A model generated the notes under the pieces. It ran no database searches and had not been told where the DNA came from. It worked only from the letters and a program-made list of their open reading frames with translations. A program made the translations under genes and the position numbers. Shown piece after piece: positions 1 to 58,471 of a stretch of 58,471 bases of DNA. The stretch is taken from contig CANMBE010000016.1 of NCBI GenBank assembly GCA_947495975.1, forward strand, positions 1 to 58,471. Reading direction: 5' to 3'. The stretch comes from Ignavibacteria bacterium. GTDB taxonomy: Bacteria > Bacteroidota > Ignavibacteria > Kapaibacteriales > Kapaibacteriaceae. Positions within the stretch are counted from its first letter, which is position 1. Each line of letters begins with the position of its first letter.

Positions 1-1
1 T

Positions 2-97
2 GACCGCCGTGACGAACCACGCGATGACCGCCGTGACGAACCACGCGATGACCGCCGTGACGAACCACGCGATGACCGCCGTGACGAACCACGCGAT
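2..97 (+). repeat. 24-bp tandem repeat array inside rho, four perfect copies
   Basis: The unit GACCGCCGTGACGAACCACG plus CGAT occurs four times head to tail at 2-25, 26-49, 50-73 and 74-97 without a mismatch. A diverged unit follows from 98. The unit is a multiple of three and encodes DRRDEPRD, so copy changes keep rho in frame. The array touches the left edge of the window, so the true copy number is unknown. Confidence 0.95.
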
Positions 98-1720
98 GAC
101 CGCCGAAGTGCTCCACGAGACGATCGTCGCGATCAGCGAAATGATTACCGCGATAATCGAGGTCAATCTCGCGATCAACGAGGTCAACAGCGAGGTGAGC
201 AACGCGGTGAACAGCGACCAGAACCACGGAACGATCAACGGAACGATCAACGTGGCGATCAGCGCAATATGCAGCGAGGTGATCAACGCAATAGTGGTGG
301 ACGAGACAGATATAACGATCGCGACCACGGACGTAATCGGAATCGTAACAGAGGACGCGGTCAAGAACAATTCGTCAATCGCGACAGAGAGCGTGCCTAT
401 GATTTAGAACTTGAACGTGAGGAACGCGAATTCGTACCAACTGGTCCTGTGATCGATATCAACGAGTTGAAAACAAAGAAGGTGGCAGAACTTGTTGAGA
501 CGGCGCAGAAACTAGGGATTGAGGATTTTGCCGATCTCAAAAAGCAAGATCTTATCAACCGCATTGTTGAGGCTGAAAATGATCGGCAAATGCATGAGTC
601 GCATCGTGAAGGAATTTCTGTCACCACGGGTGTTATAGAGCTTCTCCCCGATGGCTATGGTTTCATGCGTTCTGCGGATTTCAACTATTTGCCTTCACAA
701 GACGATGTCTATGTAGCCCCTTCACAGGTGAAGCGGTATGGTCTGCGAACGGGCGATACAATCAAGGGCTACGTGAGAGCGCCAAAGCCAGGTGAACGCT
801 TTTTTGCACTCATCAAGGTTGACTCGATAAACTACATTCCGTTTATTACGAATACTCCACGTCCCCTTTTTGAAAATCTGACGCCGTATTACCCTACAAA
901 GAGACTGATCCTAGAGACTATGCAGTCCGAGTTCAGCACTCGCATCATAGATCTCGTTTCGCCAATCGGTAAGGGACAACGAGGACTTATTGTTTCGCCC
1001 CCTAAAGCTGGCAAGACAGTCCTCTTGCAGAAACTTGCAAACGCTATCTCCCGGAATCATCCTGAGGTTAAACTCATCGTTCTGCTTATCGATGAGCGGC
1101 CAGAAGAAGTAACTGACATGATGCGTAGTGTGAACGCAGAAGTGATTGCCTCAACCTTTGATGAATCTCCTGAACGCCATGTGCAGGTAAGTGACATGGT
1201 ACTCGAAAAAGCAAAACGACTAGTGGAAGCAAAACAAGATGTTGTTATTCTGCTAGATTCTATCACACGATTGGCACGTGCACATAACACTGTTGTTCCT
1301 CAATCGGGCAAAATTCTCTCAGGCGGAGTTGATGCCAACGCTATGCAACGTCCAAAGAAGTTCTTTGGAGCAGCTCGCAATGTTGAAGAAGGCGGTTCAC
1401 TTACAATCATTGCCACTGCACTTATCGAGACCAATTCTCGCATGGATGAAGTGATCTTTGAAGAGTTCAAGGGTACAGGCAACATGGAACTTGTGCTCGA
1501 TCGGAAACTCTACGAGCGTCGTATTTTCCCGGCGGTCGACGTGAACCGATCCGGCACCCGTCGCGAAGAGCTTCTTCTTACTCCCGATGAGCTTGCAAAG
1601 ATCTGGGTGCTTCGCAAGGTACTTGGAGACGATCCTCCCATCGAGTCGATGGAGACACTCTTAGAGCGTATGCGCGCAACAAAATCGAATGCCGAATTCT
1701 TGAAAACACTCAATAGCTAG
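2..1720 (+). CDS. rho: Transcription termination factor Rho, 5' end outside the window
   Basis: Hexameric RNA helicase/ATPase that ends transcription at Rho-dependent sites. The reading frame is open from base 2 with no stop, so the true start lies upstream; the ATG at 269 is internal. The visible product (572 residues) opens with a long Arg/Asp/Gln/Asn-rich, surely disordered segment (2 to about 400), including four perfect copies of the octapeptide DRRDEPRD. Then come a Rho_N helical domain ([13 protein letters not shown]), a cold-shock RNA-binding domain (GYGFMRS), the P-loop SPPKAGKT (about 995-1020), the Walker B region [16 protein letters not shown], and the C-terminal [20 protein letters not shown] region. 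The ATPase core looks complete, so the gene should be functional. Long Arg-rich insertions are known in Rho of Bacteroidota and other phyla, where they bind RNA and can promote condensates; that role here is inference. The CDF gene follows after 9 bases. Confidence 0.97.
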
Positions 1721-1726
1721 TCCAAC

Positions 1727-2620
1727 GTGATGCTGGATTCACACGCCCCAAATGCCCGTGCGATGAATTTTTCGCTAGCAATAGGCGTTCTGATGCTTGT
1801 TGCCAAGTGGATCGCATTTGGGCTCACTGGCTCGTCGGTAATCTTCTCCGATGCTGCCGAAAGTGTGGTCCACATTGTTGCAGTGTGGTTCGCGTGGTAT
1901 GCCCTTCGTCTGGGCAATAAGCCCCCAGATGCTGATCACCCGTATGGACATGATAAGGTGAGCTTTCTCTCTGCAGGAGTAGAAGGTGGTCTGATCTGCA
2001 TAGCAGCAATCGTCATCATCATTAGCGCCGTAGAAAAACTCGTTGTTGGCGTAGACATACAGAAGCTTGAGCTTGGAATTAGTATTACCGCTGGTGCTGC
2101 TGCAGTCAACCTAGCTCTTGGACTCTATCTTTTGCGCACTGGAAAGCGAAATCGATCTCTTGTTGTTGAAGCAAATGGTAGGCACGTCATGACCGACGTG
2201 TGGACGAGCGCAGGAGCCGTTGTTGGCCTTCTCGTTGCGCAGCTCACTGGGCTCCTCTGGCTAGATCCAATCATTGCAATTTTATTTGGCGCCAACATTA
2301 TTCGTGAAGGCGGCTATCTGTTATCGATCTCTGTGAAGGGGCTCATGGATAGCGCAGATCCGCTGCTGTTGGGCTCCACACAAAAGATCATCAACGAATA
2401 TTGCCAAGCAAACAATTGTTCATCGCACCGTTTGCGATTGCGTACATCGGGCAACCTTGTGCACGTAGACTACCACCTGCTTGTACCCGACGATATGCGC
2501 ATGCAAGACGCACACAACCTTGCAACTCAACTTGAAGATCGTGTTCGGCAAGAGCTAGGCCTCAATGCCGAAGTATTTACGCATCTAGAAAGTTACTCTC
2601 AGCCGGAAGGTCACATCTAA
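1727..2620 (+). CDS. Cation diffusion facilitator (CDF) family metal transporter
   Basis: Inner-membrane proton-driven exporter of divalent cations such as Zn, Fe, Co or Mn. About 297 residues, normal for the family. The first 200 residues hold about six membrane segments, including one with the acidic/His cluster SDAAESVVH and one with HVMTDVWTSAGAV, whose H-x3-D is a typical CDF metal site. HPYGHDKVSF is the usual loop motif after the second segment. The C-terminal part (from about residue 210) is the soluble dimerisation domain. The start may be GTG at 1727 or ATG at 1730. It lies 6 bases after the rho stop and probably shares its transcript. It converges on the aminotransferase gene with 4 bases between stops. 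The metal cannot be named from sequence alone. Confidence 0.9.
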   Translation: MMLDSHAPNARAMNFSLAIGVLMLVAKWIAFGLTGSSVIFSDAAESVVHIVAVWFAWYALRLGNKPPDADHPYGHDKVSFLSAGVEGGLICIAAIVIIISAVEKLVVGVDIQKLELGISITAGAAAVNLALGLYLLRTGKRNRSLVVEANGRHVMTDVWTSAGAVVGLLVAQLTGLLWLDPIIAILFGANIIREGGYLLSISVKGLMDSADPLLLGSTQKIINEYCQANNCSSHRLRLRTSGNLVHVDYHLLVPDDMRMQDAHNLATQLEDRVRQELGLNAEVFTHLESYSQPEGHI

Positions 2621-2624
2621 CACG

Positions 2625-3803
2625 TTACGTGCTTCGTCTGTCAATTCCTGAACGAATGCGCGTGAGTGCCTCATTGATATTTTCTATGCTGTTTGCATAT
2701 GAGAACCGAATGAAACCTTCGCCGTGCGCACCAAAAGCTGTTCCGGATAGACAACCAACTCCTGCTTCATTGAGCAAGTAGTCTGCAGCTTGTTGAGACG
2801 TCATACCAGTCCCGGTGATATTCGGAAACACATAAAACGCGCCATGAGGCTTTAGGCAACGGAAGCCGGGGATCTCATTAAGTCCTGCAACAATCACATC
2901 GCGGCGGTGCTCAAACTCTTTGAGGAATACATCTACATACGGCAACGTACGATCATCCAATGCCTCAATGGCAGCAATCTGCGAGAAGGAACTTGTGCAC
3001 GATGTGCAATTGGTTTGAAGTTTTGCAACTACCTTGGCTATGTCTTTTGGAAACAGTCCATAACCCAAACGCCAGCCGGTCATCGCAAACGTCTTTGAAA
3101 ATCCGTCCAAGATAATTGTACGTTCTTGCATCCCATCAAACTCAGTGATAGAGGTGTGCTTAAAATCACCATACGTCACTTGCGAATAGATCTCGTCACT
3201 CAACACAATAAGGTTGTGCTTTATTGCGAGTTCTGCTATCTGCTCTAAATCATCACGCGTTAAAATGCCTCCTGTAGGATTCTGCGGGGTATTCAGAATC
3301 ACCATTCGTGTCTTGGGTGTAATGCGCGCTTCAAGATCTGCTACATCAAACCGAAACTCTTTGTCTTCGCGAAGTGGCAACGGAACTGGCACTGCGCCAA
3401 GAAAATTGATGACCGATTCGTAAATCGGAAAACCTGGGTTGGGATAGATAACTTCATCTCCTGGGTCGATCACAGCCATCATCCCATAAAACATGATTGG
3501 CTTGGCACCTGGAGTGATAACTACATGATCGGCATCCCAAATCTTATACCCACGAGTCTTATTTGTGTAGTCAGCTACGGCTTGGCGTGCCTCTGGAAGG
3601 CCTGCCGCTGGTCCGTAATGGGTGAAGCCATTATCTAACGCGTCCTTCGCAGCCTGAATGATGTTTGGGGGCGTATCAAAGTCCGGCTCACCAATTTCTA
3701 GGTGAACGATGCTCTTCCCCAATGCTTCTAGTGCGCGAGCTTTTACAAGGACTTCAAATGCTGTTTCTGTTCCGAGGCGAGAGATGCGTTCTGCAACGTG
3801 CAT
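2625..3803 (-). CDS. Class I/II aminotransferase, aspartate aminotransferase-like
   Basis: PLP-dependent transaminase of fold type I, 392 residues, cytosolic. The PLP lysine is K237 in SKTFAMTGWRLGY. NTPQNPTGG (around 171-179) and the SDEIYSQ region (around 202) are the cofactor- and carboxylate-binding signatures of subgroup I-gamma. The closest function is probably aspartate or a broad amino-acid:2-oxoglutarate aminotransferase; substrate choice is inference. A TATCTTTG box (3853 to 3846 on the minus strand) lies 42 bases upstream, at the edge of tsaE, so the gene may have its own promoter. There is no Shine-Dalgarno motif, as expected in Bacteroidota. Confidence 0.92.
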   Translation of the reverse strand: MHVAERISRLGTETAFEVLVKARALEALGKSIVHLEIGEPDFDTPPNIIQAAKDALDNGFTHYGPAAGLPEARQAVADYTNKTRGYKIWDADHVVITPGAKPIMFYGMMAVIDPGDEVIYPNPGFPIYESVINFLGAVPVPLPLREDKEFRFDVADLEARITPKTRMVILNTPQNPTGGILTRDDLEQIAELAIKHNLIVLSDEIYSQVTYGDFKHTSITEFDGMQERTIILDGFSKTFAMTGWRLGYGLFPKDIAKVVAKLQTNCTSCTSSFSQIAAIEALDDRTLPYVDVFLKEFEHRRDVIVAGLNEIPGFRCLKPHGAFYVFPNITGTGMTSQQAADYLLNEAGVGCLSGTAFGAHGEGFIRFSYANSIENINEALTRIRSGIDRRST

Positions 3804-3845
3804 GGATATTGAACGTTTTTGGATAAAGTTTCAGTACTGAACTCG

Positions 3846-3853
3846 CAAAGATA
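3846..3853 (-). promoter_or_regulatory. Putative -7 promoter box TATCTTTG for the aminotransferase gene
   Basis: Exact match to the TAnnTTTG element of Bacteroidota housekeeping promoters, preceded by CG as in several other boxes of this window. It sits 42 bases before the aminotransferase start and just past the tsaE stop. No convincing -33 element is seen (a TTTC lies 17 bases upstream). Confidence 0.45.
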
Positions 3854-3864
3854 CGAGACGGCCT

Positions 3865-4332
3865 CTAGGCGAAATCAGGAATCTGCGGAGAAGATACAGT
3901 TATCACCCGAGCGTCATCATCTGTCTCGTCAGATTGGATTGATACGATCCACCTTTTTGCTGGCATGAGATGTGCAGCTTTTTCTGGCCATTCAATCAAC
4001 TTGATGGCATTGTGCGCAAAGACCATGTCGTCAAAGCCAACCTCGGCGAGTTCCGCCGGAGAATCAATCCGGTACAGATCAACATGATAGATCTTTAACG
4101 TGGCTCCATCAGGCATGGCACCGTCATACTGATTGATGATGGTAAATGTAGGGCTGGTGACAAGATCGCCCACCGCAAAAAATCGGCATATCCCTTTAAC
4201 AAACTCGGTTTTGCCTGCACCGAGATCGCCCTCGAGGGCAACGACGTCTCCATGCAACAATTGCGAAGCGAATTGTTCGCCTTGCTGGATAGTTTCCGCT
4301 TCACTTGATGACCGGAGGGTAACTACCTCCAT
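3865..4332 (-). CDS. tsaE: tRNA threonylcarbamoyladenosine biosynthesis ATPase TsaE
   Basis: Small P-loop ATPase that works with TsaB and TsaD to make the t6A modification of ANN-decoding tRNAs. 155 residues from the chosen start, the usual size. The P-loop is GDLGAGKT (35-42), followed by the family signature SPTFTIINQY (60-69). I chose ATG 4332 (MEVVTL) because family members begin just before this strand; an ATG at 4356 would add eight residues. It follows porX on the same strand by 56 bases, a neighbour pair often seen in Bacteroidota. TsaB and TsaD are not in the window. Confidence 0.93.
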   Translation of the reverse strand: MEVVTLRSSSEAETIQQGEQFASQLLHGDVVALEGDLGAGKTEFVKGICRFFAVGDLVTSPTFTIINQYDGAMPDGATLKIYHVDLYRIDSPAELAEVGFDDMVFAHNAIKLIEWPEKAAHLMPAKRWIVSIQSDETDDDARVITVSSPQIPDFA

Positions 4333-4388
4333 AGATTTCCGTCCCGTAATGAACAAGCTCGGAAATACGGGTCCTATGAACCAGCTAT

Positions 4389-5960
4389 CTACCGAGGCTC
4401 CAAAGTTACGACCGGAAGCACCATCTCCTCGAGGGAAATACCGCCATGTTGGAAGGAATCGCGGTATTTCTGGACGTAATGGTGGTAGTCCGTAGGATAA
4501 ATGAAGTAGTGATCCTCTTTTGAGACGATTACTGTGGTGTTTGACCCGCCCCCTGCTGGAATCTTGAAGGCCTGGGGGTCCTTAATAATCATGGCATCGC
4601 GTGACTCTGCCTTAACGTTTCGACCGATTTTATAACGCAGGTTGGTGGTTGTCTCCCTATCGCCAATCACTTTTGATGGTCGCATACAACGCACGCTACC
4701 ATGATCTGTTGTGATAACTATCTGCACATCAGGAACTGTGGCCAGCGCCTTTAGGATTCCATAAAACGATGAGTGCTGAAACCAGGACCGCGTGAGTGAT
4801 CGATATGCAGATTCATCAGGTGCAATTTCTTTGAGGATTGGGTAATCTGAACGCGAATGTGCAATCATATCTACGGCGTTGATCACGATAGCTGTTAAGT
4901 GATGCTTCGCGTACCGCATGATATCCGACTCAATTTTTTTGCCAAAATCAGTATCGATAATTTTTATGTATTGTAAATCACTCTTGAGTTTCACACGCCT
5001 GCGCTGCAAAAGAAGCGAAAGAAACTCCTTCTCGTGTTTATTCAGCGAATGCTCGTCGCTGCCACGTTCATCAATGGTGAACTGTGGATAATGTTTATTG
5101 ATCTCCGTAGGATAGAGTCCAGCAAAGATGCTATTGCGTGCATACGGAGTTGCTGTTGGCAAGATTGAGCAATAGTAGTCGTGCTGGATAGTGAAGAGTG
5201 GGCGGATGAACTCTTCCATCACCATCCACTGATCCAGGCGCATGCAGTCTACCACGATAAAGAACGTTGGACGTCCACTCGCCAGCTTCGGTATTAAGAA
5301 TGAATCAGCTACATGCGGCGAAAGTAACGGGGCTCCATCGGGGCGCTTATCCTTGTCTACAAGCCAATCAAAGTAATCGTGCTCAATAAACTTTGAGAAC
5401 TCAGCATTGCAGACCTTCCACTGATCACGGAGTGATTGTTCAAGACCAACGTCGGGATGCTTGTCTAGCTCCACGGAACGCTCTGTGAGTTTTAGGTAGA
5501 CATCAAGCCACTCAGACCAGTCCATGCGGTCCATGAGTCTGCGTGATATCACAGAATACTCCTGGTGAAAATCTTGCGTGATTTTTTCTTCAGTGATTCG
5601 CTGCGTTTCTAAGAATTTCTTGCATGCCGCAAGTATCTGAGTGGGGTTTACAGGTTTTGTGAGGTAGTCATCAATCTTTCTACCAATTGCCTCTTCCATT
5701 AACGACTCTTGTTCGTTCTTCGTAACCATAACAATGGGAACAGAGCGATCGATGTCTTTAAGAACGGCTAGTGTTTCCAACCCAGAAATTCCGACCATTG
5801 ATTCATCCAGGAAGACAAGATTAAATCGCTGCTTTTGTGCCATCTCAATAGCATCTTCACCATTCGTTGCTGTAGACACCGTATACCCCCGCTGTTCTAG
5901 CAGGATTATATGTGGACGCAACAGATCGATCTCATCGTCTACCCAAAGAATTCTATTCAT
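4389..5960 (-). CDS. porX: PorX, response regulator with PglZ phosphatase domain (T9SS control)
   Basis: Two-domain regulator of the type IX secretion system. Residues 1-120 form a CheY-like receiver with acidic pair D8/D9, phosphoacceptor D52 (FLDESM) and K81 (MVTK). Residues from about 230 form a PglZ/alkaline-phosphatase-like domain with D238 (FIVVDCMRLDQW), the nucleophile-position threonine T271 (PTATPYARN) and the metal-site stretches NAVDMIAHS and ITTDHGSVR. Total 523 residues, as in Porphyromonas and Flavobacterium PorX. The partner kinase PorY is not visible. Known PorX is a zinc-dependent phosphodiesterase that also acts with a sigma factor; here that is taken from the family. Together with five CTD-bearing proteins in this window it supports an active T9SS. 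Confidence 0.93.
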   Translation of the reverse strand: MNRILWVDDEIDLLRPHIILLEQRGYTVSTATNGEDAIEMAQKQRFNLVFLDESMVGISGLETLAVLKDIDRSVPIVMVTKNEQESLMEEAIGRKIDDYLTKPVNPTQILAACKKFLETQRITEEKITQDFHQEYSVISRRLMDRMDWSEWLDVYLKLTERSVELDKHPDVGLEQSLRDQWKVCNAEFSKFIEHDYFDWLVDKDKRPDGAPLLSPHVADSFLIPKLASGRPTFFIVVDCMRLDQWMVMEEFIRPLFTIQHDYYCSILPTATPYARNSIFAGLYPTEINKHYPQFTIDERGSDEHSLNKHEKEFLSLLLQRRRVKLKSDLQYIKIIDTDFGKKIESDIMRYAKHHLTAIVINAVDMIAHSRSDYPILKEIAPDESAYRSLTRSWFQHSSFYGILKALATVPDVQIVITTDHGSVRCMRPSKVIGDRETTTNLRYKIGRNVKAESRDAMIIKDPQAFKIPAGGGSNTTVIVSKEDHYFIYPTDYHHYVQKYRDSFQHGGISLEEMVLPVVTLEPR

Positions 5961-6032
5961 AGCTATCCTGGTTCCTCATTAGCGATTGTCATGCTGGAGA
6001 CGAATGTATTCGGCTAGATAGTGCAAGGTTTG

Positions 6033-6488
6033 TCACACGGATGGCACCTTTATTACCGCCATTGTAGTTGTGGCCTTCGCAATCAGCATCTTATTGTTGT
6101 CATCATCATAACAGAACACATCGGCTTCACAAAAGTGGAACGCCGAGCCCGCCTTCACTACACGTCCAACTGCGAGTAGTTTGGAGCCCCTTCCTTTTCT
6201 CAGGTAAGAAATCTTTATCTCTGCAGTTACAGTGTGCTCGTCAGCGGCAACGAGGGTAAATCCGGCAAACCCAGCGGCTACGTCTGCGATAGTGGCCGTA
6301 ACACCACCATGAACAAGGCCTATTTGTTGTTGATGGATTGCGCCAAGTTCAATAACGGCCTCTACATAGCCAGGCTCGATGACAGTCAATTGGCAGCCTA
6401 TGTGCATCATGAAATGTTGATGCTCGAGGTGACCAATAATGGTTTCTCGAAAGTTGGGATTGCGTGGTGTGAATTCGTTTTTTGGCAT
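6033..6488 (-). CDS. Hotdog-fold thioesterase, PaaI/YbgC-like
   Basis: Predicted acyl-CoA thioesterase of the PaaI type, 151 residues from the chosen ATG at 6488 (MPKNEFTPRNP). The central helix has the hotdog signature QIGLVHGGVTATIADVAAGF, where the HGG and the following acidic residue shape the active site. An in-frame ATG at 6566 would add 26 residues that look unlike the family, so the shorter start is preferred. It lies 72 bases before porX on the same strand but with no clear functional link. Substrate is unknown; with beta-oxidation genes elsewhere in the window, clearing of acyl- or aryl-CoA is a reasonable inference. Confidence 0.82.
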   Translation of the reverse strand: MPKNEFTPRNPNFRETIIGHLEHQHFMMHIGCQLTVIEPGYVEAVIELGAIHQQQIGLVHGGVTATIADVAAGFAGFTLVAADEHTVTAEIKISYLRKGRGSKLLAVGRVVKAGSAFHFCEADVFCYDDDNNKMLIAKATTTMAVIKVPSV

Positions 6489-6891
6489 GGGGCGAAGATA
6501 GTCTGTGTTGATTCCATTGGCACTATGATAGTTTTTGCCATCAATCATCTTTGGAGCCCATTGCATGTTGTTTGTCTACATCGTCGGCATTCGTATTCTC
6601 GTTGCCTCCGCATAAGCTACCTTCGGCGTTCTCTCTGCATTTATCCTTGGGCTTGCTTGCGAGTCATGGCCAATCGATGCGCATAGACGTTGCACAGGCG
6701 GCCAAAGCTTCTGGTCCAGCCAAGTCTGCTACTTTGCGGCAGGCCTGTTTCGGGTTGGAGCTAACGCTATGATACTTTTCTTTTGATTCTTTGGAATGCA
6801 AGACCGTCGTATGCACCACACACACATGGCTTGTAACGCTCACGCTGGGTCTTGTGATTGTGTTGATTTTTGCACTCAACAACCTAACAGA
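6489..6891. other. About 400-base gap between thioesterase and nuoI
   Basis: This is the longest stretch without a confident gene. No tRNA, terminator or clear promoter is visible. The only structure I see is a run of membrane-like codons on the plus strand, described in the next entry. Confidence 0.5.
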
Positions 6892-6904
6892 TCAACGCCA
6901 CTGA
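6565..6904 (+). pseudogene. Possible broken small membrane-protein gene
   Basis: From ATG 6565 the plus strand reads MLFVYIVGIRILVASA, then a TAA, and the same frame continues with ATFGVLSAFILGLACESW and later SQVCYFAAGLFRVGANAMIL before stopping near 6783. One frame over, the sequence then reads a strong membrane segment, WLVTLTLGLVIVLIFAL, ending NNLTDQRH at 6902-6904, 13 bases inside the 3' end of nuoI on the opposite strand. Hydrophobic segments continuing across a stop and a frame change suggest a decayed or mis-assembled three-segment membrane protein. It could also be chance; I recognise no family. Confidence 0.22.
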
Positions 6905-7392
6905 CGAAGAAACTCGAGGCGTTCTTGCAACTGCGCAACAGGCACGAGGAGCTTGTCTTTTCCAAAGATTCCTTCTTCTTGCGACCCAAAAACAAGTTCA
7001 TAGTCCTTGCTCATGACAATCGCCTCTTCTGGACATACTTCTTCGCAAAAACCACAGTAGATACAACGTAGCATGTTGATCTCGAACTTCTCCGGGTAGC
7101 GCTCCTTGTCATCCTGAGTTTCGGCCGCTCTAACTTCGATAGCCAAAGCTGGGCACACTCGCGAGCAGAGTCCACACGCAACGCAGCGTTCACCGTCCTC
7201 TTCAAGAACAAGCACAGGACGTCCGCGATAGGAACCTTCAGGAATCCAACGCTCTTCTGGGTATTGTCTTGTGAACGTAGGCTTAAACATCTGGCGAAGC
7301 GTTAGTCCAAGCCCCTTTGCAATCTCAGGCAAATAGATGCGCTCCCAAAAGTTCAGGCGCTGAGATTCGGTATTTGAAGTGATGTTGGCCAT
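6892..7392 (-). CDS. nuoI: NADH-quinone oxidoreductase subunit I (two 4Fe-4S clusters)
   Basis: Complex I subunit that holds clusters N6a and N6b and passes electrons from the peripheral arm toward NuoB. 166 residues. Both ferredoxin motifs are complete: C70, C73, C76, C80 ([12 protein letters not shown]) and C110, C113, C116, C120 ([12 protein letters not shown]). It is the last gene of a minus-strand nuoG-nuoH-nuoI run, 33 bases after nuoH. Other subunits are found in two further clusters of this window (nuoJ-nuoK and nuoA-nuoB), which is unusual compared with the standard nuoA-N operon. Confidence 0.96.
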
Positions 7393-7425
7393 GGTGGGGA
7401 GTTACGAAGAAACAGAGTTACGGGG

Positions 7426-8475
7426 TTACTGCAAGAAGAGGATGACGAGACCAGTCACGATAATATTCACAAGTGAGATTGGCAACAGTACTTTCCAACC
7501 AAGATTCATGAGTTGATCGTAACGGAAGCGAGGAAGCGACCAGCGGATCCAAATGAAGACAAAGACAAGGGCGAAGGCTTTACCGAGAAACGCCATATGC
7601 CCAAGGATAACGAGTGGCAACGAGAACGGTGCTAGACCTAACACTGTGCTATCATCAAGAAACGGAATGATATCCCAACCGCCCAAAAACAACGTTGCCA
7701 TAATTGCGCTCGAGGCAAGAATGTTTGCATACTCAGCGAGATAGAGTAGGCCGAATTTCATACCCGAATATTCGGTGTGATACCCACCTACAAGCTCGGG
7801 TTCTGCTTCTGGCAAATCGAATGGAGCTCGGTTCGTTTCAGCTAGCGCTGTGATCAGAAAAAGAATGAACCCCACGGGCTGCAAAAAGATGAACCACATG
7901 CCATCTGTTTGAGCCTGAATAATATCAATAAGGTTGAGCGACCCAGCAATGAGCACCACACCAATGATGGCAAGACCCATCGAGAGTTCGTACGAAATCA
8001 TCTGCGCTGCGGAGCGAAGTCCACCCATGAGGGAATATTTGTTGTTAGAGCTCCATCCTGCCAAGGCCACTCCATACACGCCAACGGACGTCATAGCAAG
8101 TACCGCAAGGATACCAATGTTCATGTTTGGCGCCATTGCGAGACCATACTTTACGCCATCAAGCTCAATGAGTGGCCCGCTAAATGGAATGATAGCGTAC
8201 GTTGTTACAGCAACACCAATAGCAATCACAGGAGCTAGAGCGTGGAATTTGTAATCTGCCGCAGCAGGCACTATATCTTCTTTAATGTAGAGTTTGAACA
8301 CATCTGCAAATGACTGGAACAGACCCCACGGACCAACACGGTTTGGGCCAACACGGTTTTGTATCCATGCCGCAATCTTGCGCTCGGCTAACACCATGTA
8401 TGCTGCAGCCATTAACATCATATTGACGAGAATGCCTGCTTGGACGAGAATGACGATGAGGTTTGTAAGGGACAT
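7426..8475 (-). CDS. nuoH: NADH-quinone oxidoreductase subunit H
   Basis: Membrane subunit of complex I that forms part of the quinone chamber next to NuoB/D. 349 residues with eight or so membrane helices. Family signatures are visible: AERKIAAWIQNRVGPNRVGP (about 30-49), the acidic loop ETNRAPFDLPEAEPELVGG (about 215-233) and the YSGMKFGLLYLAEY stretch. It begins 5 bases after the nuoG stop, so the two are co-transcribed. Confidence 0.97.
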   Translation of the reverse strand: MSLTNLIVILVQAGILVNMMLMAAAYMVLAERKIAAWIQNRVGPNRVGPWGLFQSFADVFKLYIKEDIVPAAADYKFHALAPVIAIGVAVTTYAIIPFSGPLIELDGVKYGLAMAPNMNIGILAVLAMTSVGVYGVALAGWSSNNKYSLMGGLRSAAQMISYELSMGLAIIGVVLIAGSLNLIDIIQAQTDGMWFIFLQPVGFILFLITALAETNRAPFDLPEAEPELVGGYHTEYSGMKFGLLYLAEYANILASSAIMATLFLGGWDIIPFLDDSTVLGLAPFSLPLVILGHMAFLGKAFALVFVFIWIRWSLPRFRYDQLMNLGWKVLLPISLVNIIVTGLVILFLQ

Positions 8476-8480
8476 ATCAG

Positions 8481-10262
8481 TTATTGCGGTTTCATCACAT
8501 GTGATTCGTAAACAACGCCAACTGGCTCCGGACTAGATGCCTTGCCAAGAACCAATCCTTGGTGTGCATCAAGAAGTCCATATGACATGCCTGAGAAGGG
8601 GCTTACATTCTTTGTAATCTCAACAAACACGTCAGAGCTTGATGTATAGGACCATTTTGCTCCTAGTGCATTTGCGATCTGCGATAGCACTTTCCATGCA
8701 GCTCTGCAGTCTCTGCGAGCTCCTTGCATCCATCTGTCATTTGGCGCACCAAACTTGTCCCACCGGCTCATCTTCAGTCCCATCGTTCGCTGATTGTCTG
8801 CCGTTACCACCGCTGCTTGGAACCGCTGAACACGGTGCAAGGTGTTGGTAAATGTACCGTCAGATTCTGCCCATGTAGCAATTGGTAACAACACGTTCGC
8901 TTGTTTTGCTGTTACGCTTTCATGCGACCCAAGAACAATAAGCATGTCTACAGATGCAGCAGCTTCGGCAAGTTCCTGTGAGTGTGCGCCGAGGTCTTCA
9001 CCTAAAACAATCATTGCCTTAATGTCGCCACGCCGAATACCAGCCACCATTGCTTCGATGTTGTGCCCGCTTGTCTTGGGCGCGATTCCAACACTATGTG
9101 CGCCAATCGCATTCGGACTTACATCATTCACCCTGAGCATGTCGTCGCCAAATGAATGGTCGTTATGCTTGATGAAGTCAACGTTTCCAGTTTCCAAGAT
9201 CTCGTGAGCGAGACGCGCCAGGGCATAATTGTCTTCATTAGATGCGTGTGCTGAGCCAATAATTGCTATTTGCGAACCCTTGAGCCCCTTGAACGAGACG
9301 GCAACAGCATCAATAGCTTCTTCCCACGTGGCGTCTGTAAGTACACCCTGCGTGCGAATCTGTGGCCCGCTTAATCGGTTTTCGTTTACGAGCACTGGAG
9401 TTGACAAACGTCCATGGTCACACATCCAGTACGTATTTACATGCATATTGGTGCGGGGCTCCACGCGCAACACCTGATTGTCCATTACGCCCACTTTGAT
9501 GTTACAACCACGCGCGCATCCTGGGCAGATGGAGTCTGTGAAAGACATTTCCCATACGCGAGCTTTGAAGCGGAAGTCGATACTCGTGAGTGCTCCAACG
9601 GGACAAATGTCAATAACATTCATCGAATAAGGACTATCAAACGTGGTCCCTGGAAACGTGCGGATAGTAACCTTGTCTCCACGCTGAACAAACGAAAGCG
9701 ATGGCTGTTTTGCAACTTCATCAGCAAAGCGAATACAACGAGAGCATTGAATACAACGCTCGCCATCGAACATCACGTTTGGTCCAAACTCAACACGTTT
9801 TTCTTTGTGTACTTTTTCTTCATCAAAACGGCTTTGTCCCGTTGAGTGAACAAAAGCATATTCCTGAAGCTTGCACTGTCCAGCTTCATCACAGATTGGA
9901 CAATCCAGCGGGTGGTTGATGAGCAAGAATTCCATTATGGCGTTCTGAGCATCAACCGTCTTTGGCCCCGAGGTGTCAACGAACATTCCATCGGACACCG
10001 GAGTGGCGCACGCGATCTGCATCTTCGGCATCCAGTTTACTGTTGGCACTCCATCGTCGGAATACATCAGCGAGCCGTCCACGTCTTTTTTATGTGAACC
10101 AACGTTTACAAGGCACATTCTACAATTGCCGGCCACTGACAGAGCAGGGTGCCAGCAAAAGTGAGGTATAGTGATGCCGTTATCGAGGGCAGCCTCGATG
10201 ATTGTTTTTCCCGGCGCCGCCTCAATAATGCGTCCATCTATGATGATCTGGGGCATGTCCAT
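8481..10262 (-). CDS. nuoG: NADH-quinone oxidoreductase subunit G, short form
   Basis: Largest peripheral-arm subunit of complex I. N-terminal 2Fe-2S ferredoxin domain with C36, C47, C50 (FCWHPALSVAGNCRMC); then the His/Cys cluster HPLDCPICDEAGQC; then CIQCSRC with a later ICPVGA; then a molybdopterin-oxidoreductase-like domain opening with CPGCARGC and a later WMCDHGR, which together fit the extra N7 cluster ligands. At 593 residues it is clearly shorter than the roughly 900-residue E. coli NuoG, lacking much of the C-terminal domain; short forms are common. Start could be ATG 10262 or ATG 10256. A TATGTTTG box lies 42 bases upstream. Confidence 0.95.
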   Translation of the reverse strand: MDMPQIIIDGRIIEAAPGKTIIEAALDNGITIPHFCWHPALSVAGNCRMCLVNVGSHKKDVDGSLMYSDDGVPTVNWMPKMQIACATPVSDGMFVDTSGPKTVDAQNAIMEFLLINHPLDCPICDEAGQCKLQEYAFVHSTGQSRFDEEKVHKEKRVEFGPNVMFDGERCIQCSRCIRFADEVAKQPSLSFVQRGDKVTIRTFPGTTFDSPYSMNVIDICPVGALTSIDFRFKARVWEMSFTDSICPGCARGCNIKVGVMDNQVLRVEPRTNMHVNTYWMCDHGRLSTPVLVNENRLSGPQIRTQGVLTDATWEEAIDAVAVSFKGLKGSQIAIIGSAHASNEDNYALARLAHEILETGNVDFIKHNDHSFGDDMLRVNDVSPNAIGAHSVGIAPKTSGHNIEAMVAGIRRGDIKAMIVLGEDLGAHSQELAEAAASVDMLIVLGSHESVTAKQANVLLPIATWAESDGTFTNTLHRVQRFQAAVVTADNQRTMGLKMSRWDKFGAPNDRWMQGARRDCRAAWKVLSQIANALGAKWSYTSSSDVFVEITKNVSPFSGMSYGLLDAHQGLVLGKASSPEPVGVVYESHVMKPQ

Positions 10263-10303
10263 CCTTCATGTTTCCAATCGAACGCTAACGTTCACCAACC
10301 GCG

Positions 10304-10311
10304 CAAACATA
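10304..10311 (-). promoter_or_regulatory. Putative -7 promoter box TATGTTTG for nuoGHI
   Basis: Exact TAnnTTTG match, preceded by CG, oriented toward nuoG and 42 bases before its start. No matching -33 TTG is seen at the usual 19-base spacing. Confidence 0.45.
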
Positions 10312-10388
10312 CGAGAATTCAACGTCTTCATATGCCTCGAGCGGTGTTTCAGTATCTTCGATGGCTGATCACAATTTTTCTGCCCCCC

Positions 10389-10964
10389 ATGATACGATTC
10401 TCCGCATTCATCACGGCCTTGCTTCTCGTTATCCCGTCAGGTGCTCATTCTCAGGTAGATAGAAGTTACCTGCCCCTTTCAATCAGCTATTTGTTACCCC
10501 GGGGGGCTCTTGCCGACACCTTGGACGTGCAACCTGGCATTGGGTTTTCGTTGGGTTATAACTATGCGCTGGACCGGAACTGGCGCATTGGGGCAAAGGG
10601 AACATGGATGTGGTCTAAACTTGGCAATCCCTCATCAGGCGATCTTTCCAGTTATTCGGCAACGTACTACCAGGTCCTAGCAACCATAACCTGGCGACCC
10701 ATCAAACATGGTTGGAGCCCATATATCCAAGGTGAAGGGGGCTTAGGGTTCCTCAATCTCGATGAGGAGGTGGGCAACATGCCAATCCCCATTGAGGGCG
10801 CCTCGGCTGTGCAAGGATCTGTGGGTGCATCCCTAGGGGTCGTGATTCCTCTCTCTGACGCGCTCGATGTGGATGTACACGGCAGATATAACTTCGCGTT
10901 TATCGAAAGCGGATATTCAGTTGTTGGTGTACATGTGGGAGTGGTCTATCTGCTGGCGAAGTAA
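10389..10964 (+). CDS. Small outer-membrane beta-barrel protein, porin-family-like
   Basis: Predicted exported eight-stranded barrel of the OmpA-N/porin-family type, 191 residues. I chose ATG 10389, which begins a clear signal peptide (MIRFSAFITALLLVIPSGAHS), cleaved near GAHSQ. The mature part alternates polar and aromatic/hydrophobic residues in short strands with glycine turns (GIGFSLGYNYALDRNWRIG; YIQGEGGLGFLNL) and ends in a strand close to VGVVYLLAK. Strand alternation, not a named motif, is the evidence, so function is unknown. It is divergent from nuoG; a TATCTTCG box at 10353-10360 may be its -7 element. Confidence 0.75.
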   Translation: MIRFSAFITALLLVIPSGAHSQVDRSYLPLSISYLLPRGALADTLDVQPGIGFSLGYNYALDRNWRIGAKGTWMWSKLGNPSSGDLSSYSATYYQVLATITWRPIKHGWSPYIQGEGGLGFLNLDEEVGNMPIPIEGASAVQGSVGASLGVVIPLSDALDVDVHGRYNFAFIESGYSVVGVHVGVVYLLAK

Positions 10965-10993
10965 CTCCGCCCTCTTTGCGCTTGCTACAGAGC

Positions 10994-11812
10994 CTATACA
11001 TCGTCAGACGCCAACTTTGAAATAGAAGACTGCACCGAATTTTCATGTGCGTGTGCATGAATCTCGGGTTCAAGTTTTGCTTCAATATTTCGCCAGATAT
11101 TTTGGCACGGGAAGCGGTTCTCATACATCGCCCGGCCAATAACAACGCTGTCAACGTTTCGTGGCACACTATCCTGCAGCGTCCAAAGATGCTGTGGCGA
11201 GGCTATGCCTCCAGCCATCGTGAATTTCATCGGTGCCACACTTGCAATGCGTGTAATCACTTTGAGATCTTCACCTGTAAGATTTCCTTCCCAATCTACT
11301 TCTGTATACACCGTGCGCCGGCCGCCCAATTCATATACAGTTCGAATGTATTCTTCATCGGCGATCATACCAACACGTGGGCCACAATCAACATCGCCAT
11401 TGTGTGCACGCACAGCAAAGATTACACGGCTCGCCCCAAAATCATCAACCAACCTTCTAACTCCGTCAGGATCCGTATACGCAACGCTGCTGAGTCCAAC
11501 GCGATACACTCCTGCGTCCAGTAATCTCCTGTAATCATCCACTGTTGGTTGCCACGTAAGAAACTGCACCGGTATATCAATGGCCTTCTGCAGTTCAATT
11601 GCCATAGCAAGGTTTGCAATACAATTAGCCCCTTTCAATGAATCCGTATCGGTTACGTGAATGCACTTTGCATTTTCTCTACGCCACAGTTGCGCAAGTT
11701 CTACTGGATGATCGCTGATTTCTGAATACAACGCTTCTGTTCCAGGCGTCCCTACTACACAACGCAGTGCGTGTGCATTTGAAAGGTCGATGGATGGTAT
11801 GATGAGAAGCAC
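10994..11812 (-). CDS. HisA-like TIM-barrel protein, divergent
   Basis: Related to HisA, the ProFAR isomerase of histidine synthesis. Seen: the N-terminal IIPSIDL with the catalytic-position Asp (D9), HVTDTDSLKGAN resembling HVVDLDGAKAG, a second Asp in EVDWEGNLTGE resembling TDIDRDGTLxG, and the C-terminal phosphate loop MAGGIASPQHL. Missing: the first phosphate loop, normally VGGGIR, is replaced by FLTWQP (about residues 83-88). True HisA binds a substrate with two phosphates, so this protein may use another substrate or be degenerate. 272 residues, with a long His/Asn-rich tail. Start is GTG at 11812, directly behind an 8-bp repeat array. Neighbours (ruvA upstream) are not histidine genes. 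Confidence 0.72.
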   Translation of the reverse strand: MLLIIPSIDLSNAHALRCVVGTPGTEALYSEISDHPVELAQLWRRENAKCIHVTDTDSLKGANCIANLAMAIELQKAIDIPVQFLTWQPTVDDYRRLLDAGVYRVGLSSVAYTDPDGVRRLVDDFGASRVIFAVRAHNGDVDCGPRVGMIADEEYIRTVYELGGRRTVYTEVDWEGNLTGEDLKVITRIASVAPMKFTMAGGIASPQHLWTLQDSVPRNVDSVVIGRAMYENRFPCQNIWRNIEAKLEPEIHAHAHENSVQSSISKLASDDV

Positions 11813-11813
11813 T

Positions 11814-11853
11814 GTTAATCAGTTAATCAGTTAATGAGTTGATCAGTTCAATG
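11814..11853. repeat. 8-bp tandem repeats between ruvA and the HisA-like gene
   Basis: Units GTTAATCA (11814-11821), GTTAATCA (11822-11829), GTTAATGA (11830-11837), GTTGATCA (11838-11845) and a decayed GTTCAATG follow head to tail. They end two bases from the GTG start of the HisA-like gene, thus occupying its leader on the minus strand. Confidence 0.85.
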
Positions 11854-11870
11854 ATTGAGAGATGCCGCAT

Positions 11871-12461
11871 TTATTGTCTGAGAGCCAGGCGGATGAGGGT
11901 TTCAGAAGATGATGACGCTTCTGGGTTTGAAGCAAGGGCCGTTTTTACAGACTTTTCTGCGGCGGTGCGTGCATAGCCGAGAGCTTGTAATGCGCTGATT
12001 GCATCTTCAGCAATTTGTGGCAGTTGGCTTACTGCGGCTGATTCTCCATCCGGTACCACGCCAACAAATTTTTCACGAAGCTCAACTACCAATCGCTCTG
12101 CGGTCTTTTTTCCAATGCCTGGAAGTCGCTGTAAGAATGCGAGATTTCCTTGAACTAATGCATTTCGAAGATCGGCAAGTGAGGAAGACGACAAGATCCC
12201 GAGTGCAATACGACCTCCAATTCCTTGGATCGATGTGAGAAGCTTGAATGCATCGCGCTCTGGTGCAGATCCAAATCCATAGAGCTGCATCACATCTTCT
12301 CTCACAACCATGATTGTCAAGAGAGTCACGCTCTGGCCTATTGCAGGTACGATGTCTGACGTAGACAACGGAATGCTCACAGCATAGCCCACGCCGTGAC
12401 AATCAATCACCACGTCCATTCCATGTTTTTGGGCCACAAGCCCTGTGAGCTGAGCAATCAC
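11871..12461 (-). CDS. ruvA: Holliday junction branch migration protein RuvA
   Basis: DNA-binding subunit that clamps Holliday junctions and loads the RuvB motor. 196 residues, normal length. Domain I is an OB fold (MIAQLTGLVAQK through REDVMQLYGF); domain II has two helix-hairpin-helix motifs (LLTSIQGIGGRIALGIL and LQRLPGIGKKTAERLVVELR); domain III is the small C-terminal helical bundle (ISALQALGYARTAAEKSV) that binds RuvB. RuvB and RuvC are not in the window. It is divergent from yraN with only 25 bases between starts. Confidence 0.96.
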   Translation of the reverse strand: MIAQLTGLVAQKHGMDVVIDCHGVGYAVSIPLSTSDIVPAIGQSVTLLTIMVVREDVMQLYGFGSAPERDAFKLLTSIQGIGGRIALGILSSSSLADLRNALVQGNLAFLQRLPGIGKKTAERLVVELREKFVGVVPDGESAAVSQLPQIAEDAISALQALGYARTAAEKSVKTALASNPEASSSSETLIRLALRQ

Positions 12462-12486
12462 TGGGCGCGAATATCGGGAGACTGCG

Positions 12487-12840
12487 ATGAATAACGTTGA
12501 GGTTGGTCGAGAAGCCGAACAAAGAGCTGCTGAATACCTTATAAAAAGGGGCTATTTCATACTCGCACGAAATTTCAAATTCATGCACCTTGGCGAGCTC
12601 GACATCGTAGCAAGAGAAGGCACCACCCTCGTTTTTGTTGAGGTACGCTATCGAAAATCACGAAACTATGGCACACCGGAAGGTTCGTTAACGTCAAAAA
12701 AGCTTCGCACCATTCGGCGAGTTGCCGAAGCATGGATGGCTAGGAATCACTACCATCGGTGCGCCTGCAGATTTGACGTGATAGCAGTAGATGATTGCAC
12801 GGGAAGAGAAGAGATACGGCATCATGAGAATGCCTTCTGA
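12487..12840 (+). CDS. yraN: YraN family (UPF0102) nuclease-fold protein
   Basis: 117-residue protein of the YraN/UPF0102 family, which shares the restriction-endonuclease-like fold. The family core is intact: GREAEQRAAEYLIKRGYFIL, then LGELDIVAREGTTLVFVEVR, where the spaced D and E-x-K/R residues match a PD-(D/E)xK site, then the helix KLRTIRRVAEAWM. Its molecular role is not established; links to DNA repair, recombination or transformation have been proposed. Divergence from ruvA here fits a DNA-processing role but is only context. Confidence 0.9.
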   Translation: MNNVEVGREAEQRAAEYLIKRGYFILARNFKFMHLGELDIVAREGTTLVFVEVRYRKSRNYGTPEGSLTSKKLRTIRRVAEAWMARNHYHRCACRFDVIAVDDCTGREEIRHHENAF

Positions 12841-12848
12841 TACTTAGG

Positions 12849-12904
12849 TAGTTGGTTAGTGAGATAACTGAAGATGTGGAATCAACCAATTCACTAACTA
12901 ACTG
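12849..12904. repeat. Imperfect inverted repeat upstream of dppB
   Basis: Left arm TAGTTGGTTAGTGA (12849-12862) and right arm TCACTAACTAACTG (12891-12904) pair at 12 of 14 positions around a 28-base loop. The TTAGT/ACTAA tetramer-rich content and the ACTGATTA end resemble the 8-bp repeats at 11814-11853. No T-run follows, so it is not a typical terminator. A TATCTTGG at 12907-12914 lies 6 bases before the dppB start. Confidence 0.6.
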
Positions 12905-12920
12905 ATTATCTTGGTAGCCT

Positions 12921-14003
12921 ATGTGGCGTTACCTCGTTAAGCGTGTGCTGTTATTTATACCGACGTTGTTCATCATCACGGTAATCTCGTTTGCCGTGAG
13001 CAGGTTGGCGCCCGGTGACCCTGCGGCATCCAAAGTAGGCCAGGGGTCAGAGGGTGGTGTGAGTGGCCGGAGTACCCTCAATGAAAAAACGATTGAACTG
13101 ATACGTCAGCAGTGGCATCTCGATAAGCCCCTTTGGCAACAGTACGCAATATGGACAGGCGGACTTCTCTGTTTTGATATGAGCAGTGTTTTTACAGCAC
13201 AGGGCACTCAATGGGGAGCCGCTTCATTCACGGGCAGACCCGACTTTGGAAAATCATTTCAAGACAATCGTCCAGTGTTTGACAAGATGGTTGAGCGTGT
13301 GCCCGTAACGCTCTCAATGAACCTCATTGCGATAGTGCTAGCCTATCTTATTGCTGTGCCACTCGGCATCTATAGCGCTACTCACCCAGGTACTCTCACG
13401 GATCGCATTTCCACATTTGTTTTGTTTGCGCTGTATTCATTGCCTGTGTTTTGGATTGGGACACTTGCAATAACATTTCTATCGAACCCTGAGTTTATCT
13501 CTCTCTTTCCATCTAGTGGGTTGCGCTCACCAACGTTTTCGCAAAATTGGTCGATCTGGAAAAAATTTCTTGACTATTCGTGGCACCTTGCGCTTCCAAT
13601 GGCGGTATACGTCTACGCTGATTTCGCATTTATTTCGAGACAGATGCGCTCATCCATGCTTGAAGTGATTCGCCAGGATTACGTGCGCACAGCACGTGCA
13701 AAGGGACTCAGTGAGCATGCCGTGATTTACCGGCATGCACTTCGTAATGCGCTCATTCCTCTTATCACGTTAGTTGCGGCGCTCATTCCAAACCTCATCG
13801 GAGGATCGGTGATTATTGAATCGATCTTCTCAATACCTGGTATGGGCGAACTATCATTTAGAGGGCTTGTTGCACGAGACTATCCCATGATTATGGCCGT
13901 ATTCACAGTTTCTGCAGTCTTAACTCTTATAGGCATGCTCGTAGCAGACATCATGTACAGTTTTGCTGATCCGCGAATTTCTTACGGCAAGAAGGCCTCG
14001 TGA
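12921..14003 (+). CDS. dppB: Peptide-type ABC transporter permease, DppB/OppB family
   Basis: Inner-membrane permease of a dipeptide/oligopeptide/nickel-type ABC importer. 360 residues. N-terminal segment MWRYLVKRVLLFIPTLFIITV and APGDPA are typical; the cytoplasmic coupling motif is RTARAKGLSEHAVIYRHALRNALIPLI (EAA loop), followed by GGSVIIESIFSIPGMG. The periplasmic loop after helix 1 is enlarged compared with E. coli DppB. It lies 1 base before dppC. No substrate-binding protein or ATPase (DppD/F) is adjacent, so substrate is unknown. Confidence 0.92.
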   Translation: MWRYLVKRVLLFIPTLFIITVISFAVSRLAPGDPAASKVGQGSEGGVSGRSTLNEKTIELIRQQWHLDKPLWQQYAIWTGGLLCFDMSSVFTAQGTQWGAASFTGRPDFGKSFQDNRPVFDKMVERVPVTLSMNLIAIVLAYLIAVPLGIYSATHPGTLTDRISTFVLFALYSLPVFWIGTLAITFLSNPEFISLFPSSGLRSPTFSQNWSIWKKFLDYSWHLALPMAVYVYADFAFISRQMRSSMLEVIRQDYVRTARAKGLSEHAVIYRHALRNALIPLITLVAALIPNLIGGSVIIESIFSIPGMGELSFRGLVARDYPMIMAVFTVSAVLTLIGMLVADIMYSFADPRISYGKKAS

Positions 14004-14004
14004 T

Positions 14005-15039
14005 ATGAGCACACCAGTAAACAAAAATGAAGGTGAGAGCTACGGAGCATTTGTTCGACGACAGTTTCGCAAGAACAGTTTTGGGATGGTAAGCGTTTGG
14101 ATTGTTGGCATCGTAGCAGTGATCGCAATCTTTGCCGATCTTCTAGCAAATGATAAACCTGTAGTGTGCTCACTGCGTGGAGAAGTCTACTTCCCCGTAG
14201 TACGCGAAATGGGCGTTACGTTTGGCATCGCTCAATGGGGTACCGAGTTCGCAACGGCTGACTGGAAGGCCTTGAATTATGACTGGGCAGTGTATCCCCT
14301 CGTGCCGTATGCACCGAGCAGCACTGACAAGCAACTCGTTACACTAAAAGAGCGCGCGCCATCTGGCTCACATTGGCTTGGTACAGATGATATTGGTAGA
14401 GACGTGCTATCAGGCCTCATTCACGGATCTCGATACGCACTGAGTATTGGTTTTGTGGCAATGTCCATTGCTCTCACGATTGGAATCATCCTTGGTGCTA
14501 TTGCAGGATTTTTTGGTGGGCTCACTGACCTGCTTATTTCAAGACTCATAGAAGTTGTGATAACCTTTCCCCGTTTCTTTCTCATTATCACCATTGTTGC
14601 TCTTGTTGAAGAGGGCACGTTATGGTTGATTATGGGGCTTATTGGACTTACTGGGTGGACGTCTATTGCGCGGTTTATGCGAGGTGAAGTATTGCGTGTG
14701 CGAAATCTTGATTATGTAAGCGCGGCAACTGCTTTGGGTTACTCAACAACGCGGATCATCTTCCGCCATGTGATGCCAAATGCCATTGCACCCGTGCTGA
14801 TTTATGCTGCCTTTGGCATTGTGAGCGCGATACTTTTTGAAAGTGCTTTGTCATTCCTCGGATTTGGAGTGCCCCCTACCGTGGTAACGTGGGGGAGCGT
14901 TTTACACAAGGCCAGAGCAAGTACCTACTCGTGGTGGCTTGCTGTTTTCCCGGGCTTGATGATCTTTGTTACAGTAAGCGCATTCAACCTTATTGGGGAC
15001 GCGCTGAGAGATGCCACAGATCCACGGCTGCGCAACTAA
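14005..15039 (+). CDS. dppC: Peptide-type ABC transporter permease, DppC/OppC family
   Basis: Second permease subunit, 344 residues from ATG 14005 (MSTPVNKNEGESYG), one base after the dppB stop. The longer frame from 13963 would overlap dppB and is less likely. Features: first helix around residues 28-50, a large periplasmic insertion of about 90 residues, then HWLGTDDIGRDVLSGLIHGS, the family signature at helix 2, and the EAA loop SAATALGYSTTRIIFRHVMPNAIAP. The large insertion is seen in other FCB-group DppC proteins. The gene converges on pdxH with 13 bases between stops. Confidence 0.92.
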   Translation: MSTPVNKNEGESYGAFVRRQFRKNSFGMVSVWIVGIVAVIAIFADLLANDKPVVCSLRGEVYFPVVREMGVTFGIAQWGTEFATADWKALNYDWAVYPLVPYAPSSTDKQLVTLKERAPSGSHWLGTDDIGRDVLSGLIHGSRYALSIGFVAMSIALTIGIILGAIAGFFGGLTDLLISRLIEVVITFPRFFLIITIVALVEEGTLWLIMGLIGLTGWTSIARFMRGEVLRVRNLDYVSAATALGYSTTRIIFRHVMPNAIAPVLIYAAFGIVSAILFESALSFLGFGVPPTVVTWGSVLHKARASTYSWWLAVFPGLMIFVTVSAFNLIGDALRDATDPRLRN

Positions 15040-15052
15040 AAACAAGATTTTG

Positions 15053-15694
15053 TTACGGCGAAAGACGCTCGATAACCCATTCGTTGCCCACTTTGCGATA
15101 GCTGATTCGATCATGCAAACGTGATGGCCTACCCTGCCAAAACTCAAATGAATCTGGTGAAAGTATATAGCCGCCCCACGTTGGAGGGAGCGGTACTTCA
15201 CCATCGGCAAAACGTTCTGCGGCTTGCTCAAATTGTCGTTGCAGGATATCACGGGAAGCAACAACGGAACTCTGATGCGAAGCCCACGCACTAAGTCGGC
15301 TCTCTAATGGCCGCGATGAAAAGTAGTCTAAGGATTCTTGTTGTGATACTTTATCTACCGGCCCACTAATGCGAATTTGACGCTCAAGTTCAGGCCAGAA
15401 GAATAAGAGTGAAGCATACGGAGTTGAATCTAAATCTGCTCCCTTGTTGCTTGCATAATTGGTAAACCAGACAAATCCTTGTTCCCTTACGCCCTTGAGC
15501 AGCACAACACGCGAAGATGGTCTGCCTTCATTCGAAACAGTGGAGAGCACCATAGCTGTTGGTTCTGGAAGAGCAGCGGTGATTGCTTCCTGCAACCAAC
15601 TCTGGAACTGCCCTCGAGGGTCTTGCTGCACGGAGTCCCTTGTGAGGGCTTCACGTGCGTAATCTTTCCTTATCGAAGCAATATTGATTTCCAT
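15053..15694 (-). CDS. pdxH: Pyridoxamine 5'-phosphate oxidase
   Basis: FMN enzyme that oxidises pyridoxine or pyridoxamine 5'-phosphate to PLP. 213 residues, the usual size. Seen: N-terminal [10 protein letters not shown] with the substrate-gating region, the FMN-binding stretch [12 protein letters not shown] and [37 protein letters not shown], and the C-terminal [15 protein letters not shown], which carries the Arg/His PLP-contact residues. It starts 9 bases after the M1 aminopeptidase stop, so it is likely the last gene of that operon. Confidence 0.96.
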
Positions 15695-15703
15695 GTTGAC
15701 TAC

Positions 15704-17758
15704 CTAGCGTGCTTGTACAAGAATAATGAACGTTGCAAGGCGCGTTCCGCTCGTAACCGAGATTGCGTAGGCACCAGGAAGCAAACCTGATGTGTCAACG
15801 AGTGACACACCATTCAAGATATCAGCAGAATGAACGCTTTCTCCAGAGATTGTACGAATCATTACCGATGCACCCGCAACATCTTCACAGTGAATGCGTA
15901 GTGGTTCACCCGCAAGGATAGGATGAGTCCCGAGGATTCTACACCAGTCATGTTGTTGATCGCCATCATGGACGCTAACAAGTGTCCTGTTCTTTTCACA
16001 AAGCACGTCATTGTCGTTATCAACCAGAAGATCGTCTACCTCAAATCCAGTGTTCACATCAATCGATGAGGTGCGTGCATCAATCATCATTGTGGTATCG
16101 AGGACGTATCCAAGTCCAAGGAAACGCAGTCTCAGTGGAGTCACAAAAACATCCGGTACGTTGGCACTATTCTGCGTTTGAGATACTACAACGCGATATG
16201 TAAATGACGGACCATCCATCTTTCTCATAACAACATCAAAGATTGGATGTCCCGCTTTCGCGAGCCACTGGTCAAAGAAAGCTTCCCAAGAGACAGGTGG
16301 ATTCGGAATAGCCAACTTTAGAAAGTCGAGCATCTGATATGTCTGTACTGAACCATTCGCATATGTAGCCAGATACGATTGCAATGCCGGGAAGAACACA
16401 TCACCACCCACCAATTGGCGCATCATGTGATACACCCATGCTGCCTTACTATAGGTAGTGGCTTCGTTAAAAAGTGTAGCAAGTGGTATGTCGTAGATCG
16501 GTGGCTCTAATACACCGAATTTCATATAGCTATCTCGCTTAGACCACATGTGCGCCATATATCCTTGTTGTCCAGAATATGACTCTCTGTACAACGCTTC
16601 ACTCCACGTAGCGCCTCCCTCATTCAACCAGATATCTGCCCATGTTGCACAACTGACCTTATCACCTAACCATTGATGGGCAAGTTCGTGTGCATAACCA
16701 CTCTCGGCTCTGCCGTTAAGCCACTGCCTATTAATGGTAGATATCGTCTGGTGTTCCATGCCACCAAATTGGAATGGGGCAACTGCAACGTGACCATATG
16801 TGGCATATGGATAGCGGCCTAGTCGTGCTTCTAGCGCGCTGAACATACGTGGCACGTTCGTGGTAGCATTTATGACATTATATGTGTCGCCCTGTACATC
16901 AACATCAAATTGGTAATTGCTGATTGGCACAACGGAATTATCGTCTCGCGTATACGTTTGAGAATACAACGCGAACTCGGATGCATTCACAACAAAGAGA
17001 TACGTTGGCATTGGGATATCATGACGCCAGGACTGCACTGTGGCGCTGTCTCCATCAACAAGAGTATCTGTTGCAACGCCGTTTGAAACAACTGTAAAAC
17101 CTTTTGGTACACGCACATGCGCAGCAAAGAGCGCCTTATCGTGTGGCTGGTCTTTACACGGATACCAACGGCGTGCTCCTTCTGGTTCAGAAATTGTGTA
17201 GCCTATTGCGTAGGGTACGTTTTCAGCATTTGCTTCTTGCTTACTCAAAAGAAATATTGCGTTGTCATCTCTCAGAGAAGCGTAATAAATGGTGAACTCC
17301 ATTTGTTCGCCTCGTTGCAGTACCGTTGGCAAACTCATGGTCAAGAGTTGTGTGTTTTTCGTAAACGTAATACGCGCAGAACCGGTGGTAACGGAATCAA
17401 TCGCAATCGCCACGGCGTTAAACACTACTTGCGCAAGATTATCAACACGAGAACGAACAACGGCCTTTACAATTCCTGTAGACTTTCTCTCAGATCGTTG
17501 ACTTCGTGGTGTGAGAAGTGCGGAATACCAATCAAGTGAAACATCATACGAGACAACATCAATTGTTGTATCGAGCTGTCTAGAAGGAAATCCAGCCAAC
17601 ATCGTTGGCATCGGATGAATTGGCCTTATGGATTGCAAAATAAGCTCATCGTTCACAAGCCATTCAACAAACGTGTGTTTATCCTCTTGGCTCTTGGCAA
17701 CCGTGAAAATGAAACACGAGAGGATCGCTACGAGACTGATTGTACATCGAACATTCAT
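15704..17758 (-). CDS. Secreted M1-family aminopeptidase with T9SS sorting tail
   Basis: Zinc metallopeptidase that removes N-terminal residues from peptides. 684 residues from ATG 17758, which overlaps the stop of the upstream gene as TGATG; a longer frame from 17812 exists but the chosen start gives a clean signal peptide (MNVRCTISLVAILSCFIFTV, cleaved near AKSQ). Zinc site H357-E-L-A-H361 with E380 (LNEGGATW); the exopeptidase motif appears as GGMEH instead of GAMEN. The last 75 residues (LRIHCEDVAGASVMIRTISG to the end) form a beta-rich tail like a type A T9SS sorting domain, so surface or extracellular location is likely. Confidence 0.88.
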   Translation of the reverse strand: MNVRCTISLVAILSCFIFTVAKSQEDKHTFVEWLVNDELILQSIRPIHPMPTMLAGFPSRQLDTTIDVVSYDVSLDWYSALLTPRSQRSERKSTGIVKAVVRSRVDNLAQVVFNAVAIAIDSVTTGSARITFTKNTQLLTMSLPTVLQRGEQMEFTIYYASLRDDNAIFLLSKQEANAENVPYAIGYTISEPEGARRWYPCKDQPHDKALFAAHVRVPKGFTVVSNGVATDTLVDGDSATVQSWRHDIPMPTYLFVVNASEFALYSQTYTRDDNSVVPISNYQFDVDVQGDTYNVINATTNVPRMFSALEARLGRYPYATYGHVAVAPFQFGGMEHQTISTINRQWLNGRAESGYAHELAHQWLGDKVSCATWADIWLNEGGATWSEALYRESYSGQQGYMAHMWSKRDSYMKFGVLEPPIYDIPLATLFNEATTYSKAAWVYHMMRQLVGGDVFFPALQSYLATYANGSVQTYQMLDFLKLAIPNPPVSWEAFFDQWLAKAGHPIFDVVMRKMDGPSFTYRVVVSQTQNSANVPDVFVTPLRLRFLGLGYVLDTTMMIDARTSSIDVNTGFEVDDLLVDNDNDVLCEKNRTLVSVHDGDQQHDWCRILGTHPILAGEPLRIHCEDVAGASVMIRTISGESVHSADILNGVSLVDTSGLLPGAYAISVTSGTRLATFIILVQAR

Positions 17759-18642
17759 CAAGGTACCCTTCGTGTATTTGCCGAGTCTCGCACGTATCTG
17801 TCTAGCCACCAACGCATATCGGCATTCGACTCTTTGCGTCGGCCGGCAAGCACATGATCTGCACCATCATACAACACCAGCTTGTACGGTCTCTGCAGCC
17901 TTTGCAGCTCAAGAGCAAGATACAGGGAATGTTCTGGGTCAACTTTCTTATCCCCCACACCATGCATGACAAGCAACGGAGTAATTGGTGACATTCTATC
18001 TGCCCACAGCACCACACTTCGTTGCTCGGCCTCTGTTTGCTCCATACTTCCTGGAGGTAAATATTTTGCCATTGTCCTACGTATGTATGCAGAATGCTCA
18101 ATGGCATTGATACGCGTAGGAGCTCCAAACGTAACGGCTGCCAGGAATCTCTGCGTGCGTACGAGCATCATAAAGGCCAACATGCCACCACGACTGCCCC
18201 CTACCAAGCCAATGCGAGAGTGATCTACATATGGAAGTGAATCCAACAATGGAAGTAGATTCATCGCATCGTCTACGTCGCCATTTCCCCACTCTTCATG
18301 CAAACCATCGGATCCACCCGTACCTCGATAATTTGATGCAACCACCACATAGCCCCATGACGCATACAGTCCGATAAGGGGCATTGCAGATTCAGGAGTC
18401 AGTGCCCCACGAGGGCCACTGCCTCCACGATTGAAAACAATGGCTGGATACGTTGATTTTCCACCTGGCGGTAGAGCAAGGAATCCGTTGATCTTTAACT
18501 CGCCGCTCACATACGTTATGGCATGTAGTGTTACAGCTTCGTATTGAGAATACTCTTCGGCAGTCATCGCACGCTTGGCCATGGAGAGTGCGCCAGCAGG
18601 AATCAATACCTGCTCCGAGTGCAGCAGTGTTCCGTTAACCAT
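17758..18642 (-). CDS. Alpha/beta hydrolase, S9 prolyl-oligopeptidase-like catalytic domain
   Basis: 294-residue serine hydrolase resembling the C-terminal domain of S9 peptidases. The nucleophile is in GLVGGSRGGMLAF; the oxyanion region is VFNRGGSGPRG; the acid is in HGVGDKKVDPEHS; the His is in YDGADHVLAG. It lacks the N-terminal propeller of full S9 enzymes and shows no clear signal peptide in this frame, so it is either cytosolic or its start is misplaced. It sits between an exported amidohydrolase-like gene (5-base gap) and the M1 aminopeptidase (1-base overlap), which suggests peptide breakdown. An esterase role cannot be excluded. Confidence 0.85.
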   Translation of the reverse strand: MVNGTLLHSEQVLIPAGALSMAKRAMTAEEYSQYEAVTLHAITYVSGELKINGFLALPPGGKSTYPAIVFNRGGSGPRGALTPESAMPLIGLYASWGYVVVASNYRGTGGSDGLHEEWGNGDVDDAMNLLPLLDSLPYVDHSRIGLVGGSRGGMLAFMMLVRTQRFLAAVTFGAPTRINAIEHSAYIRRTMAKYLPPGSMEQTEAEQRSVVLWADRMSPITPLLVMHGVGDKKVDPEHSLYLALELQRLQRPYKLVLYDGADHVLAGRRKESNADMRWWLDRYVRDSANTRRVP

Positions 18643-18647
18643 GTGGA

Positions 18648-19943
18648 TTATCGTGAACTCCGCCCGCGATACTTTTTGGCGAGTCTCTTGTGACGATTAT
18701 CAAGGTCTATCTCTCGTCCGTCGATAAAGGCATGAACAACATTGTTACTCTTGCTATCGAGTGCATCACCCTTGCTCACAAAGAGCGTTGCGCTCTTGCC
18801 TACTTCTAGAGAACCATAGTTTTTATCAATACCAAAGATTTTTGCCGGGCCAATGGTTAGCCCCTTTACAGCATCATCTTCTGATAACCCAAATGCACGC
18901 GCCGTACCTGCCTGAAAGGGTAGGTTACGCTGCTGCCAAGAGCCTCCGTCGGAAAACGCAAACAGTATGCCAGCATCTGTTAACGTCTTTGCTAGGACAA
19001 AGGGGCTATCATATCCATCCTCTTCATGTCTCGGCAGTGAATGTACACGAGGAAGTATCACACTAATCCCAGCACGTTGAATTTGTGGAATCACAAAAGA
19101 AACATCAACGGCATTTACGAGGATCACGCGGACGTTGAACTCTCTCTGAAAATCGAGTACGGCTTCTATTTGACGTCGAGTTGTTGCTTCGATCATCACG
19201 GAGACTGAATCTTCGAATACAACTCTCATGGCTTCGTAACGGATATCGCGGCGAGATGTATCAACTCCAGCTCGAACCGTTGCACTGTAGGAACGGCCAT
19301 TTTCGAAAAGCTCGTAGATGGCGCGAACATTGATTTCGATTTCCTTTTGCTGTTCCGCAGCGGATTTGCGCATCCACCATGCATTTGAAATTTCCATTGA
19401 TGGCCAATTGAGCATCAATCCCGAAACTCGTTTCACAGCAAGGTCTTCGCGGGTCCACCCATCGAGGCGCATGAGTGACGACTGACCTGATACTACTCCG
19501 CCTTGTGGCACAGAATTCACAAGCAAAATTCCATTTGATCGCACGGTAGGAAGCAAATCGCTGTCTGGGTTATAGGCTGTTTCTGCACGAGCATTGGGAT
19601 TAAACACTCCCACTTCACTCATATCTCGTGTAGATCGCACGGCGTCTATCTCAGTCAAACCAAGTGTGGTTATTGGAGCAATAAACCCTGGGTAGATAAA
19701 ACTTCCCTTGCAATCAATGACGCGCGTATTAGCTGGAGGAGCTACCGCAGTTCCAATGGCAGTGATAACTCCGTTGTCGAAAACAACTGTTGCATTACGA
19801 AGTGGTACACCTACCGCCGTGTGTATGGTTGCATTCGTAAGTGCAATTGGTTGACGTTGAGGGGCGCCAGGTATCTCTTCACCGCAAAACACGGCGGTAT
19901 TGAGCGAGAGTATGGTGCAGGCTATAAGTAGGTAATGCGTCAT
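18648..19943 (-). CDS. Exported amidohydrolase-like protein lacking the usual HxH metal motif
   Basis: 431 residues. Signal peptide MTHYLLIACTILSLNTAVFCG; then an amidohydrolase-type composite domain (NATIHTAVGVPLRNATVVFD) and TIM barrel. In most relatives the first barrel strand reads PGFIDxHxH; here it is PGFIAPITTLG, so both histidines are gone, and a His pair is also not evident later. SDGGSW near residue 333 keeps the final Asp of the family. The C-terminus (GIDKNYGSLEVGKSATLFV) is typical. Such metal-poor amidohydrolase homologues occur in Bacteroidota; activity is uncertain. It is the first gene of the run with the S9-like hydrolase, M1 aminopeptidase and pdxH. A TAGATTCG box ends 4 bases before its ATG. 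Confidence 0.82.
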   Translation of the reverse strand: MTHYLLIACTILSLNTAVFCGEEIPGAPQRQPIALTNATIHTAVGVPLRNATVVFDNGVITAIGTAVAPPANTRVIDCKGSFIYPGFIAPITTLGLTEIDAVRSTRDMSEVGVFNPNARAETAYNPDSDLLPTVRSNGILLVNSVPQGGVVSGQSSLMRLDGWTREDLAVKRVSGLMLNWPSMEISNAWWMRKSAAEQQKEIEINVRAIYELFENGRSYSATVRAGVDTSRRDIRYEAMRVVFEDSVSVMIEATTRRQIEAVLDFQREFNVRVILVNAVDVSFVIPQIQRAGISVILPRVHSLPRHEEDGYDSPFVLAKTLTDAGILFAFSDGGSWQQRNLPFQAGTARAFGLSEDDAVKGLTIGPAKIFGIDKNYGSLEVGKSATLFVSKGDALDSKSNNVVHAFIDGREIDLDNRHKRLAKKYRGRSSR

Positions 19944-20068
19944 ACCACGAATCTACGGTCTAAAAACGAGTAACCCCCAGGCGTCACCACTCGTCTAGGG
20001 GTACTATTCATCTCACCAGACGCTATGAAGCCATCTAGGAGTGCCCATCAGATGAATGATTTATTTCT

Positions 20069-20100
20069 TTTTGCCACTGAGGATTTTCTCCCGATATTTG
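20069..20100 (+). promoter_or_regulatory. Promoter of tRNA-Pro: TTTTG, 19 bases, GATATTTG
   Basis: A -33-like TTTTG (20069-20073), a 19-base spacer and GATATTTG (20093-20100), one mismatch from TAnnTTTG, match the Bacteroidota housekeeping promoter layout. The tRNA 5' end is 8 bases after the -7 box, so transcription would start almost at the mature end. Confidence 0.65.
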
Positions 20101-20107
20101 TGGGCTA

Positions 20108-20182
20108 CGGGGTGTAGCGTAGCCCGGTTAGCGCGTCTGCTTTGGGAGCAGAAGGTCGCAGGTTCGAATCCTGCCACCCCGA
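20108..20182 (+). tRNA. tRNA-Pro (anticodon TGG)
   Basis: Full cloverleaf of 75 bases. Acceptor CGGGGTG pairs with CACCCCG; the anticodon stem TCTGC/GCAGA holds loop TTTGGGA with anticodon TGG; T arm GCAGG-TTCGAAT-CCTGC; discriminator A at 20182. CCA is not encoded. It reads proline CCA and, by wobble, other CCN codons. Confidence 0.97.
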
Positions 20183-20493
20183 CATTGCACTATTATGGCC
20201 CCCTTCGAATCGTTTCGAAGGGGGTTTTGTGTTTCTGTCAATTGAGACTCAGCTTCTGCTGCGGTGCGTACGTCCATCTCGGATGGCAGGAACTTTTTGG
20301 CTTCGGCTGATGCTAACGCTCTAGTGTAGGCTTTTGCCTTGCGATCTGCGCGTTGCTCTTCAGAAGCTTCTAGAAAAGCACATGCAATCACTCCAATCAT
20401 CATTCTTGGTATTACGGTCTGACCCTCTGAAACTGAATCCAGAATTGACCATGCAACATCCCAATTTCTCTACAACAATGGCTATTTTCCCCA
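20183..20493. other. Spacer between tRNA-Pro and the redoxin-propeller gene
   Basis: 310 bases holding the tRNA terminator (20199-20234) and otherwise no gene I can support. A minus-strand frame from 20403 has an Ala/Glu-rich, helix-like sequence but runs on through the terminator and half the tRNA, so I do not call it. TATTTTCC at 20483-20490 ends 3 bases before the next start and may be a degenerate -7 box. Confidence 0.5.
20199..20234 (+). terminator. Rho-independent terminator after tRNA-Pro
   Basis: Perfect 11-bp stem CCCCCTTCGAA (20199-20209) / TTCGAAGGGGG (20214-20224) with loop TCGT, followed by TTTTGTGTTT. Confidence 0.9.
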
Positions 20494-23337
20494 ATGCGTA
20501 CAACCTTCACCCTAAGCGCGCTGCTCGTCGTGTGCTTTTTCGCCCAACCACTCCTGTCTGGTGAGGGCGGCCACGAAGTCCGCAATTACCCAGCTTTCTT
20601 TGCCAAGCTATCTCCCGCTCCAGCATTCATTCAGACCCCTACAGGATCGGCGATTGTTGTTCGATACCTTGGCTATGAATGCAAACACTGCGTCCGCCAG
20701 CTTATCTACCTCAACGAGCACGCGTCTGACCTTCGAAAACTTGGAATCAACGTCATTGCAATTAGCTCTGATCCAAAAGCACAATGGGACCTGCTAGCAG
20801 AGAATGTAGATCTGGCTGAAGACGTGTTTTCGTACGTGGCTGATGAAAGCGAATCTATAGCTAAAGAGCTCGGAGCAATTAGAGTAATTAGCGATACTCT
20901 ACGCAACCTCCATGCAACAATTGTTGTACAAAATGGCGTGGTTGTGTTCAGCATGTATTCAGACGAACCATATATGGACATAGACCGTGTGGTGTCATAT
21001 GCAGCCGCTGAAGAAAGAGTTCAATTTCAAACCTCGCATTTGATTGACCGGTATCTGACATCTGCGCCGGTTGTTAAGGTAATTGCTTCAGCTTCTGATG
21101 GTTTGGTTGAGCCCCTTGACCTAGACTTCAATCGGTCTACGCTCCATCCCAACGACCTATGGATTGTGATGGCCGAAAACAGAGGTCACGGTATGGCAAT
21201 TGTTCATAACGCTGGCACCCAACAACAGGCTGTTCGAATTAAAAAAGATTCTCGTGCTAGTCACTTCATGTGGCGCACAATGAGCATTGCGATGGGTTCT
21301 CATGGGGCTTTTGGCACAATGCAGAATGGCCAGCCCGGTGGGGCAGACATCAACTACATGTTCATGGGGCCAACCCTGTGGTCGAGCGATACGGCTGTGT
21401 TTGCCTCGAGATATCAGACTGACGATACAAAGCTCGCTTCCCACCTCGACATGCTCCATCAAAGCCCATGGGGCCTAGGAATTGCGCATGATAGTGCCAA
21501 TATTTTTTGGGTGCTCGATGCGCGATATAAGGACATATGCAGATACGACTTTCGCGATCCGCATGAAGTTGGAGGCACTGATCACCGCGATGGTGTTATA
21601 CGTCGATATGTAGACGTAGAGATCACACCTACGGAAAGAGGACGCCCTTCTCATGTTGCGCTCGATCGTGCTACCGGTCTGCTCTACTACATCAATCCTG
21701 GTACAGCAACAATTCACACATTGAATACGAAAAGTGGGACCATTGGAGGTCCGCTGGTTGCGCCATCTGAAAGCGAAGAAAACTATGCTGAATACTCTTA
21801 CGTAGAATCTGCCGACGTCAATAAGGTTGTGAGTACGGGGCTTCAAGAGCCCGTGGGCATTGATGTTGTTGGCGATCGACTTCTTGTTGGAGATCGCAAG
21901 GATGGTCGAATCCACGTCTATGCCATTGAAGGCGCAACGGTTCGTGAATTAGGCACCATCGCAACGGGAGCAACGGCGCTTCATGGTATCGTTGTTGGGC
22001 CTGACGGTTGCATCTGGTTTGTAGATAGAGCAACAGCAACCGTTGGCCGGCTTGATCTCTCAAGTGATAACAAATTAATACCTGCGGTTTTGGCGCGAAC
22101 AATTCGCGCACGTGATACGGTGAGCTTCCGCTACATCAACGGTTCTATTGGTAGCCGTGATGTTACTTTTCATCACCGTGTGCGCAGGCACGCAGACGGC
22201 CTAACACAAGCATGGTCTGCCCCCTTCACGGTCTCCACCGGAGCTGCATTTTCAGAAACGGTCATTGAAGTACCAATTGAAATTGCAGACAGCCTTTCAG
22301 TGTGGAGCGTAGAGGTTGCTGAAGTTCTTCAAGAAAACGTGAATGGATTGACTGCTACAACAACCGTTGTACCACATAACGTGCGCCGGGCTCTGGTACG
22401 GGACGAACGGGTTGGCACTTTTGATATTGTTGATGCTGTTGGCCAGACAACGCGCACCGGATATGTTTCTCTTACTTCTGACGTCTTCAATGTTGTTGTT
22501 GACAGTCTTGCGTATCTAAAAACAACATTGTGGAACAGCGGCAGCTTTGGCGAAATCGATGTTGTAGATGATGCGATACTTGCCTCTTTACTCAAGCGCC
22601 GCATCGAGGTGTTCCTCATTGCTGATGACCCTCTCTTGCTCCGCACTGATTTACCGAATACTTCTGCATTCTTTAGGTCATTTGGCTGCTCTCTCATGGG
22701 TATTGATCAGATGCCAAGTGATGCTGGTCAACGAGTATTTAAAGGCGTAATCGCTGATCCAGTTACCGCGGGCATGTCAAACATTGACATTCAACTGCCT
22801 CGCCTGGATCATCAACGAGGTGGCAAGTACGTTCCGAATGTAATCTTCAGATTGGCACAAGCTGGGTCAATCGCCATGATGACGCGTGAGAGCTCTACGA
22901 TCATTGGTGCCGTCAGATTTCAACACAGCAACTATCGGTCAATCATCCTTGGCGTTAATGCATCTCGCTTTATTGATGGCGATCAGCGCACAACAATTCT
23001 TGATAAGGGACTAATCTGGCTTGAGGCAGCAGCCGATCCAGACAGCGTTCCTACAAGCGTTGCTGATGAAAGAAGAATAGCCGAAAACGACCTCGCGGTA
23101 TTCGTGGGTGCGAATCCCGTAGTGTCATCTACTACGTGGCGACTCATGGGTCAGCCAGATGTTCAAGCCGTCTTGGAGCTTTATTCCGTAGCAGGCCAGC
23201 GCATGTCTACTCTCTACAATGGAGCCATCGGCAGTGGCCTCGGCATATTGGATGTTTCGAACTTGCCTGCTGGTAGTTACTTTCTGGTTGTACGAGCTAA
23301 CGAACGTGTGGCTCACAAGACAATCATCGTAAAGTAA
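20494..23337 (+). CDS. Secreted redoxin-NHL propeller protein with T9SS sorting tail
   Basis: 947 residues; no close named family recognised. Signal peptide 1-22. Residues about 35-190 form an AhpC/thioredoxin-like domain with a CxxC at C63-C66 (YECKHCVRQL) and the helix/strand pattern INVIAISSDPKAQWDLL. Residues about 210-560 hold a beta-propeller-like segment with NHL-type pieces (GIDVVGDRLLVGDRKDGRI, HGIVVGPDGCIWFVDRATAT). A middle beta-rich part follows, then a GATase1/ThuA-like stretch is possible (FLIADDPLLLRTD). The last 80 residues (LELYSVAGQRMSTLYNG to KTIIVK) match a T9SS type A sorting domain. The redoxin-plus-NHL order recalls NHLRC2-type proteins. It ends 7 bases before relA. Confidence 0.7.
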   Translation: MRTTFTLSALLVVCFFAQPLLSGEGGHEVRNYPAFFAKLSPAPAFIQTPTGSAIVVRYLGYECKHCVRQLIYLNEHASDLRKLGINVIAISSDPKAQWDLLAENVDLAEDVFSYVADESESIAKELGAIRVISDTLRNLHATIVVQNGVVVFSMYSDEPYMDIDRVVSYAAAEERVQFQTSHLIDRYLTSAPVVKVIASASDGLVEPLDLDFNRSTLHPNDLWIVMAENRGHGMAIVHNAGTQQQAVRIKKDSRASHFMWRTMSIAMGSHGAFGTMQNGQPGGADINYMFMGPTLWSSDTAVFASRYQTDDTKLASHLDMLHQSPWGLGIAHDSANIFWVLDARYKDICRYDFRDPHEVGGTDHRDGVIRRYVDVEITPTERGRPSHVALDRATGLLYYINPGTATIHTLNTKSGTIGGPLVAPSESEENYAEYSYVESADVNKVVSTGLQEPVGIDVVGDRLLVGDRKDGRIHVYAIEGATVRELGTIATGATALHGIVVGPDGCIWFVDRATATVGRLDLSSDNKLIPAVLARTIRARDTVSFRYINGSIGSRDVTFHHRVRRHADGLTQAWSAPFTVSTGAAFSETVIEVPIEIADSLSVWSVEVAEVLQENVNGLTATTTVVPHNVRRALVRDERVGTFDIVDAVGQTTRTGYVSLTSDVFNVVVDSLAYLKTTLWNSGSFGEIDVVDDAILASLLKRRIEVFLIADDPLLLRTDLPNTSAFFRSFGCSLMGIDQMPSDAGQRVFKGVIADPVTAGMSNIDIQLPRLDHQRGGKYVPNVIFRLAQAGSIAMMTRESSTIIGAVRFQHSNYRSIILGVNASRFIDGDQRTTILDKGLIWLEAAADPDSVPTSVADERRIAENDLAVFVGANPVVSSTTWRLMGQPDVQAVLELYSVAGQRMSTLYNGAIGSGLGILDVSNLPAGSYFLVVRANERVAHKTIIVK

Positions 23338-23344
23338 GGGGCTT

Positions 23345-25600
23345 GTGTCAAAGACGGCCAATAAGCAACGTAGGTCTACAACCGACGAACCAGAACACGT
23401 GTTTGGCTTGGACGTTGAAGGGGATCTCGCCTTTCTTATTACGGAAGGCAAGAAACACCTCCAGCGATTCAATGTTGATCTCGTTTCACGTGCGTTTCGC
23501 TTTTGTGTTGAAGCACATAAGAAAGATGTGCGTGTTTCTGGTGAGCCCTACTATACACATCCAGCTAATGTTGCGCTTATCGTTATGCGCGAGATTCCGC
23601 TTGATGATGTTAGTGTAGTTGCTGCGCTCCTTCATGACGTAGTAGAAGACACCACGTTTTCGCTCAAAGATCTTAAGGCAGAATTCGGTACAGAGGTTGC
23701 CGACATTGTAGACGGCGCAACAAAAATCTCTGATGTTTTTGAGAGTAGAGAGATAACACAGGCAGAGAATTACCGCAAGCTGTTGCTCTCTCTTGTTAAT
23801 GATGTGCGTGTGATACTGGTGAAGTTTGCAGACCGACTTCACAACATGCGAACGATAGAATCACTCTCTCGTGAACGTCAAGAGCGCATGGCGCGAGAGA
23901 CCATGGAAATATATGCGCCCTTTGCGCACCGCTTTGGGCTTGGAAACATCAAGTGGGAGCTAGAAGATCTATCGTTCAAGGTGTTGCACCGTGATGCGTA
24001 TGACGATATCAAGCATCAGCTCAACACCTCTCGTGAAGAACGCGAGGAATTTATTGAGCGCTTCAGCAAGCCAGTGGCAGACAAGCTAACCGAACATGGC
24101 GTGAAGTTTGAGATTAATGGGCGACCAAAACACTTATACTCCATTTATAAAAAAATGGCAACGCAGGGCAAGTCACTTGATGAACTCTATGATCTGTTTG
24201 CTGTGCGGATCATACTAGAAACTGAAGAAAACAACGATTGTTTCTTGGCATATGGAATTGCCAGCGAAATTTATCGTCCCGTTCCGGAACGATTTAAGAA
24301 CTATATCAGCGTACCGAAAAAGAACGGTTATCAGTCGCTTCATACAACTGTGATCAGCAGTGATGGCAAGCGCGTAGAGGTTCAGATTCGCACACGTGCT
24401 ATGCATGAATTTGCAGAGCGTGGTGTTGCAGCTCACTTTCGCTATAAAGCTGCGTCGGGTGGGACTGCCTCATGGGTAGACTCAACAGATCTTGAAGAGT
24501 GGGCTAATTGGGTGCGCGATGTTTTTGAAAATGACGACGAAGAAGCAGCTAAGGATCTCTTAGAGAGTTTCAAACTCAATCTGTATCAGGACGAGATCTA
24601 CGTCTTTACACCAAAAGGTGATTTGCGAATTCTTCCTAAGGGGGCTACCCCAATCGACTTTGCATTTGACATTCACTCGCAGGTAGGTGCGATGTGTATT
24701 GGCGCAAAAGTGAATGGTCGTATCGTTCCACTTGATCACATGCTTAAGACCGGAGATCAGGTTGTCATACTTACATCAAAGAATCAAACGCCGCACCGCG
24801 ATTGGGAACGAATCGCGATAACGCACAAGGCAAAGACGCACATACGTAGGATCCTAAATGAGGAGCGTAGAGCACGCGTTGTTGAGGGCAAGGATTTATG
24901 GGAGAAGCGAGCGAGAAAACTCAAACTTCACATAAACGAAGATGAACTAGAAAAGCTCTTGCTTCACATGAAGTATGATAGTAGGTCTGAGTTTTATGCT
25001 GCCCTTGGATCCGGAACACTTTCACCAGAAGCAGCGGGCGAGATGATTTCTCAACTTCTTCAACCGGCAGCTACACCGGTTAAAGAAGCCCCCTCCAATG
25101 TGACTTTTGACCAGTTCAGTGATACTGCCCGTGATACCGCCAGTGGTGTGTACATCGTTGGACAAAACATGTCTAGCGCTAAGATTCTATTTTCTTATGC
25201 CCGCTGTTGCAATCCTGTTCCGGGAGATGATGTTGTTGGAATTGTGACTATTGGAAGTGGCATCAAGGTTCACCGCTCAACATGCCACAACGTCATTGGC
25301 TTACACGACAAGCTTAAGCCCCGCCTCGTGGAATTGTCGTGGTCACAGTCGCAGCGTGGAGAATTCCTTGCCGCAGTAAAAATCACCGGTGAAGACCGGC
25401 CAGGGATGCTAAACGACATCACAAGTGCTGTGATCTCCATCCAGAAGACGAATATCCGTGGCGTCAACATCGACGCCTATGACTCAATTTTTGAAGGAAT
25501 CTTAACCGTCTATGTGTTAGATCTTGCTCATTTGCGCAGAATCTTCGAAAAGCTTCTGAAAATCAAAGGCGTAGAGACCGTTGAGCGATTTGAAGCATAG
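23345..25600 (+). CDS. RelA/SpoT bifunctional (p)ppGpp synthetase/hydrolase
   Basis: Stringent-response enzyme, 751 residues, starting at GTG 23345. N-terminal HD hydrolase domain with intact HDVVEDTTF (around residue 97), so ppGpp hydrolysis is expected. The synthetase domain includes GRPKHLYSIYKKM, LYDLFAVRIIL and PKKNGYQSLHTTV. Then a TGS domain (DEIYVFTPKGDLRILPKGAT), a helical region, a zinc-finger-like segment (YARCCNPVPGDDVVG, HRSTCHN) and a C-terminal ACT domain (GEDRPGMLNDITSAV). The full Rel/SpoT layout with intact HD suggests a single Rel-type enzyme. The upstream secreted redoxin-propeller gene is 7 bases away and nuoJ follows in 33 bases. Confidence 0.95.
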   Translation: MSKTANKQRRSTTDEPEHVFGLDVEGDLAFLITEGKKHLQRFNVDLVSRAFRFCVEAHKKDVRVSGEPYYTHPANVALIVMREIPLDDVSVVAALLHDVVEDTTFSLKDLKAEFGTEVADIVDGATKISDVFESREITQAENYRKLLLSLVNDVRVILVKFADRLHNMRTIESLSRERQERMARETMEIYAPFAHRFGLGNIKWELEDLSFKVLHRDAYDDIKHQLNTSREEREEFIERFSKPVADKLTEHGVKFEINGRPKHLYSIYKKMATQGKSLDELYDLFAVRIILETEENNDCFLAYGIASEIYRPVPERFKNYISVPKKNGYQSLHTTVISSDGKRVEVQIRTRAMHEFAERGVAAHFRYKAASGGTASWVDSTDLEEWANWVRDVFENDDEEAAKDLLESFKLNLYQDEIYVFTPKGDLRILPKGATPIDFAFDIHSQVGAMCIGAKVNGRIVPLDHMLKTGDQVVILTSKNQTPHRDWERIAITHKAKTHIRRILNEERRARVVEGKDLWEKRARKLKLHINEDELEKLLLHMKYDSRSEFYAALGSGTLSPEAAGEMISQLLQPAATPVKEAPSNVTFDQFSDTARDTASGVYIVGQNMSSAKILFSYARCCNPVPGDDVVGIVTIGSGIKVHRSTCHNVIGLHDKLKPRLVELSWSQSQRGEFLAAVKITGEDRPGMLNDITSAVISIQKTNIRGVNIDAYDSIFEGILTVYVLDLAHLRRIFEKLLKIKGVETVERFEA

Positions 25601-25622
25601 AGGAATGGCACGCCTGCCTTCG

Positions 25623-25630
25623 TATATTTG
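25623..25630 (+). promoter_or_regulatory. Putative -7 box TATATTTG right before nuoJ
   Basis: Exact TAnnTTTG match preceded by CG. Only AGG separates it from ATG 25634, so transcription would start at or very near the start codon, giving a leaderless message. No -33 at 19 bases; a TTTG lies 30 bases upstream, a spacing also seen before guaB. Confidence 0.4.
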
Positions 25631-25633
25631 AGG

Positions 25634-26149
25634 ATGAGTTTACAGGTAATCATGTTCACGGTTTTCGCGATAGGCGCTGTTGCGTCTGCGGTCTTTACGA
25701 TCACGCGGAAAAATCCAGTCGCCTCAGCAATGTCGCTTGTAGGCCATTTCTTCATGCTCACTGGTTTGTACCTAACGCTACAGGCGCAATTTGTGGCGGC
25801 TGTGCAGGTGTTGGTGTATGCTGGTGCGATCATGGTTCTGGTGATATTCGTCATCATGCTACTGAATGTAGGCACGGAACAGCAGCACCCGCAGAGCGGT
25901 GGATTACGGACGACTTTGGGCGTAATGATGGCTGGCTTACTAGCAGTATTGATGGGCACTGCAATTCTAGCGCGCCCAACTGGACGCGTAGATTTGCCTC
26001 CTGAGTCGCTTACAATTGGTACCACTGAGGCAATTGGGCAATCGCTGTTTACTACCTATTTATTCCCTTTTGAGGCAGTGTCCCTTCTTCTTTTGGCAGC
26101 ATTGATTGGTTCAGTGATCCTTGCCAAACGTCACGTACAAGAAGGATAA
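25634..26149 (+). CDS. nuoJ: NADH-quinone oxidoreductase subunit J
   Basis: Membrane subunit of complex I near the hinge between arms, 171 residues with five membrane helices. Typical features are [21 protein letters not shown], then the helix-3 region [20 protein letters not shown], whose pi-bulge glycine and tyrosine are conserved. I prefer ATG 25634 over TTG 25628. The gene lies 5 bases before nuoK. Confidence 0.94.
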
Positions 26150-26154
26150 AAATC

Positions 26155-26469
26155 ATGCTACCAACTTCGATCCCACTCGACTACTATCTCATTCTCTCGG
26201 CGTGCCTTTTTGTCATTGGTGTAGTAGGCGTTATTACTCGGCGTAACGCAATCATCATTTTCATGTCGATTGAGTTAATGCTCAATGCAGTAAATCTATC
26301 AATGGTGGCGTTTTCTGCTTTTTCTGGCGATATCGCTGGTCAGATGTTCGTCTTCTTCATTATGGCAGTAGCTGCAGCCGAAGCGGCGGTAGGACTGGCC
26401 ATCGTTCTGGCTTTGTTCCGGAACAAACAAACTATCTATGTTGATGAGATCAACATCATGAAATGGTGA
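26155..26469 (+). CDS. nuoK: NADH-quinone oxidoreductase subunit K
   Basis: Small three-helix membrane subunit (MrpC-like) of complex I, 104 residues. Helix 2 carries the conserved Glu in [18 protein letters not shown] and helix 3 the second Glu in [20 protein letters not shown], both used in proton transfer. It follows nuoJ closely and its stop overlaps an in-frame ATG of the next gene. Confidence 0.96.
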
Positions 26470-26474
26470 CTACA

Positions 26475-26969
26475 ATGAAAACCTTCGCGCTAGCTTTTGC
26501 TATCGTCCTCGCATTTGCAGGATGCACAACTACTGAGGCTCCTGATGTGTCAGCAGAGCTGCTTACTATGGATGAACTCACCAAGTCGCCAGGGTATACA
26601 TGGTTTGTTGCCGAAATGGATACCTATACCCCCAACGCAAACGTGGTGTCAGAGATTTCTACAACCATGACGTCCGCACCTGGACGTAAGGTGTGTGTGT
26701 TTGTAAAGCCCACATGTTCTTGTCGTGGCACGCAAAGGCTTTTCCCACAAGTAATGAAGACCTTAATGGCCGCGAACATTGAAATGAGCCGAGTTGAAGT
26801 TTGGTCAATGCGAGGTGCAACAGACAAACATCCGTATCAGCCTACAATTTTGATCACTGACCTTCCTGCAATCTTTGTACTAGAGGATGGCGCTGTGCGC
26901 TCTATTGTGAGCGACCAAGACTACACAGACACAAACGCTGATTCACTTATTGCGCGCGCTGTTCGCTAA
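26475..26969 (+). CDS. Putative lipoprotein with redoxin-like fold and CxC motif
   Basis: 164 residues from ATG 26475, giving a lipoprotein signal MKTFALAFAIVLAFAG with lipid-anchor Cys C17 (AFAGC). The mature part reads like a thioredoxin-fold domain: strand KVCVFVKPT (C74), then CSC (C81, C83) at the start of a helix in CRGTQRLFPQVMK, a second strand MSRVEVWSM and a cis-Pro-like DLPAIFVLEDG. The Cys pair is C-x-C, not C-x-x-C. Known function: none that I recognise. It is the third gene after nuoJ-nuoK, suggesting a role tied to the respiratory chain, but that is only context. A strong terminator follows. Confidence 0.65.
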   Translation: MKTFALAFAIVLAFAGCTTTEAPDVSAELLTMDELTKSPGYTWFVAEMDTYTPNANVVSEISTTMTSAPGRKVCVFVKPTCSCRGTQRLFPQVMKTLMAANIEMSRVEVWSMRGATDKHPYQPTILITDLPAIFVLEDGAVRSIVSDQDYTDTNADSLIARAVR

Positions 26970-27013
26970 TAGCTCGGGTAGAAATCAGCCTCTCACAACT
27001 GGCCTAAAACTGC

Positions 27014-27053
27014 AACACCCTCATGGACCTTGTCCTGAGGGTGTATTTTTTTG
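27014..27053 (+). terminator. Rho-independent terminator after the nuoJK-lipoprotein run
   Basis: Stem ACACCCTCA (27015-27023) / TGAGGGTGT (27036-27044) extended by GGAC/GTCC around loop CTT, then ATTTTTTTTG. It also lies at the 3' side of the minus-strand tRNA pair. Confidence 0.9.
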
Positions 27054-27138
27054 TACAAGCGGCGGGAGTCGAACCCGCACGGGTGTTGAGCCCGCCGGAT
27101 TTTGAGTCCGGTGCGTCTGCCAGTTCCGCCACGCTTGC
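27054..27138 (-). tRNA. tRNA-Leu (anticodon CAA)
   Basis: 85-base type II tRNA with a long variable arm. Acceptor GCAAGCG pairs with CGCTTGT (first pair G-U); the anticodon stem CGGAC/(T)CCGG region holds loop TCAAAAT with anticodon CAA; variable arm CGGGCTCAACACCCG; T arm GCGGG-TTCGACT-CCCGC; discriminator A. It decodes TTG. No encoded CCA. Located 6 bases after tRNA-Val on the same strand. Confidence 0.95.
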
Positions 27139-27144
27139 GTGTTG

Positions 27145-27219
27145 TGGGCGCTGAGGGATTTGAACCCCCGACCCTCTGCTTGTAAGGCAGATGCTCTGAA
27201 CCAGCTGAGCTAAGCGCCC
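27145..27219 (-). tRNA. tRNA-Val (anticodon TAC)
   Basis: 75-base cloverleaf. Acceptor GGGCGCT/AGCGCCC; D arm GCTCAGCTGGTTCAGAGC; anticodon stem TCTGC/GCAGA with loop CTTACAA and anticodon TAC; T arm GGGGG-TTCAAAT-CCCTC; discriminator A, no encoded CCA. Transcribed together with tRNA-Leu from the promoter just upstream. Confidence 0.97.
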
Positions 27220-27239
27220 GAATTGGGCACGCAAGACTG

Positions 27240-27271
27240 CAAAGGTACGAGAATTTTGTTAATGGCGAACA
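27240..27271 (-). promoter_or_regulatory. Promoter of tRNA-Val/tRNA-Leu: TGTTC, 19 bases, TACCTTTG
   Basis: On the minus strand TACCTTTG (27247 to 27240) matches TAnnTTTG exactly and is preceded by CG. TGTTC lies 19 bases upstream as a -33-like element. The tRNA-Val 5' end is 20 bases downstream of the box. Confidence 0.6.
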
Positions 27272-27280
27272 GCCCAAGCT

Positions 27281-27520
27281 CTATTGTACCGCTTCTACTC
27301 TACGAATTTCTGGAACCTTCATCCTCACTGCCCTCTCGATACCCGCTCTGAGGGTCATTGCGGACATGGAGCACGTTTTACAAGCGCCTACAAATCGAAG
27401 CTCCAACACGCCTGTTTCCATTTCAAATCGTACAATTTCTACATCACCGTTGTCAACGTTCAAATATGGCCGAACCTCTTGAAGAGCTTCTTCAATTCGT
27501 TGGAGCAGTGATGGCGTCAT
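27281..27520 (-). CDS. NifU C-terminal-domain (Nfu) iron-sulfur carrier
   Basis: 79-residue stand-alone Nfu domain that carries and delivers Fe-S clusters. The CxxC motif is in VGACKTCSMSAMTLRAGIE (about residues 45-63), and the N-terminal NVDNGDVEIVRFE is typical. Its ATG overlaps the mrp stop as ATGA, so it is translationally coupled to that Fe-S carrier ATPase. Both should serve cluster delivery for the many Fe-S enzymes coded here (NuoB, NuoG, NuoI, the EMO-like protein). Confidence 0.93.
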   Translation of the reverse strand: MTPSLLQRIEEALQEVRPYLNVDNGDVEIVRFEMETGVLELRFVGACKTCSMSAMTLRAGIERAVRMKVPEIRRVEAVQ

Positions 27521-28599
27521 AATGAAATTTCTACCACCGTGTCAACGGCTCTAGCATTTGCCTTGCGAATTTCGCGCACAATATTCTCTGCAACAGAACG
27601 GAATGCATCCCCAAGAGAACCTGACTCTGGGTCGAGCACGAACGGGAAACCATCATCTGCGCCTTGGCGCACCCGAACATCAATTGGTATCTCGCCCAGG
27701 AAAGGAACTGAGAACTCTTTTGCTACACTCTGCCCGCCCCCTTCACCAAAAATATGGTACTTGCGATCTGGCATGTCAGGGGGCACGAAATAGCTCATAT
27801 TCTCAACTACGCCTAGCACGTCTACCTTGACCTTTGAGAACATCTGTATAGAGCGGCGCACATCGGCTAATGCAATTTCTTGCGGAGTAGTCACCACAAC
27901 CGCTCCTGTGAGTGGAATGCGCTGCGTGAGCGTTAGCTGAATGTCTCCTGTTCCAGGGGGCAAATCAAAAATGAGGTAGTCTAACTCGCCCCATACGATT
28001 TGCTCAACAAGCATGGTGAAGTAGCCGGCTAGCATTGGACCGCGAAGGATTGCTGCTTGGTCTCGCTGCATCACAAAGCCGATGGACGCTACTTTAACGC
28101 CATACGCCTCATTTGGGTAGCCGATGACCTTTCCGTCGGCAGATTTTTCTGCTCGCATTGTTTCCGAACTAAGGCCATACATCGTAGGCTGTGAGGGTCC
28201 GTAGATATCTGCGTCCAGCAGTCCCACTGAGGCCCCTCGCTGGGCCAATGCCGCGGCTAGATTCGCCGCTACAGTGGATTTTCCTACGCCCCCCTTGCCA
28301 GAAGCCACAGCTATCAGATTTTTTATGCCCGATAGGGTTGGCATGCGGCGCGCTACCCCGCCTTTTTCGCGCACCAAAATCTCTATTTCTGCCCCGGGGT
28401 ACACTGCTCGGATGGTAGACTTACAGTCGTGGTCCAGCCGTTTTGCAGCCCAATGCAGCGGTTGAACAGCGTCAAGAAAAACGCGCACACGGTTTCCTAT
28501 CACTTCAATCTCGTGAATTGCGCCAAGTGAACCGAGTGACTGGTCCAGGTCGGAGTCAACAATAGATTCTAGTAGCGTTCTAATTTCTTGTGGGGTCAT
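27517..28599 (-). CDS. Mrp/ApbC family iron-sulfur carrier ATPase
   Basis: 360-residue MinD-like ATPase implicated in Fe-S cluster transfer. N-terminal MIP18/DUF59 domain (1 to about 80), then the deviant Walker A GKGGVGKST (about 102-110), the DADIYGPSQP switch, and FDLPPGTGDIQLTL. The position where many relatives carry CxxC (ENMSYFxCPxC) reads ENMSYFVPPDMPDRKYHIFG, so the bridging Cys pair is absent. This variant occurs in part of the family. Its stop overlaps the start of nfu by 4 bases. Confidence 0.92.
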   Translation of the reverse strand: MTPQEIRTLLESIVDSDLDQSLGSLGAIHEIEVIGNRVRVFLDAVQPLHWAAKRLDHDCKSTIRAVYPGAEIEILVREKGGVARRMPTLSGIKNLIAVASGKGGVGKSTVAANLAAALAQRGASVGLLDADIYGPSQPTMYGLSSETMRAEKSADGKVIGYPNEAYGVKVASIGFVMQRDQAAILRGPMLAGYFTMLVEQIVWGELDYLIFDLPPGTGDIQLTLTQRIPLTGAVVVTTPQEIALADVRRSIQMFSKVKVDVLGVVENMSYFVPPDMPDRKYHIFGEGGGQSVAKEFSVPFLGEIPIDVRVRQGADDGFPFVLDPESGSLGDAFRSVAENIVREIRKANARAVDTVVEISL

Positions 28600-28765
28600 G
28601 GCTGTAACAATCTGCGTGGTGAGAACTCGAGCAACGAAAATACCGATCTCTTGCCGCTTTACAGCGTGGATAAGCGAGTTAGGATTCTTATCTTTAGCCC
28701 CTTATCTATGACGATCCCATCTTAGGACACTTACATTTTCCCCGTTTCACTCATCGGAGTAATTA

Positions 28766-30766
28766 ATGAAGCATGCTCTTCTCTTTGCGATGTTCGCCGT
28801 TTCTGCGGTGATATGTCTTGCGCAAATTCCAACAGTACAGCCCAACACAACCCGGAATCAGGTATCGGCTGCTTTCAGCCCATCTGATCTGATGGCTCAG
28901 CCAACTCAGAAGGCAGAAGAGCATAGTCAAGGGGTAGTCTTTAACCGCGTTACTACGCTTGAGTTGCGCAGCAATTACCACTATTGGCCGTTTGGTGTAT
29001 GGTCAAACGCCATGTTTCAATACGAAGCAAAGTCGAACACTCTAAACATTGCTCGCAATAGAGCATTGGTTGATGGTGCTGGCGCTATCACTGGAACCGA
29101 AGTTGGAGTGTTGCGCTCAGCAAACAACGGTACATCGTGGACGTTTGACATTCTGACATCCACTCCTGATATATTCGTGTACCCCACTCTTGCGTGTATT
29201 AATCCTGACGAAGGCACTGACGCTTCAAAGCTTCCTGTCATGGTTTATGGCGCGAGCTTTGTTCGCAGCAACGGGCTTGCCTTCGGTGGCTTTACAATGT
29301 GGAACCGCACATCGGCATCTTCGTACCAAGTTTCTCTGAGCGACTATCCAGCTCCTGGTAACGGATATGCAGTAAACGAAGGAGCATTGTACGCTGATAA
29401 TTCGAGCGGATCAGTCATTTGTGCTGGCACACTCGGCACAAGTGGTTCTGCTGTATACGGTGCATATGGTATGTGGAACTTCAACCTTATTGTTGATGAC
29501 TTTGGTCAAACACCTACCATTCCTGCTGCCTGGGGATTAGACAAGTTTCGCCCAAACGCCTCTAATGGCGGCTCTTACAATGCTCCCGTACTTATTGACG
29601 GCGACGCAACTGGCACACTGTACGCTGCATTCAATAATTTTTCGTCATCGAATCTTGATGTACGCTCGGTTCAAGTTTCCAAGTCGACAGACGCAGGGGT
29701 TACGTGGGGTACGCTCAATGAAATGCCTTCTGATCTCCTCGATCAATTTGCGCTTGCTCATGGCGGCGACATTGGCTTCCAATACGGTCAATCACCATAT
29801 AGTGGCGGAGAATTCATTGCTGTAGGTGCAGAAGAATATTCATTCTTCTACCCGCTTGCAACTGGCATTAAAAGCGTTACCACTCCGGGCAGCATCGACT
29901 CAGTTGTAGCTATGCATATTGTTGAAGCATCGTATAAGAATGGCAGCTGGTCTCTTGCTGCAGTTGCTGAACTCCAAACGCTTAACCTGGATATGTGCTC
30001 AATTGAAGATTCGATTTCTACAGCGATTGGCGCTCCAGCAATATCTGTTACGGGCAGCGGACGTGGTTTTGAGATTCAAGCTGCACGCACCGTTGATGGA
30101 AGCACACTTATTGTGAAGTATGTAGACTTCAATACAGCTCGTCCTAAGAATGAATTCTCTGCAGTTCGTGTTTTTTCCGAAGAAACAAATGGATCCTACA
30201 CTGAAGGGGATCCTATCACGAGCATGTTCGATACAGACATGTATATCGTTACTCGTTTGCGCTCTAGTGCCGAATGGGGTTCACCAGCGAATGTAACAGA
30301 TGACGAAGACATGGCATTCCGCACATACATGCCAAGAACAGTCCCATCTGCCGCAGCTATTCCACTTCTTAGAGTTATCGGCACAAATGCTGGTACAATC
30401 TCGAGCCTTCTTCCAAAGGCTATTTATCAAACAGTGTATAATGGTGGCGCCTCGGTAGACTATGCCAACACAGGCGTTGTAAGTGTTGAGGATGAAAAGA
30501 CCTACGCGTTCCGCTTTGGTACAGTTGCTCCAAACCCTGTTACGTCAGCTGCAGAAGTAAGCTTCACGCTTGACCATTCAGCTACAGTTAGCATCGAAGT
30601 GTATGATATGCTTGGGTCGCAACTACGCTCCAGCCCTACACAGACTATGTCTGCGGGTATCCATGGTGTAAACGTTGATGCATCAGCATTTGCCGCTGGT
30701 ACATATAATGTTGCGCTTGTTGTGGACGGTGTTCGCATTATGAAGCCATTTGTAGTGGTTCGCTAA
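28766..30766 (+). CDS. Secreted T9SS cargo protein of unknown function
   Basis: 666 residues. Signal peptide MKHALLFAMFAVSAVICLAQ. The mature part is beta-rich and low in charge, with two Asp-box motifs (SANNGTSWTF, STDAGVTWGTL) that suggest a beta-propeller or sialidase-like fold, without any visible catalytic set. The last 85 residues (TVAPNPVTSAAEVSFTLD to KPFVVVR) are a typical T9SS type A sorting domain with the VYDMLGSQL strand. It begins after a 166-base gap; a terminator follows. Codon use resembles highly expressed genes (many GCT/GGT codons), which is an impression, not a calculation. No enzymatic role can be assigned. Confidence 0.8.
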   Translation: MKHALLFAMFAVSAVICLAQIPTVQPNTTRNQVSAAFSPSDLMAQPTQKAEEHSQGVVFNRVTTLELRSNYHYWPFGVWSNAMFQYEAKSNTLNIARNRALVDGAGAITGTEVGVLRSANNGTSWTFDILTSTPDIFVYPTLACINPDEGTDASKLPVMVYGASFVRSNGLAFGGFTMWNRTSASSYQVSLSDYPAPGNGYAVNEGALYADNSSGSVICAGTLGTSGSAVYGAYGMWNFNLIVDDFGQTPTIPAAWGLDKFRPNASNGGSYNAPVLIDGDATGTLYAAFNNFSSSNLDVRSVQVSKSTDAGVTWGTLNEMPSDLLDQFALAHGGDIGFQYGQSPYSGGEFIAVGAEEYSFFYPLATGIKSVTTPGSIDSVVAMHIVEASYKNGSWSLAAVAELQTLNLDMCSIEDSISTAIGAPAISVTGSGRGFEIQAARTVDGSTLIVKYVDFNTARPKNEFSAVRVFSEETNGSYTEGDPITSMFDTDMYIVTRLRSSAEWGSPANVTDDEDMAFRTYMPRTVPSAAAIPLLRVIGTNAGTISSLLPKAIYQTVYNGGASVDYANTGVVSVEDEKTYAFRFGTVAPNPVTSAAEVSFTLDHSATVSIEVYDMLGSQLRSSPTQTMSAGIHGVNVDASAFAAGTYNVALVVDGVRIMKPFVVVR

Positions 30767-30796
30767 GCAAAGTCACTTTACGAATTCGTATACTTG

Positions 30797-30836
30797 GGGG
30801 CGATGGACATTGCGTTCATCGCCCCTTCGTTTTTTA
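30797..30836 (+). terminator. Rho-independent terminator between two secreted-protein genes
   Basis: Stem GGGGCGATG (30797-30805) / CATCGCCCC (30817-30825), 11-base loop, then TTCGTTTTTT. It lies 11 bases before the GTG of the next gene, so it could also act as an attenuator; TATACTTG at 30789-30796 sits immediately before the stem. Confidence 0.85.
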
Positions 30837-30846
30837 GGAGTTCAGC

Positions 30847-32208
30847 GTGAAGATTCGCTACGCAGTTATTTTTGTCTTGTTTGCCGTTCTTTCGATAGCT
30901 TCACATGCTCAAGAATGGCTCCTGACCGTCCCTCAACGTGCCGTATTCTCCATTGCCTCAAACCCTCTGAATAGGTCATCTGTCATTGCTGGCAACTATT
31001 CGAGAGAGTTTCTCACGTCTGCAGATGGCGGCTCTACGTGGCAAGCACTTTCCATAGGGGAAGCCACCGGTTCATCTCAAATAAGTACGCTACTTTTTCA
31101 TCCAAGGGACACCCTCACGCTTTTTGCAGGGGGCGTTGGGTTTACGGGTCTTGAGAGGTCAACAGACGCTGGATTTTCGTGGGAGAATGTGCTGAAAGAC
31201 CCTATTGGCCTCCGATTTGAGGTTGCCAGCAATGGATGCGTAGCGTTTTACCCCGGCAGACCAGACACGATGTATGTCATTCGGAGCTCACCTGGTGTGA
31301 TCTTTCGGAGTGTAAACCGCGGTGAAAACTGGGACTCTATCGGTGTAATTCCTGGCCTTAGTGGGTCTGATCGCATGCGTGCACTTGCAATCTGCCCGGA
31401 AGTTGATAGTGCAAAGATTATGCTAGCATGTGGACGTCGTTCCATGATGTACCGATCAACAGATGGAGGAAAGACATGGGCCTCCACGGGATACGCATTT
31501 GGTGGTCAGGCAGATAACGATGGAGCGCAAATCCGCTGGAGCCCAACAGTGCCCGGCAAGGTATATGCGGTTGCCCAATTTTTAGTGGTGCAAAATACTG
31601 GCAGCGGAGGCCTGCACATTAGCACAGACTATGGTGTTACGTGGGCTGCCAAGAAATTCATGGATACATCGCTGTTTGCACTAGAGGTGTTTCCAACAAA
31701 AAATGGTGATGAAATTTTTGTTGGCGGCTCACAGCTCTCAATCACGAGTCCAGCGCTTAAAGGTGATTCTATTGTTTTCCGATCACCTGATGGTGGCACC
31801 ACATGGCAGGACCTCAGTAACATCCAATGGGTAGCAAACGAACTTGAACAGCTCGCCCCAAATGTATGGGGCTTTGCACTGGTCAATGTTGACGGTCATC
31901 CGGAGGTAATTATGGCAACCGAGGTTGGTGTATTTCGATCAACAGCGGTAACGTCCGTGCGAGAAAGCAGTCGTTCACTTCAACAAATCTCTCTGCGATC
32001 TACAGGAGCCAGCGTACTGGTTACGATGCCCGAAGGTATACATATGGGATCATATGTTATTTCCACATTGCTTGGGCAGATTATTTCGAGTGGTGCACTT
32101 AACGGAACCGGTGTTCAGCGTATTGATCTTTCTGGGTTTCCTGCAGCCCCTTACCTCATTCGTGCAAATGCTGGTGAATTTGTGGGTGCAACGATAACCA
32201 CTCGGTAA
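30847..32208 (+). CDS. Secreted Asp-box beta-propeller protein with T9SS tail (paralogue 1)
   Basis: 453 residues from GTG 30847 (MKIRYAVIFVLFAVLS signal peptide, cleaved after SHA-Q). Six Asp-box motifs of the form S-x-D-x-G-x-T-W follow at regular spacing: SADGGSTW, STDAGFSW, SVNRGENW, STDGGKTW, STDYGVTW and SPDGGTTW. Such repeats build a six- or seven-bladed propeller as in sortilin/BNR proteins; many are binding rather than catalytic. The last 80 residues (SVLVTMPEGIHMGSYV to TITTR) look like a degenerate T9SS sorting domain. The next gene is a clear paralogue, so a tandem duplication is likely. Confidence 0.82.
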   Translation: MKIRYAVIFVLFAVLSIASHAQEWLLTVPQRAVFSIASNPLNRSSVIAGNYSREFLTSADGGSTWQALSIGEATGSSQISTLLFHPRDTLTLFAGGVGFTGLERSTDAGFSWENVLKDPIGLRFEVASNGCVAFYPGRPDTMYVIRSSPGVIFRSVNRGENWDSIGVIPGLSGSDRMRALAICPEVDSAKIMLACGRRSMMYRSTDGGKTWASTGYAFGGQADNDGAQIRWSPTVPGKVYAVAQFLVVQNTGSGGLHISTDYGVTWAAKKFMDTSLFALEVFPTKNGDEIFVGGSQLSITSPALKGDSIVFRSPDGGTTWQDLSNIQWVANELEQLAPNVWGFALVNVDGHPEVIMATEVGVFRSTAVTSVRESSRSLQQISLRSTGASVLVTMPEGIHMGSYVISTLLGQIISSGALNGTGVQRIDLSGFPAAPYLIRANAGEFVGATITTR

Positions 32209-32222
32209 CAGAAAGGTGATTC

Positions 32223-33596
32223 ATGATAAAGTTGCTCTTGCTGGTGGTTGTTTGCATGTCAACGATTCCTATGATGGGGCAGTCTTGGAAACTTCTCAAT
32301 CCAGTTCTCTCGCACACAATCGTTACCAATTCCCAAAACCCACACACACTATGGGTGGGTAATTGGGCTCATCAGTTGTACAGGTCTTACGACGCAGGTA
32401 CGTCCTGGACAATCGTAGAAATTGGTAGCACCGATGTTCCAAACTTCTTGATGTCCATTGTGACGGCGCAGACTGACACAAATGTGATAGTTGTAGGTGG
32501 ATTTGGTGTTGATGGTATTCGTCGCTCAATTGATGCAGGAAGAACATGGACTCGTGTTTTAACAGATTCTGCACGGCTTGCGATGTATTTCATTTCTGAA
32601 GCAATTCTTGAGGACGTTTCTCAACCAGGACGATATTTTGGAGCGCGCGGCACTCCTCCAAGAAACAATAGTATTTGGGAGAGTATCAACAATGGCGCAA
32701 CGTGGGATAGCATATCTGTTTTACCGCCAAATTTTACCGATCGACTGTGCACTATAGCACAACGCAAAGACAGTGCAAACATTCTGTTTGTAGGCTGTAG
32801 AGGTGGAATTATTGCGAGGTCAGACGATAGAGGCCGAACATGGCGAGCTGTACCAGTACTACGTGGTATGCTCAATATCAGTGGTGATGCGGAGGTCCCA
32901 AAAATCGTATTCTCAACACGGTATCCGAGAGTCGGCTATGCCATTGTTGCAATCACATCGCCAGATAGTATCAACGACAATGGTGGCGTGCTCAAGACAG
33001 TAGATGGCGGCGCCACATGGGACCGAATTGCATTTGCCGACACGAGTCTATGGTCAGTAGACGTGCGTGATGGGGCGAATGGAGAAGACGATGTTTTTAT
33101 CGGTGGATTTAGAACAAGTAACCGCCCCACAACAATCAAGGGCGACGGTCTTGTGGCGCGTTCTACCGATGGTGGACAAACGTGGAGTCAGTACACTGAT
33201 ATTCCGTGGGGAATAAATGAGCGCGAAGACACGATACGTAATGTGTGGTCGATTCACTGTGAACCAAAACTCAAACGCGTCTATATGACGGCAGAGACCG
33301 GTACGTACATATTGAATGAGCCAACATCTGCTGTGGATAATAACGAGACTGACTCGCATCAAACACTTCGATACACTGTGGGAACGAACGAAATTGTCGT
33401 TACTGATCTTGACCCAACAGATGATCACACATCGTGGACTCTTTACACGATGAATGGTAACCTCGTACTGAGCGGCGACGTTGTCTCTCCCGACGCCCAA
33501 CGAATTTCTACAACATCATTGGCATCCGGACTATACCTCCTTACATGGGGCTCCGAGCGCAGATTCCGTACCGCGCACATACCTGTCGTTCGTTAG
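32223..33596 (+). CDS. Secreted Asp-box beta-propeller protein with T9SS tail (paralogue 2)
   Basis: 457 residues with signal peptide MIKLLLLVVVCMSTIPMMGQ. Six Asp-box motifs: SYDAGTSW, SIDAGRTW, SINNGATW, SDDRGRTW, TVDGGATW, STDGGQTW, in the same order and spacing as the previous gene, plus shared stretches around the ends. The last 60 residues (SWTLYTMNGNLVLSG to HIPVVR) form the T9SS-type tail. It starts 14 bases after the first paralogue, so both are on one transcript. Its TAG stop overlaps the TAA stop of the opposing FAH-family gene. Binding or adhesion on the cell surface is a guess. Confidence 0.82.
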   Translation: MIKLLLLVVVCMSTIPMMGQSWKLLNPVLSHTIVTNSQNPHTLWVGNWAHQLYRSYDAGTSWTIVEIGSTDVPNFLMSIVTAQTDTNVIVVGGFGVDGIRRSIDAGRTWTRVLTDSARLAMYFISEAILEDVSQPGRYFGARGTPPRNNSIWESINNGATWDSISVLPPNFTDRLCTIAQRKDSANILFVGCRGGIIARSDDRGRTWRAVPVLRGMLNISGDAEVPKIVFSTRYPRVGYAIVAITSPDSINDNGGVLKTVDGGATWDRIAFADTSLWSVDVRDGANGEDDVFIGGFRTSNRPTTIKGDGLVARSTDGGQTWSQYTDIPWGINEREDTIRNVWSIHCEPKLKRVYMTAETGTYILNEPTSAVDNNETDSHQTLRYTVGTNEIVVTDLDPTDDHTSWTLYTMNGNLVLSGDVVSPDAQRISTTSLASGLYLLTWGSERRFRTAHIPVVR

Positions 33597-34594
33597 GCGT
33601 CTACTCTGTCCAGGACAATAGTGTTTTCCAATGCTCCAAGCATATCAATTGAGCATGTAACCATGTCTCCAGGCTTAAGCCACCATGCAGGATCGTAGAC
33701 CTTTGATCCGTTTAGCTCAAGGAAACAACCTGTCCCACAGGTTCCACTGCCAATCACATCGCCTGGATACAGTGTAACGCCATAGCTGGCGCGCTCAATG
33801 ATTTGAGCAAACGTCCACGTCATGTCCTTTACGTTGCCTGTTGAGACTTGAATCCCATTGATGACCGTGGACATGGCAAGATCATACTGGTTACCATGTG
33901 GGGTTGATGTGGTACGATCGAGCAGCTCATCCAACGTAACAAGCCATGGTCCAATAGATGTAGCAAAATCTTTACCTTTTGCAGGACCAAGGTTGAGCTT
34001 CATCTCTAACATCTGAAGCGCACGAGCACTCCAATCATTCATCACCATGAGCCCAGCTATGTAGTTGTCTGCGGCTGAGGCGCTTATGTTACGCCCTTCT
34101 TTACCGATAACGATTGCACATTCGAGTTCAAAATCGAGTTGGTCACAATGCAGTTCCTGCACATGGATATTGCCCGGACCAAACACAGCTTGGTGATTGG
34201 TAAAGTAGAAGATTGGAATCTGATCATATTCTGGAATCATTTCTAGGCCTCGGTTGCGCCGTGCAGATTCTACGTGCTGCCGAAAAGCATACCCATCTCG
34301 CATAGAGGTAGGGTGCGGAACAGGTGCTGCAAGAGTTGTTCCCTCATATGGTACTGACACTGCTTCACGAGTGGCCTCATCTGCTCCAGAAAACCATCGG
34401 ATCACAAGATGCGCGTCAGCAAGCGCTGAAGAGCCAAGCCGAAGGAGCGACAACATATCAGACGGCAACTCTGCACATTCAAACGCAGACTGCGCACGCG
34501 CTGCTTGATGTGCGTGCTCGAGGTCGATGATTCTACCACCAACAAGAAGTCCAGTGCGAATTTGTTGTCCGGAGATATACGAAACGAGTTTCAT
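33593..34594 (-). CDS. Fumarylacetoacetate hydrolase (FAH) family protein
   Basis: 333 residues from ATG 34594 (MKLVSYISGQQ); an upstream ATG at 34624 adds ten residues that match nothing. FAH-fold enzymes use a divalent metal to cleave or decarboxylate beta-keto acids in aromatic amino-acid or aromatic acid breakdown. Seen: FYFTNHQAVFGPGNI, the metal-site stretch LDFELECAIVIGKEGRN, MVMNDWSARALQ, GKDFATSIGPWLVTLDEL, and GTVGTGC-like GSGTCGTGCFLEL. The exact substrate is unknown; true fumarylacetoacetase is one possibility because of the length. Confidence 0.86.
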   Translation of the reverse strand: MKLVSYISGQQIRTGLLVGGRIIDLEHAHQAARAQSAFECAELPSDMLSLLRLGSSALADAHLVIRWFSGADEATREAVSVPYEGTTLAAPVPHPTSMRDGYAFRQHVESARRNRGLEMIPEYDQIPIFYFTNHQAVFGPGNIHVQELHCDQLDFELECAIVIGKEGRNISASAADNYIAGLMVMNDWSARALQMLEMKLNLGPAKGKDFATSIGPWLVTLDELLDRTTSTPHGNQYDLAMSTVINGIQVSTGNVKDMTWTFAQIIERASYGVTLYPGDVIGSGTCGTGCFLELNGSKVYDPAWWLKPGDMVTCSIDMLGALENTIVLDRVDA

Positions 34595-34630
34595 GACTAA
34601 TTCTCGAAATGAGCGTTGAAGCAAAAAGAT

Positions 34631-34668
34631 AAAGCAGAATGCTAAGCTAACTCAGCATTCTGCTTTTT
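34631..34668 (-). terminator. Bidirectional-looking terminator after the GT2 gene
   Basis: Stem AAAGCAGAATGCT (34631-34643) / AGCATTCTGCTTT (34654-34666), 10-base loop. On the minus strand it is followed by TATCTTTTT. It separates the glycosyltransferase from the FAH-family gene. Confidence 0.85.
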
Positions 34669-34687
34669 GAATCACTGACGTATTTGT

Positions 34688-36142
34688 TTATCGACCTAAG
34701 GCGTGGCGCAATGAAAGTGTACCTACGGTGCCAAAGCCCACGAGGAACATCAATTGAAACGGAATTGCAGCAATTTCGCTGTAGCTAATTGATGTGAAGA
34801 TGCCAAAGACAAAGTAAGCGGCAAGTCCAAGCTCTACTACCACAATCCAACTGATCTTTCTTTGAACGTAGCGGTTCTTATGCCAGTCTACTGCTTCGCG
34901 TTCCATTGCATATTTCGGCGTGCGCTTGAACTCCGTCTTCTTGCCAATGATTGCTTCAATAACTGCGCGAGTGTTATTTACAGCAAGCCCCATGGATCCG
35001 GCCATGAAGACTGGGAAGAGGAGAAGCCTGCGTTGCCAGTCGAGGTGGATTGCGCGCTGTGCGTACATGTAGAACAAGAACGATGAAATGCTTGCTAGAA
35101 CGAAGATCGACATGAAGCTAAAGAATGCATCATATCCACCAACTTCATTCTTTATCATTACAATTGGCACATTGAGAAATGCAACGATCATAATGAATGG
35201 AAAGACAATGTTGCTTGTTAGGTGCACCGTGCATTCAAGTTTATGCTTTAAAGATAGTTTGCTCTTCCACACCGATGGAAGGAGCTTCTTTGCTGTTTCT
35301 ACGGCGCCCTTTGTCCAGCGGAACTGCTGCGTCTTGAGTGCATTAATATCGGCCGGAAGCTCTGCTGGAGATGTTACATCGTTTAAAAACACAAAGCGCC
35401 ATCCACGCAATTGTGCGCGGTATGAAAGATCGAGATCTTCTGCCAGCGTATCGCTGTGCCAGTTGCCCGCATCTTCGATTGTTGCCTTACGCCATACACC
35501 AGCAGTGCCATTGAAGTTGATAAAGAATCCAGCCTTGTGACGGATCTGCTGCTCAATTACGAAATGGCCATCGAGTGCAAGCGCTTGGGCACGTGTTAGG
35601 AAGGAGAAATCTTCGTTCAGGTGTTCCCACCGCGTTTGCACCATTCCAACTTCCTTGTCTGCGAAGTATGGAACCGTCTTCAAAAGAAAGTCTGGATGCG
35701 GAACAAAATCAGCGTCAAAAATGGCAACGAACTCTCCACGAGCTACTGCAAGGCCATCCTTCAATGCGCCTGCTTTGTATCCTTGGCGGTTTGTTCGGTG
35801 AATGTGCTTGATATCGAAGCCTTCTGCTTGGAATCTCTCCACAAGCCGCTTGGACATAGCAACAGTCTCATCTGTAGAGTCATCCAAAAGTTGGATCTCT
35901 AGCTTGTGTTTCGGATACTCAATCGCACATACAGCTTCTACGAGACGGTCCACTACATAGAGCTCGTTATAAAACGGCAGCTGTATGGTAACCACCGGTA
36001 GGTCCTCTACAGTGTGAATGGGCGCCTCGTGTGTGACCTTTTGGGTCTTGTGATAGTAGTAGATCATCACCAGGCCATGAAGACCAAAGGCGAAGAGCAC
36101 ACAGAGCGAGAGGAAGTACGCAGCGAGGAGAAAATCTTCCAT
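34688..36142 (-). CDS. Membrane glycosyltransferase family 2, cellulose-synthase-like
   Basis: 484 residues: an N-terminal membrane segment, a GT-A catalytic domain, then about four C-terminal helices. Seen: LPFYNELYVVDRLVEA, the UDP-binding DDSTDET, the metal-binding DAD in FVAIFDADFVPHPDFLL, GTAGVWRKATIEDAGNW, catalytic-base region LAEDLDLSYRAQLRGW, and QQFRWTKG, the QxxRW motif of processive enzymes. This set is typical of beta-glycan or glucomannan-type synthases (CESA_CaSu_A2-like). Product unknown; exopolysaccharide or glycolipid is likely. Confidence 0.9.
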   Translation of the reverse strand: MEDFLLAAYFLSLCVLFAFGLHGLVMIYYYHKTQKVTHEAPIHTVEDLPVVTIQLPFYNELYVVDRLVEAVCAIEYPKHKLEIQLLDDSTDETVAMSKRLVERFQAEGFDIKHIHRTNRQGYKAGALKDGLAVARGEFVAIFDADFVPHPDFLLKTVPYFADKEVGMVQTRWEHLNEDFSFLTRAQALALDGHFVIEQQIRHKAGFFINFNGTAGVWRKATIEDAGNWHSDTLAEDLDLSYRAQLRGWRFVFLNDVTSPAELPADINALKTQQFRWTKGAVETAKKLLPSVWKSKLSLKHKLECTVHLTSNIVFPFIMIVAFLNVPIVMIKNEVGGYDAFFSFMSIFVLASISSFLFYMYAQRAIHLDWQRRLLLFPVFMAGSMGLAVNNTRAVIEAIIGKKTEFKRTPKYAMEREAVDWHKNRYVQRKISWIVVVELGLAAYFVFGIFTSISYSEIAAIPFQLMFLVGFGTVGTLSLRHALGR

Positions 36143-36198
36143 GGCTGGAACGGACCTATGAACGATGAGAAGAACAGAACGTTGCTAGTTCAATTCGT

Positions 36199-36735
36199 TC
36201 ACCAGTCTGAGACAAAGGCCAAAAGTATGTCATCAGCGATTCGCCGAAGAGCGCGTTCGGCTGCTAGCCGTCTACCCTCTGTTGCATCCTCAACGTCATA
36301 AACGTCAAAGTTTTCAAACGTTCGCTTCCACACTACCTTGTTCTTGACAGCATCAAAGTATTCTGCTTCGACTGCTACCACGATACGACGTTGACTTTCA
36401 AGATCACCGGTTTGAACCGTTACGATCTGATCCTGCACACGAGTGAGAATCGGAGAGAGTCGCGCGTCGCCGTTGTCCTCCACCAGTTGAACGGAGTTGT
36501 CACTTCGGAACCTGCGAACAAGGGTCTCCGTGCAGAACTCGCGAAAGGTAGGGTCACCAAAACCGCTACGGTCAATGACCGAGGCGATAGACATGGTATG
36601 AATGTGTTCGGGGACCGACCCGCCGCGAAAGGAGTAACATGCACTTACGGACAATGCTAGCACAACCAAAGCAACAGGCAAAAGTATGTGACGAACGATA
36701 TGGTTCTGATGAAGGTTGTATGAAACGTTATTCAT
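36199..36735 (-). CDS. LptE-like LPS-assembly lipoprotein
   Basis: 178 residues. Lipoprotein signal with lipid Cys C33 (ALSVSAC), followed at once by YSFRGGSVPEHIHTMSIASV, which matches the start of Bacteroidota LptE (LPS-assembly lipoprotein, partner of LptD in the outer membrane). Later: FREFCTETLVRRFRSDNSVQLVE and the helix RRLAAERALRRIADDILLAF. The ATG overlaps the stop of the MBL hydrolase gene as ATGA. The assignment rests on the overall pattern. Confidence 0.8.
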   Translation of the reverse strand: MNNVSYNLHQNHIVRHILLPVALVVLALSVSACYSFRGGSVPEHIHTMSIASVIDRSGFGDPTFREFCTETLVRRFRSDNSVQLVEDNGDARLSPILTRVQDQIVTVQTGDLESQRRIVVAVEAEYFDAVKNKVVWKRTFENFDVYDVEDATEGRRLAAERALRRIADDILLAFVSDW

Positions 36736-37385
36736 TGTAGGTGCTCGCCAACAAATGGATTGTGCTGGCGCTCATGGCCAATGGTTGTTGTAGGTCCATG
36801 GCCGGGAAAGACCACGAAATCGTCATCGAGCCGAAAAAGTATCGCTTGGATTGATTGTACCAACAATGCGCCATCTCCACCAGGTAGGTCTACCCTACCC
36901 ACGCTCTCGCAGAAAAGTGTGTCGCCAACAAAAACCCGGCGCTCAGTGCTCTCCACAAGGCATATGCCCCCTTCGGTGTGACCCGGGGTATGCACGTAGT
37001 GCAAAGGGGCTTGTCTCCCACTCAATGCGATGGTTCCTGATTCACCTGCGAGTGAGTGGGCGTTCAAAACTGGCTCAATGGTGAATGGAAGTGGCCATAA
37101 TGTGTGTTTCATTGGGTCCACAAGCCGAAACTGATCATCCACATGCACAAACACGTGGGCGCCGGTTAGACGGGCTAGGGGTGCGCAATCTGCGGTGTGG
37201 TCCCAATGAGTATGCGTGAGCACAATATCAGAAATGACGCAATCCTGCCGCTTTGCCTCGGCTATCACCACATTGGTGCATCCATAGGGGGCGTCTACAA
37301 CAAATGCGGACTTCGTGGAAGGGTCGCAAACAAGGTAGCAGTTAGTGGCAACAGGACCACATTCAAAGGCAAATACATTGGGCAT
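36732..37385 (-). CDS. MBL-fold metallohydrolase, glyoxalase II-like
   Basis: 217-residue zinc hydrolase of the metallo-beta-lactamase superfamily. Metal motif THTHWDHT (H58, H60, D62, H63), third His in HTPGHTEGG, bridging Asp in VFVGDTLF, last His in PGHGPTTTIGHE. Length and motifs fit the YcbL/glyoxalase II group that hydrolyses glutathione- or bacillithiol-type thioesters, but the substrate is open. Overlaps lptE by 4 bases. A TATTTTCA box (37397 to 37390) ends 4 bases before its ATG. Confidence 0.88.
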   Translation of the reverse strand: MPNVFAFECGPVATNCYLVCDPSTKSAFVVDAPYGCTNVVIAEAKRQDCVISDIVLTHTHWDHTADCAPLARLTGAHVFVHVDDQFRLVDPMKHTLWPLPFTIEPVLNAHSLAGESGTIALSGRQAPLHYVHTPGHTEGGICLVESTERRVFVGDTLFCESVGRVDLPGGDGALLVQSIQAILFRLDDDFVVFPGHGPTTTIGHERQHNPFVGEHLQ

Positions 37386-37417
37386 AACCTGAAAATACGA
37401 CGGGTTGAGAGAATCAT

Positions 37418-37425
37418 TATCTTTG
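37418..37425 (+). promoter_or_regulatory. Putative -7 promoter box TATCTTTG for nuoA-nuoB-anmK
   Basis: Exact TAnnTTTG match, 23 bases before the nuoA ATG. No -33 at standard spacing. The MBL hydrolase gene is divergent from this point. Confidence 0.45.
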
Positions 37426-37448
37426 TAGATCTCGATTCAGGAGTATTG

Positions 37449-37805
37449 ATGATTCTCGACTACATGCCCCTTATAATCATGATCGTTGTTGGTCTGATCT
37501 TTGGTGTAAGCAACATCGTTCTAGCAGAGAACCTTGGTCCAAAAAGAAGCACACGCGCCAAACTCTCTACGTATGAGTCTGGCATGGAGCCTGTGAAGAC
37601 TGCACGTGAGCGATTCACGGTAAAGTTTTATCTCGTGGCGATGATGTTCATCCTGTTTGACATTGAAATTGTCTTCATGTATCCGTGGGCAGTGCAATTC
37701 CGTGAGCTAGGCTATTACGGCCTATCAGCCATGGTTCTGTTCATGGTTCTCTTGTTTAGTGGTTATCTCTACGTAATTAAGAAAGGTGCCCTCAAATGGG
37801 ATTGA
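37449..37805 (+). CDS. nuoA: NADH-quinone oxidoreductase subunit A
   Basis: 118-residue, three-helix membrane subunit of complex I. The long loop carries the conserved YESGMEP (Bacteroidota/Chlorobi variants of CG/SG) and the second helix [22 protein letters not shown], with acidic residues that are nearly invariant. Start at ATG 37449 (MILDYMP) instead of the much longer open frame from 37197, which would read antisense to the MBL gene. It overlaps nuoB by 10 bases. Confidence 0.95.
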
Positions 37806-38329
37806 ACGACCAGATAACGCGCGATGGATTTGTGACAACGACTGTTGAGTCGCTCATTACATGGGCACAGAAGAATTCTCTTTGGCCTATGCCAATGGGA
37901 ATTTCATGTTGCGCGATTGAGATGATGGCATTTGGTGGTCCACGAGCAGACTCTTCGCGTTTTGGTTCAGAGCGATTTTCGTTCTCCCCACGCCAAGCAG
38001 ATCTCATGATCGTTGCCGGCACTGTTACGTACAAGATGTCGTGGGTCGTCAAGAAAATCTGGGATCAAATGCCAGATCCCAAATGGTGTATTGCAATGGG
38101 TGTGTGCACATCAACAGGCGGAATGTTTCGCTCGTATCCTGTAGTGCAAGGCATCGACCTCTTTCTTCCCGTTGACGCTTATGTATCAGGCTGCCCTCCA
38201 CGTCCAGAAGCCCTCATAAAGGCGCTGATGTACATACAAGAGAAGGTAGCAGAATCAAAGCCGCAGCTTATCAACCTTGGCAAGGATTCTGGCGACATTC
38301 GCCGCTCCGATCTCATTGTAACACCCTAA
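37796..38329 (+). CDS. nuoB: NADH-quinone oxidoreductase subunit B
   Basis: 177-residue peripheral-arm subunit that holds the last Fe-S cluster N2 before quinone. Ligands: the tandem Cys in [15 protein letters not shown], Cys in [11 protein letters not shown] and Cys in [11 protein letters not shown]; all present. Start at ATG 37796, overlapping nuoA by 10 bases. Its TAA stop overlaps the ATG of anmK (TAATG), so nuoA-nuoB-anmK are co-transcribed. NuoC and NuoD, its usual neighbours, are not here. Confidence 0.97.
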
Positions 38330-39426
38330 TGGTGGTTGCTGGGATCATGACTGGAACGTCCGTAGATGCCATTGACGTTGCAGTCTGCTTGATTACACAT
38401 GAGGGAGACCGTCATTCGGTTTCCCTCATTTCATTTGAGAGTAGCCCCTTCTCAGAAGCTTCAAGGGATGCAATCGTGCAGGCACTTGCTGGTAACGCAT
38501 CGATGGAGTTGTTATCTGATCTACCGTTTCATCTGGCACACGATTATGCGGCAGCAATTCGCTCTGTTCAGCGTGAACATAGCATTGAGCTTGTTGCTAT
38601 TCATGGCCAAACGTTGTGGCATCATCCACCCATTTCCACGTGGCAGGCCACCTCTGGTTCAGCACTCTCTGCCCTGATTTCACTACCTGTTGTGCATGAC
38701 TTTCGGTCAGCTGATGTTGCTCTCGGTGGGCAAGGGGCTCCTTTGGTTCCAATCTATGATCATGCTACTCTTGTGTCTGATGCAATCGATAGTGTGGCAC
38801 TCAATATAGGCGGGATGGCAAACATTACCATACTACGTAGCGGTGCATCACTTCAGGACGTGCGGGCATTTGATACTGGGCCCGGTAATGTGTGGATTGA
38901 TACCTCTATCCGTACAACGTTTGGCAAACGATTTGACACTGATGGGCATGTTGGAAGAGCTGGACGAATCATAGAGCCGATGCTTGCTGAATGTATGTCA
39001 ATGCCATACTTCAACGCCGACCCGCCGAAGTCAACTGGACGAGAACTTTTCTCGGAAAAAGAAGCGCGACGTTTGATCACGAAGTATTCGCATCCATCGG
39101 GCCCACTCGAAGACGTGATTACAACTATGACGGAACTTACCGCGTGGTCAATCTCTGATCATGTTGCCCGCTATGCTCCACAGACACGCTGCGTTGTTGT
39201 TTCGGGAGGGGGCTCACAAAATTCTTTTCTCCTGGAGCGACTCCAGCATCATTTGCACAGTATTGGTGTCTCCACTGAGGTGCACGTTCACCAACATTGG
39301 AATTCAAAAGAAGCAATGGCTTTTGCATATCTCGGATGGCTTACCATAAGAGGCTTAGCGGGTAATGTACCTCAGGTAACTGGCGCTTCTCGTGCCGTTG
39401 TTCTTGGGTCTGTTTCACGCACATAA
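38329..39426 (+). CDS. anmK: Anhydro-N-acetylmuramic acid kinase
   Basis: Cytosolic enzyme that hydrolyses and phosphorylates 1,6-anhydro-MurNAc during cell-wall recycling. 365 residues. Family signatures: GIMTGTSVDAIDVAVC at the N-terminus, AIHGQTLWHHP, the catalytic-Asp stretch DFRSADVALGGQGAPLVP, NIGGMANIT, FDTGPGNVWID, and the C-terminal SGGGSQNSFLLERL and WNSKEAMAFAYLGWL. Its start overlaps the nuoB stop (TAATG), an unexpected pairing with complex I genes. Confidence 0.95.
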   Translation: MVVAGIMTGTSVDAIDVAVCLITHEGDRHSVSLISFESSPFSEASRDAIVQALAGNASMELLSDLPFHLAHDYAAAIRSVQREHSIELVAIHGQTLWHHPPISTWQATSGSALSALISLPVVHDFRSADVALGGQGAPLVPIYDHATLVSDAIDSVALNIGGMANITILRSGASLQDVRAFDTGPGNVWIDTSIRTTFGKRFDTDGHVGRAGRIIEPMLAECMSMPYFNADPPKSTGRELFSEKEARRLITKYSHPSGPLEDVITTMTELTAWSISDHVARYAPQTRCVVVSGGGSQNSFLLERLQHHLHSIGVSTEVHVHQHWNSKEAMAFAYLGWLTIRGLAGNVPQVTGASRAVVLGSVSRT

Positions 39427-39440
39427 AAATGTTGCCGAAC

Positions 39441-39472
39441 TTTTCAGCAGTCGGCATGGTTTCGTAATTTTG
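39441..39472 (+). promoter_or_regulatory. Promoter of the acyl-CoA dehydrogenase gene: TTTTC, 19 bases, TAATTTTG
   Basis: TTTTC (39441-39445), a 19-base spacer and TAATTTTG (39465-39472), preceded by CG. The start codon is 31 bases downstream. An inverted repeat TGCCGA (39433-39438)/TCGGCA (39451-39456) straddles the -33 element and could be either a weak anmK terminator or an operator. Confidence 0.6.
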
Positions 39473-39503
39473 CAGTCACGCAATTCTCAACTAGGCTCTA
39501 CGC

Positions 39504-40655
39504 ATGTTTACGCTTCAACTCTCAGAGACTCACGAAATGATCCGTGATACGGCGCGCCAGTTTGCGCGTGACGAAGTGGCTCCTTCATCAATTGAGCGTG
39601 ACAAAAACGGTGAGTTCCCTACCGAGATCATTAAAAAGCTTGGCGAACTCGGCTTCTTGGGAATGATGGTATCTCCTGAATGGGGCGGATCAGGACTTGA
39701 CGCACTTAGCTATGTGCTTGCAATGGAAGAAATTTCCGCCGTTGACGCATCGGTTGGCGTTATCCTTTCAGTGAATAACTCACTTATCTGTTGGAGCCTA
39801 GAAACCTTTGGCACTGATGCGCAAAAGGAAAAGTGGCTAAGACCATTGGCGGTAGGACAAATCCATGGCGCATTTTGTTTGTCAGAACCAGAAGCTGGAT
39901 CTGATGCAACTTCACAACATACATTAGCCGAAAAAGTAGACGGTGGTTGGTCGCTCAATGGCACGAAGAACTGGATTACAAACGGCACAACTGCAAGCAC
40001 GTATCTAGTGATGGCGCAGACAAACCGCGAGCTTCGTCATCGCGGCATTTCTTGTTTCATCATTGAGCGCAACACACCCGGCTTTGAGCCTGGACTTAAA
40101 GAGGACAAGCTTGGAATTCGCTCAAGCGATACCTGTTCTATCGGACTTACAAATGTGTTTGTACCAGATGATCAGGTGCTTGGCGACGTTGGTCAAGGCT
40201 TTAAGATTGCCATGGAGTCGCTCAACGGCGGTCGCATCGGAATTGCCGCCCAAGCGCTCGGCATTGCAAAAGGCTCATTCGATGCCGCACTGCTCTACTC
40301 AACACAGCGCAAAGCCTTTGGTAAACCTATCTCGGACCTACAAGCAATACAGTTAAAACTGGCAGAAATGGCAACCCGTCTCGAAGCAGCGAGAGTGCTT
40401 GTCTATCGTGCTGCCAACCTAAAAGATCAACACCGCAATTATATTATGGCTGCCGCTCAAGCAAAACTTCTTGCTTCACAAGCAGCAGTTCAGAATGCGC
40501 TCGAAGCAATTCAAGTGCATGGCGGCTACGGCTACGTCCGCGAATATTTGGTAGAACGATATCTTCGCGATGCAAAGATCACTGAGATCTATGAAGGCAC
40601 CAGCGAGATACAACACATTGTGATTGCAAGAGAAATACTTAAGGCAGTCAGCTAA
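39504..40655 (+). CDS. Acyl-CoA dehydrogenase, short/medium-chain type
   Basis: FAD enzyme for the first step of beta-oxidation, passing electrons to ETF. 383 residues. Seen: FCLSEPEAGSDATS and NGTKNWITNG (FAD/substrate sites), IRSSDTCSIGLTNVFVP, GRIGIAAQALGIAKGSFDAA, and the catalytic-Glu region RDAKITEIYEGTSEIQ, where the Glu of YEGTSE matches the active base of butyryl-CoA dehydrogenases. Substrate is probably a short or medium acyl-CoA. It has its own promoter and converges on tamB. Confidence 0.95.
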   Translation: MFTLQLSETHEMIRDTARQFARDEVAPSSIERDKNGEFPTEIIKKLGELGFLGMMVSPEWGGSGLDALSYVLAMEEISAVDASVGVILSVNNSLICWSLETFGTDAQKEKWLRPLAVGQIHGAFCLSEPEAGSDATSQHTLAEKVDGGWSLNGTKNWITNGTTASTYLVMAQTNRELRHRGISCFIIERNTPGFEPGLKEDKLGIRSSDTCSIGLTNVFVPDDQVLGDVGQGFKIAMESLNGGRIGIAAQALGIAKGSFDAALLYSTQRKAFGKPISDLQAIQLKLAEMATRLEAARVLVYRAANLKDQHRNYIMAAAQAKLLASQAAVQNALEAIQVHGGYGYVREYLVERYLRDAKITEIYEGTSEIQHIVIAREILKAVS

Positions 40656-40663
40656 AGATGTGA

Positions 40664-43600
40664 TTACGGTAGCTTCGCGCCCAACTTAATCTCCCACAGC
40701 CGCTGGTAGCGAGTGATGTTGCCCGCGTTGTTAACAGAACGCGACACATCAAGCATAAAATACCGCATTGCTTCGGCGTCAGAGAGTATCGTAAACGGCA
40801 CTGATATCGTGATTGTACTGTTGCCGGCAAAGTCACTGATCTGTCCTGAAAGACGATAACTTACATCGCTCCAAAGTTGGCCAGAGACTGTGAGGCGAGA
40901 CTGCGAAAGATTTTCACCAAGGTCAACCTGGGCAGATTGCACGATGCCCCCTATACCGCCAAGCAGATCACCGAGAGCGCTTGTTGCAACTGCAGATAGC
41001 GAAGCATTCACTTGACCCACAAGATCTCCCTGACCATTGGATACCAACTCGTCCTGAGTTTTACCAAGAATAATGAGCATCAGTGCATCACCTGTGATCT
41101 TGGCAGAATCCCCTTCTTGTCGTCGATCATTTCGATAAATAGACCAACGTGCGATGGGTTTTTGCTTCGTGCCCGTAATGAGCACCTCAACGCGATAGTC
41201 TTCCCAATTTATATCAGACACCAATCGCCTGCCTCGGTATACAGCCTTGAGGTCTAACTGTGGATCTACCATGCCTCCACTTGTGAAGTCAAGCGTTCCA
41301 CTTGCCTGGAACGGCTTATAGAACTTATATGTGGACGTTCCTTCTTTCACTCGAACTCTCCCTCGCAGATTTGTTGAGTTATCGAGGAATCGACCAGTGA
41401 AAACAAGTGGATTTCTTTGGTCAACTTGTTCAAGATCAGCGATAAGGATTTCTAAGAACCCGAAGACCATTGTTAAGAGGGTTCTCCCCTTCAAATAAAT
41501 GTTTAGATCGTATCGCAGAACATCAACAAACGATGCAGTGGTATTTTTCACAACTGCTTCAACTGCATCACGAATTGAAAGCCTTGCTACTGTATCGTGC
41601 ATTGCAGTATCAGATGTACGGCGCCGTACTTGTGCCGCATCAATGACTGAATTGTATTTACGAACAGTGTCTGTTGTTCTGTTGTATTCAAACGCGGTAT
41701 ATCGCGACTTCGTACTTGATCGCTCTTTAGGAAAAACAATGTCTGCATATACAACGTTAATATCACCCTGCAACATGGGTGAATCGAGCATTCCATAGAA
41801 GTGAATCGGGTTGGAACCACTTGCAATCACAATGTCGCCGAAGATATCAGGACTTCGAGCTTGAGAGCTCTTGTTCATGATGAGAATGCCATTGGACTTC
41901 ACGGTGAAATCTAAACTTGCTACACGAAGTCCGTCAAAGACTACGATACCAGATGCATAGGCCAACCCATTCCTGCGGTCGCGATCAAGGTTCCGAATTA
42001 CAATTGTATCTAGATGCAGATTGGATCCGTCAAGATGCAATACACCATCTGCGTTGTACACAATATTTGTTGGCGAGGACAGGAAGCTAGCATTCTTGAA
42101 CCGAGCATTGCCACCGAGTTCGATTTTATCAGGAGTTGTTCCCTTTACTGTGATGTTGGCATTTGCTACCCCTTGTAAGCGCTCAATGGCAGGCAAAAAA
42201 GGCTCAATAGATGCTAGAGCAAATTTGTTTGCTTTGAGGCTGATATCAATCGACTTTCCATCAACAAGTCTCTGCTGTACACCTTTGAAGCCAAGGTCAA
42301 CGGGCAGATGAACAACAGCTACATCAAGAGTTTTTGTTTCGGTTTTCAACGCAGGATTTGTAATCGTCACAGTGCCTGTAACGTCGCGATTTTCGTGGCG
42401 CAACTTCGTTTCAAGAGTACCAATCAACTCGCCATTGTATCTCATTCCAACAGCTTTGACTGTTAGGTCCATGACTGGCAACGTCCAGGGACCATTGATG
42501 TTTGCTGTGAGCGTATTTACGTGCCCATCTAGCAGGTGTACAGGGTGGCCAGGCTCGAGATATACAAATCGAGGAATGTTCACCAGATTAAAGTGTTGAA
42601 CAACAATGGAGAGGTTTTCACATTCATCTCCAGAGAGCCGGCCATTGACAACTACTTTTTCTGCATCCATGCGTTGAACTGCGAGGTCATTGATACGGAA
42701 TTTTGCCTCTCGCAGTGTAATCTGCGCCGGACGCAATGATCTCCATTCAAGATTCCTTTGTGTATCTACAATTACATGAATTGAATCGAATCGCAGATCT
42801 GCAGAATCCTCATAGAACCTACCTGTCATTCCTATTCCGGCAGCAATGGTATTGACCTCGGCGCGTGCTTGTACACGGATCGAGTCTTTCACTGTTGAAA
42901 GATTGATAACGGGCTTCTTGATTCGAATGCCGTTACATACGAGCAGCGAATCGATCCTGCCTACTACTTTGAATTCACTGAGCCGTGGCGATGTAGATAT
43001 ATCAGATAAATGGGTGGTGGTTGATAAATGGATTGGATCACTCTCAAGTCGCATCGAGTCGGCTTGGATAAGAAGGTCATTTACGTCTAGAGTGTCTACG
43101 TCCAAATACAAGCTATTGAAGGTGCTGTGAATTCTACCTCGCAGCTGTGCTGAGGCAGAGATCGACATACTATCGAGAAGAATATTCAGCGGTGAAGCAT
43201 CGCTCAGATATATATCGAACGATGCTTCAGTTGGCTTCACGGGAGTTGCCACGTATTCCACATATCTCGATGCCGGATAGAGGTATCTGATACGTTGCTT
43301 TACTGCATCAATCGAATTGCTTACTGATGCTTCAATTGCTGCTATCAGATTTGTTGGCTGAAAGTTACCCCAAATGTGTGCTGTGAGAAATGGTGCATTG
43401 ATAAACACAGATCTGGTCTCACCCTGGCGATTACTTTTAATCTTGAGTCCAAATGGCATCAGCGCTCGGTCACTCAGCGAGAACTCGGAGATGTCTGCCT
43501 GCATTGTTCCAAAGAGACTATCAAGTTCAATTCCCTCTGCGTTAACGTCGATCTTACCTGTAATCCGCTGCGGAAGTGATGGATTCTCAAAGAAGCCTGC

Positions 43601-45286
43601 AAGGTCCATGGCTGAAAGATTCACAGTGCCGGCATATCGCGGATGCTCTTTGTCTCTCGTATCAATGGTTCCGGACGCCCCAACAAGTCTATCATCTGGA
43701 GTGAGTGCGTATTCATCAATTGTGTCGCGACGAAATGGAGTAACGTCTGCAAAAAGTGTATCAAGTGTTATCTGACCCGCTCCATTAGCATGTGCAAGAA
43801 TGCGTGCGCGTCTTACGGGGCGCCCTGCTACAAGGCTTCGGTCTAGATTAATCTGATATGTTCCTTCAAGTTCTTGAAAGGTGAGTCCCTTACCACGGAT
43901 CACAACATGACCACTGATTTGTGTGGCCAATGATGAGTTTGCAAAAACAGAGAGGTCTCCGTGATTGACCTTCATATCCACGTTATATCCGAGTCTCTTT
44001 TCAGCCAAGTAAAGCGTCATTTTGCCATCAATACGTCCAGGGCTGTCTTGTGCATGAACATCAAACCAGAGTGAATCCGAAGGATGTCCTCGTAGGTGAG
44101 CGCTCTCGATAAGGGTCTTGTGGAGGAAGGTCAATACTGGAAGTTGAACAAATCGAAGGCGGCTGCGGACATCTGCATAGCTTGCGTGCGAATTGTACAC
44201 TTTAATATCAACACCGAGTTTATCAGGATCATCAAGCTGCATTAACTTGGCGCTGCCCATAACATGTCCATCTCCTGCCCATATATCAACGCCGTCAATC
44301 TCCATATGTTTGCCCGAAAATGAAGCGTGTGCTTTGAGTGCGTATGCACCAGTGACGTCTACCTCGGGAAAAAAGAATCGTATGTCTGGGCCCCAGACTC
44401 TCGGCGTCTCTACATCACCTACAATTGGATGACGCTCTAAGAGCGAATCTGAAATTCCATGGCGCAGTACATCTAGGCCATCTATCCTGGCGCGCACTGC
44501 AAGGTCTGTGTTCACGAGTTTTATTGACAACGACTGTAGGTCTAAACCTGACGGTTGAATACGCACGGCTAACGTAAGCGTGCGCACGTCAAGCGTTTTA
44601 GCAAATTCATCATAGAATGACAAGTGGTTCACAGCAAACGAATAATCTTTGTCTGCAAGTGCGAGGCGAACTGCAGCTCGTAGTTCAAGTGCTTTTAGAG
44701 ATAGATGAAGGGGGTCAAATGTTGCCCCGTCACCACGTTTTGACGTGCGATCGTCAACTACCAGCGTACCTTCGATGATTGAGAAGTCACGGACCCGAAT
44801 ATTGATGTTGGGTGGAGCCAATGTGGTTGTATCGGGATCTGGCTTAACAATACATTCAATGTTCCAGACGCGGTCCGCACTTCGAATGACAAAGATGTGA
44901 GGCCGAGTCAGGACAGCCCGACTTATGGCAACTGTACGCGTAAAAAGCGCGGCAAGATCATACGTGACCGCAAGACGGTCTGCCTCAAGCACGGTAGTAC
45001 CGTTTGCATACAACTGGGGATGCTCGAGTACGACACCTCGAAAAATATCGAGTCGTACTTCATCAAAAGTCAACGTGCCCTCTAACTGCTCATTCAGCAG
45101 ATCAATCACCTTTGTTCGCATGTACGATCGCACCATGTCTGTCTGAGCTAACAAAACAATGAGAGCCGCAAGAATGATTGCAACCCCCGTTATTCGATAG
45201 ATCCAACGCAACACTATACCTCCAGCTCGTTTCCACAATGGATCACGAGCTAGGGGTGCTGTAGATATAGTTGCTATTTCGGTCAT
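40664..45286 (-). CDS. TamB-like (DUF490/AsmA-type) envelope assembly protein
   Basis: 1540-residue, single-helix-anchored protein (membrane segment about residues 25-48: WIYRITGVAIILAALIVLLA) with a very long, beta-rich periplasmic part, typical of AsmA/TamB bridge proteins that move phospholipids or outer-membrane proteins across the periplasm. The N-terminal LNEQLEGTLTFDEVRLDIF is AsmA-like; the C-terminal 400 residues (FNSSxxFTG-like VFTGRFLDNSTNLRGRVRV, then GDALMLIILGKTQDELV and SRSVNNAGNITRYQRLWEIK) match the DUF490 domain. Its ATG overlaps the isocitrate dehydrogenase stop by 4 bases. No tamA-type gene is adjacent. Confidence 0.88.
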   Translation of the reverse strand: MTEIATISTAPLARDPLWKRAGGIVLRWIYRITGVAIILAALIVLLAQTDMVRSYMRTKVIDLLNEQLEGTLTFDEVRLDIFRGVVLEHPQLYANGTTVLEADRLAVTYDLAALFTRTVAISRAVLTRPHIFVIRSADRVWNIECIVKPDPDTTTLAPPNINIRVRDFSIIEGTLVVDDRTSKRGDGATFDPLHLSLKALELRAAVRLALADKDYSFAVNHLSFYDEFAKTLDVRTLTLAVRIQPSGLDLQSLSIKLVNTDLAVRARIDGLDVLRHGISDSLLERHPIVGDVETPRVWGPDIRFFFPEVDVTGAYALKAHASFSGKHMEIDGVDIWAGDGHVMGSAKLMQLDDPDKLGVDIKVYNSHASYADVRSRLRFVQLPVLTFLHKTLIESAHLRGHPSDSLWFDVHAQDSPGRIDGKMTLYLAEKRLGYNVDMKVNHGDLSVFANSSLATQISGHVVIRGKGLTFQELEGTYQINLDRSLVAGRPVRRARILAHANGAGQITLDTLFADVTPFRRDTIDEYALTPDDRLVGASGTIDTRDKEHPRYAGTVNLSAMDLAGFFENPSLPQRITGKIDVNAEGIELDSLFGTMQADISEFSLSDRALMPFGLKIKSNRQGETRSVFINAPFLTAHIWGNFQPTNLIAAIEASVSNSIDAVKQRIRYLYPASRYVEYVATPVKPTEASFDIYLSDASPLNILLDSMSISASAQLRGRIHSTFNSLYLDVDTLDVNDLLIQADSMRLESDPIHLSTTTHLSDISTSPRLSEFKVVGRIDSLLVCNGIRIKKPVINLSTVKDSIRVQARAEVNTIAAGIGMTGRFYEDSADLRFDSIHVIVDTQRNLEWRSLRPAQITLREAKFRINDLAVQRMDAEKVVVNGRLSGDECENLSIVVQHFNLVNIPRFVYLEPGHPVHLLDGHVNTLTANINGPWTLPVMDLTVKAVGMRYNGELIGTLETKLRHENRDVTGTVTITNPALKTETKTLDVAVVHLPVDLGFKGVQQRLVDGKSIDISLKANKFALASIEPFLPAIERLQGVANANITVKGTTPDKIELGGNARFKNASFLSSPTNIVYNADGVLHLDGSNLHLDTIVIRNLDRDRRNGLAYASGIVVFDGLRVASLDFTVKSNGILIMNKSSQARSPDIFGDIVIASGSNPIHFYGMLDSPMLQGDINVVYADIVFPKERSSTKSRYTAFEYNRTTDTVRKYNSVIDAAQVRRRTSDTAMHDTVARLSIRDAVEAVVKNTTASFVDVLRYDLNIYLKGRTLLTMVFGFLEILIADLEQVDQRNPLVFTGRFLDNSTNLRGRVRVKEGTSTYKFYKPFQASGTLDFTSGGMVDPQLDLKAVYRGRRLVSDINWEDYRVEVLITGTKQKPIARWSIYRNDRRQEGDSAKITGDALMLIILGKTQDELVSNGQGDLVGQVNASLSAVATSALGDLLGGIGGIVQSAQVDLGENLSQSRLTVSGQLWSDVSYRLSGQISDFAGNSTITISVPFTILSDAEAMRYFMLDVSRSVNNAGNITRYQRLWEIKLGAKLP

Positions 45287-46659
45287 TCACCCTGCGCTTT
45301 GGAGTAGCGGGCTTGACCCGCCGCTTCGTGGAGAAGTTCCACATGAGACCACCGCAAGCCCTGTGCCGTTAACTCGCTCAAAAGGCTTAAAACGTCCTCT
45401 CGTTGAACCTCAGTCTGCGAATAGTAGCGGCAGCGGAACTGATCAACCAGCAAAATGTCTGGAAGTTCACCTGGCCATACCTTCGTTCCACGATTTGACA
45501 TCATTTTCAGTGTGAACGGTCCGATAGATTCCGGGGGCAATGGAAGCCCACGATGCTCGATAAACACGTCGGATCCATGGAGCTGCCACACCTCATCAAT
45601 AACATCAAGCGCACGGAATGTGGTGGCAACAACTTCGGGATTCACTTTAAATATGGTATGATTTGAGTGAAGATTCGAAATGACCGCATTGGTGAACTCT
45701 TCTGTTGATGCGGTGCCTCCAAGATCCCTCGTCTTGATTCCGAATGCTAACGTTGCACTAAGTGCATCTTGAATCATCTCGGCATACCCAACGTGACCCA
45801 TGTATTGCAACATCTGCACACCTGACAGGAGGATCGCAGTTGGATTGGCTAGCCCCTTGCCTGCTATGTCTGGAGCAGATCCATGAACCGCTTCAAACAC
45901 TGCACACGTTCGTCCAATATTTCCGCCGGGTGCAACACCAAGACCGCCCACAATTCCTGCACAGAGGTCACTTACGATATCGCCATAAAGATTTGGCAAT
46001 ACAAGCACATCAAATTGCTCAGGACGAGACACCAACTGCATACAACAGTTGTCAACGATCATATCATTTGCTTCGATGTCTGTGTATTCAGCAGCAACCT
46101 GGCGGAACACTTCTAAGAAAAGTCCATCCGTGATTTTATGAATGTTGGCCTTGTGAACACACGTTACTTTCTTACGTTCTAGCTTACGTGCTTCTTCGAA
46201 TGCATATCGTATGGCTGCCATCGACCCCTGACGAGTGATGATCTTCAAACACTGAGCAACGTTCGGAGTTTGAAAGTGCTCAATACCTGCATAGGTATCC
46301 TCAACATTTTCGCGAATGATCAGGATATTCACCCCGTCAAAACGCGTTTCAATAGCAGGCATCGACTTAGCAAGACGAACGTTGGCATACAGTTCAAGAC
46401 CTTTACGAATCGTAACATTAACGCTCTTATGGCCACCACCAATAGGCGTGGTGGTTGGCCCCTTTAGCGCAAGCTTGTTCCGCTTAATGCTTGCGAATGT
46501 GTCAGGAGGCACGCCATTTCCGAATTGCTCAATCGCTACAAGTCCTGCGACTGCCTTCTCCCAGACAATCGGAACGTTGGCAGCAGCAAAAACTGCAACA
46601 ACACTTTCACAGATCTCCGGTCCAATTCCATCGCCCTCAATAAGGGTTACAATCGTCAT
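45283..46659 (-). CDS. Isocitrate/isopropylmalate dehydrogenase family, isocitrate dehydrogenase-like with C-terminal extension
   Basis: 458 residues. The catalytic part (1 to about 335) has LIEGDGIGPE, GPTTTPIGGG, the substrate-site S79-x-N81-x-x-x-R85 (KSVNVTIRKG) typical of isocitrate dehydrogenases, R95, KANIHKITDG and NLYGDIVSDLCAGIVGGLG. An extra C-terminal domain (about 365-458) resembles the added domain of Thermus-type isocitrate dehydrogenases. GSAPDIAGKGLANPTA is the cofactor loop; NAD preference cannot be settled. It lies one base after the thiolase stop and overlaps tamB by 4 bases. Confidence 0.88.
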   Translation of the reverse strand: MTIVTLIEGDGIGPEICESVVAVFAAANVPIVWEKAVAGLVAIEQFGNGVPPDTFASIKRNKLALKGPTTTPIGGGHKSVNVTIRKGLELYANVRLAKSMPAIETRFDGVNILIIRENVEDTYAGIEHFQTPNVAQCLKIITRQGSMAAIRYAFEEARKLERKKVTCVHKANIHKITDGLFLEVFRQVAAEYTDIEANDMIVDNCCMQLVSRPEQFDVLVLPNLYGDIVSDLCAGIVGGLGVAPGGNIGRTCAVFEAVHGSAPDIAGKGLANPTAILLSGVQMLQYMGHVGYAEMIQDALSATLAFGIKTRDLGGTASTEEFTNAVISNLHSNHTIFKVNPEVVATTFRALDVIDEVWQLHGSDVFIEHRGLPLPPESIGPFTLKMMSNRGTKVWPGELPDILLVDQFRCRYYSQTEVQREDVLSLLSELTAQGLRWSHVELLHEAAGQARYSKAQGE

Positions 46660-46660
46660 G

Positions 46661-47830
46661 CTATAGCATCTCCACTACGATTGCGCTTGCTTCACCACCA
46701 CCTATGCACAACGTTGCAAGACCGTACTTACCTCCTTGTCTCTGGAGTCCGTAGATCAGTGTTGTTAAGATTCGAGCGCCACTAGCGCCAATAGGGTGAC
46801 CCAACGCAACTGCACCTCCAAACGCATTGATCTTTTCGCGTGGAATTCCGAGTTGATCTTTTGCCGCAAGTGCAACAACTGCGAATGCTTCGTTGATCTC
46901 AAAAAGATCAACATCACCCAGAGTGAGTCCAGCTTTTGAAAGCACATTCGTAATGGCTTGAACTGGCGACGTTGTAAACCACATCGGATCTTGTGCAAAC
47001 GACGCTTGAGAAACTATTCGAGCAAGGGGCTTCAGGTTATGTGTCTTGACAGCTTCAGCAGATGCCAAAACAAGCGCTGCTCCACCGTCATTTATCGTTG
47101 ATGCGTTTGCCGCAGTTACAGTACCGTCTTTCTTGAACACAGGCTTCAGCGTTGGGATCTTTTCAAAGTTTACTTTTGTGGGCTCTTCATCAGTGTCGAT
47201 AATCACGTCACCTTTGCGCCCTTTCACCACTACTGGCACTATCTCATCTGCAAACCAGCCGTTTTTTTGTGCTTCTTGTGCTCTGGTGTAGGACTCAATA
47301 GTGTAGGCATCCTGCATTTCGCGCGTAAAACCACATTCTGCGGCGCAAAGCTCAGCTGCATCGCCCATGGGCGTCTGGTTGTAAACATCCCAGAGTCCAT
47401 CCCACTGCATCAAGTCCACCATACGAGCGTTACCAAATTTTACACCCTTGCGCGAGTCGAGCATGGCGTGGGGCGCATTGGTCATGGACTCTTGTCCACC
47501 AGCCACAACAATCTGAGAATCGCCACAGCGAATAGCCTGATCGGCCAGCATCACTGCCTTCAGACCTGATCCGCACACCTTATTTATGGTCAATGCCGGA
47601 ACGCTCTTCGGCAAACCAGCAAAAATGGCTGCTTGGCGGGCTGGTGCTTGTCCCACCCCCCCAGTGAGCACATTTCCCATAATCACCTCGCTCACAGCGT
47701 CAGGTGCTATTTTCGCGCGCTCTATGGCCGCTGTTATTGCTAGTGAGCCCAGTTGTGGAGCGCTAAAGTCGCTCAAACTGCCCAAGAGCGAGCCAATTGG
47801 AGTACGGGCAGCCGAAATGATATACGTCAT
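46661..47830 (-). CDS. Acetyl-CoA acetyltransferase (thiolase)
   Basis: 389 residues from ATG 47830 (MTYIISAARTPIG); a longer frame from 47860 is less likely. It condenses or cleaves acetoacetyl-CoA/3-ketoacyl-CoA. Nucleophile C86 in TINKVCGSGLKAV; the second set is NEAFAVVALA, GHPIGASGARI and the base Cys in LCIGGGEASAI. It heads the operon thiolase-isocitrate dehydrogenase-tamB. A TAAATTTG box lies 49 bases upstream. Together with the acyl-CoA dehydrogenase and CoA-transferase of this window it fits short-chain acid metabolism. Confidence 0.95.
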   Translation of the reverse strand: MTYIISAARTPIGSLLGSLSDFSAPQLGSLAITAAIERAKIAPDAVSEVIMGNVLTGGVGQAPARQAAIFAGLPKSVPALTINKVCGSGLKAVMLADQAIRCGDSQIVVAGGQESMTNAPHAMLDSRKGVKFGNARMVDLMQWDGLWDVYNQTPMGDAAELCAAECGFTREMQDAYTIESYTRAQEAQKNGWFADEIVPVVVKGRKGDVIIDTDEEPTKVNFEKIPTLKPVFKKDGTVTAANASTINDGGAALVLASAEAVKTHNLKPLARIVSQASFAQDPMWFTTSPVQAITNVLSKAGLTLGDVDLFEINEAFAVVALAAKDQLGIPREKINAFGGAVALGHPIGASGARILTTLIYGLQRQGGKYGLATLCIGGGEASAIVVEML

Positions 47831-47879
47831 GATAGTTCCGTAGGGTTGGTTTAAGGACACGGGCGTAAAATTCTGAGCA

Positions 47880-47887
47880 CAAATTTA
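47880..47887 (-). promoter_or_regulatory. Putative -7 promoter box TAAATTTG for the thiolase operon
   Basis: Exact TAnnTTTG match on the minus strand, 49 bases before the thiolase ATG. The -33 element is not evident. Confidence 0.42.
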
Positions 47888-47940
47888 CCACATTGACCTA
47901 TCATGAGACCGATTCCCTTTTTCGTGCATACTCTCTTCCG

Positions 47941-47948
47941 TATTTTCG
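47941..47948 (+). promoter_or_regulatory. Possible -7 box TATTTTCG for atpD
   Basis: One mismatch from TAnnTTTG, preceded by CCG, 56 bases before the atpD ATG. TTTTT CG lies 16-18 bases upstream. Divergent from the thiolase promoter in the same 174-base gap. Confidence 0.35.
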
Positions 47949-47992
47949 CAAGTCTATTCTCAAAGCAGCCGTTTCTTTCATCGAGATCATAA

Positions 47993-49414
<1,422 letters not shown>

Positions 49415-49415
49415 C

Positions 49416-51390
<1,975 letters not shown>

Positions 51391-51392
51391 CT

Positions 51393-52496
51393 ATGGCAAC
51401 TTCATCGCAAACCACTTCTGCTAAACAGCGTCTCGCAACTCTGCGTAACCAGATGAAGGCAGCTAAGCTCGACGCATACGTTATTGCGCATGTGCCAAGT
51501 CTTCGATATCTCTTCGGATTTTCGGGATCAACAGCTATGGCCGTTGTAACCGGGCGTAAGGCATACTTTTTTACGAATGATCTTTATGAATTGCAGGTTC
51601 GAAAAGAACTTGTAAAGATCGATGGCCTCGAAGTGATTATCGATCGCGATGCATGGGGTGCAATTGCAAAAAAGGGGCTCTCCAAATCGTGGAAGACCGT
51701 TGGATTCGATCCAACAAAACATACGGTCTCTGGCTTTAAGCCAATGAAAAAGGCACTTGGATCTGCCAAGCTCATTGAGTCTATCGGGCTCGTAGAAAAT
51801 ATCACTCGCGTCAAGAGTAGCTCAGAGATCAAGAGTATTGGCAAAGCCGCTCAGATGACAAGCACAGCATATGAGCGCTTGCTTGGCATTATGAAGGCCG
51901 GCATGACTGAGCGACAAGTAGCTTCCTTCCTTGCAACAACAACCAGACAACTAGGCTCTGAGAAAGATGCTTTTGACATCATTGTTGTCTCCGGCGCACG
52001 CAGTGCCATGCCCCATGGCAGAGCAAGCGATGCAGTGATCAAGAATGGCGATGTGGTAACGGTAGACTTTGGTTGCTGCGTAGACGGGCTTTACAGCGAT
52101 ATGACGCGCACGTTCTGTGTTGGTACCCCAACAAAAAAAGTAATGGACGTTTTTGGTGTATTGTACGATGCGCACGTTACGGCACTTGATGCGGCAATTG
52201 GTGGAGTAGGTGCTGCTGAGCTCGACCGTGCGGCACGATCTGTTATTGAAAAAGCCGGCTACGGAGAATACTTCCGTCACTCGCTAGGTCATGGTCTTGG
52301 ATACGAAGTACATGAAAATCCACGAGTAGCATCGGGCAATAAGAACGAGACAATACCAAGTGGTTGCGTCATAACAATTGAACCAGGGATCTACATACCA
52401 GGCAAGTTTGGGATGCGCATCGAGGACGATGTAGTTGTCACTGAAAAAGGTCCGCATATTCTCACTACTGCTCCACGCGAACTCGTGATTGTATAA
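51393..52496 (+). CDS. M24-family Xaa-Pro aminopeptidase-like protein
   Basis: 367 residues, cytosolic. N-terminal creatinase domain (1 to about 140), then the pita-bread fold with five metal ligands: two Asp in VVTVDFGCCVDGLYSDMTR, His in HSLGHGLGYEVHE, Glu in TIEPGIYIPGKFG and Glu in MRIEDDVVV. PHGRASD contains the substrate-site His. It releases N-terminal residues before proline. It starts 2 bases after guaB and ends 3 bases before the GT4 gene. Confidence 0.94.
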   Translation: MATSSQTTSAKQRLATLRNQMKAAKLDAYVIAHVPSLRYLFGFSGSTAMAVVTGRKAYFFTNDLYELQVRKELVKIDGLEVIIDRDAWGAIAKKGLSKSWKTVGFDPTKHTVSGFKPMKKALGSAKLIESIGLVENITRVKSSSEIKSIGKAAQMTSTAYERLLGIMKAGMTERQVASFLATTTRQLGSEKDAFDIIVVSGARSAMPHGRASDAVIKNGDVVTVDFGCCVDGLYSDMTRTFCVGTPTKKVMDVFGVLYDAHVTALDAAIGGVGAAELDRAARSVIEKAGYGEYFRHSLGHGLGYEVHENPRVASGNKNETIPSGCVITIEPGIYIPGKFGMRIEDDVVVTEKGPHILTTAPRELVIV

Positions 52497-52499
52497 GGA

Positions 52500-53783
52500 G
52501 TGATGGAACAGCAATCAGTCCTCGTCTTTGCCTACTATTTTCCTCCAATGGGTCTTAGTGGTGTACAGCGTGTCTCGAAATTTGTAAAATATTTGCCCGA
52601 GAATGGATGGCGTCCGCACGTCATTACTACGGGTCCAATTGCATACTATGCACACGATACTTCGTTGCTCGATGACCTCGACGGCAGAGATGTCGTTATC
52701 CATCGCACCTCCGGCTCTGATCCCAATAGCCTGCTCAAAGGCAAAGGCACAGTGAAAATGCCGCGCGAATGGATGCGTAAGATAATGCGAGCCGTGAGCG
52801 ATACGCTGTTTATACCAGACAACAAGCGCGGCTGGGCAAAGCAGGCCTTGGCGCTTGCGCGTGAGCTTGTGAAGGAACATCACTTTGATGCCATCTTCGT
52901 AAGTGGTCCACCATTTTCCACGATGATGGCCGCAGCCACCCTCAGTGAGGAAACCGGAATTCCGCTCGTGGTAGACTACCGCGATCTCTGGTACGGCAAT
53001 CAGTTTCATTTCTATGCCACGCCGTGGCACGCCCACAGACATCAGGCATTGGAGCACGACGTCCTCATCCACGCCTCGCGCGTAACGGTTACAAATCGTA
53101 AGCTCAAGGAACGACTCATTGCCACATACAACCATCTCAATTTTGAAGATGTTGTTATCATCCCTCATGGATTTGATCCGGCAGATATTCCGCCAACACT
53201 ACCTGCGCAGCGCCATGACGGGCCGTTCAGATTGACCTACACCGGCATCTTTTACGACGTTGTAACACCAATACCGTTTTTTAAGGCAGTGCGCAAAGTA
53301 CTCGCGGAGCGAAAAGACATTACTCTCGAGTTGCATTTTGCGGGACTGTTGCGCGATGAATACGTCAAAGCTGCAAAGAAGCTTGAGCTCACAGACATTA
53401 TCCACAACCATGGATATTGCGCACATGCGGAATCTGTTCAGCTTTTGTTAGAGAGTGATGCTTTGTGGATGATGGTAGGCAACACGAGAAACGCAGATAC
53501 AATTTCCAGCGCAAAACTCTACGAATACATGGGAACCAGGAAGCCCCTTCTGGTAAGTGTACCCAATGGCGCACTGCGCAAAGATGCTGAGCGGTATGGG
53601 GCTTCATGGATCACAGAACCCGATGACGTAGATGCAATTGCCGCATGTATCATTGAGATGGTAGATGCATGGCGTAAGGGCTTACTCCCTACTCCTGATG
53701 AAGCGGTTGTTCAGAGTTTTGACAGACGCATGCTTACAGCATCCCTGGCCAAGCAACTTGCAATGGCAACCAAGGTTGTTTGA
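52500..53783 (+). CDS. Glycosyltransferase, GT4/GT-B fold
   Basis: 427 residues from GTG 52500, or 426 from ATG 52503. Two Rossmann-like halves: the N-terminal YYFPPMGLSGVQRVSKFVKY with the acceptor-site Gly loop, and a C-terminal half with SSAKLYEYMGTRKPLLV, the nucleotide-sugar-binding signature of GT4 enzymes. IIPHGFDPADI marks the linker. Probably adds a sugar to a surface glycan or lipid; donor and acceptor unknown. It converges on the GDYXXLXY gene with 15 bases between stops. Confidence 0.88.
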   Translation: MMEQQSVLVFAYYFPPMGLSGVQRVSKFVKYLPENGWRPHVITTGPIAYYAHDTSLLDDLDGRDVVIHRTSGSDPNSLLKGKGTVKMPREWMRKIMRAVSDTLFIPDNKRGWAKQALALARELVKEHHFDAIFVSGPPFSTMMAAATLSEETGIPLVVDYRDLWYGNQFHFYATPWHAHRHQALEHDVLIHASRVTVTNRKLKERLIATYNHLNFEDVVIIPHGFDPADIPPTLPAQRHDGPFRLTYTGIFYDVVTPIPFFKAVRKVLAERKDITLELHFAGLLRDEYVKAAKKLELTDIIHNHGYCAHAESVQLLLESDALWMMVGNTRNADTISSAKLYEYMGTRKPLLVSVPNGALRKDAERYGASWITEPDDVDAIAACIIEMVDAWRKGLLPTPDEAVVQSFDRRMLTASLAKQLAMATKVV

Positions 53784-53798
53784 TTCTAAGCGCGTTGC

Positions 53799-54365
53799 TT
53801 ACTTGGAATGAGGTGTTTGTGATGCACGTGCAACAGAACGGATGCGTGCATTCCCTTCGGCGTCGATCATAACAACCACAGGGATCTTCTTCCCTTTTTG
53901 CAGTTCATCGTCAAGCGCCTGTGCTGTTTCAGAATCCGTGTAGAATTCTTCTATGCCGTATGACATGTCAATTGCATGATAAGAAGCATCCTGATCGGTT
54001 TCCGGCACAATCTGGGTCTGTCCAGATCGCCCCTTGATGAATTGTTCGCCTACTGGAGTGCTGCGAAATATTCCTGTAGGTACGGCACCAGTATCAGACA
54101 TTCGAATCGTAACGAAGAGATATTCGTTTCCACGCACAACAGAGCCTGGAGCAAGATCGGTCTTCATGCGATGAGGGAGTATACTGTTGAATTCGTAATT
54201 CAAAGCCACATAGTCGCCACGCATGATGTCACGAGGGTCAACGGGTTGAGCCATGAATAGTGTCTCGCGACCATTCCAAATAGGCATCACTGCCTTTACG
54301 ATCATGACCGTTACAATCGTGACCTGTAGTAACAGGGCTACGATGAGGAGGCTAATGCGTAGCAT
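53799..54365 (-). CDS. GDYXXLXY-domain membrane-anchored protein
   Basis: 188 residues from ATG 54365 (MLRISLLIVALLLQ); an in-frame ATG at 54395 would add ten residues. One N-terminal membrane segment, then a periplasmic domain carrying the family signature in MRGDYVALNYEFN (GDYxxLxY). No function is established for this family. Its start lies 14 bases inside the end of the DUF2157 gene, and such pairs are known in other bacteria, so the two proteins probably act together. Confidence 0.87.
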   Translation of the reverse strand: MLRISLLIVALLLQVTIVTVMIVKAVMPIWNGRETLFMAQPVDPRDIMRGDYVALNYEFNSILPHRMKTDLAPGSVVRGNEYLFVTIRMSDTGAVPTGIFRSTPVGEQFIKGRSGQTQIVPETDQDASYHAIDMSYGIEEFYTDSETAQALDDELQKGKKIPVVVMIDAEGNARIRSVARASQTPHSK

Positions 54366-55599
54366 ACAGCTTTCTCCAATATAGATTCGCCGCAAAAAGT
54401 AGAATCCCCGATCCTACGAAGATGCCCGCGCCAACGAGATAGTCGTTGAAGTAATCGCCATAGCGCGATAGTGCTAGGGCGATGATAAGAACAAGGCCTG
54501 ACATGAAATCTAGCTTATGCATATTCTTCATCCCTGACCAGACCATTGCGATTGCAGTTGCAAGCAAAAGAACATTCACACCGTACACTGCAATGAAGGT
54601 ATACCTAGCGTCAACGAATGAAAAAACTACGATCAGCATCGTCACGCAGCATAACCCAATCGAAAGCCAATCACGTCGGCGGAAAATGAGGAGAGCAACG
54701 CCAACTGAAGCCAATACAGCAGGAAACCAAGGATCATGCCGTTGCCAGCTTTCAATGTGATATTCACTTTGGAAGTTTTTGATGCTGCCAAAATAAATCG
54801 CAGTGATCAGGACAGAAACCGCGGAAAGTATACGGATCATGATATCACGAAACCGAGGAGAGACGGGATATGCCCATGCATAGACGGCAGCTGAGAACAT
54901 TATGATTGCAAGATTGAAGAGAGGCTCTGACACGCCCCCGTTCATGCTGATGGCTACATGCGAGAGTCCATAACCGAAGACGATGATTGATGACGTCAAT
55001 GTCAAGCGCGACAGTTGTCTCCATGCAGCAAGCACAACGGCAACAACACCAATGAGAACAAGTGGGTTGAGCTGCCCATTGCTCGTTTCCCCATCTATCC
55101 ATATTGTAACGAGCGCATGCGTTAGAATAAGAATGGTTGGACTCCTGAGCACAAGAGCCATGGCAAAGGCTCCCGCTGCCCACCACATAATGGCCGTTGG
55201 CCAAAATCCGGAGAGATGAAAGATCTGCGCCTGCAGAAAAATGTTTGCCCCGAAAAGCAACGTTGTAAGCGTTCCCCACACCTCTTCTTGACGATGTTGT
55301 TTGCGGATCAGCGCACGCACTGTTAGGAATGATGCAACGAACCAAGGCACGATTCCTGTCGCCATTCGTGTTGGGATTCCTAACCTATGCCAGTTCTCAC
55401 TTATAAGCAGGACAATACCAGCGGCAACCAAAAAAGAGGCAACGATACCAATCATGAAGGTCGTGTTGCGATACCAAGCTAGTCCGGCATCGAGCTCATA
55501 CCTCTCCGTAAGAATGGAAGCCGATTCTGGAGAAACGAGTCCTTCGTCTACCCATGATTTCAGAGCATCACGAAGGGTTGTTGACTTATTAAGAGACAT
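54352..55599 (-). CDS. DUF2157 integral membrane protein
   Basis: 415 residues. A soluble N-terminal helix region (ALKSWVDEGLVSPESASILT, the DUF2157 signature) followed by about twelve hydrophobic helices, for instance MIGIVASFLVAAGIVLLISE and IGLCCVTMLIVVFSFVDA. Function unknown. Its ATG is 11 bases inside the 3' end of the Fe-S oxidoreductase gene and its 3' end overlaps the GDYXXLXY gene, so all three are translationally linked. Confidence 0.88.
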   Translation of the reverse strand: MSLNKSTTLRDALKSWVDEGLVSPESASILTERYELDAGLAWYRNTTFMIGIVASFLVAAGIVLLISENWHRLGIPTRMATGIVPWFVASFLTVRALIRKQHRQEEVWGTLTTLLFGANIFLQAQIFHLSGFWPTAIMWWAAGAFAMALVLRSPTILILTHALVTIWIDGETSNGQLNPLVLIGVVAVVLAAWRQLSRLTLTSSIIVFGYGLSHVAISMNGGVSEPLFNLAIIMFSAAVYAWAYPVSPRFRDIMIRILSAVSVLITAIYFGSIKNFQSEYHIESWQRHDPWFPAVLASVGVALLIFRRRDWLSIGLCCVTMLIVVFSFVDARYTFIAVYGVNVLLLATAIAMVWSGMKNMHKLDFMSGLVLIIALALSRYGDYFNDYLVGAGIFVGSGILLFAANLYWRKLYATH

Positions 55600-57634
55600 G
55601 GTGCCTCGTATCCACTACATGTTCTCGCATAATCTCTGCGATGTCTTTGACCTTCACTGAGTCAATTTTGTCAGCTGCCTTCACTCCATCGGTGATCATC
55701 GTTGTGCAGAATGGACAGTTCACTGCAATCGTTTGAGCTCCTGTATCGAGCAGCTCGTTTGTGCGCACAACATTAACGCGGTCACCAACGCGTTCCTCCA
55801 TAAACATGCGTCCGCCCCCTGCCCCGCAGCAAAGTCCGCGATCTTTTGATCGGGCGGGCTCAAGAATCGTTAGACCTGGTACGTTTTCGAGTGTTGCTCG
55901 TGGTGCCTCATATTCATCATTGTATCTGCCCAAGTAACATGAGTCGTGATATGTTATCGCATCTGATGAAGCGCTTGTTCTGTCGATCACAAGACGTCCA
56001 TCCTTTATCAACTCTTGAATGAATTGTGTGTGGTGCATAACCTCAGCCGAAAGTCCGTACTGAGGATATTCATTCTTGAGTGTATTGAAGCAGTGAGGGC
56101 AGGTGGCAACAATCTTTTGCACGTCATAGCGCTGCAAGGTCTCAACGTTGGTCTTCGTAAGCGCATCAGCGAGATATTCATTCCCTGTCCTGCGTGCCAC
56201 GTCGCCATTGCAGTTTTCTTCGGTGCCAAGGATGCGAAAATCCACCCCTGCAATCTGCATCAACTCGGCAAAAGCCTTGGTTGTTTTCTTTGCTCGGTCA
56301 TCATACGATCCAGCGCAACCAACCCAGAAAAGCACCTCCATTGTTGGCTCTTCTGCAGCAGTCTTGATACCCATACCTTCTGCCCAATCTGCCCGGTCAG
56401 CATGTCCAAATCCACCCCATGGCACCGAGTTGGTCTCCATGTTGCCATAGATATCTGGCAGAAGCGCCGACTCATCATTAAACTGCGATTCCATCATCAC
56501 CATCGAGCGACGCATTCCAACAATTGCCGGAACATGTTCAATATTGACGGGACACTCTTCCATACACGCGCCACATGTTGTGCATGCCCACAACGCATCC
56601 GGCGAGATGTAGTCACCAATGAGTTTCTTGTCCCACACCATCTGCTCGTCTGCTGAAAGTTCAGCACCCGTTTTTTTCTTTAGAATCAATGGAGCCTTGT
56701 CCATTGTTCTGTCATGAATCGCAACAATTATTCCGCGTGGATCTAGAACCTTGCCTGTTTGATTTGCAGGACACACGCTTGTACATCTACCGCAGTGCGT
56801 ACACGTGTATCCATCGAGCAGCGTTTTCCAAGAAAGATCTTCTATATCTGTAACACCAAACGTTTCAACACCTTCCGCTTCAAAATCAATCTTTTCGAGG
56901 CTATTTGTAGGTGATAAGGGGCCAAGGAATACGTTCGGAATCGACGTAAGAACGTGAAGGTGTTTTGAAAACGGCAAATAGTTCATGAAAGCAAGAATGA
57001 GAACGGCATGCATCCACCATGCGATCTCAAAAACTACGGTACTGCCATTGCCAAGGATACTATGCAGAAGTGTACCTACAGGACTTGCAATGGGGCGCAC
57101 GGCCCACGCGAGGTCCGTTCCATAAACATGCACTCGAAGTGCATTTTGGATGAAGAGCGCTACAACGATCGAAAAAATCGTTACGAGGATCATGCCGGCT
57201 TCTAGTTTTTCATGCTCAACCTGCAGCCGGCGAATCTTCGAGATGTAACGTCGCCACAGAGACATGACGGTGCCAACCACAATCAGGAGACAGAAGAAAT
57301 CTGTCAGAATCGTGATTCCTGAATAGACAGGGCCAAGGAAATTGAGCGACCAGCCTTCATGAAGCCCCTCCAGGACCATTTCGATCGCTGAAAAGAGCAG
57401 AATGAGGAAACCCCAGAAGATCCCAGCATGGATGGGTCCAGCCACCGTATCTCGCAAGATCTTGCTCTGGCCAAAGCCCACAACGAGCGTCGTTAGGAGA
57501 CGGCCACCTAAACGATCGAGTCGATTCGTTGCTTTTCCCACGCGCAACCAGGCAATGAGCCTCAGTGCGCTTAACGTGAAGAAGCCCCCTGCCAAAAGCA
57601 GGACGAGAATGAAAATGATGTTCTTGAGTGCCAT
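55589..57634 (-). CDS. Membrane (Fe-S) oxidoreductase, ETF:menaquinone oxidoreductase-like
   Basis: 681 residues. The N-terminal third has about five to six membrane helices with possible haem-ligand His (GPIHAGIFWGFLILLF, WWMHAVLILAFMNYLPFSKH), like the cytochrome b-type gamma subunit of nitrate reductase. Then two 4Fe-4S motifs (CTHCGRCTSVCP and CTTCGACMEECP) and two CCG domains (WVGCAGSYDD with CNGDVARR; ATCPHCFNTLKNEYP; HDSCYLGRYN; GLCCGAGGGRMF). This layout is that of EMO proteins, which take electrons from ETF during beta-oxidation and reduce menaquinone. No etfAB is in the window. Divergent CoA-transferase next door supports an acid-oxidation role. A TATCTTCG box lies 20 bases upstream. 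Confidence 0.88.
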   Translation of the reverse strand: MALKNIIFILVLLLAGGFFTLSALRLIAWLRVGKATNRLDRLGGRLLTTLVVGFGQSKILRDTVAGPIHAGIFWGFLILLFSAIEMVLEGLHEGWSLNFLGPVYSGITILTDFFCLLIVVGTVMSLWRRYISKIRRLQVEHEKLEAGMILVTIFSIVVALFIQNALRVHVYGTDLAWAVRPIASPVGTLLHSILGNGSTVVFEIAWWMHAVLILAFMNYLPFSKHLHVLTSIPNVFLGPLSPTNSLEKIDFEAEGVETFGVTDIEDLSWKTLLDGYTCTHCGRCTSVCPANQTGKVLDPRGIIVAIHDRTMDKAPLILKKKTGAELSADEQMVWDKKLIGDYISPDALWACTTCGACMEECPVNIEHVPAIVGMRRSMVMMESQFNDESALLPDIYGNMETNSVPWGGFGHADRADWAEGMGIKTAAEEPTMEVLFWVGCAGSYDDRAKKTTKAFAELMQIAGVDFRILGTEENCNGDVARRTGNEYLADALTKTNVETLQRYDVQKIVATCPHCFNTLKNEYPQYGLSAEVMHHTQFIQELIKDGRLVIDRTSASSDAITYHDSCYLGRYNDEYEAPRATLENVPGLTILEPARSKDRGLCCGAGGGRMFMEERVGDRVNVVRTNELLDTGAQTIAVNCPFCTTMITDGVKAADKIDSVKVKDIAEIMREHVVDTRHHVS

Positions 57635-57670
57635 GTGTATTCCTCTGCGTACCGCGAAGATACCAAACGC

Positions 57671-57678
57671 TAACTTTG
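57671..57678 (+). promoter_or_regulatory. Putative -7 box TAACTTTG for the CoA-transferase gene
   Basis: Exact TAnnTTTG match 26 bases before the CoA-transferase ATG. On the other strand TATCTTCG (57662 to 57655) may serve the oxidoreductase gene, so the 70-base gap would hold back-to-back promoters. Confidence 0.45.
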
Positions 57679-57704
57679 CAGTCTGCGTTCACAATGGAGA
57701 CAAT

Positions 57705-58471
57705 ATGAGTAAACGAGTTAGTGTTGACGTTGCAATTGCTTCTATTCAATCGGGGCACCGTATTTATCTCCACAGTGTTGCCGCTGCCCCACAAACGTTG
57801 ATTGCCGAAATCATACGCCAGGCACCGAGACTTCGTGGCGTTGAGATTGTACACATGCATACAGAGGGTGCAGCCCCCTATGCAGAGCCTCAATACGCGG
57901 AAAACTTCAGAGTGAATTGCTTATTCATTGGCAAGAATATGCGCAAAGCGGTGCAGGAAGGCAGAGCCGACTACACACCGATCTTTCTTTCCGAGATACC
58001 GCACCTATTTCGCAGCAATATTCTAAAAATCGACGTGGCGCTCATCAACGTCTCCACTCCGGACAAACATGGCTTCTGTTCACTTGGGGTTACCGTTGAA
58101 GCCGCCCATGAAGCCCTCCTATCTGCTGAGATTGTCATTGCGCAGATAAACCCCAACATGCCTCGTACACATGGCGACGCACTCATCCACATGGGCCGCC
58201 TCACCTACATGGTTGATGTGAACGATCCAATTTTTGAAGTCCAGCCAGCGGCGTTGGGCGAAATAGAGCGCCGTATTGGTCGTAACGTAGCCTCGCTCGT
58301 GGAGGATGGTGCAACCATCCAAATGGGAATTGGCGCAATTCCAGATGCAGTATTACATGAACTGCACGGACATAAAGACCTTGGCGTACACTCTGAGATG
58401 TTTAGCGATGGCCTTATCCCACTTGTAGAAAAAGGCGTTGTGAATGGCCGACTCAAAAACATTCATCCACA
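57705..58471 (+). CDS. Acetyl-CoA hydrolase/transferase family protein, 3' end outside the window
   Basis: The first 255 codons of a CoA-transferase of the acetyl-CoA hydrolase / 4-hydroxybutyrate CoA-transferase family. Start at ATG 57705 with GGAG 8 bases upstream. Seen: GHRIYLHSVAAAPQTLI (N-terminal CoA site), EGAAPYAEPQYAENFRVN, DYTPIFLSEIPHLF, INVSTPDKHGFCSLGV, INPNMPRTHGDALIH and the second half opening DGATIQMGIGAIPDAVL. The catalytic Glu region further on is cut off by the window edge. It would move CoA between acetyl-CoA and another short acid. Divergent from the EMO-like gene. Confidence 0.92.
   Translation, partial: MSKRVSVDVAIASIQSGHRIYLHSVAAAPQTLIAEIIRQAPRLRGVEIVHMHTEGAAPYAEPQYAENFRVNCLFIGKNMRKAVQEGRADYTPIFLSEIPHLFRSNILKIDVALINVSTPDKHGFCSLGVTVEAAHEALLSAEIVIAQINPNMPRTHGDALIHMGRLTYMVDVNDPIFEVQPAALGEIERRIGRNVASLVEDGATIQMGIGAIPDAVLHELHGHKDLGVHSEMFSDGLIPLVEKGVVNGRLKNIHP

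Follow-up and report, generated by a model that had tools for sequence, protein, structure and literature searches.

The gene at positions 20494 to 23337 of the window (the whole stretch of DNA analysed, 58,471 nucleotides) encodes a protein in which a redoxin with a His at the cis-Pro position is combined with a His-rich propeller. This combination is new, and no family model was found for the propeller; a thioredoxin fold exported by the T9SS is known from earlier work. The reading that we tentatively place first is that of a metal-binding redox protein displayed on the surface, in which the CxHC...His site would look onto the His-rich cup of the propeller. The gene is composed as follows:

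20494..23337, forward strand: whole gene, 947 amino acids, T9SS-sorted redoxin-propeller protein (open frame and homologues)
20494..20562, forward strand: probable Sec signal peptide, residues ~1-23 (by eye; helix 4-15 in the model, pLDDT below 50)
20599..21021, forward strand: redoxin (thioredoxin-fold) domain, residues 36-176 (Pfam, alignments, structure match with Z ~17)
20680-20691, forward strand: CKHC, residues 63-66, in the redoxin domain
20911-20913, forward strand: His140, at the cis-Pro position of the redoxin domain
21055..22077, forward strand: six-bladed NHL-type propeller, residues 188-528 (alignments, model, structure matches)
22111..23073, forward strand: C-terminal module, residues 540-860, beta-rich then alpha/beta (model, sequence matches)
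23113..23334, forward strand: T9SS type A sorting domain, residues 874-947, ending in KTIIVK (TIGR04183)

The frame of 947 codons is exact, from the ATG at 20494 to the stop at 23337, and stops are abundant in the antisense frame in register with it. Pfam, the structure model and TIGR04183 agree on the redoxin, the NHL-type propeller and the T9SS tail that an earlier note on this DNA had read in the frame. This is not a chance frame, since searches for related proteins yield 14 distinct full-length versions in the phylum (this one counted), the others being 31-70% identical to it. The genome of origin (2.18 Mb, 24 contigs) contains one full-length copy. Ten loci were obtained by the search for related loci, of which seven are full length (Kapabacterium or Ignavibacteria MAGs). 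When 395 genomes from the phylum were searched, 29 displayed matches at E <=1e-5: the full-length protein is present in ten of them, the genome of origin counted, the propeller occurs without a redoxin in one (L022), and the remaining genomes show matches to the redoxin, the C-terminal module or the tail only. Some close relatives lack the gene: G055 and G082, which belong to the same family, gave no match in this search. The 17 full-length sequences were reduced to 14 by dropping L013-L015, exact duplicates of L003, L004 and L006. L010, which has an odd end at a contig edge, was left out of the alignments A2 and A6, L009-L011 were left out of A3 and, with L025, of A4, and L006 and the partial sequences were left out of A5. 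The Cys and His residues invariant in the 14 full-length proteins are C63, H65, C66, H140, H257, H317, H322, H357, H364, H387 and H773; the two Cys of the CKHC noticed earlier are thus borne out by the sequence and conserved among the homologues.

The model of the full-length protein is weak (pLDDT 62.6, below 50 for the residues 250-410) and the high-ranking glycosidase and peptidase structure matches (rmsd >17) were disregarded for this reason. Matches named "CIS12 contractile injection" (21 of 860 bits for this protein), dynactin and catalase-peroxidase (E 0.18-0.91) were dropped. Among the titles listed in the literature searches none is on this protein, which does not prove that there is none.

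The protein is probably displayed on the outer surface, as suggested by its T9SS tail and by the signal peptide recognised by eye. The TIGR04183 model for the T9SS type A tail reaches 28.3 bits (cut-off 23); the Pfam model of the T9SS tail stays below its threshold (19.1 of 27 bits). Among ten relatives scanned with TIGR04183, L007, L012 and an internal domain of L022 pass, L003, L006, L008 and L021 are just below the threshold (20.2-22.9 bits), the model is not among the matches listed for L004 and L005, and L020 matches the type C model below cut-off. The genome itself probably holds a T9SS, since its sequence contains a single SprA frame (917 bits) and three genes that pass the threshold of the PorV family (PorV 317 bits).

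The C-terminal module is predicted to be beta-rich over the residues ~540-640 and alpha/beta over the residues 640-850, with helices at 662-671, 690-701, 712-719, 723-729 and 829-844. The "further beta-rich parts" described by the earlier note therefore hold for the first of these stretches but not for the second. The module has no Pfam family above cut-off and no solved relative by sequence (best E 0.18). Elsewhere in the order it has six matches in genomes other than this one (E 2e-8 to 7e-6, 23-30% identity), and the five relatives inspected all contain a CxxC segment near the N-terminus (of the kinds TSATCKPC, TSATCTPC, TNASCGPC and TGAWCPWC). These Omp28-type proteins resemble the present one by their N-terminal CxxC, their C-terminal module and, in two of five (L029 and L038), a Pfam T9SS tail above cut-off, which is not among the matches listed for L027, L031 and L037. 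They differ by another N-terminal domain and by the lack of any redoxin or propeller match in Pfam, and Omp28 (PF11551) is above cut-off in only two of the five (L029 and L038), below it in L037 and not found in L027 and L031. T9SS export of CxxC proteins may thus be a recurring theme in the order. That an extracellular, T9SS-sorted form is unusual, as had been supposed, is weakened by these five proteins, which share the module weakly, and by HBP35 of Porphyromonas gingivalis, which is not known to contain a propeller. Surface export alone is not unusual, since HBP35 is a known T9SS-exported thioredoxin. As described in two reports (PMC2907840, PMC10202324), HBP35 is a surface protein exported by the T9SS, with an N-terminal thioredoxin-type CxxC and a role in haem binding. 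It differs by its length of 344 residues, and its haem is bound outside the Cys site (PMC2907840).

The redoxin domain is matched within the residues 51-159 by the Pfam families AhpC-TSA (33.2 bits, cut-off 26) and Redoxin (30.5 bits, cut-off 26.6). AhpC-TSA is matched in all 17 redoxin rows of the alignment, three of which are stand-alone redoxins (L041, L023 and L024). The thioredoxin/redoxin fold supposed by the earlier note is predicted, with block pLDDT values of 73-87 over the residues 51-130 and of 57 for the residues 131-140. The best structure matches of the domain are of Bcp/Prx type (Z ~17) and ResA (Z ~15), and CxHC aligns without gap to the CEHC of the ResA entry 3c73. In a MAFFT alignment with the Prx, the PrxQ, three TlpA-like proteins, the Trx and the Sco of the same genome, the active-site loop falls in the TlpA-like columns and not in the Prx columns. 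The cis-Pro column is occupied by His140 in this protein, by Arg in Prx and PrxQ, by Pro in Trx and the TlpA-like proteins, and by His in Sco. CxHC, the His at the cis-Pro column and a Gly at position -3 from the first Cys are each present in 17/17 redoxin rows, and a Pro at -7 in 0/17. A fourth stand-alone redoxin (L025) displays, by eye, CSHC together with an identical Leu-His, and in the partial proteins L009-L011 the two Cys and the His of CxHC and the cis-Pro-column His are all conserved. In a wider redoxin search, 67 of the 395 genomes match at E 1e-8. Among the 30 loci selected from it, CxHC and the His occur together in 13; as these correspond to the ten full-length genes and to L023-L025, already counted, they bring no further independent evidence. 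The remaining 17 loci are more remote (16 of CPYC/CPFC type, unaligned at the His column, and one CPMC with a His). The strong matches that lack a locus (G097:C5, G101:C3 and G140:C13) and weaker ones are not part of these 30.

According to the Trx-fold atlas (PMC2757866), the cis-Pro may keep metals from binding to CxxC, it is likely part of the substrate-binding site in thioredoxin, and Prx carries an Arg at this position. A Cys2-His site is possible in the present family, since an invariant His replaces this cis-Pro. C63, C66 and H140 would then form a site similar to the copper site of Sco, described as a copper protein with CXXXCXnH and a membrane anchor (PMC9145763). Sco/SenC proteins share the thioredoxin fold and two Cys with a distant His at the cis-Pro column, but they have CxxxC, a membrane anchor and a PF02630 match, against CxxC and neither anchor nor match here. 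Even at E <=10, SCO1-SenC (PF02630) is absent from the list of matches to this protein, and at E 0.1 it is matched by none of the 17 redoxin rows. Membership of Sco is ruled out by this and by the CxxC spacing; the genome holds a separate Sco protein. The comparison of the redoxin alignment with a single Sco sequence by hhalign gave no relation in local or global mode, and the likeness to Sco thus rests on one MAFFT alignment.

Scored over the full-length sequence, the NHL repeat stays under its threshold (18.7 of 20 Pfam bits); it reaches 23.3 bits in the propeller taken alone, where one 28-residue repeat only is above the Pfam cut-off; no NCBIfam model reaches its cut-off for this propeller. 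Folded alone from ten sequences, the propeller gave a pTM of 0.81 and a mean pLDDT of 74.7. It matches six-bladed NHL and designed Pizza propellers (Z ~25, VIA-align) and the peptidyl amidating lyase PAL (3fvz; Z 23.6, rmsd 2.8, 261 aligned residues), a zinc lyase that binds its metal by His of the central pore; the His loops of the present propeller are largely below pLDDT 50. The segments below this value (65-71, 92-108, 110-113, 115-139 and 171-177 of the 341 positions) hold four of the five invariant His (model positions 70, 130, 135 and 177), and the fifth (170) is at an edge. In nine diverse versions of the propeller, one of them cyanobacterial, 43 of 341 positions are invariant, including H257, H317, H322, H357 and H364. 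The enrichment in His is modest (5/14 His against 38/327 other residues; Fisher p 0.021, uncorrected for the twelve residue types compared) and is exceeded by that in Phe (4/8, p 0.011). H387 is conserved in 14/14 full-length proteins and absent from the cyanobacterial version. The motifs FMGPTLW, GSHLDMLH and DHxDG are seen in the propeller.

The propeller profile matches virginiamycin B lyase, NHLRC2 (6g7w, E 6.1e-7; 6gc1, E 4.1e-6) and plant SOQ1, in line with the resemblance of the thioredoxin-NHL order to NHLRC2-type proteins remarked earlier. NHLRC2 and SOQ1 share the succession of a thioredoxin fold and a six-bladed NHL propeller. From its published description (PMC6107167), NHLRC2 differs by CCINC and cis-Pro163, against CKHC, His140, five invariant propeller His and a T9SS tail here, so that the defining CC(I/V)NC motif and cis-Pro are both absent from the present protein. 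The same paper reports that the Trx site of NHLRC2 faces the propeller cup, and mentions that neither bound metal nor catalytic residues were seen in its propeller (PMC6107167). With Foldseek, 6gc1 ranks second for the whole model; the TM-scores are 0.10-0.18, and a domain arrangement as in NHLRC2 is thus left unsupported by this search.

In the preferred reading, that of a metal-binding redox protein, Sec would carry the product across the inner membrane and the T9SS would then take it through the outer one, after which it would stay on the surface. With an NHLRC2-like domain arrangement, the Cys2-His site would face the propeller cup, where the invariant His may form a second site for metal or substrate. 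The two sites would be coupled, either for metal uptake (copper first, iron or haem second) or for the oxidation of an extracellular thiol substrate, with electrons passing via the CxHC pair. Methanethiol oxidase would be a near functional parallel to such a protein. The presence of CxHC and the cis-Pro-column His in 17/17 rows, with the Sco of the same genome having its His in the same column, counts for a metal site. The metal-barrier role of cis-Pro in the atlas, the five propeller His invariant in 9/9 versions, the Trx site facing the cup in NHLRC2 and the SprA and PorV genes also speak for this reading. The absence of a SCO1-SenC match, the CxxC rather than CxxxC spacing and the null hhalign result count against it, as do the position of H140 next to a low-confidence stretch (pLDDT below 50 at residues 133-136), the low pLDDT of most of the conserved-His loops and the modest enrichment in His. 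CxHC is also found in DsbA, where it tunes a plain disulfide, and this too counts against a metal site, as does the lack of any metal-handling gene seen by eye among the following neighbours:

20108-20183: tRNA-Pro, upstream
20197-20226: terminator-like hairpin, upstream
23345..25600, forward strand: Rel/SpoT-like gene, 7 bases downstream (named by eye), a conserved neighbour in the family
downstream of the Rel/SpoT-like gene, forward strand: two NADH-dehydrogenase-like genes (named by eye)
26463..26969, forward strand: thioredoxin-like lipoprotein of 168 residues with CxC, at the end of the co-directional run

The Rel gene comes next in 7/7 related loci whose contig extends past the gene, and also in L063, L064 and L066; its position in L065 is hidden by the overlap filter. 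The same 7/7 loci contain the CxC lipoprotein, which is turned round at L008; L064, L065 and L066 have it too, and it is not among the genes listed at L063. The order-level relatives L061 and L062 have other neighbours, without Rel or CxC lipoprotein. In 11/11 lipoproteins the lipobox Cys, the CxC and a Leu-Pro are invariant. The lipoprotein displays a weak likeness to glutaredoxin (E 0.033) and no Pfam match at E 0.01; by its position only, it is a candidate redox partner. The neighbours give no function for the redoxin-propeller protein.

The reading that ranks close behind the metal-redox one, though somewhat unlikely in itself, is a plain surface thiol-disulfide oxidoreductase of the HBP35 or DsbA/TlpA kind, in which CxHC would exchange disulfides with surface or periplasmic proteins, the propeller would be a platform for clients, as proposed for NHLRC2, and the CxC lipoprotein could feed electrons. 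The TlpA/ResA-like spacing of the active site, in the same columns as the TlpA-like proteins of the genome, is consistent with it, as are the co-directional lipoprotein with its invariant lipobox and CxC Cys and the precedent of HBP35, whose thioredoxin activity is gone when its two Cys are lost (PMC2907840). However, the cis-Pro, likely part of the substrate site in thioredoxins (PMC2757866), is absent in 17/17 rows, the Trx domain of NHLRC2 itself showed no insulin reductase activity (PMC6107167), and the invariant propeller His would be left unexplained.

It is unlikely that the propeller is the working part, as a ligand-binding or enzymatic surface protein of the lyase or lactonase kind, with a redoxin that serves as a structural disulfide or in folding. 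Two versions without redoxin keep the conserved propeller positions and speak for it: L022 (618 aa) and a 450-residue protein present on two Synechocystis plasmids (27.6% identity over 63% of the query). The plasmid search returned two records, both from Synechocystis, and the same two were returned with the Synechocystis protein as query. For the viral contigs, 40 stretches fitted the pattern of a propeller relative and 0 were confirmed. The fold likeness to PAL and the likeness to virginiamycin B lyase point in the same direction, the latter being weak (14 of 15 members at E <=0.1, best 1.7e-5; PF24684 below cut-off here, 16.9-19.2 of 50 bits). Against this reading, CxHC and H140 are invariant in 14/14 full-length proteins while the rest of the domain varies, they are kept in the stand-alone redoxins, and a structural disulfide does not need an invariant His.

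No more probable is a surface copper enzyme, in which a Sco-like Cys2-His domain would be fused to an NHL propeller of an undescribed kind and would load or reduce its multi-His copper site. SBP56 is itself a propeller, and the lists of family matches to the present protein contain no SBP56 family. In the methanethiol oxidase SBP56/MtoX, the copper is probably held by strictly conserved His and the gene is often located beside SCO1/SenC (PMC5739008), an association that parallels the joining of a Sco-like domain and a propeller rich in His in one chain.

A surface peroxiredoxin-like scavenger or sensor of peroxide, the reading of the earlier note, is very improbable despite the AhpC-TSA and Redoxin matches and the Bcp/Prx-type structural neighbours, and peroxiredoxin chemistry is rejected because PxxxT/SxxC, the peroxiredoxin motif around the peroxidatic Cys, is absent in 17/17 rows, where the peroxiredoxin Arg is also replaced by His and the active-site loop aligns with TlpA.

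If the surface copper enzyme proved true, methanethiol oxidase and its separate Sco would have an extracellular counterpart, and nature would offer an example of a redoxin turned into a metal site by a change from cis-Pro to His. More generally, if the Cys2-His site binds metal, the family is a natural test of the cis-Pro as a metal barrier of CxxC sites. As the propeller is also present without a redoxin on cyanobacterial plasmids, it would provide a name for a set of proteins that have so far not been characterised. The finding would also show possible extracellular redox or metal chemistry in bacteria known here mostly from metagenome bins.

The CxHC motif and the His in the cis-Pro position are common to the fused redoxin-propeller protein and to four redoxins that stand alone, devoid of propeller, in the same order as its host (loci L041, L023, L024 and L025). 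The propeller is also found separately from the redoxin, in the following two proteins:

L053:5929-7281, plasmid NZ_CP054307.1 (Synechocystis): stand-alone distant propeller version, annotated as hypothetical
L022:742-2595, minus strand (genome of the same phylum): propeller relative of 618 aa without redoxin, carrying a T9SS type A sorting domain

The Synechocystis version displays long insertions and is carried by plasmids of two strains, for which the source is a tidal pool. The sorting domain of the L022 protein (residues 138-205; 26.4 bits for a cut-off of 23) is internal: it lies within the N-terminal half instead of at the C-terminal end. In the window, T9SS-like tails were seen by eye on three consecutive exported proteins that look like repeat-type propellers (28766-33596, plus strand); a peptidase-like exported protein was also noted (15704-17812, minus strand).

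The conserved co-directional gene run ends with the following gene:

26463-26969, plus strand: small CxC lipoprotein, thioredoxin/glutaredoxin-like

Complex I (nuo) genes were recognized by eye at three separate places of the window (25628-26469, 6892-10262 and 37197-38329), the JK-like pair among them being flanked by the Rel/SpoT-like gene and the lipoprotein gene. This lipoprotein has no match in Pfam; its CxC and Leu-Pro are invariant.
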